This document shows, in pieces, positions 1 through 64,000 of a stretch of DNA of 64,000 nt. This stretch comes from Streptococcus suis (lineage in GTDB: Bacteria > Bacillota > Bacilli > Lactobacillales > Streptococcaceae), in assembly GCF_016743335.1 (NCBI RefSeq), contig NZ_WCJE01000005.1, positions 1-64,000 of the forward strand, written 5' to 3'. Positions within the stretch are counted from its first letter, which is position 1. The number at the start of each line of letters is the position of its first letter. Below the pieces are notes generated by a model. It saw only the letters and a list, made by a program, of their open reading frames with translations. It did no database searches and was not told where the DNA came from. Position numbers and translations under genes: made by a program.

Positions 1-57
1 AGCTGCATAGCGTTCTTTAGCGACTTGATAAGCCTGTTTTATTTGTTCTGCTTTCAT
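1..57 (-). CDS. rhaA: L-rhamnose isomerase, 5' end only
   Basis: Only the first 19 codons lie in the window; the gene runs off the left edge. The peptide begins MKAEQIKQAYQVAKERYAA, which resembles the N-terminus of L-rhamnose isomerases (L-rhamnose to L-rhamnulose). A clear AAAGGAG precedes the ATG. It starts 13 bp after the rhaB stop on the same strand, so the two are probably co-transcribed, and that context is the main support for the call. Confidence 0.7.
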   Translation of the reverse strand, partial: MKAEQIKQAYQVAKERYAA

Positions 58-70
58 TTATTTTTCTCCT

Positions 71-1459
71 TTATTTTTGCGGAATACAACATTCAAAACA
101 TGATGTGTTTTCTAACCAGATTCTAGCTTGACTGAGATTTTCAAACTCTCCTGTCGCAATCATTTGGACAAGAATATTGCCAATTGCGGTTGCCTCTCCT
201 GGTCCTGCAATCACTTCCTTATCGATAACATTAGCAGTTAGTTGATTGAGAAGGGTGACATTGGAGCCACCGCCCACGCTATGTAGACAGTCAATTGATT
301 GTCCTGTCAATTCCTCCAGCTGTTTCAATTCTCGTCCGTAGGCTTTGGCAAGGTTAGAATAAACAGCCATGACCAACTCTCCCATACTTTCAGGTACAAT
401 CTGACCTGTTTCACGACATGACTCTTGGATTTCTTCAATCATATTTTCTGGATTGGTGAATCGATCGTCATTTAGATCAATCTCTTGCAAGAATGGCTCA
501 ACTTGTGCCGCCTGCTCTGCCATTTCCTTAAATGAATACTGATAGTTAGTGAGACGGGCAATTTCCTGAACACACCACATGCCTGTGATATTCTTTAGGA
601 AACGGTAGGTTTGGTAAGCTCCCCATTCGTTTGTGTAGTTGGCTCTATAACTGGCCTGATTGACGATAGGCTCTTTGGTTTCAACACCGATTAAAGACCA
701 GGTGCCTGAACTGATGTAAGCCCAGTTTTTGCTGGTAGCGGGTACACCTACAACAGCTGAGGCCGTATCATGCGTACCGACGGCGATGACTTGTGCTTCT
801 GGCACATCATAACCAGTTACTTGGAGGGCTCCAATAACCTCACCAGCCTCAATCAAATCAGGAAACTTGCTGGTATCGATGTGTAACATTTCCAACAAAT
901 CCCTGTCATATGTTCGACTTCCTAGATTTAAAAATTGGGTCGTTGACCAGTTGGTGACTTCCCCTGCCATTCTGCCTGTCAATTTGTAGGCGATATAGTC
1001 AGGAATCATGAGGATTTTCTCTGTTTTTCCCAATAAATTTTCATCTTCTACAAATAACTGGTAGAGTGTATTAAAGTTGAGAAATTGGATGCCAGTTTTC
1101 TTGTAAATGGTTTCCTTAGGAATCTGTTGGAAGACTTGATCCATCGCCTCTTGAGTTCTAGCATCACGGTAGGCAACTGGCTGTCCTAAAAGCTCTCCCT
1201 TGTCATCAAGAAGAACATAGTCCACAGCCCAGGTATCAATACCAATTGTACAGGTCTCAACCCCTCGCTGTTTCACTTTTTCAAGACCAATCAATACATT
1301 CTTAACTAGCTGATCAATATCCCATCTGTCATGCCCATCTACCTTAGTAAACCCATTTTTGAAGCGGTGGATTTCTTCTAAGCGTAACCCTTCATCTTTT
1401 TTGGCCAACATGACACGCCCACTGGATGCCCCAATATCAATTGCAACATGGTAAGTCAT
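71..1459 (-). CDS. rhaB: Rhamnulokinase (FGGY family)
   Basis: Phosphorylates L-rhamnulose to L-rhamnulose-1-phosphate in the cytoplasm. The 462-residue protein has the usual family length. The N-terminal ATP-binding signature DIGASSGR is near residue 8, a DTWAVDYVLLD stretch follows, and the C-terminal half carries HSVGGGSNVTLLNQL, typical of RhaB. The ATG follows AAAGGAG. It heads a rhaB-rhaA unit, and a divergent AraC regulator lies 111 bp away, the usual arrangement for rhamnose-inducible catabolism. The aldolase rhaD is not in the window and may lie further left. Confidence 0.95.
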   Translation of the reverse strand: MTYHVAIDIGASSGRVMLAKKDEGLRLEEIHRFKNGFTKVDGHDRWDIDQLVKNVLIGLEKVKQRGVETCTIGIDTWAVDYVLLDDKGELLGQPVAYRDARTQEAMDQVFQQIPKETIYKKTGIQFLNFNTLYQLFVEDENLLGKTEKILMIPDYIAYKLTGRMAGEVTNWSTTQFLNLGSRTYDRDLLEMLHIDTSKFPDLIEAGEVIGALQVTGYDVPEAQVIAVGTHDTASAVVGVPATSKNWAYISSGTWSLIGVETKEPIVNQASYRANYTNEWGAYQTYRFLKNITGMWCVQEIARLTNYQYSFKEMAEQAAQVEPFLQEIDLNDDRFTNPENMIEEIQESCRETGQIVPESMGELVMAVYSNLAKAYGRELKQLEELTGQSIDCLHSVGGGSNVTLLNQLTANVIDKEVIAGPGEATAIGNILVQMIATGEFENLSQARIWLENTSCFECCIPQK

Positions 1460-1570
1460 GAGAATTCTCCTTTGTTTTTTGATACTTCTATTTAACCTTA
1501 TTTTGATTTATGGTACAATATCGGTATAACATAGAAAACGTATCAAATATACAGTTCAGGGGATAAGGAT
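1460..1570. promoter_or_regulatory. Divergent rhaB / AraC promoter region with inverted repeat
   Basis: This 111-bp gap separates the divergent starts of rhaB and the AraC regulator. The octamer TTTGATAC (1478-1485) recurs inverted as GTATCAAA (1540-1547), with centres 62 bp apart, a possible operator pair. AGAAAACGTATCAA (1533-1546) differs at one position from a CcpA cre consensus. The operator role is inferred only from position and symmetry. Confidence 0.4.
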
Positions 1571-2530
1571 ATGAATCAATTAGACCAACTATTATTTGCT
1601 AAAACGGATCATGAATTGCTTCAGGAGAAACAGGGATTTGTGGCAGATTATTTGGATATCCAATCCGCCAGCCATACGCCCAAAGTATCTCAACAATTCT
1701 TCTTTCAAAATAAAGATATTTTCATGAGCAAGCACAGTCGTTATGCACCTTACCCTGAGCATACCCATCAATTTTTGGAGATTAATTATGTCTATAAAGG
1801 CCATTGTCGCCAACGAATCAACGATCAACTATTTGATTTAAAAGAAGGGGATATACTTCTCATGGATGTGGAGAGTCGGCACTCGATTGAGGCGCTCGGA
1901 GATGAAGATATCTTGATCAATATACTGTTTCAAAATAAGGGCGTGTCCATCAATTGGCTCAAACAGCTCCAAGGCGAAAACAGTCTTCTCTACCAATTTT
2001 TACTATCCGACTCTTCTCAACATTTTAAGCGGAATAATTTCCTACTTCTACATACTGAGGAAGATTCCCCTGTCCGCCAAATTGTACTGGAAATGATGAC
2101 CGAATATTTTTTGCCACAAGACTTTTCACAACAAATGTTAAAACATTACCTGCCCCTCTTTTTCTATCACTTGGCTCGGCTATTGCCAACCGTTGAAAAA
2201 ACCGTTGATTTACAATTAGAGGAGTCAACTTACGCTCAAGTATTAAAGATTATCGACCGTGAATATGCCTCGATTGGATTAGCTGAACTGGCTCAACGCT
2301 TAAATTTTAATAAAAACTATCTGAGCAATCTCATCAAGACAGAATCTGGTCAAACCTTTACACAATTAGTGAATCAACGCAAACTGATGAAGGCTCAACT
2401 ATTATTGAAAACGACGCAATTACCAATCCAAGAAATTGCTCTTTGCGTTGGTTTCAGTAATAAAACCTATTTTTACGACAAATACAAAGAAACCTTCGGC
2501 CATGGACCGAAGGAGGAAAGAAAAAACTAG
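1571..2530 (+). CDS. AraC-family transcriptional regulator of the rhamnose operon
   Basis: 319 residues: an N-terminal cupin-like sensor domain (HTHQFLEINYVYKGH, about residues 66-80, then LKEGDILLMD) and a C-terminal double helix-turn-helix from about residue 220 (LAELAQRLNFNKNYLSNLIK, then IQEIALCVGFSNKTYFYDKYK). It is divergent from rhaB, so it probably activates rhaBA in response to L-rhamnose or L-rhamnulose. The AraC protein at 29,347 has a similar layout. The ATG is preceded by AAGGAT. The effector is an inference from context. Confidence 0.9.
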   Translation: MNQLDQLLFAKTDHELLQEKQGFVADYLDIQSASHTPKVSQQFFFQNKDIFMSKHSRYAPYPEHTHQFLEINYVYKGHCRQRINDQLFDLKEGDILLMDVESRHSIEALGDEDILINILFQNKGVSINWLKQLQGENSLLYQFLLSDSSQHFKRNNFLLLHTEEDSPVRQIVLEMMTEYFLPQDFSQQMLKHYLPLFFYHLARLLPTVEKTVDLQLEESTYAQVLKIIDREYASIGLAELAQRLNFNKNYLSNLIKTESGQTFTQLVNQRKLMKAQLLLKTTQLPIQEIALCVGFSNKTYFYDKYKETFGHGPKEERKN

Positions 2531-2556
2531 CAGTTTTGGGAAGCTGCTAGTTTTTT
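2521..2556. terminator. Bidirectional terminator between AraC gene and GH78 gene
   Basis: Perfect 13-bp arms AAAAAACTAGCAG (2521-2533) and CTGCTAGTTTTTT (2544-2556) surround a 10-nt loop. Each strand ends in a T run. The left arm overlaps the AraC stop codon, and the convergent rhamnosidase gene ends 14 bp beyond. Confidence 0.9.
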
Positions 2557-2569
2557 AATTCTCATATTA

Positions 2570-4879
2570 CTAATTAGATGTATTTTCTTCTATTTTTACA
2601 ACACCATTTACTTTGCTTAAATCTACTGTAAGCTCCACATTTTCTGGAGTCGAAATACTCCATTCATTTTTGTGTTTTGAAATTTGAATTGGACCAGATA
2701 TTGAATCAAATGATAATGTAAACGACTCAACAATTTCTACTGAAGGTTGTATCAGAATAGCTTTATATCCTGGTTCTATTGCTTTAAGCCCTACAGTTTC
2801 TCGTATGATCCAATCAAGTACGCAACCAAAAGCATAATGATTAAAGGAGAATGTTCCTACTTTTCCATCTGGTTGAATGGCTGCCCAGGATTCCCAAATG
2901 GTTGTGGCACCTTGATTGACTTCATAAAACCATGACGGACAAGACTCTTGGTAAAAGACTAACTTTGCTAATTCCTGCTGACTGTGTTCACATAAGACAT
3001 CTAGAAGGTAAGGAACAGATAAAAATCCTGTATCAAGTTTATTGCCATTCTCTTTAATTTTTCGAACAAGCTCAGAAACGAGACTGGCTTCAAGGTTGGC
3101 TGGAACCAAATTGAATGCAAGAGCAAGAACATAACACCCTTGATAATCTGCAGATAATTTTCCATCACTTGTGACAAATCGTTTCGTAAATGCTCGTTTC
3201 ACATTCTCAGCATATTGTAGAAAATCTGAACTTTCTTTTCCAAGTATTTCTGCTATTTCTGCTAATAGCTCAGCGGAATGTGCTAAAAATGCAGTGGCTA
3301 CCAAATCTTTCGTTACCTCCGCAGTTTTCATGGGATTAGGGTTCGACATCATAAAACTAGGAAACATCCAATCTCCATAATGAAACTGTGTATCCCAGAT
3401 AAATTGGTCATCTCCTGTCTTGTTTCCTGCAGCACTCCTTCGTTCATAGTTGAACCATTTCAACATAGAATCATAGTTTTCTTCGAGAACAGTTTTATTC
3501 CCATACCGTTGATATAATGTCCATGGGACCATAATAATTGCATCACCCCAACCGGCTGAAGAATAGCTTCCTGTAAATGCATTGTTTTTTGCATCTTTGG
3601 GCGTTGGAGAATAATCAACAATTTCTCCATTTTCACGCTGTGAAATTCTGACATTTTTTAGCCAACGTTCAATAAATCGGTTTGTATCAAGGTAGAATGT
3701 TGAGGCTGGAGCAAATACTTGCATATCCCCTGTCCAACCAACCCGCTCACGTTGTGGACAATCGGTTGGGATGGAAAGCATATTCCCCTTTTGACTCCAT
3801 AAAATATTGGATAAGAGTTGATTGACTTTTTCATTACTTGTGGTGAATGAACCTGTCTCTTTCATACTCGAGTAGATTGCAACAGCTTGGATATTATTCA
3901 AATCAATCGTTTCTAAGCCGATTATCTTTACATATCTAAAACCATGGAAAGTAAAATCAGGTTCCAATAATTCAACCTGTCCACGGCCAACAAATACGTC
4001 AGTAGCGTCTTTATTACGCCCAACGATATTCTTAAAGAACAAGCCATCTTCAGTAAGAGTCTCAGCGTGAATTAATTCAATTTTTTGTCCATCAGCCAAG
4101 TAGGTTTTAAGTTGAGTACGACCTGCGATGACTTGTCCAAAATCTACCACTAAACCATCATCCTCTACCCATATTTTTTGACCTGGAAAGACTTCTTGAC
4201 GGTAGACCATTGGCCCTTCCTGTTTGGTTAGTCGAGAATAGTCTGCATCAATTTCAAAAGCCTGCTTAGGAAGTGCTTGTAAATCTGTTTGCCAGTTCGA
4301 TTCAAGCCGAAGGTCTTGTTTTTCACCAATTTGTATATCAGCGTAGACATGTTTACCTGTACCTGTAGAAAAAGATTGATCAGAGCCAATTTGAAGTACA
4401 TGCCCATTTTGTAAGGTGATTTTTAATTCACATAATAGGGCTAATTGATTCCCAAATTGAGCACTTCCTCCCTGTACACTGATTCTACCAGCGTACCAAC
4501 CGTCAGCAACTTCAACAGCTAGAACATTCCAACCACTTTTTAGATAGGATGTAACATCATAGGTTTGGTACATTAAAAATTCATTATACTCTGTATAATC
4601 AGGTGTAAAAATTGCATCAGTCGTTTTTGACCCATTGATGTATGCCTGATAAATACCCTGACTTGTAATACTGAGAGTAGCTTGTTTGATGTCCGATACA
4701 ATTTCAAATGTTTTTTTAAAATAGACTGTTGGATGTAGCCGTTCTTCAACAGGTTTTTGAGGCCGAAGTTTTCCTGAAAACATTTCTTCTAATGTGAATT
4801 CTGGCTCTTCCGATACAGTTGCATGAGGTGCAGATATCCATCGACCAACCCATAATTCTTTTTTATTTTTCATATCCAT
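2570..4879 (-). CDS. Alpha-L-rhamnosidase, GH78 (QRERVGW subtype)
   Basis: Removes terminal alpha-L-rhamnose from rhamnosides. Sandwich domains (residues ~35-330; the motif DGWYAGRISVQGG marks the rhamnosidase N domain) precede the (alpha/alpha)6 barrel, which has the GH78 active-site signature DCPQRERVGWTGD with its conserved Glu, then WDTQFHYGDW and a late barrel motif GATTIWESWAAIQ. No signal peptide is visible, so it should be cytoplasmic. A GTG at 4882 is possible, but the ATG at 4879 is preferred: its first base is shared with the transporter stop (TGATG) and a GAGAAAG lies upstream, suggesting translational coupling. About 769 residues, typical of the family. Confidence 0.92.
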   Translation of the reverse strand: MDMKNKKELWVGRWISAPHATVSEEPEFTLEEMFSGKLRPQKPVEERLHPTVYFKKTFEIVSDIKQATLSITSQGIYQAYINGSKTTDAIFTPDYTEYNEFLMYQTYDVTSYLKSGWNVLAVEVADGWYAGRISVQGGSAQFGNQLALLCELKITLQNGHVLQIGSDQSFSTGTGKHVYADIQIGEKQDLRLESNWQTDLQALPKQAFEIDADYSRLTKQEGPMVYRQEVFPGQKIWVEDDGLVVDFGQVIAGRTQLKTYLADGQKIELIHAETLTEDGLFFKNIVGRNKDATDVFVGRGQVELLEPDFTFHGFRYVKIIGLETIDLNNIQAVAIYSSMKETGSFTTSNEKVNQLLSNILWSQKGNMLSIPTDCPQRERVGWTGDMQVFAPASTFYLDTNRFIERWLKNVRISQRENGEIVDYSPTPKDAKNNAFTGSYSSAGWGDAIIMVPWTLYQRYGNKTVLEENYDSMLKWFNYERRSAAGNKTGDDQFIWDTQFHYGDWMFPSFMMSNPNPMKTAEVTKDLVATAFLAHSAELLAEIAEILGKESSDFLQYAENVKRAFTKRFVTSDGKLSADYQGCYVLALAFNLVPANLEASLVSELVRKIKENGNKLDTGFLSVPYLLDVLCEHSQQELAKLVFYQESCPSWFYEVNQGATTIWESWAAIQPDGKVGTFSFNHYAFGCVLDWIIRETVGLKAIEPGYKAILIQPSVEIVESFTLSFDSISGPIQISKHKNEWSISTPENVELTVDLSKVNGVVKIEENTSN

Positions 4880-6081
4880 CACACTTTCTCGTTAATTGTC
4901 GTAGGTTGTAATAATTGCCCGCTTTCTGTTCGTTTTCCAAATTGAAGAATGAATAAAACAAGTCCTGTGACAGTCGCGATTACAAATCCAAAGAATAAAG
5001 ATGGACCTCCGACAGCAACACCGAGACTACTGATAATTGTCGGTGCGAATGCCCCAGCAAAACCATTCACGAAAGCATAAATAGTCATGACAATCGGAAT
5101 ATGGTGGGGGTTTGATAACATGGAAAGCAAAAATGGGGAGCTTGCCATCACTGCAACCATTCCAATCCCAGATAAAATAGCGCCAATGATGAGGAAGACA
5201 ATGTATTGACCCAAGTACGTAATTAACAATGATAAACCAGTGCAGATAAAGCCAAAAGCTAGTGTATTTGGCTTGGTTAATTTTCGAATAACTGCAAAGC
5301 CAAATCCTGCCAGAATGCCACCAACAGTCCCAACAGCATTGATGAGCCCAACAAGAGCAGTATCACCAATTTGCTTTTCAAACACCACCAAGGAGAGGTT
5401 AGCCATATAAGCATTATAAGCAACAACCATCACAAAAATAGCTACATAGATGACAAGTGTATAAGGATTTAATTCTTTTATCATTTTGATCGCAGATTGT
5501 TTCTTAACTTGGACATCTGGATTATTTAGACGAGGCTTATCCTTAGGTAGACAAAACAAGATAATAAGAAATACCAGAACACCAATACTATATACCCAAT
5601 AAAGATGACGCCAATTTGAAGCACCAAGTACGCCACCTAATGCCATCAAAATCATACCTCCCAAAGAAGTCGCACCGGTACTCATGCCCATTACACTAGA
5701 GCGTTCTTCACCGTCAAAGTACTCTGAAACCAGCATCGGATTTATTGTAGTGACAAAGCCCAAACCAGCCCCTAAAACGATTGAGCAAAGCATCATTCCG
5801 TAAATAGATTGATTAAATATTGAAGGTAGTAGACCACCTATTGTAATAAGAGCGATGCCAAGCAAAGATAGTGTTTTTTTAGAAATTTTCATGGCGAGTT
5901 GCCCAGCTATAAGAGTAACAAATAATGAACCCAGCCCTGGAAGAGTCATCAAGAGTTGTACAGTTGATATTGGAGTATCTGGGAAAGATTGTGCGATTGA
6001 TGCAATTGCAGAACCTGCAACAACACCAGAAAGATTGAGGGAGACCATACTGACTACCCCTATTTTGGTTCTTGTATTCAT
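4879..6081 (-). CDS. MFS transporter, probable rhamnoside uptake permease
   Basis: 400 residues with about twelve hydrophobic segments and short loops, as in major facilitator permeases. The TM2-3 loop has GQLAMKISKK, and a charged central loop lies near residues 190-205 (LPKDKPRLNNPDVQVKK). It overlaps the GH78 rhamnosidase gene by one base (TGATG) in a two-gene unit, so the likely cargo is a small rhamnoside or rhamnose oligosaccharide hydrolysed inside the cell. The substrate is inferred only from context. The divergent AraC-type regulator beginning at 6224 probably controls it. Confidence 0.85.
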   Translation of the reverse strand: MNTRTKIGVVSMVSLNLSGVVAGSAIASIAQSFPDTPISTVQLLMTLPGLGSLFVTLIAGQLAMKISKKTLSLLGIALITIGGLLPSIFNQSIYGMMLCSIVLGAGLGFVTTINPMLVSEYFDGEERSSVMGMSTGATSLGGMILMALGGVLGASNWRHLYWVYSIGVLVFLIILFCLPKDKPRLNNPDVQVKKQSAIKMIKELNPYTLVIYVAIFVMVVAYNAYMANLSLVVFEKQIGDTALVGLINAVGTVGGILAGFGFAVIRKLTKPNTLAFGFICTGLSLLITYLGQYIVFLIIGAILSGIGMVAVMASSPFLLSMLSNPHHIPIVMTIYAFVNGFAGAFAPTIISSLGVAVGGPSLFFGFVIATVTGLVLFILQFGKRTESGQLLQPTTINEKV

Positions 6082-6223
6082 GATACATTCTCCTTATTTG
6101 TATAAATCATTTTTGGTAAGTTCAACGCGTTTTATTTACACTGCTATCATATACCTAATAGCAACCGCTAACAATGGTAGATTTTTGCCAAAAACTGTGA
6201 TATTATGACATTGTGAGGTGTAT

Positions 6224-6355
6224 ATGATTTCTAATACAATTTTGAGTAATCTTCCACATTTTGACGAAGATGTGGTGGACAGTCGTTATGTTTATCAAGA
6301 TAAGGATTTTCAACCATTTGTCAAACTAAGAGAATCTGCACTTTTTTTGCGTTGA
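6224..6355 (+). pseudogene. 5' fragment of a frameshifted AraC-family regulator
   Basis: A well-placed GAGGTG and ATG open a 43-codon reading frame (MISNTILSNLPHF...) that stops at TGA 6353-6355, just after a run of seven T. The remainder of an AraC regulator continues in the -1 frame from the same T run. Joining them at TTTTTTT gives about 315 residues, close to the lengths of the other AraC proteins here. The junction matches a slippery heptamer, T TTT TTG (6343-6349). It may be a real mutation, phase variation, ribosomal or transcriptional slippage, or a sequencing error. Confidence 0.6.
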
Positions 6356-7170
6356 ATGATATATTGTCAGGAATAGGAATGCCTTCAAACACCGCCTTTT
6401 CCCTAGTTTATCATTCTTTAAATGCCCCTGCAAAACTCCATTTTCATGACTATTTAGAGATTTGTTACATTGTGGAAGGTAGATTAGTACACATTATTAA
6501 TCATGAACCAATTATTATGTCGGCTGGAGATCTCAGTGTCATTCCTGTCGGTGATGAACATTTGCTAGCACCTTTCGAGGACAAAAAGCCAGTTGTAATT
6601 GATTTTTTGTTTCATCCAGATCTTATTCAAAAACTAAACCTACTAACAGAACCTCTATCTATTTTTGAAAAAGCGACACATTTTCATTTTAACCATCCAT
6701 CTGAGAGTTACTCAGTTGAACAAACATTAACTAATTTTCTAGATGAATTTGTCCAAGCAAGGTGTGAAACCAATCTAAATATCTTAGGAAGTTTGATTCA
6801 ATTTCTAGCTAGTCTCAATCAAATTGAAAAGAAAAAGTCAACAAATCCAATTGATCCGTTGACAAGTGCCTGTTTAAATTTCATCAGATTAAATGCTTCT
6901 ACAATCACCCAAAAACAAATCGCTCAAGCATTATCATATAGCTCAAGCTACCTCTCCAGACATATAAAAAAAACAACAGGAAGAACAATTTCTGAGCACA
7001 TTACGGAAGAGAAACTGAGGCTTGCACAGCGTTTATTAGCCACTACCGATTTAGCCATCAATGAAATCGCTGACCAAATTGGTTATTCTAGTGAAAGTCA
7101 TTTTTATCGAATTTTTAAGAAACAATATCAAATCACACCAAGCCATTATCGAAAGTTGATGGTGGAATAA
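6352..7170 (+). CDS. AraC-family regulator, main (3') part of frameshifted gene
   Basis: 272 residues counted from a weak TTG; the first ATG in frame is at 6379. It contains a cupin sensor region (LHFHDYLEICYIVEGR, MSAGDLSVIPVGDEH) and a C-terminal AraC DNA-binding domain (ITQKQIAQALSYSSSYLSRH and INEIADQIGYSSESHFYRIFKK). No good ribosome binding site precedes the TTG, whereas the upstream fragment at 6224 has one, so this is probably the distal part of a split gene. It lies opposite the MFS-GH78 unit and would be its regulator if full-length protein is made. Confidence 0.85.
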   Translation: MNDILSGIGMPSNTAFSLVYHSLNAPAKLHFHDYLEICYIVEGRLVHIINHEPIIMSAGDLSVIPVGDEHLLAPFEDKKPVVIDFLFHPDLIQKLNLLTEPLSIFEKATHFHFNHPSESYSVEQTLTNFLDEFVQARCETNLNILGSLIQFLASLNQIEKKKSTNPIDPLTSACLNFIRLNASTITQKQIAQALSYSSSYLSRHIKKTTGRTISEHITEEKLRLAQRLLATTDLAINEIADQIGYSSESHFYRIFKKQYQITPSHYRKLMVE

Positions 7171-7471
7171 AGTTCAAAAAAATTTATTATTAACACTATA
7201 AAGTCTGGAAATGGTTTAATGGATACTTGAAACAAAGGTCGTAATAAAATCATCAAAAAAATTGTGAATTGTATAGTTGAAATTAGTATTTTTTGAATTT
7301 CAATCTAACATTAGTTTCATTTATTATAAAATTAATTGGAACACAGTACTTTCGTATCGAATATAACTATTATAAAGAAATATTAACGAGCAATTCCGAA
7401 ACGGTGTTGCTCGTTAATATATGCAGATGTTTTAGATTCTTTCTTATTGAAAATGAATAGTCAAAATAAAT
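7171..7471. other. AT-rich intergenic region between convergent genes
   Basis: Three hundred bases with no credible reading frame. The only clear structure is the long hairpin at 7381-7419. The rest is AT-rich sequence without recognisable promoters. Confidence 0.6.
7381..7419. terminator. Long perfect hairpin, probable bidirectional terminator
   Basis: TATTAACGAGCAA (7381-7393) pairs perfectly with TTGCTCGTTAATA (7407-7419) around a 13-nt loop. It lies downstream of both convergent units. Flanking T runs are short and imperfect (TTTCTTTAT on the minus strand). Confidence 0.7.
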
Positions 7472-8932
7472 TTATTCAACTTTCAAAATATACCGTTGGT
7501 AAGATTTTAGTGGTTTCGCAGCATCATTTTGAACTTCTAGAATAATATGGAAATCATCTCCAACTTCTGCGTCACTAGGAATTGTCATTGAAACTGTATC
7601 TGTAGTTACTCCGCTAATATGAAGTTCAGCAGGTAAGGACATTTTCTTTGAATGTTTACTAATTTGTATTTCCATGTCACCTAGTTTGCTGAAGACAGGT
7701 TGTAAATCGATTTTATGGAAATCCCAATAGGATGAAGCTTCAAAATAACAATACCATTTATAAGATAATTCTAGCCCATTTGGGTCACAGGAAGGAGCAG
7801 TCAATGTAATAACCTGACCAGGTTTTACAGATAAATGAGTTTTCTCCGCATGTATTTTTGGGTAGTGCGTTGCTTGTTTAAAATCATCTGCGACACACCA
7901 TTCTGCACGAGCAGCAAAATCTGCTTGAATATCATTAATCCAGCGTGTAAATCCGTATTCTATTTCAAATTGCTGTGTCAAAGGATTGTAGTCTGCGCAA
8001 ATATTCTCATATATTCCATCAGTAGATTTTATAAATCGACCTCCCCAACCACCACTTGTTGGATCTTCAATTTTTCTAAGTCCTAGGGACAGGAGATAAA
8101 AATATGAAGGTGAATCTCCTTCTGAAATGAATTCATAGCGTCGAATATCAGGATGGCTATCTAGATAAGATTGTCTACCAAATTGAAACCGTTCTTCCTC
8201 ACCAGAAAGATAATGACCATCACCAATCAGAGCATATTTATCCAATAATGCTCCTTTTCCCTTTATATTTGATAAAAACCATTCTGGTTCCAAAACTGTT
8301 CGAATTTCTTTCGGAAGGGATTTCCAAACATATGCAAAATAGCCGAAATTTGACGAGTCGTTTATTACCCTTAATTTCCAATTCTGAAAAATATATTCAT
8401 CGAAAGTTTCGTCTTGATTGAGTATGATATATAAAATTACCTTTGTCTCGACTTTTTCTCTAATCCTATTCCATTCCGATGTTCCTTCAAAGCGTTCTTG
8501 GATACTTTTCAAGGCACGTGCTGTAGTATTGGTCCCACCCCAAGTCTGAATTAAAATCGGTCGCGGATCCTCATCTAACAGCAGTTGAACAATATGCTCC
8601 GAACCTTCAGTCACAATTTCCATCTCACCAGCATCTGAAATATTGCCAATTTTATAGATACTATGCAAATATTCTGGACTTGGATAATTCGCATCATGTT
8701 TAATCAGATTAGGATAAACCTTAGCATAATTATCAATCAATTCAGGTATCCATCTTGTTCCAGTCCATCTATGGGCTGGTTTATTTGAAGTTCCACGATA
8801 ATGAAACTTAGAACTCGTAAGAATAATTCCTTCTAGGTCTATATCGTTTGTGTAAAGCAATAATCGTATAAATGAGTTGAAATCATCAATCTCACCATCC
8901 GTTGTTACAATTGTACGTGGTTTCACAGACAT
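7472..8932 (-). CDS. DUF1593-type nucleoside-hydrolase-like protein
   Basis: About 486 residues. The N-terminus has TTDGEIDDFNSFIRLLLY, close to the metal-binding motif at the start of inosine-uridine nucleoside hydrolases. The fold continues for about 320 residues (WGGTNTTARAL; GDSPSYFYLLSLGLR), then a C-terminal beta-rich domain (LSVKPGQVITLTAPSCDPNG). This matches the DUF1593 family, found beside glycan-degradation genes but of unclear reaction. No signal peptide is visible. ATG 8932 is chosen over GTG 8935 because GGAAGGGAT lies at better spacing. Last gene of the GPH-GH2-MBL operon; probably an unusual glycosidase or N-glycosidase acting on the same substrate (inference). Confidence 0.8.
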   Translation of the reverse strand: MSVKPRTIVTTDGEIDDFNSFIRLLLYTNDIDLEGIILTSSKFHYRGTSNKPAHRWTGTRWIPELIDNYAKVYPNLIKHDANYPSPEYLHSIYKIGNISDAGEMEIVTEGSEHIVQLLLDEDPRPILIQTWGGTNTTARALKSIQERFEGTSEWNRIREKVETKVILYIILNQDETFDEYIFQNWKLRVINDSSNFGYFAYVWKSLPKEIRTVLEPEWFLSNIKGKGALLDKYALIGDGHYLSGEEERFQFGRQSYLDSHPDIRRYEFISEGDSPSYFYLLSLGLRKIEDPTSGGWGGRFIKSTDGIYENICADYNPLTQQFEIEYGFTRWINDIQADFAARAEWCVADDFKQATHYPKIHAEKTHLSVKPGQVITLTAPSCDPNGLELSYKWYCYFEASSYWDFHKIDLQPVFSKLGDMEIQISKHSKKMSLPAELHISGVTTDTVSMTIPSDAEVGDDFHIILEVQNDAAKPLKSYQRYILKVE

Positions 8933-8935
8933 CAC

Positions 8936-9787
8936 CTAGTATCCCTTCCCATACACTTTTAATACCTCATTTTTGGCTATTATGATAGAACCTTGGCCAT
9001 TTCGGATCCTACAGAAATTACTCGCTCGTGGATCCATTTCGATAAAACGATGATTTAACTGATCTTCTAGAATCGCTCTACCTTCAAAAATGCCATCAAT
9101 CAAACCGATGTAGTCATCTAAATATGATTTAGCGATAGGCGCCCCATTATGATTCGGCAAAAGATAGTCATATTTTTCTGAATATGCTTTCAATAACTCA
9201 GTATTATACATAAAATTCAAAAGGCGTTGCTTAACATCGTAACGTTTTTCTTCTTCAGGATTACGAGAATTCTCATAGAGGATAACCTGAGCCGCCTCCA
9301 TTTCATCCCCACAGAACATAAGACGTTCTTGGGCATCAAAGAAAAATAACGAGGAATTACAATGTGCTGGCTTAACATCTAACAATTCAATCACTCGGTT
9401 TCCTAAATCAACCGTATCGCCAGGATTCAAGATAATTTTCTTATAATTTGGAAATGGGAGAGATTTAATATCAAAAGGTCCCTTATTTTCTGACACAGAA
9501 AGGTCATCGATTCGGTACCCTACAGAAACGTAAACTTCCTCAAACTCACCATTTCCACCTGAATGGTCTGGATGAAAATGAGTGTTTGCACAGATGAGCG
9601 GCTTGTCAGTTAAGGTCCTTACGAAGTCTCGAAGCGTTCCCGAACCATAGCCAGTATCTAACAACATCGCTCTCTCGGATCCTTCAAGCAGGTAGATATT
9701 CTGACTGCCACTCATAAAATTTATGACCCAAGTTCCTTCTTTTAGTTGATAAGCGGAGTAATCAGCAAATATTTCAAGTTTGTCCAT
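8936..9787 (-). CDS. MBL-fold metallo-hydrolase
   Basis: 283 residues of the metallo-beta-lactamase superfamily. Visible metal ligands are THFHPDHSGG (HxHxDH), the downstream VKPAHCNSS, FCGDEMEA and LLPNHNGAP. The N-terminal strand LLDTGYGSG is typical. ATG 9787 is preferred to GTG 9796, because AAAGGTG sits about 6 nt before the ATG while the GTG has no room for a ribosome binding site. It lies between GH2 and DUF1593 genes in one operon; a lactonase or esterase acting on a glycoside fragment is possible, but the reaction cannot be read from sequence. Confidence 0.85.
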   Translation of the reverse strand: MDKLEIFADYSAYQLKEGTWVINFMSGSQNIYLLEGSERAMLLDTGYGSGTLRDFVRTLTDKPLICANTHFHPDHSGGNGEFEEVYVSVGYRIDDLSVSENKGPFDIKSLPFPNYKKIILNPGDTVDLGNRVIELLDVKPAHCNSSLFFFDAQERLMFCGDEMEAAQVILYENSRNPEEEKRYDVKQRLLNFMYNTELLKAYSEKYDYLLPNHNGAPIAKSYLDDYIGLIDGIFEGRAILEDQLNHRFIEMDPRASNFCRIRNGQGSIIIAKNEVLKVYGKGY

Positions 9788-9798
9788 TGTTTTCACCT

Positions 9799-12213
9799 TT
9801 ATAAATCAATAAAAATTGTCTCATTTTCACTAACAACTGTAAGTGTGGAATAAACAGAAACTTTTCTTACAATTGCAAGTGCTCGACCATTGTATGTTCT
9901 TGTAGTCACATTTTGGTAATTGTCTAATGATTTGGGGTTTCCACTGCCAAAACCAATTAGGTTAGCCCCTTCAAGACTAACTGTTAATGAGTGTTCTTTA
10001 TCATTGAGAGTATTTCCAAAAGCGTCTTCAAATGAAAGATCAATATAGGTCAAATCCCCCCAATTTGTAACACGATTGACAAGTTTCAATGACTCAAAAT
10101 CTACGGTTTTAAGTGTAGTTTCTGAAATAACTTCTCCACCTTGGTAATTAACTGCTTTTAACACACCTGGCTGATAGATCGTTTCGAATAGCGTTCTATA
10201 ACCAATTGACTCACCGATTGCTTTTTTAGCAATCAATTTATCATTTAAATAAAGTGCAACTTCATCGCCAGGTGCATACACTTCAACTATAACTGGCTTT
10301 CCATTAACTCCTGACCAGGTCCAAGATGAAACAGTATCAGACAATACCCATGGGGTTTTAATCAAATGTTTACCGTAATAGTGTGGATTTTGGACTGCGA
10401 TATAAGGTTCTTTTCTAAGTCCGAAGACAATTTCTCTATAGTATGATAGAGGACGACGGAAACCAGTAATGTCTATATCACCTGTATAAGCTAATTGGCA
10501 TGGGAAGTTAGCACCAAAACCTCCTTCTCCCCCTTTATAGGCAGGAATTCCAACACCAGCTTCTCCTATATAATCCCATCCTGTCCAAGTAAAATCACCA
10601 ATAAGGTTGGGTAATTTTTTTATCAATTCCCAATTTCGAGCAATCTCTGGTGGGTAGGTTTCTGACCCAACTATAATACGGTTTGGATATATCTTACTGT
10701 CATTTTCGTAACGAGCGGTCATATAGTTATAACCTGCAATATCAGTACTGGCTGTTGCGATTTCTAAATTTTTACTAATAATTGGATGATTTACGATTTG
10801 ATCTAGATGGCTATCGAGGAGTGTCATAAAGTTATTGACATTCCCTTCTATTTTCTTACCTTGTCGCACATTCTCAGCAACCACATCCATCATGATTTGG
10901 GGAATGCTATCACCTGACGCAAATACCCCATTAATTCCTGCTAAAGTCGGTCGACTATTATCAAGAGATTTGATATGGTCATGGATTTCTTTAGCAAGGC
11001 GACTACCGTGTTGTGTTGCGATTTCAGGAATTTCATTACCAATTGAATACATTACAACTGATGGATGATTAAAATCGGAATTTACCATTGCGGTTACATC
11101 CTTACGCCAGCTTTCTTCAAAAAACAAGCTGTAATCAAAGTCACCCTTAAAACGCGTCCACATGTCAAATGTCTCATCCATGACATACATACCTAATTCA
11201 TCACAAATCTTTAAAAGTGCTGGTGCTGCTGGATGATGAGCCATACGAATAGCATTAAAGCCAGCATCTTTTAAAATGGTAATCTGTCGGCGGTGAGCAG
11301 CTTCATAGGTTGTTGCACCAAGCAGACCGCTATCATGATGGACACAAGCACCACGAAGCTTAATAGTTTGACCATTAATACGGAATCCACGCTTACTATC
11401 CACATTAATGGTACGAATACCAAAATTTGTACTGTCTGAATCAATGGTATCTCCACCTTGAACAATTCTTACTTTTAAATGGTATAAGTTAGGACACTCT
11501 GCTGTCCAAGTTTTTGGTTGGGCAATCACCAACTGAATTCTGAAAGTATCCCTTTCTCCTGACCTAACAAATAACGGTCTGCTTTCTGCCTGAATTAGAT
11601 TTCCATTTGGATCTAGAATTTCGATATCTAAATCAACCTGACTAGATTTTTCAGTTAGATTTTCAATAGGGGTAGCTACTTCAACTAAAGCAAACTTATT
11701 GTCAAGCTCAATCGTTTTTACCTGAACACCAGTTTGTGTTATATGGAGAGCAGGACTTGTCAAAAGATAAACATCACGATAGAGTCCGCTACCTGAATAC
11801 CAACGACTGTTACTCATAGCACCATTACGTACTTGAACGCGGATTTCATTTTCTCCAATGTGCAGAAATTCGTGAATAGGTACGTAAAATGTTGTATAGC
11901 CAAAGTGATGTTTTCCTGCCAGTTGCCCATTTACATAAACAAAGGTATTCATGTATGAACCTTCGAATTTCAAGATAGAGTGTTCAGAGAGTTCTTTTTC
12001 TGTTACGGTAAGCGTTTTGAGATAGACATAATTACCACCATCACGAAAGCCAGTATTGCTCCCATTTCTACAGCCAGAGTAGGCTTTTTCTTCAATCATC
12101 GCATCATGTGGTAAGCATATTTTTCTAGCTGATTCAGGAACATCCCAAACCAAGGCAAAGGAGTCTCCGCCCTTCCAAAAATACCAGTCATCATTAAATA
12201 GTTGCTGTTTCAT
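9799..12213 (-). CDS. Glycoside hydrolase family 2 (beta-galactosidase/glucuronidase-like)
   Basis: 804 residues from ATG 12213, which has AGAGGAAC upstream; a 43-codon in-frame extension into the transporter gene is rejected. Sugar-binding and Ig-like domains lead to a TIM barrel with VHHDSGLLGATTYEAAHRRQ, SIGNEIPEIA (acid/base Glu) and VGSETYPPEIA (nucleophile Glu), so both catalytic residues are present. The C-terminus has DUF4982-like (VEVYAPGDEVALYLND) and final beta domains. No signal peptide, so it is cytoplasmic. The linkage is unknown; partner genes suggest a plant-derived glycoside entering through the adjacent GPH symporter. Confidence 0.9.
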   Translation of the reverse strand: MKQQLFNDDWYFWKGGDSFALVWDVPESARKICLPHDAMIEEKAYSGCRNGSNTGFRDGGNYVYLKTLTVTEKELSEHSILKFEGSYMNTFVYVNGQLAGKHHFGYTTFYVPIHEFLHIGENEIRVQVRNGAMSNSRWYSGSGLYRDVYLLTSPALHITQTGVQVKTIELDNKFALVEVATPIENLTEKSSQVDLDIEILDPNGNLIQAESRPLFVRSGERDTFRIQLVIAQPKTWTAECPNLYHLKVRIVQGGDTIDSDSTNFGIRTINVDSKRGFRINGQTIKLRGACVHHDSGLLGATTYEAAHRRQITILKDAGFNAIRMAHHPAAPALLKICDELGMYVMDETFDMWTRFKGDFDYSLFFEESWRKDVTAMVNSDFNHPSVVMYSIGNEIPEIATQHGSRLAKEIHDHIKSLDNSRPTLAGINGVFASGDSIPQIMMDVVAENVRQGKKIEGNVNNFMTLLDSHLDQIVNHPIISKNLEIATASTDIAGYNYMTARYENDSKIYPNRIIVGSETYPPEIARNWELIKKLPNLIGDFTWTGWDYIGEAGVGIPAYKGGEGGFGANFPCQLAYTGDIDITGFRRPLSYYREIVFGLRKEPYIAVQNPHYYGKHLIKTPWVLSDTVSSWTWSGVNGKPVIVEVYAPGDEVALYLNDKLIAKKAIGESIGYRTLFETIYQPGVLKAVNYQGGEVISETTLKTVDFESLKLVNRVTNWGDLTYIDLSFEDAFGNTLNDKEHSLTVSLEGANLIGFGSGNPKSLDNYQNVTTRTYNGRALAIVRKVSVYSTLTVVSENETIFIDL

Positions 12214-12240
12214 ATAGTTCCTCTTTCTATCGAATGAAAA

Positions 12241-12272
12241 ACGACTCAGCTGATTAAATTCAAGCGAGTCGT
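12241..12272. other. Intercistronic stem-loop between transporter and GH2 genes
   Basis: ACGACTC (12241-12247) pairs with GAGTCGT (12266-12272) around an 18-nt loop, in the 97-nt gap between the symporter stop and the GH2 start. There is no T run, so it is more likely an mRNA processing or stability element than a terminator. Confidence 0.4.
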
Positions 12273-12310
12273 TGCCGCTATATAATTGATATAATCGCCG
12301 TTGAATATAA

Positions 12311-13699
12311 TCAAGTTTCGTGGTTATCGCCAGAATGGTCACGAATCATCGATTTCATAGTTTGAATATCAGTATAATGTTTCTCAACAGGATTAAAACG
12401 CAAACAAAGTAGCATTACAGCACCTGTTACAATCGGACCACCGAATCGCATAAAGTTCAATACAAATAATGTCCCTTCATTTTGTTGGCCAATAGCACCA
12501 GCGACATAGCCGACTAATCCTAGTAAGAATAATGGTAGTGAGTTGGAAACTGTGTTCCCCATTTTCTGAGCAAATCCCTTAATTGAAGAAATCACACCAT
12601 TTGCAGAAATCCCTTCGGTAAACTGAATGTAGTCGATTGCATCGTTTACTAGCACATTAACAAGTGCATTTTGCATGGATGCCAAAGCAGTCGCAATGAA
12701 TGTCAAAACGCAGAGGAATACAAAATTAGATTTTCCGAAGAAGAAAAGAATTAGATAGCAAATGGACGAACTAATTACTGATGCCATTAACGCCTTCTGA
12801 CCTGTTTTAAATACACGTAGGAAGATTGGCAAGAGAACAACCATAGATACGAGAGCCCCCATCGAAACAACTAACATATAAGTTTCAATCAAATCAGGAC
12901 GTGCCAAATAGTACATGACATAGTATACAGACGTTGCAAACATAAGGCCATAGCCAAGAGATGCCATAATCCAAACTATGATGAATGGTAATAATTCCTT
13001 GTGTTTCAAAATTCGTACCAAATCTTGCTTTAATGGACGATCGGGTACCGGCTCAATGTATTTTTCTTTTGATGTTTTGAATAGCCCCCAGAATGATACA
13101 CACGAAAGTGCACCTAATATCAACATCAATGGAATCCATCCATTTTCGATACCTAAGATATTTCCTAAAAAATTTTTGATTGAGTTTGCATATGATGAAC
13201 CCAAAGTGAACATTATTGCAGTACAGGCTGCTCCGTAACCAATAATCTTATTTCTAAACTCATCACTCTTTACATGAGCAGGAAGGATTGACATTTGAGG
13301 CATGGTATAGATTGTACTTGTAATTTGATATCCAACATACACAAGTAAGAAATACCACCAATTCCCTGATTGTCCTAGACCTGGATTGAGCCAAAGCATA
13401 ACCGAGAAAATCGTTAATAAAATTGGTGCCGGAATAAAGTACGGACGATATCGCCCCCATTTTGTTTTGGTTCTATCTGCTAAAACACCAATAAGTGGAT
13501 CATCAATTGCATCCCACAACGTAGAGATTGCCATCAATCCTGCAACTGATTGCGGACTTAATCCAACTGTATCTGTAAGATGTAGACTAAAATAACTTGC
13601 AAGTATAGCAGCTATCATCATCGCAGTACCATTTACAGATGTTGCATGGAAAAAAGCAAATTTGCGGTCAAACTTTTCTTGTGGTGGTAAATTAGCCAT
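12311..13699 (-). CDS. GPH-family sugar:cation symporter
   Basis: 462 residues and about twelve membrane segments. The family hallmark DAIDDPLIGVLADRTKTKWGRYRPYF lies near residues 63-88, as in the glycoside-pentoside-hexuronide symporters XynP, YicJ and MelB. The C-terminal tail is hydrophilic. AAGGAG precedes the ATG. It is the first gene of the operon with GH2, MBL and DUF1593 proteins, so it probably imports their glycoside substrate. The promoter carries the operator-like motif shared with the GH3 operon. Confidence 0.92.
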   Translation of the reverse strand: MANLPPQEKFDRKFAFFHATSVNGTAMMIAAILASYFSLHLTDTVGLSPQSVAGLMAISTLWDAIDDPLIGVLADRTKTKWGRYRPYFIPAPILLTIFSVMLWLNPGLGQSGNWWYFLLVYVGYQITSTIYTMPQMSILPAHVKSDEFRNKIIGYGAACTAIMFTLGSSYANSIKNFLGNILGIENGWIPLMLILGALSCVSFWGLFKTSKEKYIEPVPDRPLKQDLVRILKHKELLPFIIVWIMASLGYGLMFATSVYYVMYYLARPDLIETYMLVVSMGALVSMVVLLPIFLRVFKTGQKALMASVISSSICYLILFFFGKSNFVFLCVLTFIATALASMQNALVNVLVNDAIDYIQFTEGISANGVISSIKGFAQKMGNTVSNSLPLFLLGLVGYVAGAIGQQNEGTLFVLNFMRFGGPIVTGAVMLLCLRFNPVEKHYTDIQTMKSMIRDHSGDNHET

Positions 13700-13733
13700 A
13701 AGTAAGTCTCCTTGTTTCGTTTTTTATATACAC

Positions 13734-13800
13734 AGTATAATCAATTGGAAAAACTTAAACTATATTCTATTTCATGAAATCTTATGTTCATTTCATAGAT
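13734..13800 (-). promoter_or_regulatory. Promoter of the GPH-GH2 operon with AraC-type operator
   Basis: On the minus strand the motif ATCTATGAAATGAACATA (13800-13783) is followed, 43 nt later, by a TATACT -10 box (13739-13734) with a weak TAGTTT -35 at 17-bp spacing. The same 18 bases occur on the plus strand at 14,916 before the GH3 operon at nearly the same distance. A partial second copy of ATGAAAT lies 21 bp further along. It is probably the binding site of the AraC protein encoded between the two operons. Confidence 0.7.
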
Positions 13801-13841
13801 AACTGTTTACCATATGAAAGGTTGTACCACATCTTTTTTAA

Positions 13842-14861
13842 CTAACTATCAACTTTTGTTTTGTTAATACTTTGCTTTTCTTGACGATACTCTGCTGGTG
13901 AAGTTCCCATTATTTTCTTGAAAATTCGATAAAAGTAGGAAGGGTTTTCATATCCAATTTGATAAGAAATTTTTTCAATTGGTGCTTCTGTATACAAAAG
14001 ATAGTCAGCAGCTACATTCACTCGTTGTAAATGAACAAGCTTTATAAAGGATTTCCCTGTATGCTTCTTTAAGTAAGTTGACAAATAACTTGGATTAAAA
14101 CCAAAGTGTATTCCCATTTCCTCTAAAGTAATGGAGGCATAATGTTGTTCAATATATTGAAGAAATGACAAAAGTTCTAATCCATGTTGTCTATTCGAGG
14201 TCATATTGTCTGTACTTTTTGCTGCCAATCTTAATAATTTTGCAAATAAAACTAATAATTCATGACGAATGATTTGGCTCGAATGTATATCATTTTTTTC
14301 ATAATACTCATAGATAATATTTGCAACAGTAATCATCACCCCATCAGAATCTTTTGAGTGAAAAACTGTATAATATCCTCGATCTTGCTTATCAGAAAGA
14401 AAAAATAAAATATCAGTTAAATAGCCCCCAGACTCACTTCTTCTCAGATATTCTAAATCACTATTTGAAAATGCAGTCTTTTTTAAAGCAATATTCAAGA
14501 CAAACGTATCATCATCTATCTCTCGATTTTTATGAATTAATTGTGGTCCCGCAACGAAAATATCCCCTCTAGTCAAATGAAGATGTCCAGATTCAAGTTC
14601 AATAATCATCTTACCCTCGAGAACTACTATAATTTCAACATAATTATGAAAGTGATAGGGTACAAATGACTTTATTGGGTTCACTGACAAAGCCACCGGC
14701 TGAATATTCATTTCTAACTTATCATCCAAATTCATAAAAAATTCATAAACCGGCTCCCCATTAATACTTGTGACGGGAATAGGTTTAAAGTTTTCAACAA
14801 TATCTTCCCAATTTCGTTGAAAAATATGTTTTTTTAATATTTCTAGTATTGCGCTATCCAT
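13842..14861 (-). CDS. AraC-family regulator controlling two flanking operons
   Basis: 339 residues. The cupin sensor is recognisable by VPYHFHNYVEIIVVLEGK and LTRGDIFVAGPQLIH; the C-terminal double helix-turn-helix has ITLEEMGIHFGFNPSYLSTYL and IEKISYQIGYENPSYFYRIFKK. GGAGGG precedes the ATG. It sits between the GPH-GH2 operon (same strand, 142 bp on) and the divergent GH3-GH78-pgmB-GH43 operon. An identical 18-bp motif in both promoters points to this protein as the common activator; the inducer is unknown, presumably a glycoside or product of the pathway. Confidence 0.9.
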   Translation of the reverse strand: MDSAILEILKKHIFQRNWEDIVENFKPIPVTSINGEPVYEFFMNLDDKLEMNIQPVALSVNPIKSFVPYHFHNYVEIIVVLEGKMIIELESGHLHLTRGDIFVAGPQLIHKNREIDDDTFVLNIALKKTAFSNSDLEYLRRSESGGYLTDILFFLSDKQDRGYYTVFHSKDSDGVMITVANIIYEYYEKNDIHSSQIIRHELLVLFAKLLRLAAKSTDNMTSNRQHGLELLSFLQYIEQHYASITLEEMGIHFGFNPSYLSTYLKKHTGKSFIKLVHLQRVNVAADYLLYTEAPIEKISYQIGYENPSYFYRIFKKIMGTSPAEYRQEKQSINKTKVDS

Positions 14862-14915
14862 AATTCCCTCCTAATTTTTCTATTATACAATTTTATATTA
14901 AATCGTCAAGATAGA

Positions 14916-14981
14916 ATCTATGAAATGAACATATAAAGGATATCTTTCCACCATTGTTTATAAATAGAGATATGCTAAACT
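14916..14981 (+). promoter_or_regulatory. Promoter of the GH3 operon with the same AraC-type operator
   Basis: ATCTATGAAATGAACATA (14916-14933) is identical over 18 bases to the minus-strand motif at 13,800-13,783. It is followed 42 nt later by TAAACT (14976-14981), with a TTGTTT -35 at 16-bp spacing. The weak core promoter and upstream motif suit an AraC-activated promoter. Confidence 0.7.
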
Positions 14982-15017
14982 TTACTTATCCAATTTCATT
15001 TATTTATGGAGGTATTT

Positions 15018-16703
15018 ATGATAGATTTATCCAAGCAACCTTATAATCTAAAACCAGAACAAGTTGCATTTGTCAAACAAACGGTAGCCAATCTGTCAAT
15101 AGAAGAAAAAATTGGCCAGCTCTTCTTTGTCATCGGTCAGGACAATAATTTACAAGAGTTTATAAATAAATATAAACCTGGTGGTATGATGTATAGACCT
15201 GGTCGTGCTGAGGATATTAAACAACAAATTTTAGATATACAAAGAATCTCTAAAATCCCACTTTTCTTTGCAGCTAACTTAGAATCTGGAGGAAATGGAA
15301 TAATTAGTGAAGGAACTTGGATTGGAAATCCACTTCAAATAGCAGCAACGAATGATACAGAAGCTGCTTATCAACTTGGAAAAGTTGCAAGTTATGAAGC
15401 CAACCAAGTGGGGTGCAATATGAGTTTTTCCCCTATTGTTGACATTGACTATAATTTTAAAAATCCTATTACTAATACTCGTACATTTGGTTCTGACCCG
15501 TATCGAGTTCTAAAAATGGCCCAGGAACAAGCCAAGGGTTTATCTGAAAACAAAGTTATCCCAGTCATCAAACACTTTCCTGGAGATGGTGTAGACGATC
15601 GTGATCAACACCTTCTCTCAACAATCAATAGCCTTTCAGCAGAAGATTGGTCAAATTCCTATGGAAAAATATACAACGCCATGATTGATGATGGAATACC
15701 AAGTATTATGATTGGTCACATTTACCAACCAGCTTGGGAAAGAAAAATAAATCCCGAAATATCAGATACCGACCTACGTCCTGCATCTGCATCAAAACTC
15801 CTAATTGATGGCCTATTACGTAAAGAATTAGGGTTCAACGGTTTAGCAATTACAGATGCTACTGCCATGGTCGGATATAATGTGATACTTCCGCGTCAGG
15901 AGCTACTTCCAGAGACCATAAATGCAGGTATTGATATGATTCTTTTCAATAAGAATATTGATGAAGATTACGAAGCTATTGCAAGGGCAGTGCAGACTGG
16001 AATTATTTCTCAAGAGAGGTTGGATGAAGCTGTCACTCGAATAATTGCTACAAAAGTTTCCCAAAATCTGTTGACATTAGAAAATTCCCTGGGTATCGCT
16101 ATTCCAGACAGACTTGAATTAAAAACAGATGAACATGGTGTAATAACTGCTAATATCGCAAAAAAATCTATTACACTAGTCAAAGATAGAGAGGGACTTC
16201 TTCCACTTTCGCCTGTCAAGACTCCTCGTATTCGACTAGTAGTTCTCGGAGATTCTGACGAAGGTGGATTTAAGGAAGGAGGAAAAGTCGGCAACCTGTT
16301 TGAAGCTGGATTGAAAAAACTTGGATTTGAAGTAACACTATTTCAAATGGATTTTCATGAAATTTTCCAAGAAGGCATTGAAGATTTAGAATCTAAGTTT
16401 GACTTAGCTTTTTATGTCGCAAATATTGAAACAGCATCTAACCAAACAACAACTCGATTAAATTGGATTCAATTGATGGCCGCAAATGCGCCTTGGTTTG
16501 CAAAAAGTATTCCAACTGTCTTCGTTTCAACCGCTAACCCTTATCATCTGTACGATGTTCCCTTCCTATCTACATTTATAAATGCTTATACTGGCAATCC
16601 TGAAACAGTTAGTGCCGTTTTGAAAAAAATAAGCGGACAGGAAGTATTTGAAGGTATTAGCCCAGTAGACCCATTTTGTGGGGATTTCGTAGCCAAACTG
16701 TAA
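15018..16703 (+). CDS. GH3 family NagZ-type glycosidase, possible retaining phosphorylase
   Basis: 561 residues from ATG 15018, with GGAGG 6 nt upstream; the ATG at 15006 would use that site as coding sequence. The GH3 barrel carries KHFPGDGVDDRDQH, the NagZ-subfamily Asp-His acid/base motif, and LAITDATAM with the nucleophile Asp; a C-terminal alpha/beta domain follows. Some enzymes of this subfamily (Nag3 of Cellulomonas fimi) are retaining phosphorylases releasing beta-sugar-1-phosphates. A beta-phosphoglucomutase in the same operon makes that activity attractive here. No signal peptide. First gene of GH3-GH78-pgmB-GH43. Confidence 0.9.
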   Translation: MIDLSKQPYNLKPEQVAFVKQTVANLSIEEKIGQLFFVIGQDNNLQEFINKYKPGGMMYRPGRAEDIKQQILDIQRISKIPLFFAANLESGGNGIISEGTWIGNPLQIAATNDTEAAYQLGKVASYEANQVGCNMSFSPIVDIDYNFKNPITNTRTFGSDPYRVLKMAQEQAKGLSENKVIPVIKHFPGDGVDDRDQHLLSTINSLSAEDWSNSYGKIYNAMIDDGIPSIMIGHIYQPAWERKINPEISDTDLRPASASKLLIDGLLRKELGFNGLAITDATAMVGYNVILPRQELLPETINAGIDMILFNKNIDEDYEAIARAVQTGIISQERLDEAVTRIIATKVSQNLLTLENSLGIAIPDRLELKTDEHGVITANIAKKSITLVKDREGLLPLSPVKTPRIRLVVLGDSDEGGFKEGGKVGNLFEAGLKKLGFEVTLFQMDFHEIFQEGIEDLESKFDLAFYVANIETASNQTTTRLNWIQLMAANAPWFAKSIPTVFVSTANPYHLYDVPFLSTFINAYTGNPETVSAVLKKISGQEVFEGISPVDPFCGDFVAKL

Positions 16704-16732
16704 AGTAATCCAATAATTATTTAGAGGTAAAC

Positions 16733-19534
16733 ATGAATATTACATCAATAACAATTAATCACATGGAACAACCAATTGGCTTTGAACTTAAAAGCTTACG
16801 TGTAAATTTCAAAGTAAAAGCTGATACATATGAAAAAGTCGAAAAACAGATTCGTATTACAACTTCTGGGAAGACAGTCTATGAAACTGACTATATTTTG
16901 TTTGACGACAATACTTTTGACATTGATATAGAACTAGCTCCTCGCACACGCTATGAAGTGACCGTTACCCTCAAATCAGCAACTGAAACCGTTTCTGCAG
17001 ACACTTTCTTTGAAACAGGAAAAATGAAAGAACCTTTTAAAGCGAAATGGATTGCAAACCTAAATAAAGACATTCAGAACACACTTTTCCGATCTACTAT
17101 TAAAATTGGAAAGCCCGTTAAGAATGCTCGCCTTTACATGACTGCACTGGGTGTTTATGAGACTTATATCAATGGCAAAAAAGTTGGAAATGAATTCTTG
17201 GCACCTGGTCAAACTGCCTATGATCAATGGGTACAAATTCAAACTTATGATATTACTGAATATCTAAACTTAGGGCTTCATGAACTCCTCATCTCAACTG
17301 CTGACGGCTGGTTTAAGGGAGCCTATGGATTTATCGAGGGTATGGACTGTATTTATGGCGATCATCACAGGGCTTTAGCAGAGTACCACATAGAATATGA
17401 AGATGGAACGACTGACCTCATCGTGACGGATGAAAATTGGGAAACAACTGCAGGGCAAGTGACCAAGTCTTCACTCTACTATGGAGAAGACCGTGATGAC
17501 ACCTTCGAAATTACTGATTGGGAACCTGTTAGCATCGTTGAAGGTAACTTCAGAGTACTGACTGATCGCCTTAGTTTACCACTCCTAGTTAAAGAAACTT
17601 TAGATGTTGTTGAAGTTCTCAATACACCTGCTGGTGAGACAGTATTAGACTTTGGACAAAATCACGCAGGCATTTTCCGATTTTATAACAGAACACCAAA
17701 AGGTACTAAAATCTATCTCCAGGTCGGGGAAATTTTACAAGAAGATAATTTTTACAATGGAAATCTACGTTCTGCACGCGCTGGTTTCGAGTATATTTCA
17801 GACGGTGTTGAGAAATGGGTCCAACCAAAATTTACATATTATGGCTATCGATATTTGAAAGTAGAGGGGATTGAGAATATCAGCCAGGACGACTTTAAAG
17901 CGGATGTTATATATTCTGACATGAGAACAACAGGGCAGATAGAAACAAATAATCCCAAAGTAAATCGTCTCTTCCAAAACGTCATTTGGGGACAAAAAAG
18001 TAACTTCTTTGATGTTCCAACTGATTGCCCACAACGTGATGAACGCCTTGGCTGGTCAGGAGATGCTAATGTTTTCTCAAATACAGCTCTTTTCAATATG
18101 GATGTTTATCCCTTCTACCGCAAATACCTACGAGATTTGTCAATTGAACAACAATTAAACGATGGACGCGCACCAATGTACGCTCCATCATTCAGAAATC
18201 CTGATGGAGGTGGAGCTATTTGGGGCGATGCAGTGACCTTTATCCCCTGGAACTGCTATCAGGCAACTGGCGATGCCAGTCTTCTACTAGAGCACTATGA
18301 TGATATGAAAGCTTGGGTGAATTGGATTAGTAGCAATACCCAAACGCCAAATCTTTGGACCGACTGTTTTCAATTCGGAGATTGGCTAGCTCTCGATGGT
18401 GAAAATCCGGCTATGCCAACCGGTAAAACAGATGAAGACTTCATTGCCTCCATCTACTACCACTACTCGTCTTACATTATTGCTGAAACCGCTAAACTCT
18501 TAGGTAATACCACTGACGCTGAAATATATAGTCAATTATCTGATAGGATCCTAACAGCTATCCGTGATGAGTACATATCTAAAAATGGTAAGTTGACAAT
18601 TGATACACAAACAGCTTACGCACTTGCCTTACAATTTAACCTCGTGCCAGAAGACCAACGTGATCGTGTAACCAACGACCTAGTGTCTCGTCTTCATAAG
18701 GACGATGACCATCTCAAAACAGGTTTTGTTGGTACACCTTATATCAATCAAGTTCTTTCTAAATTTGGACATCACAAGTTGGCAAGTAAGATCTTCTTGC
18801 ATGAAGACCTCCCTAGTTGGCTCTACGCTGTCAACTTAGGTGCTACAACTGTGTGGGAACGTTGGAATTCTGTCGAACCTGCCGGTAGCATGAATCCTGA
18901 AGGCATGAATTCTCTTAATCACTATTCAATCGGGGCTATCATGGAATGGGGTTACAAATATGTTGTGGGTATCCGAAATCCAAAAGCTGGCTATAAAGAA
19001 TTTGACTTCTCGCCAGAATTTGACTATCGCCTAGATAAGATAGAATCTTACTTTGATTCTCCATATGGGAAAATTTCTGTAAACTACCAAATAGAATGTG
19101 ATGAAAATCATACTATAAAGATACATCTTACTGTTCCATTTGGAAGCACTGCCCATGTTCATCTTCCACGTTCGGAGCAGACAAATGTTTCTGTAAATGG
19201 AAATAACTATAACAATGGCCATTTTGAGCTATCTGGCGGAAACTATACTATCAGCTACATCCCTAGCCACGATTACATCGAACGATATAATAAAGATACA
19301 AGCGTTTCTGAAATTATGTCTGATCCTTTATTAGTCGAGAAGATAGACGAAATTGACACCGAGAATCCAATTTTAACCTTCTTTAAAAATGATCCTGATG
19401 CCGTACAAGGCGGCCTAGGAAAAATGTCATTGGCTAAAGTAAATAGCATCTTGCCATTTATTACAATTTCGGATGAAAACCTCAAAAAAGTCGAAGATAT
19501 CTTAATGAATACCATTGTTATCACTCAACGTTAG
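16733..19534 (+). CDS. Alpha-L-rhamnosidase, GH78 (QRDERLGW subtype)
   Basis: 933 residues, the longer GH78 type. An N-terminal Fn3-like domain (residues 1-100) is followed by the rhamnosidase N domain (DGWFKGAYGF), a concanavalin-like domain and the (alpha/alpha)6 barrel with DCPQRDERLGWSGD, where the Glu is the general acid. It ends with GATTVWERWNSVEP and a C-terminal beta domain, plus about 85 extra helical residues. No signal peptide. AGAGGT precedes the ATG, 29 bp after the GH3 gene. Probably removes rhamnose from imported rhamnosyl-glucosides before or after GH3 action. Confidence 0.94.
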   Translation: MNITSITINHMEQPIGFELKSLRVNFKVKADTYEKVEKQIRITTSGKTVYETDYILFDDNTFDIDIELAPRTRYEVTVTLKSATETVSADTFFETGKMKEPFKAKWIANLNKDIQNTLFRSTIKIGKPVKNARLYMTALGVYETYINGKKVGNEFLAPGQTAYDQWVQIQTYDITEYLNLGLHELLISTADGWFKGAYGFIEGMDCIYGDHHRALAEYHIEYEDGTTDLIVTDENWETTAGQVTKSSLYYGEDRDDTFEITDWEPVSIVEGNFRVLTDRLSLPLLVKETLDVVEVLNTPAGETVLDFGQNHAGIFRFYNRTPKGTKIYLQVGEILQEDNFYNGNLRSARAGFEYISDGVEKWVQPKFTYYGYRYLKVEGIENISQDDFKADVIYSDMRTTGQIETNNPKVNRLFQNVIWGQKSNFFDVPTDCPQRDERLGWSGDANVFSNTALFNMDVYPFYRKYLRDLSIEQQLNDGRAPMYAPSFRNPDGGGAIWGDAVTFIPWNCYQATGDASLLLEHYDDMKAWVNWISSNTQTPNLWTDCFQFGDWLALDGENPAMPTGKTDEDFIASIYYHYSSYIIAETAKLLGNTTDAEIYSQLSDRILTAIRDEYISKNGKLTIDTQTAYALALQFNLVPEDQRDRVTNDLVSRLHKDDDHLKTGFVGTPYINQVLSKFGHHKLASKIFLHEDLPSWLYAVNLGATTVWERWNSVEPAGSMNPEGMNSLNHYSIGAIMEWGYKYVVGIRNPKAGYKEFDFSPEFDYRLDKIESYFDSPYGKISVNYQIECDENHTIKIHLTVPFGSTAHVHLPRSEQTNVSVNGNNYNNGHFELSGGNYTISYIPSHDYIERYNKDTSVSEIMSDPLLVEKIDEIDTENPILTFFKNDPDAVQGGLGKMSLAKVNSILPFITISDENLKKVEDILMNTIVITQR

Positions 19535-19626
19535 ACGAAAGAAAATTAGCTCTCACATTTCGAGTAAGGGACTGAAAATTGCAATCCGTAATCTTTAGTC
19601 CTAATCTCCTTTAGAAAGGGAATCTT

Positions 19627-20289
19627 ATGTTTAAAGGTGCATTATTTGATCTAGATGGTGTTATTGCTGACACAGCAGCTTTTCACTTTTCAGCTTGGAA
19701 AAATCTTATTAGAAAATATTTTCAAACGGAACTTCCAGATAAGCTCGAGGAGAAAACTAAGGGAGTCAGTCGTGAAGACTCGCTTAAAATCATATTGGAT
19801 TACTTAGACATTACTGTTTCGGCTGATTGTTTTAATGAGCTATGTATTGAAAAAAATCAAGCTTATATTGAAGCACTGGATGTCCTAAATTCCGAAAATA
19901 TTCTACCTGGTATTTTAGAATTGATTACTAAACTTCGTTCAAGCGGTATCAAGCTAGCCTTGGCTTCTGCATCAAAAAACGGACCAATCATCCTTGAAAA
20001 ACTTGGACTATCAGATGCTTTTGATGTCATTGCCGACCCGGCAAAAGTGACCAAAGGAAAACCGGCACCTGACATTTTCCTTGTCGCTGCTGCGGGACTC
20101 GGACTCTCTCCTTCTGACTGTATCGGCTTTGAAGATTCAGTTGCGGGTGTAACAGCTATCAATGCTGCTGGTATTTACTCCGTCGCAATCGGTGGCAAAG
20201 AATTAGATCACGCTAATTTACGATTCCGTACTACAGCGTGCATTAATCTACCTGAAATTATTTCAAATTGGGAAAGACAAGGAGAATAA
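19627..20289 (+). CDS. pgmB: Beta-phosphoglucomutase (HAD superfamily)
   Basis: Converts beta-D-glucose-1-phosphate to glucose-6-phosphate. In 220 residues it shows the HAD nucleophile motif DLDGVIADTA (residues 8-17), GVSREDSL in the cap, ALASASKNGP, KGKPAPD with the catalytic Lys, and GFEDSVAGV, all as in beta-PGM. AAAGGG precedes the ATG. No maltose-, trehalose- or other inverting phosphorylase is encoded nearby, so the source of its substrate must be another enzyme. The NagZ-type GH3 of this operon is the best local candidate. Confidence 0.92.
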   Translation: MFKGALFDLDGVIADTAAFHFSAWKNLIRKYFQTELPDKLEEKTKGVSREDSLKIILDYLDITVSADCFNELCIEKNQAYIEALDVLNSENILPGILELITKLRSSGIKLALASASKNGPIILEKLGLSDAFDVIADPAKVTKGKPAPDIFLVAAAGLGLSPSDCIGFEDSVAGVTAINAAGIYSVAIGGKELDHANLRFRTTACINLPEIISNWERQGE

Positions 20290-20291
20290 AA

Positions 20292-21836
20292 ATGGTTGTT
20301 ACATCCTACAAAAATCCAATCCTACGTGGTATGTATCCTGATCCTTCTATTGTACGCGTAGGAGATACATTTTATATGGTAAATTCCACTTTTGAATACT
20401 TTCCTGGTATTGCACTTTCTACATCCAAAGACTTATTAAACTGGACAAAATTACCTGGAATTATTCAAAACAAAAATCAAGCAGATTTAAGTCAATCAAA
20501 ATCCAACGAAGGTATATTCGCAGTTTGTATTCGCTATTATAAAGAGCAATTTTATGTCATCACAACCAACTTTGCGGAATTCAAGAACTTTATTATCAAA
20601 GGAAGATTGAGTCCTGACGGCCAGGAAATCATATGGGAAGACAAGCGTATTGAAGTCAATATCTATGGGATAGATCCAGATTTATTCTTTGAAAATGATA
20701 GAACTTATGTCCAATTTACCGGATTTATTAATGATAAGGGAACAAAAGCTATTCAACAAGTTGAAATTGATATTGAGTGCGGAACTATTCTTAAGGGACC
20801 AAAAATAATAAGTCAAGGTACGGGAGGAAGAGATATTGAAGGGCCTCATATCATCAAATACAAAAATTGGTACTATCTTTTAGCTGCCGAAGGTGGAACT
20901 GGACAAGGTCACATGATTACAATGTTTCGAAGTAAATCTCTTTGGGGACCTTTTGAAGGTGCTCCGAAAAATCCAATATTTACTAATAGGGATCGAGCAA
21001 ATGAACCGCTACAAAATATCGGACACGCAGATTTATTTCAAGATCAAAATGAAAACTGGTGGCTTGTCTGCCTAGGAACTAGACCAGCAACTATTAACCA
21101 TATTCAAATTACATCAATAGGTCGTGAAACTTTGCTTTACCCAGTTGACTGGTCTAGTGAGTGGCCTATAATCTATAATGGAATCCCCTCTGAAACCGTG
21201 GACTTACAAGACTTTCCATACCACGCTAAGATACTTTCACCCCAGAAACTAACTCCATTTATTGACACTTTTACTTCAAATACTCTCCATCCAGAATGGA
21301 CTACTCTCCGTAACAGTATAAATAACCGTCTTACACACTCCTCGGGTCAACTTACTCTAATAGGATCTGAGACTCAACTTTCCGATATTGGTACACCAAG
21401 TTTTATTGGTTTACGCCAAACGGAACCCCAGGAATTACTTTCACTAGAGGTAAATACACAGAAGACTACGTTAAATAAGGGGATTTTTGGAATCGCTGTA
21501 ACCATCACTTCCTCCCATTATGGAGCTCTCCTTATTGAAAAAGCAGATATAGGCTACAATGTTTATAAATTCATAAAGGTTTTAGATATTTCTAAAAAAG
21601 ATTTAGTAGGTACAATCACTGATTTACCAGAGATAGTAATGTTAGAACATGGATCAACTTTTAAGCGATTTACTGCAAAAACGAGAAATGAAAGCGTCAC
21701 TTTTGATATTCATGCTCAACATTTTTCAAATGAGGCTACCGCCACATTGAATACAGGAAATCTTGCTGGATTGTATGTATTAAATGACGCAATTGTATGT
21801 CTAGCAAGAGTCTGCAGGACTAGCTTGACAAATTAA
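20292..21836 (+). CDS. GH43 beta-xylosidase / alpha-L-arabinofuranosidase
   Basis: 514 residues from ATG 20292 (AAGGAG upstream, 2 bp after the pgmB stop). The five-bladed propeller has NPILRGMYPDPSIVR (catalytic base Asp), YGIDPDLFF (pKa-modulating Asp) and DIEGPHIIKY (acid Glu). A C-terminal beta-sandwich (FIDTFTSNTLHPEWTTLRN) is typical of the XynB-like subgroup. No signal peptide. It would remove xylose or arabinofuranose from imported glycosides. Last gene of the operon, ending before a strong bidirectional terminator. Confidence 0.92.
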   Translation: MVVTSYKNPILRGMYPDPSIVRVGDTFYMVNSTFEYFPGIALSTSKDLLNWTKLPGIIQNKNQADLSQSKSNEGIFAVCIRYYKEQFYVITTNFAEFKNFIIKGRLSPDGQEIIWEDKRIEVNIYGIDPDLFFENDRTYVQFTGFINDKGTKAIQQVEIDIECGTILKGPKIISQGTGGRDIEGPHIIKYKNWYYLLAAEGGTGQGHMITMFRSKSLWGPFEGAPKNPIFTNRDRANEPLQNIGHADLFQDQNENWWLVCLGTRPATINHIQITSIGRETLLYPVDWSSEWPIIYNGIPSETVDLQDFPYHAKILSPQKLTPFIDTFTSNTLHPEWTTLRNSINNRLTHSSGQLTLIGSETQLSDIGTPSFIGLRQTEPQELLSLEVNTQKTTLNKGIFGIAVTITSSHYGALLIEKADIGYNVYKFIKVLDISKKDLVGTITDLPEIVMLEHGSTFKRFTAKTRNESVTFDIHAQHFSNEATATLNTGNLAGLYVLNDAIVCLARVCRTSLTN

Positions 21837-21907
21837 CGTTTATGAAAAAAATTTACAAAATTCTAAGAAAAATACCTTTTCATAGTAAATTCATTCTTTT
21901 AAAAATA

Positions 21908-21958
21908 AAAAAACTACTTACAATTCTAGTTTTGAAACTGAATTGTAAGTAGTTTTTT
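21908..21958. terminator. Strong bidirectional terminator between GH43 and fucO
   Basis: Nineteen-base arms, 21908-21926 and 21940-21958, pair perfectly (core ACTACTTACAATTC), with A and T runs at the two ends and a 13-nt loop. It serves both convergent genes. Confidence 0.93.
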
Positions 21959-21972
21959 GACTTCATTACTTT

Positions 21973-23124
21973 CTAAAACAACTCTTTATAGAAAGCGATG
22001 GTTTCTTCCAAAGTTGGCATGAATGGATTTCCTGGTGCACATGCATCAATCAAGGCGTTCTTAGACAGGTATTCAAAGTCAAAGTCTTCTTCCTTGATTT
22101 CCAACTCTGTCAATTTTTTCGGAATACCGACTTTGGCGGACAATTCTTCAATTTGTGCGATGGCGTAGTCTGCACATTCCTCATTAGACTTGCCTGCAAT
22201 ATCAAGTCCTAACGCTTTTGCGACATCACGGAAGGCTGCTGGTACGCGTTTAGCGTTTTCACGTTCAATGATTGGCAAAATCATCGCACAACAGACACCA
22301 TGTGGTAGGTCATAAACAGCTCCCAACTGATGAGCCATAGAGTGCACATAACCTAGACCAGCATTATTGAAACTCATACCGCCAAGGAATATAGCATGAA
22401 CCATAGCCTCACGCGCTTCGATATCCTGACCATTCTCAACCGCTCGTGGCAGATATTCCTTGATCAGCTCGATTGCGCCCATAGACAACTTCTTAGTCAC
22501 ACCGTAAGCACCTGGAGTTACCAAGGCCTCAATAGCGTGGGTCAGAGCATCCATACCCGTTGCCGCCGTTAAAGCTGCTGGCTTGGATAACATCAGTTCA
22601 GGGTCGTTGACAGACATCACAGCTAGACTGTTTTTGTCCACCATCACCATTTTGACCTTGCGTTCTTCGTCTGTAATCACATAGTTAATGGTAATCTCAG
22701 CTGAGGTACCTGCTGTTGTGTTAATAGCAACGACTGGCAGCCCTTTTCTCTCTGACTTATGAAGCCCTTCGTAGTCTTGAGGTTTGCCACCGTTTGTCGC
22801 CATAATGGAAATACAGCTTGCCGCATCCTGAGGAGAGCCACCACCAACTGAGATGATGAAATCACAGTCATTTTCCTGCAGAACAGCTAGTCCGTCGTAA
22901 ACATTTTTACAAGTTGGGTTGGGATCCACATGGCTAAAGACCACATAGTCCACACCTACTTCATCAAGTGGCTTGGTCACTTTTGGTAGAATGTCACTTG
23001 TCAGCAGAAATTCATCCGTCACAAGCAGAGCCTTTTTGTAGCCCAATTCTTTGACATAGCCACCAATTTCGTTGACACAACCGCGACCAATCAAGTTGAC
23101 CGCTGGGACGTAAAATGTTGCCAT
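21973..23124 (-). CDS. fucO: Iron-containing alcohol dehydrogenase, lactaldehyde reductase-like
   Basis: 383 residues of the group III iron-dependent alcohol dehydrogenases. SVGGGSPQDAA binds NAD(H), TTAGTSAE is the usual motif, and the metal ligands are visible in GMDALTHAIEAL and YVHSMAHQLGAVYDLPHGVCCA. Rhamnose catabolism yields L-lactaldehyde, which FucO-type enzymes reduce to 1,2-propanediol, so it fits with rhaBA and three rhamnosidases. Close relatives act on other alcohols, so the substrate is inferred. ATG 23124 follows AGGAGG at ideal spacing; the upstream TTG is rejected. It appears monocistronic. Confidence 0.85.
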   Translation of the reverse strand: MATFYVPAVNLIGRGCVNEIGGYVKELGYKKALLVTDEFLLTSDILPKVTKPLDEVGVDYVVFSHVDPNPTCKNVYDGLAVLQENDCDFIISVGGGSPQDAASCISIMATNGGKPQDYEGLHKSERKGLPVVAINTTAGTSAEITINYVITDEERKVKMVMVDKNSLAVMSVNDPELMLSKPAALTAATGMDALTHAIEALVTPGAYGVTKKLSMGAIELIKEYLPRAVENGQDIEAREAMVHAIFLGGMSFNNAGLGYVHSMAHQLGAVYDLPHGVCCAMILPIIERENAKRVPAAFRDVAKALGLDIAGKSNEECADYAIAQIEELSAKVGIPKKLTELEIKEEDFDFEYLSKNALIDACAPGNPFMPTLEETIAFYKELF

Positions 23125-23277
23125 AGACAACCTCCTTGTATTTGTGAATTTATAAACAAATTATATGATAAAAGTATCGTTTTAGATAGAACAATTCTAT
23201 ACCATTTTTGTAACAAATATACAGATAGTTCTCAAATACTTTAGATGTTGAGAATTGAATACAAATCTAACTAAAAA

Positions 23278-23705
23278 TTATTTCGTGAAAAAATGCTCAA
23301 TTGCTGGAATGGAAACTTGATTGAAGTTATTGTCAATCCATTGTACCCTGCCCTCTACAGTCACAAAATACGATGATGGAATCAATTGATTGGCCTCAAC
23401 AGCATATTGATAAGGCACCACCTCGTCATGGGTTTCTTGCACAATCAGAGCAAGGGAGGAACCTTTCTTATTTAACAATCAATATCATTACTAGGTGCAT
23501 CGTTTAGATAAACCGTACCAAGTTGAGCGTTTTTATGTGTGAACCCTGTAGGAAAATGATTCGTTGAAGGGACACAAAAATTTGCATAGTTTTCCTTGAC
23601 ATCATCAAACAAAACAGAGACAGAAAGAATCAAAACAAGATTTTTAACTAAAAACTTAACTACATAAACTCTCTCAAAAAAGTAAAACAGGTATCTCTGT
23701 TTCAT
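23278..23705 (-). pseudogene. Decayed alpha/beta hydrolase gene
   Basis: Two short overlapping reading frames on the minus strand. The upstream one (23705-23472, 77 codons) has a hydrophobic N-terminus like a signal anchor, then YANFCVPSTNHFPTGF. The downstream one (23478-23278) has LALIVQETHDEVVPYQYAVEANQ and ends in IEHFFTK, which resembles the Asp-loop and C-terminus of an alpha/beta hydrolase. The nucleophile-serine region is missing, so the gene seems to have lost its middle and suffered a frameshift. This assignment is tentative. Confidence 0.4.
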
Positions 23706-23793
23706 TTAAAGACTATCTGTTTCCCTTATTTATGCTGTATTCTACAAAATATATTGTTTTGCTAGCTTACATGTACTAAACAATTATTTCAAA

Positions 23794-26319
23794 TTATTTA
23801 TACAGTAATTTCACTTCTCCTGTAAGTCCAAACGGTTCAACCAGTAAATACTGATTTAATCCCCCTCGAAATTGCGTTCCTAGTGTATTCGTCACTTCAA
23901 TTCGTATTGAATTTTCACCAGTTCTCAACCAATCTTTAATCTCATAAATATACGGTGGAGCTATACGCACTCCGATGGATTTGCCATTAATAAATACCTC
24001 GGCTACCTCATAAGCACAGCCAAGATCAATTCCAAATACGGTTTCAAAATCCGATATTTCTATGGAAGTTTCATAGGCTACAGTACCAGAAACTCTATCA
24101 AAACCTTCCATAGTATTTAATGGTCTTATTACTGAAGACTCGTCAATATCAACAAAATGTGTCGTACTACCTGCTTTAAAGTAACTCATTTTCCAGTCAG
24201 AATGTATGACCTCAGTCTTTTGAATGTCTACCTCAGGGTTAGCATCTCGTTCTTCTCCAAATATCCAAATAATGGTTTCAAATGGTTTTAATTTTAAGGT
24301 ATTTGAAGTGACTTGATAGTATTTATCCATATAAGCATCATATGCCACTGGGTTCCTATGTTCATTTACAAAATGAATATGCGTATCTACTACTTTATGT
24401 AAACTTTCATTGAAAAACATCCAATAATCTAACCCATCTTTTTGATAGTGGTAATAGACCAAATCCTTACATGGATTACTTAATTTGATTTCCGCACTTT
24501 TTTCTACTGCTGTAGCTAAATCATCCAGCGTAACTATACGACCTGGAATAGAATGATTCGTACTTTCTATTCTTCCATCTATGAAAACAAGATCAATCCC
24601 TTGAGTTTCTAATTTTTTAAATGTCTTTAAAATTTCGTTAGGAATATAGTCTGTATAAGGAATCACTATTGTTTTAAATTCCTGATGATTAATAACAAGA
24701 TTTCCTCCACTCACCTCTGCTAACTTCAACAAATCATAAGGAACAATTTCAAAGTCGAGTTGGGCTTGAGTCAGTATACGTGCAGGCACTTCTACTGGCA
24801 TGTAATTTCTTGAAGCCCACTCAAATTCTGCTGGATAAAATAAAGCAATGTTTGACTTATGATTTCCACCACTAAATAGTGACATCAAGCGGTTCATATA
24901 ATTGGTCAAATATGACATATACGGAAACTGCGGATTATTACCATGTGCATAAAAATGGGGTGGACAATCAAAATCTGGATAAGCTTTTGGACTAAAGGCA
25001 TGGGGAACAATATAGTTAATACCGCGAACAATTAAATGATCTGCAATCCATTTCATTGTTTTTAATCCTTCGTTCCAACCATAGGCCCCAAAAGCTTCAC
25101 ACATAGCACGACCTTTTTTATGTGGATACAATTGAGAAGCAGATGCCCCTAATTTAGCAAGAGCATAGTGATAAAATTGACCATCACTTCCACCTGTCTG
25201 ATAAGCATCATGATGATATGGCATGCCAGGAACAATTTGACCACCAATCACATCAATTCCTGAATAATGCTGTGCCTCTTGTCCACGGAAAAAATGGCCA
25301 GCCCCATAGCCTAGTCTTGCATGAGCTCCATTATCTTCGATATTATGACCTAAATAATCCACTCCGTGTTCTTGACACCAATCAGCAAGTACTTTCACAA
25401 AATTTTCATTATAGGCAAGTGTCACTTTATTCATAAATTCATATCGAACTTCTCTCTCTTTGCCATCGATATCCGATACCCAAAGCAACGGAAGAGAGGT
25501 ATTTGGAAAATCGAGTATATTTTCAAAATCTTTTTTCCAAGGCAAGACCATATCTGTTTTACCAATCCATGCCTCCGTACCTTTCATATTACCAAAGCGC
25601 GGTTCATCCGAGAAGAACCCTGTAATTGTTGAACCAAAAAATTCACCAACATGCTCATAGTGTTTTTCATACACTTCACTCACTAATACTTGCGTTGCTT
25701 CAGCTTGTAGTGGATTTAGATAATCTTTAGTTGCCTCTTCTCCACCTTCATGGGTTGAAAAAACAACAAAAACAGACCAATCACCAACTGGAATATCTAA
25801 GTAAATCGTGTCGTTTTTAAACTGATGACTTACATCTATCAAAGTATCTGCAATGATTGGATCCCCATCTACTGTCGTTGAGATTTCTCTCTGAGCTAGA
25901 TATACACCGAGAATATCAATCATTTCAGTTTGTCCTACTTCCCACGGACGTCCTTTTAATTGACTGGCATCAATTCTAGCACCTTCAAATGGCCCTACAA
26001 TATCATACCGTCTCATTGTCAGGTATTGTTTTTTCAATTCAGGATAAGATTCTTTTATTTTTCCATTTGCAAAACCTGTTGGAAAATGTGAATCGTCTAG
26101 TATCCAAACTTTCATGTCACGCTTTTGACATTCTCGCAATATGATGTGTACATCTTTCCACCATTTTTCACCAACAAAATCTGGATGCGGACGAGATTCA
26201 ATGCAGAGTGCTTTCATACCTGAATTATAAATTTTTTCAACATATTCTACTAGAATATCTTCTTCCTCACCATGTTGCCAGAAAAAGGGAAAAAGATGAT
26301 TTTCTACCACTTGATTCAT
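23794..26319 (-). CDS. GH106-like alpha-L-rhamnosidase
   Basis: 841 residues from ATG 26319, which follows GGAGGT; a 14-codon extension is rejected. The N-terminal barrel has GMKALCIESRPHPDFVGEKW, WILDDSHFPTGFANG and FFSDEPRFG; later HNIEDNGAHARLGYGAGHFF, QLYPHKKGRAMCEAFGAYGW and a C-terminal jelly-roll (EVFINGKSIGVRIAPPY). This order is that of family GH106 rhamnosidase-like proteins, known chiefly from Bacteroidetes pectin (RG-II) loci. No signal peptide. It lies 156 nt downstream of the PTS gene on the same strand, with a terminator-like hairpin between. Confidence 0.85.
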   Translation of the reverse strand: MNQVVENHLFPFFWQHGEEEDILVEYVEKIYNSGMKALCIESRPHPDFVGEKWWKDVHIILRECQKRDMKVWILDDSHFPTGFANGKIKESYPELKKQYLTMRRYDIVGPFEGARIDASQLKGRPWEVGQTEMIDILGVYLAQREISTTVDGDPIIADTLIDVSHQFKNDTIYLDIPVGDWSVFVVFSTHEGGEEATKDYLNPLQAEATQVLVSEVYEKHYEHVGEFFGSTITGFFSDEPRFGNMKGTEAWIGKTDMVLPWKKDFENILDFPNTSLPLLWVSDIDGKEREVRYEFMNKVTLAYNENFVKVLADWCQEHGVDYLGHNIEDNGAHARLGYGAGHFFRGQEAQHYSGIDVIGGQIVPGMPYHHDAYQTGGSDGQFYHYALAKLGASASQLYPHKKGRAMCEAFGAYGWNEGLKTMKWIADHLIVRGINYIVPHAFSPKAYPDFDCPPHFYAHGNNPQFPYMSYLTNYMNRLMSLFSGGNHKSNIALFYPAEFEWASRNYMPVEVPARILTQAQLDFEIVPYDLLKLAEVSGGNLVINHQEFKTIVIPYTDYIPNEILKTFKKLETQGIDLVFIDGRIESTNHSIPGRIVTLDDLATAVEKSAEIKLSNPCKDLVYYHYQKDGLDYWMFFNESLHKVVDTHIHFVNEHRNPVAYDAYMDKYYQVTSNTLKLKPFETIIWIFGEERDANPEVDIQKTEVIHSDWKMSYFKAGSTTHFVDIDESSVIRPLNTMEGFDRVSGTVAYETSIEISDFETVFGIDLGCAYEVAEVFINGKSIGVRIAPPYIYEIKDWLRTGENSIRIEVTNTLGTQFRGGLNQYLLVEPFGLTGEVKLLYK

Positions 26320-26348
26320 AAAAATACCTCCAAAAACATACAATAGAT

Positions 26349-26383
26349 AAAATCCTACCAATATTAGGTAAAGGTAGGATTTT
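26349..26383 (-). terminator. Terminator or attenuator between PTS gene and GH106 gene
   Basis: Arms AAAATCCTACC (26349-26359) and GGTAGGATTTT (26373-26383) form an 11-bp stem with T-rich ends in both directions. It lies 93 nt after the PTS stop and 30 nt before the GH106 start, so it should end or attenuate read-through into GH106. Confidence 0.75.
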
Positions 26384-26475
26384 TAAATAATTTATTCGAT
26401 AATTAATCAAATATTGGAATGAATTTATCACAATATAGACTTATTTTAAAATAGTATAGTTTGTACAACCATAAA

Positions 26476-27837
26476 TTACTCAGCTTTTTTTCCTGGTCCA
26501 AAGACAATACTTAAGATTAATGGAACGAAAAAGGCAATAATTGTAGCAAAAATATATGAATATAAGCTAGATAAATTACCATCCGGTGAAACGAAGAACG
26601 GATATGAGAGAAGTCCGGCACCACCAAAACCATATATCAATGCTCCATTAAAGCCTTGTACCGCTCCGGCTAAGCCACCACCAATGAACGCATAAATAAA
26701 TTGTCGACGATATGGTAGAGCCACACTATAAATGATTGGTTCAGTAATCCCTACCAAACCTGTAACTCCAGTTGAAAATCCAGTAGCTTTTTCTTTTTGA
26801 TTTTTCGATTTTAATGCAAATCCAATTGCAGAACCTGCAAGAGCAAAGACGGTTACTTGGAAGACTGCATTAATAGGATCTTGACCCAGACTGGTGATAT
26901 TATTAATAAGAACTGGAATAAATGCGTAGTGAAGACCAAATATAACAACAATTTGCCAGAATGCACCACCAATAATGCCAAATAATAGAGGGCTAAAACC
27001 ATAAATCGCCATTACAATTGATGCAAGTCCGTTTGAAACCCACGTCATAACGGGACCTAGCACTAAAAAGGCTAGTGGAGCTGTGATCAGAACAGTCAGA
27101 AGAGGCGCAAACATCATTCGAATAGATTCATGAAGTTTCGGTTTAACAAAATTTTCAATTTTTGCTGCCACATATGATGCAATCATTGCAGGAAAGAGCG
27201 ATTGAGTATAATTGACCAACACAATAGGAATTCCAAAGAAAGTCATCGCAGTTCCTTCGCTATACGCAGTTACAACATCAGGGAACACTAATCCTGCACC
27301 AAGCATTGCACCAATAAACGGATTTCCTCCATAGACCTTACTTGCGTTATAACCAACCCAGATAGGCAAATAGTAGAAGAACGCTTGAGAAACAGAATAC
27401 CATATTTGATATGCCCCATCTGTCTCTTTTAACCAACCGGCAACAACTGCAATTGTGAGCAACCCTTTGATAATACCCGCAGCACCCATAACACCAAATG
27501 TAGGTGTCATAATTCCAACGATAGATTTAAAGAATCTATTAAATAAGTTGCCTTCTACTTTTTCACTACTTGTTTCCTCGTCGGTTGTTGGTAACCCGAT
27601 TTGTTTCATAAAAGTTTCATATACATCAGGAACATTTAAACCAATGATAATCTGGTACTGACCGCCTGAAAACACTGAACCAGCAACTTTTTCGATAGTA
27701 TCAACTTTATTCTTATCCACCAAGGACTCATCTTTGAGTACCAAACGTAAACGAGTTGCACAATGTGTAGCTCGTGATATATTTTCCTTTCCACCAACAG
27801 CAGAAAGAATTTCTTGAGACATTAATTCATACGTCAT
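26476..27837 (-). CDS. PTS EIIBC, beta-glucoside family, no EIIA domain
   Basis: 453 residues. The EIIB domain (1-85) has the phospho-acceptor Cys in ATHCATRLRLVLKD; the EIIC domain (105-450) has about ten membrane segments and the family motif GITEPIIYSV. Members such as BglF carry a C-terminal EIIA, absent here, so an EIIA from elsewhere must donate phosphate. It starts 11 nt after the GH140-like gene, so substrate is probably a glycoside taken up and phosphorylated, then cleaved by that enzyme. Substrate unknown. Confidence 0.9.
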   Translation of the reverse strand: MTYELMSQEILSAVGGKENISRATHCATRLRLVLKDESLVDKNKVDTIEKVAGSVFSGGQYQIIIGLNVPDVYETFMKQIGLPTTDEETSSEKVEGNLFNRFFKSIVGIMTPTFGVMGAAGIIKGLLTIAVVAGWLKETDGAYQIWYSVSQAFFYYLPIWVGYNASKVYGGNPFIGAMLGAGLVFPDVVTAYSEGTAMTFFGIPIVLVNYTQSLFPAMIASYVAAKIENFVKPKLHESIRMMFAPLLTVLITAPLAFLVLGPVMTWVSNGLASIVMAIYGFSPLLFGIIGGAFWQIVVIFGLHYAFIPVLINNITSLGQDPINAVFQVTVFALAGSAIGFALKSKNQKEKATGFSTGVTGLVGITEPIIYSVALPYRRQFIYAFIGGGLAGAVQGFNGALIYGFGGAGLLSYPFFVSPDGNLSSLYSYIFATIIAFFVPLILSIVFGPGKKAE

Positions 27838-27848
27838 TTTTCTTCTCC

Positions 27849-29198
27849 TTATTTTTTTATAATTAAGACTGCATCTTTCATAAAATGATGCATATTGACG
27901 ACTGTTTTATTGAACTGTTCAATATATATAGCGGAAACAATTTCTTGTTTATGATCATCTAAGCTAATATATAACATATCTTTCGAAGACAAATCCCCCT
28001 TTAATTGTAATTTAATATTAGAAGGTACATAGATAATCCATTCTGTCTCTGTCTCTGCAGCACGAATTTCCTTAACAGCTTGGTAACAATTTGGGATTGA
28101 ATTTAATCCCTGTTGAAAAACACTTGAGTTCTCATTAAGACCATTTTGAATAATCGTTTGATTGGGAACTAGTTGTTCAAAATGATGCTTTTCCATGAAC
28201 GATTTTAAATAACCATAATCTGACGCACCTTTGAATGTCAAAGCCTGATGCCAATCATATGGTGTTTCAAATGACTCTCCAATTGATGAATCAAACTCCA
28301 TACGTTCGTCATGCCAAGACCAAATTCCATGAGCACCATAGGTTATTCCAGCCTGAGCTCCAGATAAGATACTTTGCCATGCCACTTTCCGTACATCTTC
28401 TCGTGAAAAACGACCATAAGCATTTCGACTAAAGCCCATCATTTCATAACATGGTTCTGAATTCAAAACTGGTTTCTTAGGCTCTTTATTAGCAAAGTAT
28501 TCTCCCAACTCGTAGCACATAGATGGATAGAGCTGGTTGTGACCAGACTGGTACATATAGAAATCCAGATTCGGATTCTCTTCTAATTGTTTCGGTAAAT
28601 CCTTTTCTCTACCGCGTATATGTAAAGTTGTCAAAGCGTTTGGAGATAATAATTTCACTGTATTTAAACAAATTGAATAGTACTCATTAATAACTTCCTC
28701 TGTCTGAAAGTCCGTATCTCCGCTAATGATATATATAGGATTATATTGATCAAATCGATTAACTACCATTCGTGTATAAGCTTCAACTTCTTCTTTTGGG
28801 AATAAGCCAACTTGTCTAATCTTTAGATCACTTGCCCAAGTATTTGGTAAATAATTACACCATAATAATACTAAAGCAATTACTATTCCCTTATCTCTAG
28901 CTGTAGCAACCATTCGTTCCGCTCGATCAAAATATTCTTGATTAGGTTGGCTAAAATCAAATTCACCATTTTCATTTACATGAAAAGGCAAATAGTTTAA
29001 ATTGGTCGTACTGGAATCCCATTGCCAAAGCATATTTACCTGAATGACATTAAATCCTTGCATTCTACGTGTATCCAGATAGTATTCCCAGGCTTCTTCA
29101 CTGATATTGGTAAAAGCGCTCCAACAGGTATCGGCTAAATAGAACCAAGGCTTATTGTCTTTTATAAAGTTTTTTTTAGTTTCGGAAATTTCTAACAT
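27849..29198 (-). CDS. GH140/DUF4038-type apiosidase-like hydrolase
   Basis: 449 residues from ATG 29198 (AAAGGG upstream). The sequence NKPWFYLADTCWSAF then EYYLDTRRMQGFNVIQVNML is the hallmark start of the DUF4038 (beta/alpha)8 barrel, the family that includes the GH140 apiosidase of RG-II breakdown. Further barrel motifs are YNPIYIISGDTDFQ, PVLNSEPCYEMMG and GAQAGITYGAHGIWSWHDE, with acidic candidates for catalysis. A small beta domain ends the protein. No signal peptide. First gene of a unit with a PTS permease, facing an AraC regulator, and next to an apiose-like catabolic operon. The family contains other activities. Confidence 0.78.
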   Translation of the reverse strand: MLEISETKKNFIKDNKPWFYLADTCWSAFTNISEEAWEYYLDTRRMQGFNVIQVNMLWQWDSSTTNLNYLPFHVNENGEFDFSQPNQEYFDRAERMVATARDKGIVIALVLLWCNYLPNTWASDLKIRQVGLFPKEEVEAYTRMVVNRFDQYNPIYIISGDTDFQTEEVINEYYSICLNTVKLLSPNALTTLHIRGREKDLPKQLEENPNLDFYMYQSGHNQLYPSMCYELGEYFANKEPKKPVLNSEPCYEMMGFSRNAYGRFSREDVRKVAWQSILSGAQAGITYGAHGIWSWHDERMEFDSSIGESFETPYDWHQALTFKGASDYGYLKSFMEKHHFEQLVPNQTIIQNGLNENSSVFQQGLNSIPNCYQAVKEIRAAETETEWIIYVPSNIKLQLKGDLSSKDMLYISLDDHKQEIVSAIYIEQFNKTVVNMHHFMKDAVLIIKK

Positions 29199-29273
29199 TT
29201 TAACCCTTTCACGATATTTTAGTAACATTTTTTTATCACGACAAATTCAAGTCTGGTTACTTTTACACTTGTA

Positions 29274-29288
29274 ATTATAGCGCTTTCA
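29274..29288 (-). promoter_or_regulatory. Promoter -10 overlapped by a cre-like site, GH140-PTS operon
   Basis: On the minus strand TGAAAGCGCTATAA (29288-29275) differs at one position from the CcpA cre consensus, and its 3' part overlaps a TATAAT -10 box (29279-29274). The position, about 75 nt before the GH140-like start, suits catabolite repression by CcpA. Confidence 0.5.
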
Positions 29289-29346
29289 TATTATAATTTA
29301 AATATCAATAATTTATACTATTTATAACATTTTTTTGGATTATATT

Positions 29347-30345
29347 ATGAACGAAACTAAACTAAAAAATTATTTATATACCTTGACAAAATCCGAGGAA
29401 CTCTATCTAAAAAAAATATATTTTGATTATTCGAATGCTAACAAAACAATACAACGAGATAAAGATATTGTTTATCAATTTTCGTTAAAGGAAGTTATTG
29501 AAAGTCAAAATGGAGGGCAGTTTTTCATTCGGAAACAGAGTAGATTCGCGCCTGTACCTACACATATAACGGATGCGATTGAACTAAACTATGTTTATCA
29601 TGGTAATAGTACACACTATATAAATGGACAAAAAATTATTCTGCAAGAAGGTGACTTAATTTTGATTGATACAAATACTACTCATGCAGTTGAAAGTCCA
29701 AACTATGAGGATATTATTATCAGTATAAATATCAATCCCGATTATTTCAAAGACCATTTTCTCAACCAACTCAGCAGCTCGTCCCCATTAGTTAAATTTC
29801 TTTATCACGCTATCTCAGATAGCCAAAATACCAATCAATACCTCTTATATCGCCAACAATCCTCTCCACAACTTCACCTTCTTTTTCAACAACTGCTAAT
29901 GGAGGAAGTTGAACCGAAACTCTTAAGCCTCCAAGTAAAAAATCATTACTTTCAGTTAATCCTTTTAGAATTAATAAGATCGTTTTCGGTTGAAGTAAAC
30001 GGAACTAGTGACGATAGCCATAAACTTCAACTTCTATTAAATGTACTGGAATATATAAATCAAGAATATGCTTCAATTACCTTAGAGTCTTGCGCAAACG
30101 CCTTCGGTTATAATACAAGTTATTTTAGTCATCTAATAAAAACGATTTCTGGACAGAATTTCAAAAAATTACTACAAAAAAAGCGGCTTGAGGTCAGTCG
30201 TGAACTATTGACAATATCAACTAAATCAATACAGGAAATTGCTCATGAAGTGGGATATTCAAATCTCACCCAATATTACAGTGATTTTAAGAAAGCCTTT
30301 CACATGACCCCTGCATCATATAGAAAAAACTCAGAGCTAGATTGA
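29347..30345 (+). CDS. AraC-family regulator of the GH140-PTS unit
   Basis: 332 residues from ATG 29347 (an upstream TTG at 29335 is less likely). Sensor domain: IELNYVYHGNSTHYINGQ and LQEGDLILIDTNTTHA. DNA-binding domain: ITLESCANAFGYNTSYFSHLIK and IQEIAHEVGYSNLTQYYSDFKK. It resembles the AraC protein at 1571 in length and layout. It is divergent from the GH140-PTS operon, so it should activate that unit on sensing a pathway sugar. Its 3' end is part of a terminator stem. Confidence 0.9.
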   Translation: MNETKLKNYLYTLTKSEELYLKKIYFDYSNANKTIQRDKDIVYQFSLKEVIESQNGGQFFIRKQSRFAPVPTHITDAIELNYVYHGNSTHYINGQKIILQEGDLILIDTNTTHAVESPNYEDIIISININPDYFKDHFLNQLSSSSPLVKFLYHAISDSQNTNQYLLYRQQSSPQLHLLFQQLLMEEVEPKLLSLQVKNHYFQLILLELIRSFSVEVNGTSDDSHKLQLLLNVLEYINQEYASITLESCANAFGYNTSYFSHLIKTISGQNFKKLLQKKRLEVSRELLTISTKSIQEIAHEVGYSNLTQYYSDFKKAFHMTPASYRKNSELD

Positions 30346-30369
30346 AAGGTCAATCTAGCTCTGAGTTTT
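30326..30369 (+). terminator. Terminator of the AraC gene
   Basis: Perfect 20-base arms (30326-30345 and 30350-30369; core CTCAGAGCTAGATTGA) with a 4-nt loop. The left arm includes the AraC stop codon. On the plus strand it ends in TTTTA. It can also act on minus-strand transcription. Confidence 0.9.
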
Positions 30370-30469
30370 ACACAATGAAAATCAAGATTCCTCTCAGAAA
30401 TGAGACCCATTTTAAACTGAAGCTGATCAATTCGAGTTGTCAACAGATTGCATTGATTTTTACATAGTA

Positions 30470-31378
30470 TTAATTTTCAATTGGATGATAAAAACCTCCA
30501 TTTCGTGTTTTAAACGGAACGATCCATTCGAGAAATAAATCAATCCATTTATAGACTTGTGCATTCATATTACTAGCCTTTGTTCCCGTACGCAAATCTC
30601 CAAGAACTAAACCATGTTTCCCTTTATCAAATAAATGCAATTCATAAGGTATCCCTGCTTTTTCTAATTCAAGGCTGAATTCCAACGCACCTATTGAGGG
30701 AGTCAAAACATCTTCTCTTGTGTGCCAAATAAATGTTGGTGGCGTCAAAGATGAAACATTATTTATTAAATTTAACTCTTTTATAGTAGCTTCGCTTGGA
30801 TTAACATCTCCTGTCGCAGCATAAATAACATTGTCTATGGATGTAGAATTTGCTGTTTTAGGTTTCAAATCATAAGCAGCATATGCCAGAAGCAAATGAG
30901 TTGGCCTGTAAAGACTTCTATCTTTCCCAACTAACTTTTCTAACCATTCTTCATGCCATCTCGTACCTAATAATCCTGCCACATTCCCACCAGCTGAAAA
31001 TCCTCCTACAATAATATAATCCGTATCAACAGCAAATTGCTCTGAATTTTCTCTTAAAAAAGCTACTGCCTCAGCTAAACTGACAAGCGGATTCGGAAAC
31101 ATACTTACTGGCTTAACGGGAAGTTTTTCACTATCACTTACTGACATAACTTCCCTACCTTCTGTTGCATAATGTACCACTACAACATGAAATCCTTCAG
31201 CCAAAAACCTTAAGGCTACTGATTCATCTTCACGAAAAGATGTCCAAAGATAAGCACCACCAGGACAAATAACAATTGTTGGATATTTTCGTGCGCTATC
31301 AATTTCTTCATTAGCCTCTTGAAAATAGTATTTTGCATAAGAACCATCAATGCTCAATTTTTTTTCAAAATAGTTCAT
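30470..31378 (-). CDS. Alpha/beta hydrolase, acetyl-esterase-like
   Basis: 302 residues. The oxyanion region is CPGGAYLWTSFREDES, the nucleophile elbow is VGGFSAGG, the Asp region is FIWHTREDVLTPS, and the His is in FDKGKHGLVLG: a complete Ser-Asp-His triad as in acetylxylan-esterase-like proteins (BD-FAE group). No signal peptide, so it is intracellular. It is the last gene of the transketolase-isomerase-kinase operon, 26 bp after the kinase, and probably removes acetyl or similar groups from the imported sugar. Confidence 0.85.
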   Translation of the reverse strand: MNYFEKKLSIDGSYAKYYFQEANEEIDSARKYPTIVICPGGAYLWTSFREDESVALRFLAEGFHVVVVHYATEGREVMSVSDSEKLPVKPVSMFPNPLVSLAEAVAFLRENSEQFAVDTDYIIVGGFSAGGNVAGLLGTRWHEEWLEKLVGKDRSLYRPTHLLLAYAAYDLKPKTANSTSIDNVIYAATGDVNPSEATIKELNLINNVSSLTPPTFIWHTREDVLTPSIGALEFSLELEKAGIPYELHLFDKGKHGLVLGDLRTGTKASNMNAQVYKWIDLFLEWIVPFKTRNGGFYHPIEN

Positions 31379-31404
31379 ACCCTCACCTCATTCATACTCA
31401 CTTG

Positions 31405-32853
31405 TTATAAAAAATATGAAACGGCTCTTTCCCAGCCTGCAATCTTATCTAAACGTTTGTTTTTAAATTCAGTTTCTGGAAACACTGTTTTCTTTTGAAT
31501 TGAATCCAAAATATCACAACCGTAACATCCCGAAGCAATCCCTGCCATATAAGCAACACCTGTACAGGAAGCCTCCTCAACTTCTGAGATATCAATTTCT
31601 GCGTTTGCCAAATTACTTTGAAATTGCATTAGATAATTATTTCGAGTTGGACCGCCATCGACACTTATATTTTTTAATTCAAGACTTGAAACTGACTTCA
31701 TAGCAGAGATAACAGCATTGATTTGATAAGCAATACTTTCTAACCCTGCACGAACCAATTCGCATTTTCCAGTTGTTCGGGTCATTCCGACAAAGGAAGC
31801 CTTTATATCATCTCTAAAATAGGGAGCTCCAATACCAGTAAATGCTGGAATTAAATAGGTTTGATCCTGAAAATTTGCTTTAGCAACCATAGATTCTATT
31901 TCATTTACATCAGAGAAAAATTCCAATTGATCCTTCATCCAACTTATTACAGCACCAGCATAATGAACATTTCCCTCAAGAACATAATGGCAAACTCCTT
32001 CCGAAGCCCATCCAACAGAAACAGCTAAGTTTTCAGGCATAATTGAAACAGTGCGACCGATATTCATCATAATCGACGAACCTGTACCATAAGTTGCTTT
32101 AACGGAACCTGGTTCAAAACCTTTATGAGCAAACAAAGCTGCATGAGAATCCCCCATAACAGCATGAATGGCTATAGGAGCTGGCAATATTCCTTCAAAA
32201 TCTGTATAACCAAATAAACTATCCGAATGTTGAATTTCTGGCAAGTTGGTTCTTGCGATACCAAATAAGTTTAATAATTCGCCATCCCAATCCAGTGTCT
32301 CCAATGACATCAGTTGAGTTCTACTTGCATTAGAAACATCTGTCTTATAAGATCTCCCATTCGTTAATTTATAGACCAACCAAGTATCAATAGTCCCCAA
32401 AAGTAAAGCGCCTTTCTCGCCTTGATAACGATTCAAAAACCAAGTAAATTTTGCTGCAGAAAAATATGGTGATAATGGCAATCCAGTTTTTCTCTTTACC
32501 AACGAAGCAACTGACATATTCATACTATCAGTAATTTCTTTAGCACGATTACATTGCCATACTATCGCGTTTTCGGCAGGCAAAGCAGTTTCTTTATTCC
32601 ATGCAAGAGCCGTTTCTCGCTGATTTGTAATACCAACTGAGGCGATGAGAGAGGTATCAATTCCATTAATAACTTCTCTCACTAAAGAAATGACATTTTG
32701 ATAAATTTCTTCCGGATCATGTGATACCCAACCTAATTCATTAATCATTTGCTCATGACTTTTATATAACTTTTTAACGATTTTGCCATTCGCATCATAT
32801 AATATCACTTTTGTCCCTTGCGTACTCTGATCTATACCTATCACGTACACCAT
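31405..32853 (-). CDS. FGGY carbohydrate kinase, candidate apulose kinase
   Basis: 482 residues from ATG 32853 (AAAGGA upstream; 4 bp after the isomerase stop). GIDQSTQGTKVILYD is the N-terminal phosphate-binding motif, then GITNQRETALAWNKET, TYGTGSSIMMNIG and ISVDGGPTRNNYLMQ. The family covers xylulose, glycerol, ribulose and related kinases; substrate cannot be read from motifs. Its operon partners, an isomerase and a two-subunit transketolase, match the known bacterial D-apiose route, in which an FGGY kinase phosphorylates apulose. L-fuculose-type or pentulose substrates remain possible. Confidence 0.85.
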   Translation of the reverse strand: MVYVIGIDQSTQGTKVILYDANGKIVKKLYKSHEQMINELGWVSHDPEEIYQNVISLVREVINGIDTSLIASVGITNQRETALAWNKETALPAENAIVWQCNRAKEITDSMNMSVASLVKRKTGLPLSPYFSAAKFTWFLNRYQGEKGALLLGTIDTWLVYKLTNGRSYKTDVSNASRTQLMSLETLDWDGELLNLFGIARTNLPEIQHSDSLFGYTDFEGILPAPIAIHAVMGDSHAALFAHKGFEPGSVKATYGTGSSIMMNIGRTVSIMPENLAVSVGWASEGVCHYVLEGNVHYAGAVISWMKDQLEFFSDVNEIESMVAKANFQDQTYLIPAFTGIGAPYFRDDIKASFVGMTRTTGKCELVRAGLESIAYQINAVISAMKSVSSLELKNISVDGGPTRNNYLMQFQSNLANAEIDISEVEEASCTGVAYMAGIASGCYGCDILDSIQKKTVFPETEFKNKRLDKIAGWERAVSYFL

Positions 32854-32857
32854 AATT

Positions 32858-34294
32858 CTATCCTTTGTTTGGTCTGAAATAACTTGCTTCATCTCCTGCA
32901 AGATACGCCTTTACTTCCTCTTCAATAGGATCATAAAAATCTGCCTTTATTCCAATGTATTTACATGCTTCATACAATATTGGAACAAGATCGTCTTGCA
33001 CACCTGCCACATGATGGATATACGGACCATAGACCAATTTTGATTCCAATCGGTTAAGGTTTTCAAATTCAACATAGAAATATGTCCCTTGGTTGTATGG
33101 TCCATCAATACCTTTGGCATTTCCCATCAATAACGAATACTCTCCATTATCTCCATCAAAACGACAGAAAGTATATTCTGTCTTTTTAGCTCTGAACCAA
33201 ACAGATCCTGGATAATTAAATACAAAGTGGCTTGGTGCCAAAATTGGTTTCGTATCTGCAGTTTGATACGCAAATACACCAAGGTGCTGTAACAACTCTC
33301 CATTAGGATTTTCTGGATGACGACAATTAACGTCTGCAAAAACAGCGCGTTTTTCACCTAGAGAGGCAGCTTCAATCAACAACTCTGAAATGACACCATG
33401 AACATCCGTTTCACAAACAAATGGAATTCCTTCTTCTTGAAGAAGAGACAATGAAGCGTAAGGTAATATGCCAATTTCATCTTGAAGTGCTGTCCAACAT
33501 TGAATTACCCCAGAATTACAACCATACTTATGACACAGTTCTTCAAGTGCTACTTTTAGAGCAGCAACCATATTTAATTCTTCAGTTTTAATCTGAACTT
33601 CTGTATTCTCATAAAACCACCTTTCACACGCTAAAATTTTATCAACTTCTTCATTTTTTACACGATGAATTTCCTCCACTAATTCATGAATTGGGACTGG
33701 AGATATTTGAATGCCAAATTTCTCTAACAGTTCACCCTCATTACAAATAACAGTCCAGAAATCGAATGGTCTCGGACCCACTTGCAAGATACGAGTGTTA
33801 CGAAACGTTTTGACTACATTGCACACTTTTACAAAATCTTTAACCCCACGTTCAAAAACTGGATCATCAAGTTCTGAATTTTTAATATAAGTAAAAGGTA
33901 CTTTGAAACGACGTAATACTTTACCTATTGCAAATAACCCACATTGGCTATCCCTTAAACGAGATCCGTCTTCTGCTGGAGTTTCATCTTTCGGCCCCCA
34001 TAGCAAAACCGGTACATCCAGTTTTTTTGCCAATCTTGCAACAGCATATTCAGTTCCAAAGTTTTCATTTGCAATAAATAAACCATCAATTTTTGCTGCT
34101 CTAAATTTTTCAGCTGCACGCTCAACACTCTCATCATCGTAGATAAGTCCATCAGCATTGATGTCTAGAATATCTACATAATTTATTCCCCAAGATTGCA
34201 ATTTTTCACGAGTATAATTTGCATATTCTATTGCTGCATCTGCACTAAATAAATTCCGACGAGTTGGTGCAAAACCAAGTGTAATATTATCCAT
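32858..34294 (-). CDS. L-fucose/arabinose isomerase-family protein, candidate apiose isomerase
   Basis: 478 residues from ATG 34294 (GGAGGAAACA upstream). Features of the fucose isomerase-like superfamily are DGLFIANENFGTEYAVARLAK in the N domain, a central ILQVGPRPFDFW, then GVIQCWTALQDEIG, PFVCETDVHGVIS and a C-terminal APSHFVFNYPG with GPYIHHVAG. These include Glu, Asp and His suited to a divalent metal site. It would convert an aldose to a ketose for the following kinase. Substrate is inferred from operon context only. Confidence 0.82.
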   Translation of the reverse strand: MDNITLGFAPTRRNLFSADAAIEYANYTREKLQSWGINYVDILDINADGLIYDDESVERAAEKFRAAKIDGLFIANENFGTEYAVARLAKKLDVPVLLWGPKDETPAEDGSRLRDSQCGLFAIGKVLRRFKVPFTYIKNSELDDPVFERGVKDFVKVCNVVKTFRNTRILQVGPRPFDFWTVICNEGELLEKFGIQISPVPIHELVEEIHRVKNEEVDKILACERWFYENTEVQIKTEELNMVAALKVALEELCHKYGCNSGVIQCWTALQDEIGILPYASLSLLQEEGIPFVCETDVHGVISELLIEAASLGEKRAVFADVNCRHPENPNGELLQHLGVFAYQTADTKPILAPSHFVFNYPGSVWFRAKKTEYTFCRFDGDNGEYSLLMGNAKGIDGPYNQGTYFYVEFENLNRLESKLVYGPYIHHVAGVQDDLVPILYEACKYIGIKADFYDPIEEEVKAYLAGDEASYFRPNKG

Positions 34295-34307
34295 TGTTTC
34301 CTCCAAT

Positions 34308-35246
34308 TTACTTTGATAAGAGTTTATTTATTTCATTTTTAATACCATCTGCTGTAATTCCATAGTAGGCAAATACTTCTTGTATAACCCCTGTAACAAC
34401 ATTTTCATCAGGGATACCCATTATTTTCAAGCGGCCTCCTTCCTCTGCAACAACTGATGCTACCGCAGAGCCTAGTCCCCCATTAATACTATGTTCTTCT
34501 ACTGAAACAATACCTTTTGTCTCCCTCACAGCTTTACGCACTGCCTCACTATCAAATGGTTTTAAACTTGTAAAATTTAAGACACGGACCGAAACTCCAT
34601 CCATTTTCAAAGCATTAGCAGCATCCATCGCAACTCGAACAGTCTCCCCTACAGCAGCTATGGTTATATCAGTTCCTTCAACCATGACGGAGGCTTTTCC
34701 TATTTCAAATTGAACATTTTCTTCTGTAAAACAATCCTCAACTGGATTTCTTCCCAATCGTACATAAGCAGGTTTGTCAGAATGAACTAGGTATTCAAAA
34801 ACAGCTTTTGTTTCATGTCTATCAGCAGGAATCAATACTTCTAAATTTGGAATTGCACGAGTTACCGCAATATCTTGAAGCGAGTGATGACTAGCGCCAA
34901 GTGCTCCGTAACTAACTCCACCACTGATACCAACTAATTTCACATTTTTATTTGAATATGCTACATCAACTTTTACTTGCTCAATACTACGCATACTCAA
35001 AAAACATGCTGGAGATGCAACAAATGGGTGTTTTCCATTTAAAGCTAGGCCCGCTGAAATTCCAACGAGGTTTTGTTCAGCAATTCCCGTTTCTATCATT
35101 CTTTCAGGAAAAGCTTTGAAAAAATCTACTAAAGATGCTGAACCTCTAGAATCGCTTGTAAGCACCACCAAATCTTTATCATGTTTAGCTGCTTCAATCA
35201 GAGTTTTGCACATCACTGCACGATTAGCGATTGTATTTACTACCAT
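34308..35246 (-). CDS. Transketolase-like, C-terminal subunit
   Basis: 312 residues covering the pyrimidine-binding and C-terminal domains of a split transketolase. MIETGIAEQNLVGISAGLAL has the catalytic Glu, followed by GVSYGALGASHHSLQDIAVTR, RLGRNPV and SVEEHSINGGLGSAVA. GGAGGATTATA precedes the ATG, which overlaps the N-subunit gene by 23 bp, implying equimolar co-translation. The pair uses thiamine diphosphate to move a two-carbon ketol. In the described apiose route such a pair cleaves apulose-4-phosphate. Confidence 0.93.
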   Translation of the reverse strand: MVVNTIANRAVMCKTLIEAAKHDKDLVVLTSDSRGSASLVDFFKAFPERMIETGIAEQNLVGISAGLALNGKHPFVASPACFLSMRSIEQVKVDVAYSNKNVKLVGISGGVSYGALGASHHSLQDIAVTRAIPNLEVLIPADRHETKAVFEYLVHSDKPAYVRLGRNPVEDCFTEENVQFEIGKASVMVEGTDITIAAVGETVRVAMDAANALKMDGVSVRVLNFTSLKPFDSEAVRKAVRETKGIVSVEEHSINGGLGSAVASVVAEEGGRLKIMGIPDENVVTGVIQEVFAYYGITADGIKNEINKLLSK

Positions 35247-36069
35247 TATAATCCTCCAATTTTTTATCTAAATCAGCAATAGCTCGTTCATACTCCTCAG
35301 TTGTTAACACATGGTGATGCCAATTCGCCTTTCCTTCTGCCTCAGCTACGCCTTTCCCTTTCAAGGTATTTGCAATAATCACAGTTGGTTTTTCAGAAAC
35401 AGGTTTACAAGAAAGTGCATTTAGTAGCTGTTCCATATTATTTCCGTCCTTCACATCAATGACATTCCAGCCAAAAGACTCCCACTTTTGATGAAGCGAA
35501 TCTAAATGCATGACATCTTCTGTTGAACCAGTAATTTGTAGTTTATTCCGATCAATAATTGCAATCAGATTATCCAGTTTATAATGTGCTGCAGCCATAG
35601 CTCCTTCCCATACGGAACCTTCTGCTAATTCACCATCTCCCATTAACACATAGGTCTTGTACATTTTCTTATCAATTTTTGCGGCGAGTGCAGACCCAAC
35701 TGCTATCGGCAGTCCGTGACCTAAAGATCCTGTATTCATCTCCACTCCCGGAACCTTGTTATTAGGATGCCCAAGCAAACGTGACTGAAAACGTGAAAAT
35801 GAATTTAGTTCTTCTTTTGGAAAAAAAACTTTATCAGCTAGAATTGCCCAAAGGACCTCGACAGCATGTCCTTTACTTTGGATGTAGCGATCTCGATTGT
35901 CATCTTTGGGCTTTTTAGAATCTACTCTCAAAACATGATAATATAGTGCAACCAAGATATCTGTACAAGATAAGTCAGATCCAGTATGACCCGTTCCAGC
36001 TTCATAAATCAATTTCAGAAAATCTTTTCTTATTTCTAAAGATTTTCTTTCTAAACTCATTAAATCCAT
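35224..36069 (-). CDS. Transketolase-like, N-terminal (ThDP-binding) subunit
   Basis: 281 residues. GTGHTGSDLSCTDILVALYY, YIQSKGHAVEVLWAIL, MNTGSLGHGLPIAVGSALAA and the ThDP-Mg motif GDGELAEGSVWEGAMAAA with IIDRNKLQITG are all characteristic. GGAGCAATT precedes the ATG. First gene of the five-gene minus-strand operon (two transketolase subunits, isomerase, kinase, esterase). The promoter lies in the 174-bp gap shared with the divergent LacI gene and its palindromic operators. Confidence 0.93.
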   Translation of the reverse strand: MDLMSLERKSLEIRKDFLKLIYEAGTGHTGSDLSCTDILVALYYHVLRVDSKKPKDDNRDRYIQSKGHAVEVLWAILADKVFFPKEELNSFSRFQSRLLGHPNNKVPGVEMNTGSLGHGLPIAVGSALAAKIDKKMYKTYVLMGDGELAEGSVWEGAMAAAHYKLDNLIAIIDRNKLQITGSTEDVMHLDSLHQKWESFGWNVIDVKDGNNMEQLLNALSCKPVSEKPTVIIANTLKGKGVAEAEGKANWHHHVLTTEEYERAIADLDKKLEDYNGSKYNR

Positions 36070-36133
36070 AATTGCTCCTAGTTTAGTTTTATTTTAGTAA
36101 AGAATGCGCTTTCTTTATATTTAGTTTACTATT

Positions 36134-36185
36134 TTTAGCTAAATCAGTCAATGTTTTAGTTCAAAAAAACAAAATTTTAGCTAAA
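36134..36185. promoter_or_regulatory. Twin palindromic operators of the LacI regulator
   Basis: The perfect palindrome TTTAGCTAAA occurs at 36134-36143 and 36176-36185, with centres exactly 42 bp (four helical turns) apart, in the gap between the divergent transketolase operon and lacI-type gene. Near copies lacking the central C (TTTAGTAAAG, TTTAGTAAAT) flank them. Palindromes with this spacing fit a looping LacI-family repressor that controls both directions. Confidence 0.75.
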
Positions 36186-36243
36186 CTTTGTTTAATTTAG
36201 TAAATGTGGTAAAATAAAACTGAATAACATAAAGGAAAACATT

Positions 36244-37269
36244 ATGAAATTAGAAGATATTGCAAAATTAGCTGGGGTCTCCAAAGGCGCTGCTTCATTA
36301 GCATTAAATAATAAATCTGGTGTGAGCGAGGAGACTCGAAAAAAAGTTTTGGAAATAGCACGGGAGGCAAATTATACTCCACTAAGACAAAAGAAAAAAC
36401 ACCAAATATCAGAACAGGAATTTGAACCTAAAATTATTTATTTTGTAGCCTGCCAAAGTGAAGACATTGTTACACAAAGTTATCAAAATCAGCCGTTTTT
36501 TGATGAATTGTTAACAGCGATTGCTACAGAAGCAAGAAAAAAAGGGAATATCTCCCTTGCTCTACGTACGATTGACCATCTGAATATCCGAGATAATATT
36601 CTGAATCTTTATAAAGAAAATAAAATGGATGGTATCATTTTATTAGCTACAAGTTTAGAAACCAATGAAATCAAGTCAATCGAAGAATTACACATCCCTT
36701 TAGTTTTACTTGATACTTGTGTGCCTGAATGTAATATTAATTTTGTTACAATAAATAATTTTCAAGGAGGATACCTAGCAGGAAAACAGATTTGTAAACG
36801 TCAATACAATTCTATTGGATATGCTCAATCTGAGACTCGAATATATAATTTCGAAGAAAGAAAAAAAGGACTATTCAAAGCTCTTAGTGAAAACGAGTTA
36901 TCAATAATTGAGGAAAATATTTTTACATTCTCACCAACAAAAATTGAAATCGATGAAACGATGAGGAGAGAACAATTTATCAAACCTAATCAACCACAAG
37001 TCATTTTTTGCGACAACGATTATATCGCGATTAGCCTAATCAAAACATTAAATGCTTTTTCAATAAAAGTTCCAGAAGATATAGCTGTAATTGGTTTTGA
37101 TAATATTAGAGAAAGTAGTGTGCTGACTCCTGAATTATCAACTATTAATGTATCAAAGCATTTAATGGCACAAACTGCTTTGAATCAGATTTTGGAGGTC
37201 ATTGAAGACCCCTGTAACAAACAACAATTTTACATTGGTACAAACTTTATAGCGAGACAGTCATTCTAA
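36244..37269 (+). CDS. LacI-family transcriptional repressor
   Basis: 341 residues. The N-terminal helix-turn-helix MKLEDIAKLAGVSKGAASLAL (residues 1-21) and hinge helix (VLEIAREANYTP) are typical. The sugar-binding domain follows (MDGIILLATS, VIFCDNDYIAISLIKTL, IAVIGFDNIRESSVLTPELSTI). AAAGGA precedes the ATG. It is divergent from the transketolase-isomerase-kinase-esterase operon, so it probably represses that operon until its sugar or phosphorylated sugar appears. Confidence 0.95.
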   Translation: MKLEDIAKLAGVSKGAASLALNNKSGVSEETRKKVLEIAREANYTPLRQKKKHQISEQEFEPKIIYFVACQSEDIVTQSYQNQPFFDELLTAIATEARKKGNISLALRTIDHLNIRDNILNLYKENKMDGIILLATSLETNEIKSIEELHIPLVLLDTCVPECNINFVTINNFQGGYLAGKQICKRQYNSIGYAQSETRIYNFEERKKGLFKALSENELSIIEENIFTFSPTKIEIDETMRREQFIKPNQPQVIFCDNDYIAISLIKTLNAFSIKVPEDIAVIGFDNIRESSVLTPELSTINVSKHLMAQTALNQILEVIEDPCNKQQFYIGTNFIARQSF

Positions 37270-37327
37270 AGAATTGCATTCGTTAAGAGCCTACGACTAC
37301 ATACTAGTATCAACTCAAAGCCAAAAT

Positions 37328-37379
37328 TTAAAAGAATCTAGAAAAATCGTAATTCTTGACTTTTCCTAGATTCTTTTAA
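37328..37379 (+). terminator. Terminator of the LacI gene
   Basis: TTAAAAGAATCTAG (37328-37341) pairs with CTAGATTCTTTTAA (37366-37379) around a 24-nt loop, 58 nt after the lacI-type stop. Confidence 0.75.
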
Positions 37380-37498
37380 TTGTTTCAATTTTTGTTTTAG
37401 AAGCTCTATAATAATCCATTATTTCTCATATCATTTTTATCTACTAGACTATTACTGATATGAAATAGGGTCTCACTTGTTAAATATTCATACAAAAC

Positions 37499-37537
37499 AA
37501 AACGCATAAATCCAACTTTTTAGGATTTACGCGTTTT
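37499..37537. terminator. Hairpin terminator between convergent genes
   Basis: AAAACGCATAAATCC (37499-37513) pairs with GGATTTACGCGTTTT (37523-37537) with one mismatch and a 9-nt loop, followed by TCTATT. On the minus strand it lies 86 nt beyond the hypothetical gene at 37,624. The rest of 37,270-37,623 shows nothing else recognisable. Confidence 0.75.
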
Positions 37538-37623
37538 TCTATTAATCTATTTTTATTAATTCGTCTTTTTTTGAGTATTTTTCAAATTGCACTGTATTTT
37601 CTTCTAGCTTGTTGTTAATTGTG

Positions 37624-38034
37624 CTAGTAATAGATTACAGCATCAGGACCATTTGAGTAGTCATCAAATCCGTGTAATTGGATAGCATCAAGTAGTGAAC
37701 TATTATTTGCATCATACAAAAATTTTTGCCATTTACCTAATAAGAGCTGTTTAACTAAAATTTCAATTTGAAGCTCAATATCTTCTTCAATTAACTCCGA
37801 AGTTTCAGCATGTAATTCATTTTCTACAATGACAAAACATTGTTGATTCTCAAATCTAATGGTCAATTTATCATTATTTCTTGAAAAAGAAATCGTCGCA
37901 AAATCTTCATCTGTGTAATAATAATCACTAACAAGATCAATACCATTACCGTTTATCATTAAGATTTTTTTGCATTTCATTTCTAAATCAACAATGATTG
38001 ACACAAAGTTTTCAATTAAATATTCATTAATCAT
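37624..38034 (-). CDS. Hypothetical protein, 136 residues
   Basis: Not recognised. A soluble, acidic protein without membrane segments; it alternates predicted strands (ATISFSRNNDKLTIRFENQQCFVIVEN) and ends with a helix and SNGPDAVIYY. AAAGGAG precedes the ATG at good spacing, so it is probably expressed. Its size, acidity and isolated place beside an integrase would suit an immunity-type or other accessory protein, but no family motif supports that. Confidence 0.65.
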   Translation of the reverse strand: MINEYLIENFVSIIVDLEMKCKKILMINGNGIDLVSDYYYTDEDFATISFSRNNDKLTIRFENQQCFVIVENELHAETSELIEEDIELQIEILVKQLLLGKWQKFLYDANNSSLLDAIQLHGFDDYSNGPDAVIYY

Positions 38035-38681
38035 AAAATCTTTCTCCTTTCTTTTTTTATTTAGTTTAGATTAATAGAAAATATATTATTTCATAGATTT
38101 ACCTCCTCTCTCTTTCAAAGATTAGTATGCCACTTTTTTCAAAACAAAAAAAATCGTGTAGAGAATTCTTCAAGCTAGCAAATGATATCTAATCGTTTTT
38201 TATTTTTGTGAAAAAGCGACATAATACTATTGAAAAAAATTGAATTACTAGAGAAAGAAGGTGATAAGCTCATTATCGATTGTATTTTCACACTGGACAC
38301 GGTGAAAAAGAAAGTTCAACTGATAATAGACTCTTTTTGTGAGGTGTCATTGACTTATGAAAAGAGATCGAAACAAGAATGAAGTAAATGGTTATTCTGC
38401 TGAATAATATGAAGTACAGAATAACCATTTATCAAAAAATATAGTACAGAAAAAAGTGTTTAACAGTGGTAAAAATAGTGTATATAGGTTTAAAAAGTAA
38501 TCAGTTCAATGACATTTGATTTTACCAAAGAAGAAAAACGGTGCCAACTGAATTTCTTTACAAACGTTATTCTCTATGAGAAAGCCTCGACGGGTAATAT
38601 CAGAGCATACCCAGCTCATCTAAAAAGGGTGGGAGGCAGTTTACCAGTAATATGCATTCTATCAAAGAAAGGAGAAAGAAA
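38035..38681. other. AT-rich spacer upstream of the integrase, with stem-loop
   Basis: No secure gene. A 50-codon frame starting at TTG (38230-38382; LKKIELLEKEGDKLI...) has protein-like composition but no ribosome binding site. A perfect 15-bp inverted repeat, TAAATGGTTATTCTG (38385-38399) and CAGAATAACCATTTA (38417-38431), has a 17-nt loop; it could be a terminator or a recombination or replication site. A 65-codon frame at 38509 overlaps the integrase leader and is judged spurious. Confidence 0.45.
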
Positions 38682-39647
38682 ATGCCACGAAAAAAGAACT
38701 CATTAAAGCACGATATCTTCGTCGCAGCAACAAAAGATGTTACAAATAATACCTCACGTACTTCTTACAAAAGATCCGCAACTCGATTTTCAAAATGGGC
38801 TAAGATCAACGGAATAAAGAAAATTTCGGAAATCACAGAAGAAGTTCTTCAACAATATCATAATAATCTTCAACAAGATCCTAAACAATACACAGCAGCA
38901 ACAATTCATACATACCTTGCACCAATTTGTAAAGCAGCAGGAATTAATTTAAACCGAATTCGAAAACAAAAAAGGACAAGCGATAAAATAATCCGCGGAC
39001 GAAAACAAGAGGCAAATGCACAAGGGAAAAATCAAGAATTGAACTCTCGCTTCTCTCGCCTAATCGCATTTCAGAAAGTAGTTGGTATTCGTCGAAACGA
39101 ATTAAAGAATTTAACAGGAAAAGATTTGAAATTCGATGAATATGGGAATTGCTATATTCACGTAAAGCGGGGCAAAGGCGGTAAAAAACAAATGCAATAT
39201 ATTCTGCCGAAAGACATCGAGTTGGTAAGACAGACTTTTTATGGAATAGGAGAAAATGAACCTGTCTTCTCAGACAACGAGATGAACAATCAAATCAATT
39301 TACATGCATTACGCGCTCAACATTCTCGCGATAGCTATTTCTATTATCTAGAAAAAATTCAAGCTAATCCAAAAATGAGACACGCACTCTCACATTTATT
39401 AATTACACGATGGGAAGAAGGCCATCAAAAATTGAAAAAGGAATCACAAAGCAAATACGAAAGACAGCGTAGAAATTTTATTTTTGATTTAAGAGATGAA
39501 GCATATATTTTACGTGGCTCAAATAAATCAAAAGCAGTTGCTTCTGGAATGCCAATTGAGTATAACCGACTTGCTTTAATGGCTGTATCCGTTTTGAATT
39601 TATCACATTGGCGTTTATCTGTTACGGTCACTAATTACATTTTATAA
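38682..39647 (+). CDS. Tyrosine-recombinase-like site-specific integrase
   Basis: 321 residues from ATG 38682, which follows AAAGGAGAAAG. The N-terminal SAM-like DNA-binding part (residues ~10-80) has TSRTSYKRSATRFSKWAK. The catalytic part has VGIRRNELKNLTGKDL (first Arg), HVKRGKGGKKQ (Lys) and LHALRAQHSRDSYFYYL (His-x-x-Arg), and the end has ALMAVSVLNLSHWRLSVTVT. The final nucleophilic Tyr may be the one in TVTNYIL at the C-terminus. Basic composition. Suggests an integrated element, with the Rep-like gene downstream. Confidence 0.82.
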   Translation: MPRKKNSLKHDIFVAATKDVTNNTSRTSYKRSATRFSKWAKINGIKKISEITEEVLQQYHNNLQQDPKQYTAATIHTYLAPICKAAGINLNRIRKQKRTSDKIIRGRKQEANAQGKNQELNSRFSRLIAFQKVVGIRRNELKNLTGKDLKFDEYGNCYIHVKRGKGGKKQMQYILPKDIELVRQTFYGIGENEPVFSDNEMNNQINLHALRAQHSRDSYFYYLEKIQANPKMRHALSHLLITRWEEGHQKLKKESQSKYERQRRNFIFDLRDEAYILRGSNKSKAVASGMPIEYNRLALMAVSVLNLSHWRLSVTVTNYIL

Positions 39648-39763
39648 TGAACAGTAAATAATATTTTGGAATAATCAGATGATATACATATAATCGACCA
39701 AAAATACTCTTTACGATGTCATATTCTGTCATAATATACTTTGAGAAAAGAAAAGAGTAAACA

Positions 39764-41134
39764 ATGCTTAATAATATTTCAGAAAAATATACTAGGAATG
39801 AAACAATCATCAGACAATGTTTTCAAGAAAATCCTGGATTTTTAAGTATAGATGGAATTGACATAAAATTTGAGACGGAAGTAACTATCGTCGATAGTAT
39901 TTCGATTACTACTTTTGCTGATAACTTTTTTGAATTAGATATCAATTCATCTTATAATAAAAATGGCAGAATAAAAGAAATTGAAATACTATCTCCAAAT
40001 TTTGGGAAAATTGTTTTTCGTTTTAATAATTCTAATTTTGATATGAAGTGCAAATGTTTCGTTCGACTTATTTTAGGTGATTTAAATGTAAAAACTTCTA
40101 CAATGAAACAAATAATGTCAAAATTGAAAAACGTATTAACCTGTATAACTATCTTTTCAAATATTGACATTATACATCCAACTGAAGAAGATATCATAAT
40201 TCAAGGAATTGAGATTGCATACACCTTTTCTACGTTAGAAAAAATTTCATATCAAACAAGACTACTTCTACTAAGAATATTCTCAAAAGTTGAACAGCCA
40301 AATAAATCCAGGTATGTGGGAATAGAAGACGATCCATTTGATCATCACATTATTTCAGCAAAATTAGGATACAACTATTCGATAGTTTTATATGATAAAT
40401 CAGCAAAAGCACAATCGGACAATCACTTAGAGAATATTAAAAATCATGGTTATAGAATTTATAGACTTGAATTTGTAATAAAAAGAGGGAAAATTACTGA
40501 GTTGCTTGGATCACGAATCCTATCTGATATTACAGACGAAACCATAAAAAATTTTTTTAATGAGCAGATCAATCTAGCTGTTATCAATCTCATTCATGAA
40601 ATAAAAAAATCTGTACAATTAACTGACAAGACATTGAATTACTATTTTAAAGAGTTTGGCAATCGTGATTATATTCATCGTTTTTTCTCTGGTATTCTAA
40701 CTCCTGCATTAGAAAAATCAATGGCAATTGCTTTAGATGAGGAAATTTTTTGTCATTTAAAACTACCGTTTATCAAATCTCCTAAAAATAAAAGTAGGAT
40801 TAGAAGACAATTGATTAATGAATGCATTATTCAAAGTAAAGACAAGAAGTACATACTTTCAAAAATGATAACGTGGCAAACCTTAATAATATTAAAAATT
40901 ATGAACTGCTACATCTACTGTGACGAAATTCAATCAACAACTGCCAATCAAAATTTCAATGATGTGGGAATGAAAGTAATATCTCTAAAACCATTTAACA
41001 ACAAGACAAGGATAGCTATCTATAACGACCTTCTCTCTTCGAGAACTAAAAGCACTACCATTGAAAAAATAATACTCGATAGATGGAAAAAAATAGATCA
41101 TAAAAAGTATATAATTTATAAATTTACTGAATAG
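39764..41134 (+). CDS. Uncharacterised protein, weakly replication-initiator-like
   Basis: 456 residues, Lys- and Ile-rich, AT-rich codon use unlike the neighbouring sugar genes. The central YSIVLYDKSAKAQ followed by YRIYRLEFVIKRGKITELLGS recalls rolling-circle replication initiators of phage and plasmid type (YDKxxE then basic strand with REF-like motif), where such strands sit near the catalytic Tyr. No other family hallmark is secure. It lies 116 bp after the integrase, same strand, perhaps one mobile element. Function open. Confidence 0.6.
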   Translation: MLNNISEKYTRNETIIRQCFQENPGFLSIDGIDIKFETEVTIVDSISITTFADNFFELDINSSYNKNGRIKEIEILSPNFGKIVFRFNNSNFDMKCKCFVRLILGDLNVKTSTMKQIMSKLKNVLTCITIFSNIDIIHPTEEDIIIQGIEIAYTFSTLEKISYQTRLLLLRIFSKVEQPNKSRYVGIEDDPFDHHIISAKLGYNYSIVLYDKSAKAQSDNHLENIKNHGYRIYRLEFVIKRGKITELLGSRILSDITDETIKNFFNEQINLAVINLIHEIKKSVQLTDKTLNYYFKEFGNRDYIHRFFSGILTPALEKSMAIALDEEIFCHLKLPFIKSPKNKSRIRRQLINECIIQSKDKKYILSKMITWQTLIILKIMNCYIYCDEIQSTTANQNFNDVGMKVISLKPFNNKTRIAIYNDLLSSRTKSTTIEKIILDRWKKIDHKKYIIYKFTE

Positions 41135-41282
41135 GTTAAGTATGATGTATTGCAGTTTACAATACATCTTTTATTTTAATCTTCAATTGGGCAAAATTTT
41201 GGGCAAATTTTGATTATCATTGCACATTATTGCATAGCAAAGAAAAATATCATAAAAAATAGAATTGTATTAAAAATTAGAA

Positions 41283-41305
41283 AAAGCCTTATTAATCAAG
41301 GCTTT
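41283..41305 (-). terminator. Terminator after the small peptide frame
   Basis: AAAGCCTT (41283-41290) and AAGGCTTT (41298-41305) with a 7-nt loop; on the minus strand it is followed by TTCTAATTTTT. It can also terminate the plus-strand Rep-like transcript. Confidence 0.7.
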
Positions 41306-41325
41306 ACATGGTTAGCAACTCTATT

Positions 41326-41388
41326 TTATCGTTGATTTACTTTTTCACTCAAACCATGGTAATAATTCAACCATTGAATAATTGCCAT
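41326..41388 (-). CDS. Possible 20-residue peptide gene
   Basis: On the minus strand an ideal AGGAGG lies 5 nt before ATG 41388. The frame reads MAIIQWLNYYHG... and ends ...VNQR at TAA. A hairpin lies upstream (41418-41437) and a T-tailed terminator downstream (41283-41305), so it could be a small stand-alone transcript such as a signalling or toxin-like peptide. There is no recognisable family and no signal sequence. The imperfect palindrome CCATGG...CCATGG within it could equally explain the conservation. Confidence 0.35.
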   Translation of the reverse strand: MAIIQWLNYYHGLSEKVNQR

Positions 41389-41679
41389 GGGGTCCTCCTA
41401 AATATGATTCATTGAAAAAAGCCGTAAAAACGGCTTTAGATTGAAGAAAAAGCCCATTTTGGACAATTTTTTTCAATCTTTTTTCTTTGTGTTGAAAATT
41501 AAAAACTCTCAGAAACGCCGAAATATCAATGTTTCTAAGAGTTTAATAACTTGCTATCTTTCGCAAACTTCTTCAAGTTTTTATATTTTTAGGAGTTTGT
41601 CTACGTTCTGAAGCTGTAAAAACGGCTTATTTTTTTATTATTATAGCAGAAAATCAATATTTTGTCTTACTTGTTCCTC

Positions 41680-42168
41680 CTAAATTCTCTCCCGTAACTT
41701 TTCGACAAAGAGATAGGCTGCGGGACAAATCAGAGTATTTTTTATTGTTAAATTGTTGATTTGATAAATCTTCTTGCGGTCAGTATGCGGAAATTCTCGA
41801 CAGGCTTTGGGACGAGCATCATAGATACTACATAGATTATCGCCTCCAAGGAAGGGACAGGGCATGGATTGAAATACCTTATCTCCGTCCTCATCCACAC
41901 GCAAATACATATCCTCAAAAACTGGAAGTTTCATGCGCAAATGCTTGGCAATTCGGGTAATATCTGCTTCTGTAAAGAGCGGTCCCAACGTTTTGCAACA
42001 GTTGGCACACTCTGTACAGTCGATTTCAGAAAATACTTCGGCATGAATATCTTGAACAATTCTATCCAAATTTTTAGGTGCTTTTTTCTTCAAATTTGCT
42101 AGAAATTTTCGATGTTCTCCTTGCTTCTGCTGGGCCAATTGCTTGTATCTTTCAATGTCGACGGTCAT
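41680..42168 (-). CDS. YkgJ-family cysteine cluster protein
   Basis: 162 residues from ATG 42168 (GGAGAGTTT upstream). Cysteines occur as CTECANCC (near residue 52), CPFLGGDNLC and ARPKACREFP, then CPAAYLF: the arrangement of the YkgJ/UPF0153 family, thought to bind zinc or an Fe-S cluster. Cytoplasmic; biochemical role unknown. It starts 52 bp after the maf-like gene stop, same strand, and may be co-transcribed. Confidence 0.88.
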   Translation of the reverse strand: MTVDIERYKQLAQQKQGEHRKFLANLKKKAPKNLDRIVQDIHAEVFSEIDCTECANCCKTLGPLFTEADITRIAKHLRMKLPVFEDMYLRVDEDGDKVFQSMPCPFLGGDNLCSIYDARPKACREFPHTDRKKIYQINNLTIKNTLICPAAYLFVEKLRERI

Positions 42169-42219
42169 AAACTCTCCTTTTCGACCACTATTATACCACA
42201 AACTAGCTATTGAGCTCTG

Positions 42220-42867
42220 CTATTTTTCAAAACCTTCTTCAGAAAAAATCCTGCGGGAAACTTCGGCTACGGGCAGACCAATAATGGTGTGAATATCCCC
42301 AGAAATACCTGCTACAAAGCGTGGATCCAGCTCCTGAATACCGTAGGCACCGGCCTTATCCAGTGGCTGCTTTTCACGAATATATGATTGAATAACCTCT
42401 TCAAGGGCTGGATAATAGTCAACAAAATCAATCTGGGCAACCGTATAAAAAACATCCAGTGAGTGTCTTGTCCGTAGGCAGACAGATGTAACAACGTGAT
42501 GACTCTTTCCAAAATAGGAACGTAATATGGTTTCGGATTCTGTCAAATCTTGAGGCTTGTTAAAAATTTGCCCATCTGACACGACGATTGTATCCGCAGA
42601 AATGTAGAGATGACCAGTTACCAAATCCATGTCCGATTTGGCTTTGGAAATTTCACAACAGGTTTTTGCAGCTCGAGTGAGAAAATCATCTGTAGCGAAT
42701 TGTTTCATAAAATGTTTTTCGATACCACGCTCATCCACTTCAACTGATGCAATTTGTGGTTGTAAAAATCCCAATAATTGTTTACGACGCGGGGAGTTAC
42801 TAAGCAGAACGTAAGAACTAATCTGCTCACGATCCCCCTCTTTTTGATATTGAAATACAGTTTGCAT
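42220..42867 (-). CDS. Maf-like nucleotide pyrophosphatase
   Basis: 215 residues from ATG 42867 (GGAGGAAAC upstream). SNSPRRKQLLGFL is the Maf substrate motif, EVDERG the next conserved element, ISADTIVV the Asp-containing strand, and DKAGAYGIQ and GDIHTIIGLPV the later signatures. Family members hydrolyse noncanonical nucleoside triphosphates. The N-terminal 18 residues before the motif are longer than usual. Precedes the YkgJ gene. Confidence 0.9.
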   Translation of the reverse strand: MQTVFQYQKEGDREQISSYVLLSNSPRRKQLLGFLQPQIASVEVDERGIEKHFMKQFATDDFLTRAAKTCCEISKAKSDMDLVTGHLYISADTIVVSDGQIFNKPQDLTESETILRSYFGKSHHVVTSVCLRTRHSLDVFYTVAQIDFVDYYPALEEVIQSYIREKQPLDKAGAYGIQELDPRFVAGISGDIHTIIGLPVAEVSRRIFSEEGFEK

Positions 42868-42880
42868 GTTTCCTCCAGTC

Positions 42881-42907
42881 AAAAACAGAGTCCGAAGACC
42901 CTGTTTT
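42881..42907 (-). terminator. Terminator of the 5'-nucleotidase gene
   Basis: On the minus strand AAAACAGGGTC and GACTCTGTTTT surround a TTCG loop, ending in TTTTTG. It lies 12 nt after the nucleotidase stop and 14 nt before the maf start. Confidence 0.85.
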
Positions 42908-42918
42908 CAGAAGATTGA

Positions 42919-45003
42919 TTAATTTTCTTTTCTACGACCTACTGCCATGGCCAGTCCTGCAAGACCTAAACCAAACAGGCTGAGCGTCAGATTCATCTGA
43001 TCACCAGTATTTGGCAAGACTCCTGCTTTTGTAGTTTTTACTGGACTTGCTACTTCTGGTTTTTTATCTCCTACTTTCGGAGAATCAACTGGGGCCTTCT
43101 TGTCCGTTGCTGAAGTATTTTGTACTTGATTAGATGGTGAATCCGTATTTTCGGCTGGAACAGTTTCTGGATTTGAGGCTGGATTTTCTGGATCAGTATC
43201 CAATAAAATTTCGATAAAGTCTGGGTAGCCATCTTCATCCGTATCAATGCTTGAATTTACAGGAATGATACGTGAATATGGGTTGACAACCTCATAAGCT
43301 GATAAGTCAGCTGTCTTTAGGTATTCAGCAAAGACGCTGTCCATTGAAGGACCTTCTTCACGTGCTCCGCCAAGCATTGTGTAGCCATCACCACCAGCAG
43401 CAAGGAAGTCATTTGTTGCTAAATAGTACGTTTTTTCAAGATCCAAGGCGTCATATTCGCCAGTCTCTGGATTAAGAATACCGATAAGAAGAACACGTTC
43501 TTCTACAGGAAGAGTTGGATCGTAGAATACATTTGCTCCTGAAATGTGTAGGAATCCACCACTAGCTTCAAAGAGCGGCATACCATTTTCATCTAAAAGC
43601 ATCTCGCCAGTTTCTGGATTCACTTGCAATGTAGATGATAAAGACTTGGTAAACATATCATAAATTTGCTGACCAGTCACAGTGATTTGAGAAACAATGT
43701 TACCAAATGGCAAGACTGCAATAATATCACCTTTTGTAACAGGCTGATCTTTAGCAATTGTTGCACGTAGACCACCACCGTTAGTCACAGCAAGGCTAGT
43801 TTTGTTTGAAAATCCTGTTTGACCATAGGCATAGATCGCATCCGTCACTGCATTCCCCAAGTTGGTTTCACGAACACGCACGTTTGAGCGGTCTCCGTTT
43901 AATTCCACTGGGTTATTTTCAATAACTACTTGAGCATTTTCAGCTTCATATTTTGCTTTAATTTCATCAACCAAGGCTGCGATTTTAGCATTTGGCGTCA
44001 CGTTCTTAGTATCCTCAGCAGAAATCAAACTAGCTTCACCCAATAATTTATCGGATTTCAAGGTTACTTTACCAATATTGTTCAAGTAAGAGCCTGTTTG
44101 ATTATAAGTAACGTTATCTCCATAGGTAGTCGCTTCTACCGTGTGGGAATGACCATCAATAACAATAACACGTTTACCAGCTAATTTACTATTTTTAGAA
44201 AGTGCTTCAGCAAGAGTTGAACCTCTCCATTCAACAGGTGTTGTAGAATCGACACCTAGGTGAGCTAGAATGATATAGTTCTTGTAAACACGATTATCTG
44301 CTAGAGCACGCGCTTCCACTTCGTCAATCACTTTATTGACTTCTGTGACTGGGTCGGTAAACGTTACTCCCTCAACATTTTTCGGATGGGTTTTTGTAGC
44401 AGTTTCAGGTGTTGTTACACCGATAACTACAAATTCATCGCCTACAACAGTTGGAGTTTTATCGACAATAGTTGAAGCTTCAAAAACACGAGCACCATTA
44501 ACGTAAGTGTTAGCACTCAATAGCGGGAAGTTCAAAGTTTCCTTGTACTTGATTGCTTGATCCATCCCAAAGTCAAATTCATGGTTACCAACAGCCATTG
44601 CATCATAGCCGACTTGGTTCATGATATTGGCGCGGTCTTCACCTTTTGTAGAGTTGGAAATTGGAAGTCCTTGGAAGGCATCACCAGCATCTACTACAAT
44701 TGTATTTTCTACTTTGGCACGTTCTTCTTCAATGACTGCTGCAGCCTTAGCGTCACCGATGACATTCTTTTCTTCAAGAATGCGACCGTGAACGTCGTTT
44801 GTGTGGATAATGACTGCCTCTACTGTTTCTTCCGCAGCAGGAACAACAGTTTCCTCCGTTGCTACATTTTCAACTGACGTTGCTGGCTGATTGGTTGTGG
44901 TAGCTGCAGTCGTTGTCTCAGCAGCTTGTACTTGTTGAGCTAAAACAAATGGCGCCAACAAGAGTGTGGACATTACAGGCAACAAGATTTTTTTCTTTTT
45001 CAT
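42919..45003 (-). CDS. Surface-anchored 5'-nucleotidase, LPxTG type
   Basis: 694 residues from ATG 45003. A signal peptide (KKKKILLPVMSTLLLAPFVL, cleavage near residue 28), a metallophosphatase domain (HTNDVHGRI, GNHEFDFG, IDGHSHT), the 5'-nucleotidase C-terminal domain (VTNGGGLRATI, NDFLAAGGDGY), a calcium-type DTDEDGYPDF segment, a Pro/Lys wall spacer, then LPNTGD, a membrane helix and RRKEN for sortase anchoring. It would dephosphorylate extracellular nucleotides to nucleosides such as adenosine; related streptococcal enzymes aid immune evasion. AAAGG precedes the ATG. Monocistronic. Confidence 0.95.
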   Translation of the reverse strand: MKKKKILLPVMSTLLLAPFVLAQQVQAAETTTAATTTNQPATSVENVATEETVVPAAEETVEAVIIHTNDVHGRILEEKNVIGDAKAAAVIEEERAKVENTIVVDAGDAFQGLPISNSTKGEDRANIMNQVGYDAMAVGNHEFDFGMDQAIKYKETLNFPLLSANTYVNGARVFEASTIVDKTPTVVGDEFVVIGVTTPETATKTHPKNVEGVTFTDPVTEVNKVIDEVEARALADNRVYKNYIILAHLGVDSTTPVEWRGSTLAEALSKNSKLAGKRVIVIDGHSHTVEATTYGDNVTYNQTGSYLNNIGKVTLKSDKLLGEASLISAEDTKNVTPNAKIAALVDEIKAKYEAENAQVVIENNPVELNGDRSNVRVRETNLGNAVTDAIYAYGQTGFSNKTSLAVTNGGGLRATIAKDQPVTKGDIIAVLPFGNIVSQITVTGQQIYDMFTKSLSSTLQVNPETGEMLLDENGMPLFEASGGFLHISGANVFYDPTLPVEERVLLIGILNPETGEYDALDLEKTYYLATNDFLAAGGDGYTMLGGAREEGPSMDSVFAEYLKTADLSAYEVVNPYSRIIPVNSSIDTDEDGYPDFIEILLDTDPENPASNPETVPAENTDSPSNQVQNTSATDKKAPVDSPKVGDKKPEVASPVKTTKAGVLPNTGDQMNLTLSLFGLGLAGLAMAVGRRKEN

Positions 45004-45105
45004 AAATAGACCTTTCTTCGGCATTTTTTATATCTCTATTATACACTTTTTATCAAAAAACAAAAACATTAAAATCGCTTACATGCCAAAAAGGTTCGAA
45101 ATAAG

Positions 45106-45545
45106 GGAGCAGAAAAGAACTCGACTGGTCAAAAAAGAGTTCGTCAACAAGTCTTTATTTCTAGTTGTTGAGCTAAAACAGTCTATCCCCAGACATCAAT
45201 TTATGTGAGCTGACTGCCGTCAGCTTATATCTCCCACTTTAAAAGGTCTCCCAGACCTTTTAAACTCCCACCCCCGCATAGCTCCAAAGGTTTGGGGAAC
45301 CTTTGGAGGTCGGAGATAGAGCGAACAGAGTTCGCTACAAAACTGTCTGGGAGACAGTTTGAGGTTGGAGATAAGGCGAACTCTGTTCGCATCAGTCGTA
45401 GAGGTCAGATTTGGAGTGTAAAACACGAATTGCTGAGATTTGCTTCGCAAATCCTATCTCCAACCTTTAACAGTCCACTGGACTGTTAAACCCAATCAAC
45501 CACTGCGCTGAGATGTTGACACGAACCCTGAGAAGCGAGGTTAAG
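45106..45545 (+). repeat. Palindrome-array repeat, copy A (eight palindromes)
   Basis: A noncoding repeat of about 440 bp between the nucleotidase and pyrC genes. It strings together short near-perfect palindromes: 45208-45225 (AGCTGAC/GTCAGCT), 45238-45264, 45282-45308 (CTCCAAAGGTT/AACCTTTGGAG), 45321-45335 (GCGAAC/GTTCGC), 45340-45360 (AAACTGTCT/AGACAGTTT), 45376-45390 (GCGAAC/GTTCGC), 45437-45453 and 45466-45490. Spacers share GGAGATA or TATCTCC. An inverted, shortened copy lies at 62,106-62,506. Apparent reading frames here are by-products of the symmetry. Confidence 0.9.
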
Positions 45546-45567
45546 CTTTTTGCCCAGCCTCCATTTC

Positions 45568-46839
45568 CTATTTACCAAATACTATTTGTCCATTTGCAAT
45601 GGTGTAAAGGACCTGTCCTTTCAGACTATCACCAACAAACGGAGAATTAGCAGACTTCGAGGCAAAATCTGCTGTGACCAACCGATTTGCATTTGGGTCA
45701 AAAATAACAAGATCAGCTGGGCCATTTTCAGCAAGATAGCCAGCATCAAGACCATAGAGCTTGGCTGGATTAATAGTCATTTTCTCCAACAATTGCACGA
45801 GGGTCAGATGCCCTTCTTCCACCAGATGCGTCAAACCAAGTGAAAGCGAGGTTTCCAAGCCTGTCATTCCTGAAGGAGCTTGCGTAAGATCCTCTACATT
45901 TTTCTCATCTGCATGATGAGGTGCATGGTCCGTCGCAATGACAGAGATAACACCAGATTTCAATCCCTCAATAACCGCTAATCTGTCACTTTCCAAGCGT
46001 AATGGCGGATTCATTTTAGCATTGGCACCTTTTGTTAGAAGTAAGTCCTCAGTTCGTGAAAAATGTTGGGGTGCTACTTCTGCCGTGACGTTTGCTCCGA
46101 GACCTTGAACAAATTCAACCACCTTGACCGACTCGGCTTTGGATAGATGCTGGATATGAACACGCGCTCCCGTTTCATAGGCAATCATGACATCGCGAGC
46201 GACCATACTGTATTCTGCTACGCCTGTTGCTCCACAAACATGAAAATGTTTTTCAGCTACTTGCTCGTTGAGTCCCAAGACACCATTCAGGTCAGGGTCT
46301 TCTTCATGCAGACTGATGAGACAGCCCTGCTCTTTGGCTAATTTCATAGCTTTTCTAACCACGCCAGCATTTGTCAAAGGAATACCGTCGTCCGAAAAGG
46401 CCACCGCTCCCGCCTCTAGCAAAGCAGGAAAATCGGTCAGATTTTGACCGTCGAAATGATCTGTAATGGTTGCCACACTATAAATGTGAATAGCTTCTTT
46501 TTTAGCGGAATCCAATACTTCTTTTAAGGTTTCAACATTTGAAATCGTCGGATTAGTGTTAGCCATCATGACAACAGAAGTAAAACCACCCGCTGCTGCA
46601 GAAAGAGCTCCTGTATGAATATCTTCTTTATGGGTCTGACCAGGCTCCCGAAAATGCACATGAACATCGACCAAACCAGGAGCAACGACTAATCCTGTCG
46701 CATCAATCACTTCTTGCTCAACTTCTTCTGAAATAGACCCCGCAATCTTAACAATCTTACTTCCGTCCATCAAGATGTCGCAAACCTTGTCTAAACCAGA
46801 TTGCGGATCCAATACACGACCATTTTTCACTAATAACAT
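45568..46839 (-). CDS. pyrC: Dihydroorotase
   Basis: Cyclises carbamoyl aspartate to dihydroorotate in pyrimidine synthesis. 423 residues with the class I zinc-binding motif [16 protein letters not shown] (near residue 57), [15 protein letters not shown] and [12 protein letters not shown]. The ATG follows GGAGAATATGA. It lies apart from the other pyr genes, ahead of which lie ung and a glycosyltransferase on the same strand. Confidence 0.96.
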
Positions 46840-46878
46840 TCATATTCTCCTTTGTAGTACCAAAGCCATTACCATCTA

Positions 46879-47532
46879 CTATCGCAGCCAATCAATTCCT
46901 GTTCTACCTTGTGAAGTCAAGTAGGCATTTGCTTGTGAAAAGGGCTTGCTTCCGAAGAAACCTCGATAGGCTGAAAGAGGGCTTGGATGAGCAGATTCGA
47001 TAACCAGATGTTTTGGATTGGTTATCAACGCCTTTTTCTTGCGAGCATAAGCACCCCAAAGAATATAGACAACAGGCTGGTCTAAGCTATTGACCACCTT
47101 AATAACAGCGTCCGTAAAAGGCTCCCAGATTTGCCCTGCATGTCCATTTGCCTGACCTGCTGGCACAGTTAAACAAGCATTGAGCAAAAGCACACCTTGT
47201 TCCGCCCATGCTGTCAAATCATGATCTTGTTTGACGCCAATATCATCCGTCAATTCTTTTAAGATGTTTTGAAGAGATGGCGGAGCTGGTACCGAGTTCG
47301 GAACAGAAAATGACAAGCCCTGTGCCTGACCAGGTCCGTGATAGGGATCCTGTCCCAAAATAACTACTTTAACCTCTTCCAAATCCGTTGTTTGAATGGC
47401 AGCAAATACCTTCTCACGAGGCGGATAAATGGTTCCACCAGAATAAACATGATCTAAAAACTGATTGATTTTACCAAAATAATGCTCTGGCAACTGTGCC
47501 TTTATCAATTCGTGCCAAGCTGAATGTTCCAT
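46879..47532 (-). CDS. ung: Uracil-DNA glycosylase
   Basis: Removes uracil from DNA. 217 residues with the family 1 water-activating motif [16 protein letters not shown] (near residue 60), [11 protein letters not shown], and the DNA-intercalating [22 protein letters not shown] precedes the ATG. 9 bp after the glycosyltransferase gene and 39 bp before pyrC. Confidence 0.97.
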
Positions 47533-47541
47533 AAACTGCTC

Positions 47542-48468
47542 CTAGTTTGAACTTTTCTCTTTAACAATATAAATCGGACGTTTCTTCGTTTCCAAGAAAA
47601 CTTTTGCCAAATATTTACCGAGAATACCAATGGTCATCAACTGCAAACCTCCCAAAAATAGGATGATACAAATAGTCGACGGCCAGCCAATTGTAGGATC
47701 TCCGAACACCAAGGTTTTGAAAACCACAAAAACCATTAGAACTAGCGACAATAGGAAGGTGAAGAAACCTGTATAGGAGGCAATATTCAAAGGTGTATCT
47801 GAAAAATTGATGATTCCTTCAATAGAATAAGAAAGCAATTTCCAGAAAGACCAACTAGTTTCACCAGCAACCCTCTCAACATTTTCATATGGCAAGTATT
47901 CTGTCTCAAATCCAACCCAGGCAAAAATGCCTTTTGAAAAGCGATTGTATTCAGACACAGATAGAATAGCATCTACCATGTGACGACGCATGAGACGGAA
48001 ATCACGGGCACCGTCTACTACCTCGACCTGGCTGATTTTATTCATCAATTTGTAGAATAATTTCGCAAAAAAGCTTCGAATCGGTGGCTCACCATCACGA
48101 CTGACACGACGGGTTCCAACGCAATCTAAATCTGGATTTCCATCCAACATAGCCTTCATTTCCATCAACATTTCGGGTGGATCTTGCAAATCAACATCCA
48201 TAACGGTTACAAGATCCCCTTGCGCAGCTTGTAGACCTGCATAGAGAGCAGCTTCTTTCCCGAAATTCCTTGAAAAGGAAAGATAGCGAACAGCTCGGTC
48301 TTGACCAGACAATTGGCGTAAAACCGTTAATGTCCTATCCTTTGAACCATCATTGACAAAAATATACTCAAATTGTTCCCCCATCTCCTTACGAACTTTC
48401 TCCATAGCATCGTAAAAATAGGGAATTGCCTCTTCTTCATTAAAACAAGGCACGATAACTGAAATCAT
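47542..48468 (-). CDS. Family 2 glycosyltransferase, GtrB/DPM1-like
   Basis: 308 residues. The GT2 domain (1-215) has SVIVPCFNEEEAI, FVNDGSKDRT and the DxD-type VMDVDLQDPPE; two membrane helices follow (235-260, 270-290), as in bactoprenyl-phosphate glycosyltransferases that load a sugar on undecaprenyl phosphate for wall or lipoprotein glycosylation. The sugar is unknown. GAGGAGAAG precedes the ATG. Upstream of ung and pyrC. Confidence 0.9.
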   Translation of the reverse strand: MISVIVPCFNEEEAIPYFYDAMEKVRKEMGEQFEYIFVNDGSKDRTLTVLRQLSGQDRAVRYLSFSRNFGKEAALYAGLQAAQGDLVTVMDVDLQDPPEMLMEMKAMLDGNPDLDCVGTRRVSRDGEPPIRSFFAKLFYKLMNKISQVEVVDGARDFRLMRRHMVDAILSVSEYNRFSKGIFAWVGFETEYLPYENVERVAGETSWSFWKLLSYSIEGIINFSDTPLNIASYTGFFTFLLSLVLMVFVVFKTLVFGDPTIGWPSTICIILFLGGLQLMTIGILGKYLAKVFLETKKRPIYIVKEKSSN

Positions 48469-48576
48469 GTTCTTCTCCTCATACGGTCAATTATTGTATT
48501 CTCAAAATACGTTGGAGACTATTATACCATTTTACAGGATAAGTTCCCAGAAATCGTGCGTGGGCTCGTTTTAAAT

Positions 48577-49209
48577 CTAGTCTTCCTGCCAAGTTTCTTG
48601 ATTTTGACGGAACTTTTTAAGCAGATTCAAACCATCTGCATTGATATATCCCTGTACTTTTGCGACTTTGATTAACTCTGAATAATTGCTGAGCGTCACC
48701 AATTTCACGCCAGCATTGTCAAAATTACGATCTGCCTTTGGCAATTCATAAGTAAAGATTGCCACAACACCAATAACGTCAGCGCCTTCACGCTCAGCTG
48801 CTGCTACGGCATCTAGAACAGACCCTCCAGTAGAAATCAGATCTTCAACGACAACCATTTTTTGTCCCTTGACGATGCGCCCCTCTAATTGATTCCCTGC
48901 ACCATGGTCTTTTGGCTTGCTACGGATGTAAGCAAATGGCAAATTCATCCGATCTGCAATGATAGCACCATGGGGAATACCTGCTGTGGCCGTTCCGGCA
49001 ATCACCTCAACCTCAGGAAATTCTTCTTCAATGCGTTGGACAAAGCCATCTTCAATCAGATTTCGAGTTTCAGGATAAGATAGTGTAATACGATTATCTG
49101 TATAGATAGGGGATTTGATACCTGATGCCCATGTAAACGGCTTTTCAGGGCGCAGATGAACTGCCTTAATATCCAATAAGTGTGATGCGATTTCTGTTGC
49201 TAGTGTCAT
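48577..49209 (-). CDS. pyrE: Orotate phosphoribosyltransferase
   Basis: Joins orotate and PRPP to give OMP and pyrophosphate. 210 residues from ATG 49209 (GGAGGTCTATT upstream); a 27-codon extension is rejected. [20 protein letters not shown] is the substrate loop and [15 protein letters not shown] the PRPP-binding motif. Final gene of the pyrF-PPase-like-pyrE unit. Confidence 0.97.
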
Positions 49210-49346
49210 AATAGACCTCCTTCTAAATGCGTACCATTCCAACATGACCATCCCGCCGAATAGTCTGTCACTCCTAAAGTACTGGTTCAATCTATGAACC
49301 CTATAAAAAACTATATTTATCCCTGTTGAATTCTTACAGACTTCTC

Positions 49347-49673
49347 CTAGTCCACCATTTCAATCCATGAATTAAAATACTGTTCAATGAAATCGGTTTT
49401 CTCTTTTATTTCTGTCACGGTAAGTTTTTCATCAAGACCTGTCAGAACCCATTTATCCTCAACATCATCTCTGCGATGGATAATAGCGACCAATTTCCCC
49501 TCGAAAGCTGTCAAAGACTGCCGAACATCTTTGGAAATGATGTAAACATCTTGCTCTTCACCATCTCCAGCCAATAGATTTGGAATGTAGCCGTAATTGA
49601 TGGGGTACTGGTTGCCAAATTTATCAATATACCCGATAGGTCTATCGATGATAACCTGATAAACCTTATCCAC
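49347..49673 (-). CDS. Short inorganic-pyrophosphatase-like protein
   Basis: 108 residues from a GTG start that overlaps the pyrF stop by 8 bp (AGGAATGG upstream). [23 protein letters not shown] and [12 protein letters not shown] match the core of family I soluble pyrophosphatases, but the usual DGDPLD site is altered to DGEEQD and the protein is half length. Its place between pyrF and pyrE suggests disposal of the pyrophosphate made by PyrE, but catalysis is not assured. Confidence 0.8.
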
Positions 49674-50361
49674 GATTCCATTCCTCTTTAATAGACAAAT
49701 AGGTCTGGTAAGGATGTTCTGATTTTGTAATCGGGCGACCTACCACAATGTAATCACTACCGATTCGAGCAGCATCTGCGGGTGTCATAACTCGTTTCTG
49801 ATCGCCTACTTCACCGCCAGTCGGACGAATCCCTGGCGTCAGGCACACAAAATCAGAACTCGTAGCACCTTTAATCAAAGCCACCTCATGCGCTGAACAA
49901 ACCACCCCGTCAAGACCAGCTTCTTGTGCTCTTTGAGCATAATGAACAACCGCTTCCTGCAAACTAGTCTGTATATTCTGGTCTGTTCTCATCTGCTCCT
50001 CTGAGGTAGAGGTCAACTGAGTGACCGCTATTAAAACAGCATCCTTACCCAATCCCCTTCGTGCTGCCCGCATCATCTCAACACCACCAGCAGCGTGAAC
50101 GTTGGTCATATCCACACCGAGTTTTGCCAAGACTTTCATAGTAAACTCGACGGTATTAGGAATATCATGCAGTTTCAAATCTAGAAAAATACTATGACCG
50201 CAGCCTTTCAAATAATTGATAATACCTGGTCCCTCCGCATAATACAACTCCATTCCAACCTTTACATAGAGTTTCTCATCTGGTGGGAACTGTTCCAGAA
50301 AAGACTGAACTTCTTCTTTACCTGCAAAGTCAAGGGCAATAATTGGTCTTGTTTCTTTCAT
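49666..50361 (-). CDS. pyrF: Orotidine 5'-phosphate decarboxylase
   Basis: Decarboxylates OMP to UMP. 231 residues with [10 protein letters not shown], the catalytic [11 protein letters not shown] (Lys-Asp pair) near residue 62, [17 protein letters not shown] and [20 protein letters not shown] precedes the ATG. First gene after the second PyrR attenuator. Confidence 0.97.
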
Positions 50362-50380
50362 AAAATCCTTTCATTATACA

Positions 50381-50478
50381 CAAAAATCCCTGCCAAATCG
50401 GTCAGGGATGTGCACGAATTCAGCTTGAAAATCACCTTTCAAGCATATTACATGACACCTTCCTAGCCTCTCTGGACT
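50381..50478 (-). promoter_or_regulatory. PyrR-dependent attenuator upstream of pyrF
   Basis: On the minus strand the PyrR-binding loop AGTCCAGAGAGGCT (50478-50465) is followed by a terminator stem ATCCCTG/CAGGGAT (arms 50403-50409 and 50386-50392) and TTTTTG, 20 nt before pyrF. UMP-bound PyrR should favour the terminator. Confidence 0.9.
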
Positions 50479-50526
50479 TAGTTAAAGGAGATATTTTCTT
50501 TATATTACTCTTTTATTTTACCTTTG

Positions 50527-51477
<951 letters not shown>

Positions 51478-52251
51478 CTATAATATCAGACTGCCAGTAG
51501 CGAAAACAGGACCTTCTTTACAAACACGCTTGTTTTCATGCTCCTGGCCCTCTATAGGTTTGACCACACAGGCGTAGCATGCTCCCATGCCACAGGCCAT
51601 GCGGGCTTCCAGGGAGATGTGGGCATGAGGATGGTCCTGAAAGCGTTGGTCAACATAGTTCATCATAGCTGGAGCCCCACATGAATAGATGGCAGCAAAC
51701 TCGTCTGTTAGCTCTTCCACCACACGTGCAACCGTGCCTTTCTGCCCATAGGAGCCATCATCCGTTGTGACATGGACTTGGCCATAATTTGCCAATTCTT
51801 CTTCCAAAATGACAGCCTCTTTGGTGGCAAAGCCAATGACTGACGTGACATTGACACCACGGTTCGCCGCCTGTTTCGCCACTTCCACCAAGGGAGGAAC
51901 TCCGATACCTCCACCAATGATGAGAATGTGGTCTCCTTCCTTGAGAAAGTCTATTTCAAACCCTTTCCCAAGCGGTCCCATGACATCCAAAAAGTGACCA
52001 TTTGGCATTTTTGAAAAGACTTCCGTCCCCTGACCTTCCACTCGGTAAATAATCCGACAGTGCGATTTGATTTTATCAATCTCTGAAATAGAAATCGGTC
52101 TTCGCAGGAGCATGGAATCATCAGGAACACGAATATGGATAAACTGACCCATTTTCATATCCTGAACCATCTCACCTTGCAAGGTCATGGCAAAAATACG
52201 TGGAGCAAGCTGGACTTGATCAACTAGCAACATCTGTTCTTTTAAAATCAT
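51478..52251 (-). CDS. pyrK: Dihydroorotate dehydrogenase B, electron transfer subunit
   Basis: FAD and [2Fe-2S] protein linking PyrDb to NAD. 257 residues from ATG 52251 (GGAGAGAAG upstream); the 32-codon extension lies inside the attenuator terminator and is rejected. LLRRPISIS binds FAD, GGGIGVPPLVEVAK binds NAD, and CGMGACYACV with a later Cys ligates the iron-sulfur cluster. Confidence 0.96.
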   Translation of the reverse strand: MILKEQMLLVDQVQLAPRIFAMTLQGEMVQDMKMGQFIHIRVPDDSMLLRRPISISEIDKIKSHCRIIYRVEGQGTEVFSKMPNGHFLDVMGPLGKGFEIDFLKEGDHILIIGGGIGVPPLVEVAKQAANRGVNVTSVIGFATKEAVILEEELANYGQVHVTTDDGSYGQKGTVARVVEELTDEFAAIYSCGAPAMMNYVDQRFQDHPHAHISLEARMACGMGACYACVVKPIEGQEHENKRVCKEGPVFATGSLIL

Positions 52252-52301
52252 CTTCTCTCCTATTCTATGAAACACAGAAAGCAAGAAAGTCGATATAAGA
52301 G

Positions 52302-52388
52302 AAAAAACCTTGCTGGCTAGCAAGGTTACACGAAAAGAAGGCAACATTTGCCCTATTTATCACGTTCCCTTTTTCGCCTCTCTGGACT
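52302..52388 (-). promoter_or_regulatory. PyrR-dependent attenuator upstream of pyrK
   Basis: The minus strand carries AGTCCAGAGAGGCG (52388-52375), then the terminator AACCTTGCT/AGCAAGGTT (arms 52327-52319 and 52314-52306) ending in TTTTTT, 51 nt before pyrK. It is the same design as the pyrF attenuator. Confidence 0.9.
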
Positions 52389-52459
52389 CAATTAAAGGAT
52401 AAATTGTTAGAATTATACATTTTTTAAAATAATTTGTCAAATCATGTTACAATAGAAGT

Positions 52460-53371
52460 ATGAGAATTCAACAATTGTACTATATTATCAAAATCGCAGA
52501 AACTGGCAGTATGAATGAGGCTGCCAAGCAACTCTTCATTACCCAACCCAGCCTTTCCAACGCCGTTCGAGACTTGGAAAAAGAGATGAATATCAAAATT
52601 TTTCTACGCAATTCAAAAGGGATTACATTGACAAAAGATGGTATGGAATTTCTTTCATATGCCCGTCAAATCGTAGAACAGACTGAACTGTTGGAAGACC
52701 GCTATAAAAACCCAAATGCCAAGCGACAACTGTTTAGTGTATCTTCCCAGCACTATGCCTTTGTGGTCAACGCATTCGTTTCTCTATTGAAAGAGACGGA
52801 CTTGGAAGATTACGAACTATTTCTACGAGAAACGCGGACATGGGAAATCATTGATGACGTTAAGAACTTCCGTTCAGAAATCGGTGTCCTCTTCCTCAAC
52901 CATTTCAACCGAGATGTTTTGTTAAAACTCTTGGACGATAACCGCCTATCTTATACACATCTATTTACTGCGAAACCACACGTATTTGTCAGCAAGACCA
53001 ATCCACTAGCAAGTAAGAAATCCATTAGCCTTGAAGAACTAGCCGATTTCCCCTATCTCAGCTATGAGCAAGGTATCCACAACTCCTTCTACTTTGCCGA
53101 AGAGATTTTGGCTCAGGAACACCATAAAAAATCGATCGTTGTTTCTGACCGAGCCACCCTTTTTAATCTCTTAATTGGTCTAGATGGCTATACAATTGCG
53201 ACTGGTATCTTAAATTCAAATCTCAATGGGGATAACATCGTATCTATTCCACTTGAATTTGATGATGAGATTGAATTGGTTTATATCCAACATGAAAAAT
53301 CCATGTTATCGGACATGGGTGAAAAATTTATCAATTACTTGCTAGAAGAAGTAAAATTTGGTAAAAAATAA
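52460..53371 (+). CDS. LysR-family regulator, CpsY/MtaR-like
   Basis: 303 residues. The N-terminal winged helix-turn-helix is classic (IIKIAETGSMNEAAKQLFIT, QPSLSNAVRDLEKEMNIKIF); the effector domain follows (SVSSQHYAFVVNAFVSLLKE). The overall sequence is like the streptococcal CpsY/MtaR group that controls methionine and wall-related genes. It is divergent from pyrKD. No strong ribosome binding site is visible before the ATG. Confidence 0.9.
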   Translation: MRIQQLYYIIKIAETGSMNEAAKQLFITQPSLSNAVRDLEKEMNIKIFLRNSKGITLTKDGMEFLSYARQIVEQTELLEDRYKNPNAKRQLFSVSSQHYAFVVNAFVSLLKETDLEDYELFLRETRTWEIIDDVKNFRSEIGVLFLNHFNRDVLLKLLDDNRLSYTHLFTAKPHVFVSKTNPLASKKSISLEELADFPYLSYEQGIHNSFYFAEEILAQEHHKKSIVVSDRATLFNLLIGLDGYTIATGILNSNLNGDNIVSIPLEFDDEIELVYIQHEKSMLSDMGEKFINYLLEEVKFGKK

Positions 53372-53384
53372 ATCTATTCTTATA

Positions 53385-53502
53385 TAGACATACACAAAAC
53401 AATATGTTATAATATATTTATGAAAGCTTTTGAAAAGAAATTTGGAATATTTCACTTTTCTTCTAGGAAACGCTTTCATTTTTTTATAGTTTATGCTATA
53501 AT
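53385..53502 (+). promoter_or_regulatory. glg operon leader: two promoters, hairpin, cre site
   Basis: An upstream promoter TAGACA (53385-53390), 17-bp gap, TATAAT (53408-53413) would start near a long hairpin: ATGAAAGC (53420-53427) with GCTTTCAT (53472-53479), and GAAAAG with CTTTTC, followed by seven T. The hairpin's 3' arm contains AGGAAACGCTTTCA (53465-53478), a perfect CcpA cre. A second promoter with extended -10 TGCTATAAT (53494-53502) lies just after it, 31 nt before glgC. Confidence 0.75.
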
Positions 53503-53533
53503 ACACATATCATATATATTAAGGAGTGGTTAG

Positions 53534-54661
53534 ATGGCTCAAAATAAAATGTTAGCTATGATTCTTGCTGGTGGACGTGGTACGCGTTTAGAAGGGTTGA
53601 CAAAAAAAGTCGCCAAACCAGCAGTCGCATTTGGCGGAAAGTACCGCATTATTGACTTTCCTCTCAGTAACTGTGCCAACTCTGGTATCGATATTGTCGG
53701 TGTATTGACCCAGTATGAACCTGTATTATTAAACTCTTATGTTGCACAATCCCAACGTTGGGGATTGGACGTACAAGGTTCTGGTATCTTTGTCCTGCCA
53801 CCAAGTGAGAAGATTGAAGGTTTTGGTCTTTACAAAGGCACCGCTGATGCAATCACTCAAAATATTGACTTCATCGATCTTCATGATCCAGAATACGTCC
53901 TCATTCTTTCAGGTGACCACATCTACAAGATGAATTACGACAAACTCCTTGATACTCATATTCAGAAAAAAGCCGACGCTACAATTGCGGTTATTGAAGT
54001 GCCAATCAAAGAGGCTTCTCGCTTTGGTATCATGAATACGGATGAAGATTATCGCATTGAAGAATTCGAAGAAAAACCAGAAAATCCTAAGAGCAATTTG
54101 GCATCAATGGGTATCTATATCTTCACTTGGAAGACCTTGAAAAAGTACCTTCAAGAAGATGACAAATTGGACACTTCATCTCACGATTTTGGGCATGACA
54201 TCATTCCGAAATACTTAGAAGATGGCCGCACTCTCATTGCCCATCCATTCCGTGGTTATTGGAAAGACGTAGGAACCGTTAACAGCCTCTGGGAATCCAA
54301 TATGGACTTGATTGATCACGCTGGAGATTTGGACCTTTCTGATCGCTCATGGAGAATCTATTCAGAGGACAAGGGTTCTCCTGCCCAAGTCATTGGTGCG
54401 ACTGCAACTGTTAAATCTGCCTATATTGATAAAGGAGCAGTTATTGATGGTACAGTAGAACATTCTGTTATTTCAACAGATGTACAGGTCAACCAAGATG
54501 CCGTAGTAAAAAATTCTGTCGTCCTGCCTGGTGCTATTATCGGCGAAGGTGTTGAGCTTGACTACGTCATCGTCGCTGAAAATATTAAAATTGCCGACGG
54601 AGTTAAACTCACAGGAGACATCGACCATATCCTCTTGATCGACAAGAATGTAACCAAGTAA
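53534..54661 (+). CDS. glgC: Glucose-1-phosphate adenylyltransferase, catalytic subunit
   Basis: Makes ADP-glucose from glucose-1-phosphate and ATP for glycogen. 375 residues; [22 protein letters not shown] is the nucleotide-binding loop, [24 protein letters not shown] and [15 protein letters not shown] follow, and a left-handed beta-helix ends the protein. AAGGAGTGG precedes the ATG. First gene of glgC-glgD-glgA-glgB. Confidence 0.97.
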
Positions 54662-54673
54662 GAAAGGACTGCT

Positions 54674-55789
54674 ATGCTAAGAAATACTCTCGGAATTGTA
54701 AATATTGAAGGAAACAACGTACATTTTGGTGACGTGATGAAGCACCGTGGCGTACAAGCTTTCGGTTTCTTAGGTCGTTATCGCCTAATTGACTTTGCTC
54801 TATCCAATATGTCAAACTCTGGAATTACAGAATTCCAAGTATACATGCCTGCCGAAATGCGTTCAACAATTCAGCACGTTGGTACAGGAAAACACTATAA
54901 TATCAACAGCAAACGCGGTACCCTTCGCTTGCTCAATAGCGCAACAGACCCAAATAGTGTCTATCGTCACGATATTAATGCCTTCACAGAAAACATCCAC
55001 TACATCGAAAAGTCTACAAAAGATTATGTGCTAGTTGCTCCATCTTACTTCATCTATAGCCAGGATTTTTCAAAAGTCATGGATGACCATATTGCAACGG
55101 ATGCTGATATTACCGTTCTTTATAAAAACGTTTCAGATGCTAAAGAAAATTTCATCGGCTGCCAAACTCTCAAATTTGGTGAAGATCGTCGTGTCGTAGC
55201 TTTTGAGGAAAACCACGGTAAATATAAAAACCGTCCCGTTTCCCTTGAAGCCTACATTATGAAACGGACTACATTTATCGACTTGATTAAACGTGCTAAC
55301 AAAGTGTCGTCTCTCTACTGGTTAAAAGATATTTTACGTGATACAGTTGACCAGTACAAGATTATGGGCTATGCACATCGTGATTATGTCGCATGTATCA
55401 ATACGACAGCTTCCTACTTCAATACTCAAATTGAATTGATTGACCAAGATACCCGCAAACTCCTCTTCAAACATGATTGGCCAATCCATACCCAAACAAG
55501 TGATAGCTCACCATGTTTGTATGGTCCATTGGCAGAGGTCAAACGTAGCCTAATTTCAAATGGAGCGAATATCAATGGTCAAGTCGAAAATTCAGTCATT
55601 GACCGCGATGTTATCATTGAAGAAGGTGTTGTTATCAAAAACTCAATCATTCTCAATGGCGTGACAATCAAGAGTGGGGCGAATATTGAAAATGCAATTA
55701 TCGATAAAGCAACTAAAATTATTCACCCAATTGACATCAAGGGAAGCGAAACTTCGCCTTCATACTTGAAACCACACCAAATCATTTAG
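54674..55789 (+). CDS. glgD: GlgD, regulatory paralogue of GlgC
   Basis: 371 residues, a GlgC-like fold that lacks the GGRGTRL nucleotide loop (it starts LRNTLGIVNIEGNNVHFGD) but keeps YRLIDFALSNMSNSG and a C-terminal beta-helix. In related Firmicutes GlgD forms a hetero-oligomer with GlgC and raises its activity. AAAGGAC precedes the ATG, 12 bp after glgC. Confidence 0.95.
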   Translation: MLRNTLGIVNIEGNNVHFGDVMKHRGVQAFGFLGRYRLIDFALSNMSNSGITEFQVYMPAEMRSTIQHVGTGKHYNINSKRGTLRLLNSATDPNSVYRHDINAFTENIHYIEKSTKDYVLVAPSYFIYSQDFSKVMDDHIATDADITVLYKNVSDAKENFIGCQTLKFGEDRRVVAFEENHGKYKNRPVSLEAYIMKRTTFIDLIKRANKVSSLYWLKDILRDTVDQYKIMGYAHRDYVACINTTASYFNTQIELIDQDTRKLLFKHDWPIHTQTSDSSPCLYGPLAEVKRSLISNGANINGQVENSVIDRDVIIEEGVVIKNSIILNGVTIKSGANIENAIIDKATKIIHPIDIKGSETSPSYLKPHQII

Positions 55790-55797
55790 GAGCTAAC

Positions 55798-57243
55798 ATG
55801 ACAAAAAAATCTGTTCTCTTTGTAGCATCCGAGGGACTTCCGTTCATCAAGACTGGCGGATTGGCTGATGTTATTGGCTCTTTGCCAAAAGAATTGGTAA
55901 AACAGGGTTTAGATGTCCGAGTCGTTCTACCACTCTACAAAAAAATTGCAGTAAATAATCACTCTGATTTCGATTACGTATCAAGTTTTGATGTGCGGGC
56001 TGGCGACATCCAATCTATGGCAAATGTTTACAGTCAGGTTGTTGATGGAGTAACATTCTATTTTATTGAGCACCGCGATTTCTTTGAACGTGATGAACTA
56101 TATGGATATGACGATGATGCCATGCGTTTTGGCTATTTCCAACATGCTACATGTCGTCTGTTGGAAGCACTTCATTTCTTCCCGGATGTCATGCACACAC
56201 ATGACTGGCACACTGCTGCCCTTCCATTTCTTTGCCGTACTTTCTATAGCTACCGCGAAGAATTCCGCAATATCAAGCATGTATTCACTATTCATAACTT
56301 GGCTTTTCAGGGAATTTTCCATAAACAAGCGCTTTGGTCAGCCCTTGGCATGGACTATAGCTACTATTTGGATGGTATTGCACGTTTTCATGATGAATGT
56401 ATCAGCTTCATGAAGCTTGGTATCCTATACGCTGACAAGGTTACTACAGTTTCTGAAACTTATGCTCGCGAAATCCTAACGGAAGAATTCGGCGAAAACA
56501 TGCAACATGTACTAGAGTTGCGCAAATATGACTTGGTTGGCATTGTCAATGGTATCGACTATGATAGTTGGGATAGTCAAACAGACCAGTACCTTGTGAG
56601 AAATTATAGTCTTGAAACGATTGAAAGTAAAAAGGCTAATAAACTGGCCCTGCAAGCACAATTTGCCCTTCCACAAGATGAGAATGTCCTATTGATAGGT
56701 ATCGTCTCTCGCTTGACATGGCAAAAAGGGTTCTATCTCTTGACCGAGGTACTTGGCCATCTTCTTCAAGCCCATGTCCAATTTGTTATCTTAGGCAATG
56801 GTGAGGAAGACATTGAAAATGCCTTTAATCACTTTAAACACGCCTATCCTGATAAATTTGCATTCTACCGTGGTTACAATGAACCACTTGCCCACCAAAT
56901 TTATGCAGCAAGCGATCTCTTCCTCATGCCTTCTATGTTTGAACCATGCGGCATTAGCCAGTTGATTTCAATGCACTACGGAACACTCCCTCTAGTGCGT
57001 GAAACAGGTGGCTTGGTTGATACTGTAGCACCATACAATATGTCTACCAAGGAAGGAACTGGTTTTAGCTTTGGAGGGCGTGACGCTTACAATATGCGAC
57101 AAGTCTATGATTTAGCCCTTCAAACCTACTATGACCGTCCCGATGACTGGTATGCCATGGTTGAACAAGCTATGACGCGTGATTTTAGTTGGACAGCTTC
57201 GGCAGAGAAATACATCTGGCTCTACCGTGAAATTAGTGGCTAG
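55798..57243 (+). CDS. glgA: Glycogen synthase (ADP-glucose dependent)
   Basis: GT5 enzyme extending alpha-1,4-glucan from ADP-glucose. 481 residues; the N-terminal KTGGLADVIGSLPKEL (ADP-glucose-binding Lys), HTHDWHTAALPF, GIVNGIDYDSW, and C-terminal SRLTWQKGFYLL and PSMFEPCGISQLISMHYGTLP are all diagnostic. Starts 8 bp after glgD, AGGAGC upstream. Confidence 0.97.
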   Translation: MTKKSVLFVASEGLPFIKTGGLADVIGSLPKELVKQGLDVRVVLPLYKKIAVNNHSDFDYVSSFDVRAGDIQSMANVYSQVVDGVTFYFIEHRDFFERDELYGYDDDAMRFGYFQHATCRLLEALHFFPDVMHTHDWHTAALPFLCRTFYSYREEFRNIKHVFTIHNLAFQGIFHKQALWSALGMDYSYYLDGIARFHDECISFMKLGILYADKVTTVSETYAREILTEEFGENMQHVLELRKYDLVGIVNGIDYDSWDSQTDQYLVRNYSLETIESKKANKLALQAQFALPQDENVLLIGIVSRLTWQKGFYLLTEVLGHLLQAHVQFVILGNGEEDIENAFNHFKHAYPDKFAFYRGYNEPLAHQIYAASDLFLMPSMFEPCGISQLISMHYGTLPLVRETGGLVDTVAPYNMSTKEGTGFSFGGRDAYNMRQVYDLALQTYYDRPDDWYAMVEQAMTRDFSWTASAEKYIWLYREISG

Positions 57244-57264
57244 GTAAGATTTGACAACAAACTG

Positions 57265-57295
57265 AAGGGGAGTGCGACCAAGGTCCACTCCTTTT
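57265..57295 (+). other. Intercistronic stem-loop between glgA and glgB
   Basis: AAGGGGAGTG (57265-57274) pairs with CACTCCTTTT (57286-57295), including G-T pairs, around an 11-nt loop. It has no long T run, so partial termination or mRNA protection is more likely than full termination. Confidence 0.4.
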
Positions 57296-57311
57296 CAACA
57301 AGGAGATTGCT

Positions 57312-59150
57312 ATGACAGAATTTACTGACCTAGATTTATATTATATGAATGCTGGTGAGCATACCACTCTTTACGAAAAAATGGGTGCTCACATTATAAA
57401 AGAACGAAACAAAATTATCGGAACCCAATTTCGTGTCTATGCCCCAAATGCCAGAGAAATATTCTTAGTTGGCAACTTTAACGAGTGGCAACGCAGTCAC
57501 TCTATGGAGCGTGAAATTGATGGAGTGTTTCAACTTTATGTAGATGGATTAAAATCCCTTGAAGATTATAAATACCTGATTATCACACACGATGGGCGTG
57601 AAATATATAAGGCTGACCCTTATGCATTTTTCAGCCAAGTTCGTCCAGACACTGCCTCTACAACCTACAATTCGCGTTATAAATTCAAAGATGATATCTG
57701 GATGTATAATCGTGTTAACTATGATTTTAAAGAACAGCCAGTATCCATCTACGAGGTACACTTAGGTTCGTGGAAGCAAAAATTTGCTAATAAAAATGAA
57801 GGAGGAGCTCCTGTAGAAGCTTTCAATAGTTATAAGGAAATCACTCCACTTCTCATCGAACATATCAGGGAAAATAACTACACACATATTGAATTATTGC
57901 CAATTACCGAGCATCCTCTCGATGCGTCTTGGGGCTATCAGGTAACAGGCTACTACAGTCCAACTAGTCGCTATGGCAAGCCAGATGAACTTAAGTATTT
58001 AGTTGACCAATGTCACCAAGCAGGAATCGGAGTGATTCTTGACTGGGTACCACTTCATTTCTGTAAAGATGCTCATGGGCTCTACCAGTTTGATGGTAGT
58101 TGGCTATACGAATACTCCTACGAACAAGACCGTGAAAACCACCAGTGGGGGACTGCTAATTTTGACCTTGCAAAAGGACTGACTCGCTCTTTCCTTCTTT
58201 CTAATTTAAAATACTGGTTGGAATATTTCCATTTTGATGGCATCCGTGTTGATGCACTATCTTATCTCCTCTATTGGCGTGGTGAAACAGATGAAGATAA
58301 GATAAATCATGCCGCAATTGACTTTATCAAACGTGTCAATGCCATGGTCCATACCGACTATAAGGGAGTCTTGATGATTGCTGAAGACTCTTCAAGCTTC
58401 CCTAAAGTCACACATTCTCTAGAAGATGGCGGTATTGGATTTGATATGAAATGGGATCTGGGCTGGATGAATGATACACTAAAATTTGTGGAACGCCCTG
58501 CTATTTATAGAAAATATCACTCAAATGAAATCACTTTTGGTATGTACTATAACCAAAACGAGCAATTCTTACTACCACTTTCGCACGACGAAGTTGTTCA
58601 TGGGAAGCACTCCATTATCGAGAAGATGAATGGCGACTACGAAGATAAGTTCCATCTGGCTCGAGTCTACTACAGCTTTTACTTTGCCCATCCTGGAAAG
58701 AAATTACTCTTCATGGGAAATGAATGGGGTCATATCCGTGAATGGCACGAATATACAGAAATGGACTGGGGACTGCTACAATTTCCAATCCACCATTCTT
58801 TCTATCAAATGATGAAAACATTATCTACTTTCTATAAAGAACATGATGCTTTCTGGAAATATGACTACCAAGCCTATGAAAAAGGATTTAATTGGGTAAA
58901 AATAGATGAAGAAGCAAGCCTGTATGCTTTTTCTCGCACTAGTGATGTACAAGAAATCTTGACTATTCATAACTTTAATGATCAAGAACTATTTGATGTA
59001 CACTTGGATTTGCCAGCTGACAGCGAATATAAACTTGTCTTCTCATCTAATGCTATTCCAATGGACACATTTAGCCTCTATCCCGATGAAAATGGAGCCA
59101 GAATTACTGTACCACGTTTGACCAGTTTTTATCTAGAGCGTGTGAAATAA
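57312..59150 (+). CDS. glgB: 1,4-alpha-glucan branching enzyme
   Basis: GH13 enzyme that forms alpha-1,6 branches. 612 residues: an N-terminal CBM48 domain (FRVYAPNAREIFLVGNFNEW), then the barrel with DWVPLHFCKDAHGL, DGIRVDALSYLLYW (nucleophile Asp), MIAEDSSSFP (acid Glu) and LPLSHDEVVHGK, and a C-terminal beta domain. AAGGAG precedes the ATG. The operon lacks glycogen phosphorylase, and glgB comes last rather than first as in Bacillus. Confidence 0.97.
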   Translation: MTEFTDLDLYYMNAGEHTTLYEKMGAHIIKERNKIIGTQFRVYAPNAREIFLVGNFNEWQRSHSMEREIDGVFQLYVDGLKSLEDYKYLIITHDGREIYKADPYAFFSQVRPDTASTTYNSRYKFKDDIWMYNRVNYDFKEQPVSIYEVHLGSWKQKFANKNEGGAPVEAFNSYKEITPLLIEHIRENNYTHIELLPITEHPLDASWGYQVTGYYSPTSRYGKPDELKYLVDQCHQAGIGVILDWVPLHFCKDAHGLYQFDGSWLYEYSYEQDRENHQWGTANFDLAKGLTRSFLLSNLKYWLEYFHFDGIRVDALSYLLYWRGETDEDKINHAAIDFIKRVNAMVHTDYKGVLMIAEDSSSFPKVTHSLEDGGIGFDMKWDLGWMNDTLKFVERPAIYRKYHSNEITFGMYYNQNEQFLLPLSHDEVVHGKHSIIEKMNGDYEDKFHLARVYYSFYFAHPGKKLLFMGNEWGHIREWHEYTEMDWGLLQFPIHHSFYQMMKTLSTFYKEHDAFWKYDYQAYEKGFNWVKIDEEASLYAFSRTSDVQEILTIHNFNDQELFDVHLDLPADSEYKLVFSSNAIPMDTFSLYPDENGARITVPRLTSFYLERVK

Positions 59151-59162
59151 TTATCTATAAAA

Positions 59163-59232
59163 AATGGAGTATTGAACCGACCCCAATTTTCTGTCTAACT
59201 TTTGGGGTGTGGCTCACTTACTCCATTCTTTT
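59163..59232 (+). terminator. Terminator of the glg operon
   Basis: An outer stem AATGGAGT (59163-59170) and ACTCCATT (59220-59227) encloses an inner stem ACCCCAA/TTGGGGT (59180-59186, 59202-59208), then CTTTTTTG. It also lies downstream of the convergent binding-protein gene. Confidence 0.8.
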
Positions 59233-59277
59233 TTGCATACAAAAACAACCACCGTTTCCGATGATTGTTCGTTTCTC

Positions 59278-60078
59278 TTATTCAACACTTGTATATGTTG
59301 CAGCTTTCTCAAGGAAAGTATCAAACTCACCACTTGCTTTTACTTCTGCGATAACCTTGTCTATCGCAGTTTTTAGTTCTGTACTACCTTTTGGCAAAGC
59401 AATGACTTTCGAATTCTCATCAATCGTTGGAAATTCAACGGATGCAACGGCTAAATCTGAATTCTGTGAAACATAACCAGCAGCAACTGGAGAATCCATT
59501 AAAATAGCATCAACTTTTCCTGATTTGAGCTCATTTACAGCTTCACCCATCAAGGTTAAAGAAATTAGGTTAGCTTGACTAATGTTTTCCTGTGCGTAGG
59601 ATTCTTGTGTTGAACCCTTTTGTACCGCGAGAGTTTTCCCGCTCATAGCATCAATTGAAGTGAGTGAATTGGCGCTATCTTTTTTGATAAGTAATACATC
59701 AGAAATTTGATAGTAACTTTCAGAGAAATCAAAAACTTTTGCACGATCTTCCGAATAAGATAGACCAGCAATTGCAATATCAGCTTTGCCATTTTGAACG
59801 CTAGACAATACATTGTCAAAACTCATTGCTGAAACTTCAAGCTTGACCCCAAGTTCGTCGGCTATTTTTTGAGCCAACATAATATCTGCACCAACAACTT
59901 CATTCTTTCCATCAACTAGTGACTGAAACTCGAATGGAGCATAGTCTGGACTAGTTGCCACTACCAATGTACCTTTTTCTTTAATTTTATCTAATACAGA
60001 TTGTGATGACGTCGAAGAACAAGCTGCCAATGTCAGTCCAGCTAAAACTGTTGCTGCTAATGCCAAGATTTTTTTCAT
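59278..60078 (-). CDS. Amino-acid ABC transporter substrate-binding lipoprotein
   Basis: 266 residues. A lipoprotein signal with lipobox LAAC (Cys 20) precedes a bacterial SBP family 3 domain: GTLVVATSPDYAPFEF, GADIMLAQKIADELG, MSFDNVLSSVQNGKADIAIAGL and AVQKGSTQESYA. This class binds polar or basic amino acids. No permease or ATPase gene is nearby. A paralogue lies upstream at 60,250. No ligand can be assigned. Confidence 0.92.
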   Translation of the reverse strand: MKKILALAATVLAGLTLAACSSTSSQSVLDKIKEKGTLVVATSPDYAPFEFQSLVDGKNEVVGADIMLAQKIADELGVKLEVSAMSFDNVLSSVQNGKADIAIAGLSYSEDRAKVFDFSESYYQISDVLLIKKDSANSLTSIDAMSGKTLAVQKGSTQESYAQENISQANLISLTLMGEAVNELKSGKVDAILMDSPVAAGYVSQNSDLAVASVEFPTIDENSKVIALPKGSTELKTAIDKVIAEVKASGEFDTFLEKAATYTSVE

Positions 60079-60249
60079 ATTTCTTAAATACCTTCTCTTT
60101 ATTTTAATAAAATACTTATTCTAAAAAACACAAGCTTATTGATTTTCATTGTATTTTCTTGCAGTCTTTCAGAATGTATTCTCATTTTAATTCATTTTTA
60201 TACATTTGTCAAGAAAATATTATTTTTATTCAATTTAATCGTATAAAAT

Positions 60250-61059
60250 TTAATTGTTAGCAATGGATAATTCATAGGCTTCTTGAACAAATTGATCCAT
60301 CTGTCCAGATTCCACTAGTTTTGTAATGACAGAGTCAACTTTTTCCTTTAAAGCTGTACTTCCTTTTGGCAAGGCAATAGCATAGGCATCTGAATAGCTA
60401 CTTTTTATCTCAGTATCTAAAATAACCAAGTCATCATTTTTGGCAACATAGGCTTTTGCAATCGGCTCTTCAAAAATAACTGCTTCTAGCTTCTGTGATT
60501 TTAATTGATTAATCAGCTCGCCGTTCGAAGCTAGGGCAACAACCGTGGAAGACGGAAGCTGTTCTTTAACAATTTGTTCTTGAATAGAACCTTTTTGTGC
60601 TCCTATATTTGCCTCAGCTAGAGAATCAAGCGATGTATATTGTGCAAGATCCTCTTTATTTATAATAACTTTATTGGTTGAGGTGTAGTAAGGAATGGAA
60701 AAATCATACACTTTTGCACGCTCTTCAGTGGCTGAAATTCCTGAAATGGCAATATCCGATTGCCCTGACTGGACATTGTTCAAAACATTATCAAAACTCA
60801 TCGCTGAAAATTCGACTTCTACACCCAATTCTTGACCAATGGCTTTTGCAAGCTCAATGTCAGCTCCAACGATTGTATCTTTGCCATCAACCAGTGTTCT
60901 AAACTCAAATGGTGGAAATTCTGGATTCAATGCAACAATTAGTTTTCCCTTTTCCTGAACATCCTTCAAAGAAGTATCTTCTTGAGTAGCATTTCCACTA
61001 CAAGCACTTAGACCTATTGTTGCCAATAAAACCAAGCCTGTCATAATATATTTTTTCAT
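60250..61059 (-). CDS. Amino-acid ABC transporter substrate-binding lipoprotein
   Basis: 269 residues from ATG 61059, the third of three consecutive ATG codons and the best spaced from AGGAGA; the first two are possible, while the 44-residue upstream extension is rejected. Lipobox LSAC, then the SBP family 3 pattern GKLIVALNPEFPPFEF, GADIELAKAIGQELG, MSFDNVLNNVQSGQSDIAISGI and AQKGSIQEQ. A close paralogue of the next gene downstream; transporter partners are elsewhere. Confidence 0.9.
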   Translation of the reverse strand: MKKYIMTGLVLLATIGLSACSGNATQEDTSLKDVQEKGKLIVALNPEFPPFEFRTLVDGKDTIVGADIELAKAIGQELGVEVEFSAMSFDNVLNNVQSGQSDIAISGISATEERAKVYDFSIPYYTSTNKVIINKEDLAQYTSLDSLAEANIGAQKGSIQEQIVKEQLPSSTVVALASNGELINQLKSQKLEAVIFEEPIAKAYVAKNDDLVILDTEIKSSYSDAYAIALPKGSTALKEKVDSVITKLVESGQMDQFVQEAYELSIANN

Positions 61060-61381
61060 CATCATATTCTCCTTTAAAATAATCCTGTACATACTTATAC
61101 CGTTTTTTATATAAAACATCGGACTTCCATTGCAGTAAAATGCATATTTTTTCTCCTTTTTTGAAAGATAAAAATATTTTACGTTATTTTTATACATTTG
61201 TCAACTTATTTTCTGTATTTTTATTCAAACGACATAAAAAAGAAGCTGTTTCTAGCTTCTACCTATAATTTCTATCCCACTCTCCATCGTCATTTTTTCG
61301 TAACCGCCCAATAACAAGGTATCTATCCAATCACTCATTCCTCCAGTATACTGATATAAAAAACAAACTGGAGGATTTATT

Positions 61382-61567
61382 ATGTCACAACCCATCGTCC
61401 CATTGACTGTTCCACAATCTCGCTGCTTTGAAAAGAAAAGCAGAAACGATATTCTGATGAAAATTCGTCTCGGAAAAACGGAAGTCACATTTTTCCAATC
61501 TATCAATCCTGAAGTAATGGAAACTATCTTGGATAAGGTGTTGCATTATGACCATCCGACTCAGTGA
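61382..61567 (+). CDS. IS66 family accessory protein (TnpA-like)
   Basis: 61 residues, with GGAGGATTT upstream of the ATG. MSQPIVPLTVPQSRC and ILMKIRLGKTEVTFF resemble the small first protein of streptococcal IS66 elements. It overlaps the next gene by 20 bp. Confidence 0.7.
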   Translation: MSQPIVPLTVPQSRCFEKKSRNDILMKIRLGKTEVTFFQSINPEVMETILDKVLHYDHPTQ

Positions 61568-61898
61568 TTTAGGTCAAGCCTACTTGGTTTGCGGGAAAAC
61601 GGATATGCGTCACGGGATTGATTCTCTTGCCTATCTTGTCAAAAGTCAATTCAATCTGGATCCCTTCTCAGGTCAGGTCTATCTCTTCTGCGGAGGTCGA
61701 AAAGACCGATTCAAGGCTCTTTACTGGGACGGACAAGGATTTTGGTTATTGTATAAACGTTTTGAAAACGGGAAATTGACCTGGCCAAACAATGAAGAAG
61801 AGGTCAAAGCCCTCACTTCTGAGCAGGTGGACTGGCTCATGAAAGGATTTGCTATCATTCCAAAAATAAATGTTTCCAAAAGTCGTGATTTCTATTGA
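61548..61898 (+). CDS. tnpB: IS66 family accessory protein TnpB
   Basis: 116 residues. MTIRLSDLGQAYLVCGKTDMR, then GQVYLFCGGRKDRFKALYWDGQGFWLLYKR, is the unmistakable IS66 Orf2 signature. It appears intact, but its element is truncated. Overlaps its neighbours as usual in IS66. Confidence 0.92.
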   Translation: MTIRLSDLGQAYLVCGKTDMRHGIDSLAYLVKSQFNLDPFSGQVYLFCGGRKDRFKALYWDGQGFWLLYKRFENGKLTWPNNEEEVKALTSEQVDWLMKGFAIIPKINVSKSRDFY

Positions 61899-62114
61899 AA
61901 TCATGGCCAATGAGCTAACCCTCCTTCGAGAACAGGTTGAGTATCTGAGACGGAAACTCTACGGAACATCATCAGAGAAGGTTGTATATCAACCCGGTCA
62001 GCTGAGCTTGTTTGGGGAGGAAAGCCTCCCTGAAGAAGAAGCTGACTTACACAGTTGAAACAGAAACGATTACTTATAAACGCAAGAAAGCTAAGGGAGT
62101 TCGTCAGGGTTAAG
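61870..62114 (+). pseudogene. IS66 transposase, N-terminal fragment
   Basis: The frame from 61870 stops at 62058 after ANELTLLREQVEYLRRKLYG TSSEKVVYQ, the usual transposase N-terminus. Homologous sequence goes on in another frame (VETETITYKRKKAKGVRQ) before ending at the repeat junction. So there is a frameshift near 62,050 plus loss of the catalytic domain. Confidence 0.85.
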
Positions 62115-62506
62115 GCTCTCGCTTAGTGTCCCTTTTCAGAGTTCGTGTCAACAATCTCAGCGCAGTGGTTGATTGGCTTTAACAGTCTGGGAGACTGTTA
62201 AAGGTAGGAGATAAGATTTGCAAAGCAAATCTCAGCAGTTCGTATTTCATACTCCGAATCTGACCATTACGACTGTTGCGAACAAAGTTCACTCTATCTC
62301 CGACCTCCAAAGGTTCCCCAAACCTTTGGAGCTATGCGGGGGTGGGAGTTTAAAAGGTCTGGGAGACCTTTTAAAGTGGGAGATATAAGCTGACGGCAGT
62401 CAGCTCACATAAATTGATGTCTGGGGATAGACTGTTTCAGCTCAACAACTGGAAATAAGGACTTGTTGACGAACTCTATTTTATCAATTGAGTTCTTTCT
62501 CACTCC
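62106..62506 (-). repeat. Palindrome-array repeat, copy B (inverted, shortened)
   Basis: The reverse complement of copy A at 45,106-45,545. Palindromes: 62178-62202, 62215-62231, 62278-62292 (degenerate GCGAAC/GTTCAC), 62305-62331, 62349-62375 and 62388-62405. It lacks about 55 bp, one GCGAAC palindrome plus the AAACTGTCT one. Its left end abuts the broken IS66 transposase, and its right end is 89 bp before plsY. Confidence 0.9.
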
Positions 62507-62582
62507 CCTTCTATTATCAAGAGGTTCATTGGCTTAAGTATTGGCAAAATAAGATTTTGGACTAAATTAGATGAAAATATGC

Positions 62583-62588
62583 TATAAT
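62583..62588 (+). promoter_or_regulatory. Promoter -10 of plsY, possibly leaderless
   Basis: TATAAT at 62583-62588 ends 6 nt before the plsY ATG (62595), so transcription should start at or next to the start codon. A TTGGAC about 20 bp upstream could be the -35. No ribosome binding site lies between. Confidence 0.55.
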
Positions 62589-62594
62589 GAAAAC

Positions 62595-63239
62595 ATGTTA
62601 GTCAATCTTATTTTACTATTTATTGCATATTTATTGGGATCTATCCCGTCAGGACTTTGGATTGGTCAGGCTTTTTTCAAGATCAATATTCGTGAACATG
62701 GTTCGGGAAATACTGGAACAACTAATACCTTTCGCATACTGGGGCCAAAGGCTGGGACCATTGTATTTGTCATTGATTTCCTTAAAGGAACCTTGGCTGC
62801 TCTGCTTCCAATTATTTTTCATGCCCAAGGAATTTCTCTGATTGTATTTGGGTTAATGGCTGTACTGGGGCACACTTTCCCAATCTTTGCCCAATTCAAA
62901 GGCGGTAAGGCTGTTGCAACATCTGCTGGTATGTTGTTGGGTGTCGCACCTGCTTTCTGCCTCTATCTCGTTCTAATCTTTGCCAGTTCACTCTACTTGA
63001 CGTCCATGGTTTCCTTCTCTAGCGTCTTAGCAGCAGCCTTAGCCATCTTAGGAGCTCTGCTATTTCCAGCAATAGGAATCATCCTGCCAAGCTACGACTG
63101 GCTCTTTACCATCATCATCGTCTTTTTGGGCCTATTTGTCATTATCCGCCACAAGGAAAATATCCAGCGAATTTTGAAAAAGGAAGAAAACCTTGTCCCA
63201 TTTGGACTCAACCTAACCAAACAGAAAAAGCGAGTTTAA
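62595..63239 (+). CDS. plsY: Acyl-phosphate:glycerol-3-phosphate acyltransferase
   Basis: Membrane enzyme making lysophosphatidate from acyl phosphate. 214 residues from ATG 62595, with five hydrophobic segments. [32 protein letters not shown] covers the first two catalytic loop motifs, and [21 protein letters not shown] the next. The upstream frame extension MKICYNEN overlaps the -10 box and is rejected. No ribosome binding site is seen. It ends within a terminator shared with rexA. Confidence 0.95.
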
Positions 63240-63252
63240 ATCACTCGCTTTT
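63226..63252. terminator. Bidirectional terminator between plsY and rexA
   Basis: AAAAGCGAGT (63226-63235) pairs with ACTCGCTTTT (63243-63252) around a 7-nt loop. It overlaps the end of plsY and the rexA stop codon. Confidence 0.85.
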
Positions 63253-64000
63253 AGTTTACATAAACTTCAACCACTTCAATTCTTTCCCCACCCAGCAAAA
63301 TCAAATGGCAGTCTACACGATCTATCATGTAGGCTTTTTTCAATGCCTCTGCGTAGAGTTGCATTTGAGCTTGATAACGTTGGCTGAGTTGGATTGGTTG
63401 GTCATATTTGTCTGTCTTGTAATCAAAGAGGACAATATGATCCTCATACAGTAGGTAGCCATCGATAATCCCACGAAGGACAAATTGTTCCTGTGACAAA
63501 GAATCTGTCTGCAAACTTGCAAATGGAGCTTCTCGGTGGAGTTTGTCCGTATTGGCTAGAATTTCTCTTCCTAAGTCTGTATCAAAGAAATCTAAAATCA
63601 TCTGAACATTGATTTTGCCTTTAACCGCTTGCTCAGCATGAACAGCTTCTAGGGCTTCTCTTACCGTATCTTCTGTCACCAACCAAGACAGATCCAAGCG
63701 TTGCATGAGTTCATGGACTGCTGAACCGACTTGGGCTCCAGTGATTTTTGGTTTCTTGGAGAAATCTGGCAAGTTGAAGGTCCGTTTTGGCTGGTATTTT
63801 TCCATAACTTCCATGCCTTCTTGTTCCAAAATAGGCTCATAGAGTTTCTTGATTTGACTTGGAGTCCGTAAACTTGGCAATTCAATGGCAGCCTTATAGC
63901 GTTCGTTCAACTCTTGAACAGAAGACAACTGGTCCAAGGCCTGGGCGATGTCTTCTGATTGACGAATATCTTTAAGGCTGGCATCTTCTAGTTTACTCTT
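63251..64000 (-). CDS. rexA: ATP-dependent helicase/nuclease subunit A (AddA/RexA), C-terminal part
   Basis: Only the last 249 codons are in the window; the frame is open to the right edge. They cover the RecB-type nuclease domain: [16 protein letters not shown], then [30 protein letters not shown] with the catalytic Asp-Asp-Lys pattern, and [17 protein letters not shown]. With RexB it processes double-strand breaks for recombination. The reading frame shows no damage. Confidence 0.93.

What the first reader, a model, noticed from the sequence alone, without database searches (positions are those of the whole stretch)
27849..37269. Candidate D-apioside/D-apiose utilisation system in a Streptococcus
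A GH140/DUF4038 apiosidase-like protein and a PTS permease lie beside a LacI-controlled operon coding for a fucose-isomerase-like protein, an FGGY kinase and a two-subunit transketolase, plus an esterase. A bacterial apiose route is known that runs isomerase, apulose kinase, then apulose-4-phosphate transketolase (AplK, AptA/AptB). The gene content matches this route, and the apiosidase family member supplies the missing entry step. I know of no described apiose pathway in streptococci. The substrate assignment is inference; the families are read from sequence.
Basis: partly seen in the sequence, partly recalled or inferred. Interest (0 to 1): 0.9.

Follow-up and report, generated by a model that had tools for sequence, protein, structure and literature searches.

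The report
Plant-sugar (apiose) operon in a streptococcus
This stretch of a Streptococcus genome very probably encodes the uptake and breakdown of apiose, a branched plant sugar, in a form shared with enterococci, lactobacilli and Listeria, where the same operon has been taken for a glycerol or fucose operon.

Summary
The genes are as described, and sequence evidence supports apiose. No activity is shown.

The operon tktN-tktC-isomerase-kinase-esterase has a divergent LacI gene; a GH140-type apiosidase and a PTS gene lie beside it. The kinase shares a 100/100-supported side with AplK against 7 glycerol kinases. All 80 module kinases sampled, like 6 AplK-type references, carry Ser at two glycerol-pocket positions where 7 of 7 GlpK keep Gln and Phe. 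The transketolase groups with AptA/AptB against 7 other split transketolases. Of 395 genomes of the order, 26 carry the isomerase, 24 PF13204 and 23 both, 21 of them close together.

Two things differ from the Gram-negative route. The isomerase has an arabinose/fucose-isomerase fold but forms its own clade. A PTS of varying class lies beside the apiosidase in at least 14 of 18 named relatives with an apiosidase, which shows no signal peptide, so apiosides are probably imported and cleaved inside.

It is rare in streptococci (4 of 284 genomes). It matches the Listeria operon lmo1030-1036, described in papers as glycerol or fucose metabolism. New variant of a known kind.

The parts
36244..37269 (+). 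LacI-family regulator, divergent from the operon
   Evidence: PF00356/PF13377; a LacI homologue is found in 66 of 80 named relative loci
35224..36069 (-). transketolase N-terminal subunit (AptA-like)
   Evidence: 46% identical to E. coli SE15 AptA; tree
34308..35246 (-). transketolase C-terminal subunit (AptB-like)
   Evidence: 37% identical to E. coli SE15 AptB; tree
32858..34294 (-). sugar isomerase of arabinose/fucose isomerase fold, proposed D-apiose isomerase
   Evidence: start moved from 34306 by Shine-Dalgarno context
31405..32853 (-). GlpK-like FGGY kinase, proposed D-apulose kinase (AplK-like)
   Evidence: 36% identical to AplK; Ser at GlpK positions 246 and 270; tree; start moved from 32901
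30470..31378 (-). esterase, last gene of the packed operon; may remove acyl groups from apiosides (inference)
   Evidence: PF20434/PF07859; homologues in 8 of 80 named relative loci and in two of the three other Streptococcus loci
29335..30345 (+). AraC-family regulator
   Evidence: PF12833/PF02311; a homologue lies between kinase and apiosidase in the three other Streptococcus loci too, though before the esterase where there is one
27849..29198 (-). GH140-type apiosidase, no signal peptide seen, so presumably cytoplasmic
   Evidence: PF13204 309 bits; best PDB matches 8t9w and 5msy/3kzs by sequence and fold; D171 and E258 (numbering of the 459-aa ORF) invariant in 12 of 12
26476..27837 (-). 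PTS IIBC, beta-glucoside type, no IIA domain
   Evidence: PF02378, PF00367; best model TIGR01995, 449 bits, below its cut-off of 615; IIA domains at 7 places in the genome, all outside this contig
23794..26319 (-). GH106-like protein, possible alpha-L-rhamnosidase, downstream of the PTS gene
   Evidence: PF17132 23.5 bits, below the cut-off of 29; homologue in the same place in two of the three other Streptococcus loci

Best explanation
The locus lets the bacterium use D-apiose bound in plant glycosides. Proposed order: (1) the PTS IIBC protein imports an apiosyl-glucoside and phosphorylates its glucose (inferred, about 0.5 likely); (2) the esterase may trim acyl groups (speculative); (3) the cytoplasmic GH140-type enzyme releases free D-apiose (family and conserved residues shown, activity inferred); (4) the isomerase makes D-apulose (fold and conserved putative metal site shown, substrate inferred); (5) the GlpK-like kinase makes D-apulose 4-phosphate (clade and pocket residues shown, substrate inferred); (6) the AptA/AptB-like transketolase moves a two-carbon unit to glyceraldehyde 3-phosphate, giving xylulose 5-phosphate and dihydroxyacetone phosphate (clade shown, reaction recalled from the known route). 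LacI probably controls the core operon and AraC the apiosidase-PTS part (inference from position).
For: Kinase and transketolase clades and pocket residues. Same gene order tktN-tktC-isomerase-kinase as Rahnella, Sodalis and Klebsiella clusters, which also carry a DUF2291-type ABC transporter like that of the E. coli cluster. In 13 of 80 named relative loci the E. coli-type ABC transporter (SBP 38-48%, ATPase 46-50%, permease 50-55% identical) lies beside isomerase, tkt and kinase genes; a 14th (L050) has a weaker match. Isomerase and PF13204 co-occur in 23 genomes where 26 and 24 of 395 have one or the other (Fisher p 5.8e-33, not corrected for relatedness). The four core genes are together in 75 of 80 named loci. 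A PTS of one class or another lies beside the apiosidase in at least 14 of the 18 named loci among L036-L066 that hold an apiosidase relative. The genome has its own GlpK and full-length transketolase elsewhere, so these copies are dedicated.
Against: No activity or growth data known to me in any Gram-positive. Pairwise, the kinase is slightly nearer to some GlpK (about 39-40%) than to AplK (36%). Other GlpK-like kinases of unknown substrate were not sampled, and only 7 other split transketolases were. The isomerase is not sister to the enterobacterial one. PF13204 is missing in 15 of 43 genomes reached through named loci. The PTS step is inference; in two of the three other Streptococcus loci the PTS reading frame looks broken or cut short.
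Confidence: 0.8

Rival explanations
1. The module uses another rare aldose (for example another branched or furanosidic pentose, L-fucose or D-arabinose) through isomerase, kinase and transketolase; the PF13204 protein cleaves that sugar.
For: Isomerase fold is shared by arabinose, fucose and D-arabinose isomerases; PF13204 is a broad family, and in two distant relatives (L033, L035) only the DUF5060-type branch was found beside the module; the isomerase clade is separate.
Against: Kinase and transketolase both side with AplK/AptAB; E. coli-type apiose ABC transporter in 13 of 80 loci; a dedicated second transketolase would not be needed for a normal pentulose 5-phosphate (inference).
Confidence: 0.14
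2. A sulfoquinovose (sulfo-TK) pathway: isomerase plus two-subunit transketolase.
For: Best NCBIfam model for the isomerase is SftI, 98 bits; the sulfo-TK route has a two-subunit transketolase (PMC11659671, part 1 of results section 3.3 read).
Against: 98 bits against a cut-off of 700; the enterobacterial isomerase beside AplK scores the same model at 116 bits; no sulfoacetaldehyde reductase or second isomerase among the ten locus proteins scanned, and a kinase that the sulfo-TK route does not need (recalled).
Confidence: 0.02
3. A glycerol or dihydroxyacetone operon, as the Listeria counterpart was described.
For: Kinase hits GlpK models (492 bits); a Listeria deletion paper calls lmo1031-1036 an operon responsible for glycerol metabolism (PMC3091722, passages).
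Against: Below the GlpK cut-off of 590, as is the AplK reference (495 bits); Phe270 and Gln246 positions are Ser in 80 of 80; isomerase and transketolase have no evident role in glycerol use; the genome has its own GlpK with Gln246 and Phe270 intact.
Confidence: 0.03

Closest known systems
AplK/AptA/AptB D-apiose route of Enterobacterales (MetaCyc PWY-8089; Carter et al. 2018, recalled, not readable here; PMC13001218, passages read)
   Same: Kinase and two transketolase subunits on the same side of the trees; same order tktN-tktC-isomerase-kinase as Rahnella, Sodalis and Klebsiella; related ABC transporter in 13 of 80 relatives of this module
   Different: Isomerase of a separate clade; PTS and apiosidase in place of the ABC transporter; LacI instead of the regulator annotated as sugar-binding
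GH140 apiosidases BT_1012 (5msy/3kzs) and the mangrove metagenome enzyme (8t9w)
   Same: Full-length fold and the conserved Asp and Glu
   Different: 23-24% identical in the structural match; no signal peptide seen, so probably cytoplasmic; beside a PTS
Listeria monocytogenes lmo1030-1036
   Same: LacI, isomerase, tktN, tktC, 'glycerol kinase', PTS IIBCA, DUF4038 protein in one locus
   Different: Described in papers as glycerol or fucose metabolism; PTS carries its own IIA; isomerase precedes the transketolase genes

Membership tests
D-apulose kinase AplK | groups with reference AplK, apart from GlpK | tested here: met
   branch 100/100 between 7 GlpK and 39 others; within the 39, the exact join to AplK is only 84/58
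D-apulose kinase AplK | glycerol-pocket positions changed as in AplK | tested here: met
   Ser at Q246 and F270 in 80 of 80 module and 6 of 6 reference kinases (4 enterobacterial, 2 Rhizobium); Y135 is kept in the module but Leu or Met in the references
D-apulose kinase AplK | phosphorylates D-apulose | not testable with these tools
   needs enzyme assay
AptA/AptB transketolase | two separate subunits grouping with AptA/AptB | tested here: met
   99/98 branch separates 32 rows (26 module, 6 reference) from 7 other split transketolases
AptA/AptB transketolase | acts on D-apulose 4-phosphate | not testable with these tools
   needs enzyme assay
D-apiose isomerase of Enterobacterales (ApsI position) | same clade as the isomerase beside AplK in Rahnella, Sodalis, Klebsiella | tested here: not met
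   module isomerases are a separate 100/100 clade; the enterobacterial ones join L010-L012 (long branches meet in that tree). That these are ApsI rests on their place beside AplK, not on a sequence named in a paper
L-arabinose/L-fucose isomerase superfamily | full-length fold and putative metal site | tested here: met
   Z 29-31 to AraA, 26-28 to FucI; E299 (numbering of the 482-aa ORF) aligns with a Glu of AraA in a weak sequence match (E 0.026; that it is the metal ligand E306 is recalled); E299, D325, H341, H432 invariant in 24 of 24
GH140 apiosidase | PF13204 above cut-off, closest fold GH140 | tested here: met
   309 bits; 8t9w and 5msy rank first
GH140 apiosidase | catalytic Asp and Glu | tested here: met
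   D171 and E258 invariant in 12 of 12, aligned to the GD and EP motifs of 8t9w and BT_1012; that these are the catalytic pair (D187/E284 in BT_1012) is recalled
GH140 apiosidase | releases apiose | not testable with these tools
   needs enzyme assay
Glycerol kinase GlpK | NCBIfam equivalog cut-off and glycerol-pocket Phe | tested here: not met
   492 against 590 bits; F270 is Ser
Sulfo-TK pathway | SQ isomerase model and sulfoacetaldehyde reductase in the locus | tested here: not met
   98 against 700 bits; no reductase among the ten locus proteins scanned

The most novel reading that the evidence does not exclude
Lactobacillales and Listeria share a PTS-coupled apioside pathway in which the glycoside is imported and phosphorylated, cleaved in the cytoplasm by a GH140 enzyme, and the apiose isomerised by a separately recruited isomerase family. 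The kinase-transketolase core has thus been joined to at least three kinds of isomerising enzyme (this family; the enterobacterial fucose-isomerase type, itself a separate clade; a TIM-barrel protein in Rhizobium), with two dehydrogenases proposed in that role in E. coli, and to several classes of PTS.
Probability: 0.5. Interest if true: 0.65.

Novelty: new variant of a known kind. Interest (0 to 1): 0.55.

Why it matters
If true, it gives a substrate to an operon found in enterococci, lactobacilli, gut Lachnospiraceae and Listeria. In Listeria that operon has been worked on as glycerol or fucose metabolism, so those data would need a new reading. It also predicts that food and gut bacteria can open apiosylated flavonoids (such as apiin) and use the released apiose, and it names the genes to test.

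Tried and rejected
Sulfoquinovose route: suggested by the isomerase's best NCBIfam model, rejected on score and gene content. A SqwGH sequence was not at hand, so it is missing from the transketolase tree.

Glycerol operon: rejected on pocket residues and clade.

Isomerase as ortholog of the enterobacterial one: expected from the shared gene order and 26-28% identity, but the tree does not support it.

LacI operator: a 17-bp palindrome TTAGTTTASTAAACTAA stands upstream of the module in 8 of the 148 loci held at that time (L031 and L036 are the same genome, and L043 has a second copy elsewhere). The window has only one match with 3 mismatches, inside the AraC gene and no better than chance. So it is not claimed for the window.

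PF13204 is less regular outside the order: 28 of 43 genomes reached through named loci have it (15 of the 43 are Lactobacillales loci), many only through longer, low-scoring proteins that look like the DUF5060 type but were not scanned. Three iso-positive genomes of the order lack PF13204 (G564, G570, G652), and one has PF13204 without the isomerase (G700, a 26% homologue without the module in the 12 kb read).

First wording of the PTS point: I had meant to say that the order usually uses a beta-glucoside PTS. Recount: 18 of 31 named loci L036-L066 hold an apiosidase relative; 11 of the 18 have a relative of the window's PTS within about 2 kb. Scans added an EIIC gene in two Enterococcus loci (L038, L040) and a four-gene mannose-type PTS in Vagococcus (L042). 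L037 and L039 were not scanned; in L051 and L058 the apiosidase lies at a contig end.

Mobile-element reading of 38652-41134: no Pfam, PHROGs or PADLOC match.

Papers: Carter et al. 2018 is not held, so I cannot say whether it already covers clostridial or lactic members; PMC13001218 says that Clostridia were shown there to degrade apiose. Searches 'apulose' (0 papers), 'apiosidase' (20 papers), 'apiose' with 'Streptococcus' (37 papers, 20 listed) and 'apiose' with lactic genera, Listeria and transketolase (20 of 5,826 listed) showed no such pathway in a Gram-positive in the titles or in the starts of abstracts shown; almost none of these papers was opened.

Rows dropped before counts: L108 dropped because its translation held a stop, and L093 left out of the repeated alignment; kinase tree used 46 of 94 sequences; transketolase tree 39 rows, with 88 having both subunits. 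L031 and L036 are the same genome, so the 80 kinases hold one duplicate genome.
Full report
What is there. On the minus strand, genes for the N and C halves of a transketolase, an isomerase, a GlpK-like FGGY kinase and an esterase form a tightly packed operon (36069 to 30470), with a LacI gene divergent from it. Next come an AraC gene, then a PF13204 apiosidase-family gene, a PTS IIBC gene of the beta-glucoside type and a GH106-like gene. A full-length transketolase and a GlpK with Gln246 and Phe270 intact lie elsewhere in the genome, so these copies are dedicated to the locus.

Kinase. It is 36% identical to AplK of the E. coli SE15 apiose cluster. The SE15 cluster was located from PMC13001218 (passages read), where other strains of E. 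coli and E. fergusonii carrying the cluster grew on D-apiose and K-12 did not. Model scores do not separate AplK from GlpK: the window kinase and SE15 AplK score 492 and 495 bits with TIGR01311, below its cut-off of 590. Phylogeny and residues do. A 100/100 branch parts 7 GlpK (6 fetched plus the genome's own) from 39 AplK-type and module kinases. Ser replaces Gln246 and Phe270 of the GlpK pocket in 80 of 80 module kinases and 6 of 6 references (4 enterobacterial, 2 Rhizobium); 7 of 7 GlpK keep them. That these positions contact glycerol is recalled. Against: by identity the kinase is slightly nearer to some GlpK (about 39-40%), the join of AplK to the larger module group, which holds the window kinase, is weak (84/58), and a second module group (with Listeria and Enterococcus) branches first (98/92).

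Transketolase. The halves are 46% and 37% identical to SE15 AptA and AptB. In a joint tree, 6 AptA/AptB references and 26 module pairs share one side against 7 other split transketolases (99/98). Two of the outgroup branches are long, and SqwGH is absent.

Isomerase. No Pfam model passes. The AlphaFold2 model (mean pLDDT 84.8) is an arabinose/fucose isomerase over its whole length. E299 aligns with a Glu of AraA in a weak sequence match; E299, D325, H341 and H432 are invariant in 24 of 24, including the three enterobacterial isomerases that sit between AptB and AplK. Yet the module isomerases form their own 100/100 clade, and the enterobacterial ones join other proteins (that tree has very long branches). 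In Rhizobium L126 a TIM-barrel protein stands before the transketolase genes, and E. coli has two SDR genes, which PMC13001218 proposes as replacements. The isomerase step thus seems to have been filled several times (inference).

Apiosidase. The protein matches GH140 structures first by sequence (8t9w, 3kzs/5msy) and by fold (model pLDDT 79.2). The Asp and Glu of the GD and EP motifs are invariant in 12 of 12. No signal peptide is visible in the Lactobacillales sequences listed (by eye, no predictor was run).

Association. Among 395 genomes of the order, 26 have the isomerase (E up to 1e-60) and 24 have PF13204 (E up to 1e-10). Both occur in 23, and in 21 of these a pair lies within about 5 kb on one contig; the other two (G407, G575) have them on different contigs. 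Fisher p is 5.8e-33, too small because relatives are counted apart. In the genus, 4 of 284 genomes have the isomerase, and all four have homologues of the kinase, both transketolase halves, AraC, apiosidase and PTS. In S. ovuberis (L031) the PTS is split over two overlapping frames, and in L144 the ORF lacks the IIB part: these may be real breaks or sequencing errors. The esterase is absent from the L143 stretch.

Named relatives. All four core genes are present in 75 of 80; in four of the other five the contig ends near the isomerase, and in one (L091) the transketolase C half is missing and the N half and kinase share a frame. In 13 of 80, twelve of them Clostridia and one Pectinatus by their titles, the neighbouring ABC transporter resembles that of the E. 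coli apiose cluster (SBP 38-48%, permease 50-55%). The DUF2291 protein of the E. coli and Rahnella clusters was confirmed by Pfam; in most of these loci a gene of similar length stands in that place but was not scanned.

Transport in the order. Of the 31 named loci L036-L066, 18 hold a relative of the window's apiosidase. Beside it, 11 have a relative of the window's PTS, two Enterococcus loci have an EIIC gene and Vagococcus a mannose-type PTS, 14 of 18 in all; two loci were not scanned and two have the apiosidase at a contig end. The PTS class varies while the pairing stays, which fits import by PTS.

Listeria. The record of L. monocytogenes NCTC7974 shows LacI, isomerase, two transketolase genes, 'glycerol kinase', PTS IIBCA and a DUF4038 protein in a row. 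This matches lmo1030-1036 as described in PMC2996996 (passages; lmo1030 is called BglG-family there); the match of names is by gene order and annotation. PMC3091722 (passages) calls lmo1031 possibly involved in fucose utilisation and lmo1031-1036 an operon responsible for glycerol metabolism, with a modest effect of its deletion on replication in cells. PMC8079631 (passage) calls lmo1036 a beta-glucosidase. An apiose role would explain the gene set better; this is comparison only.

Mechanism. A PTS that phosphorylated free apiose would make the kinase superfluous, so the PTS more likely brings in an apiosyl-glucoside whose glucose is phosphorylated; the cytoplasmic apiosidase then frees unphosphorylated apiose for isomerase and kinase. 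The genome has 7 IIA domains that could serve the IIBC protein and 10 near full-length GH1 genes that could open the remaining phosphoglucoside. This step is inference. The transketolase products (xylulose 5-phosphate and dihydroxyacetone phosphate) are recalled from the known route.

Verdict. The route is known; the host range, the PTS-linked apiosidase and the separate isomerase are the new parts as far as my searches go, and the reading of the Listeria operon is the most useful consequence. I saw no enzyme activity reported for a Gram-positive member.

Noticed in passing
L117:4004-13086: L. monocytogenes operon matching lmo1030-1036 is an apiose-type module, though papers call it glycerol or fucose metabolism.
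   Followed up: partly
window 71-21836: A large plant-glycoside island: an FGGY kinase (rhamnulokinase-like by eye), two GH78 rhamnosidases, GH2, GH3, GH43, a Sde182-like nucleoside-hydrolase-fold protein, an MFS_2 sugar transporter and three AraC regulators.
   Followed up: partly
window 37624-41134: Low-GC stretch (about 30%) with three ORFs that match nothing in Pfam, PHROGs or PADLOC; the 331-aa one reads like a tyrosine recombinase by eye. Possible remnant of the event that brought in the island.
   Followed up: partly
L126:4154-9261: Rhizobium cluster with a TIM-barrel protein, two transketolase genes, FGGY kinase and a triose-phosphate isomerase gene; perhaps another version of the route.
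   Followed up: no
L127:7001-8729: Apilactobacillus kunkeei plasmid genes labelled aptA/aptB fall outside the AptA/AptB side of the tree (on a long branch) and sit among ligase and aminotransferase genes; the label is probably wrong.
   Followed up: partly
L031:8026-8042, L040:9876-9892, L042:9881-9897, L043:9887-9903, L143:8097-8113, L144:8013-8029, L147:9507-9523: 17-bp palindrome TTAGTTTASTAAACTAA just upstream of the module in streptococcal and enterococcal relatives; likely the LacI operator, not found intact in the window.
   Followed up: partly
L033:15527-17023, L035:7475-8944, L032:17820-19352, L118:14706-16241: DUF5060 proteins (three of the four scanned: DUF5060-PF13204-DUF5605) stand near the module in Bacilli and Monoglobus; they may be a second kind of apiosidase.
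   Followed up: no
L042:14645-17161, L038:16828-18144, L040:16809-18137: The transporter beside the apiosidase changes class between genera: mannose-type PTS in Vagococcus, an EIIC gene without IIB or IIA domain in Enterococcus.
   Followed up: partly
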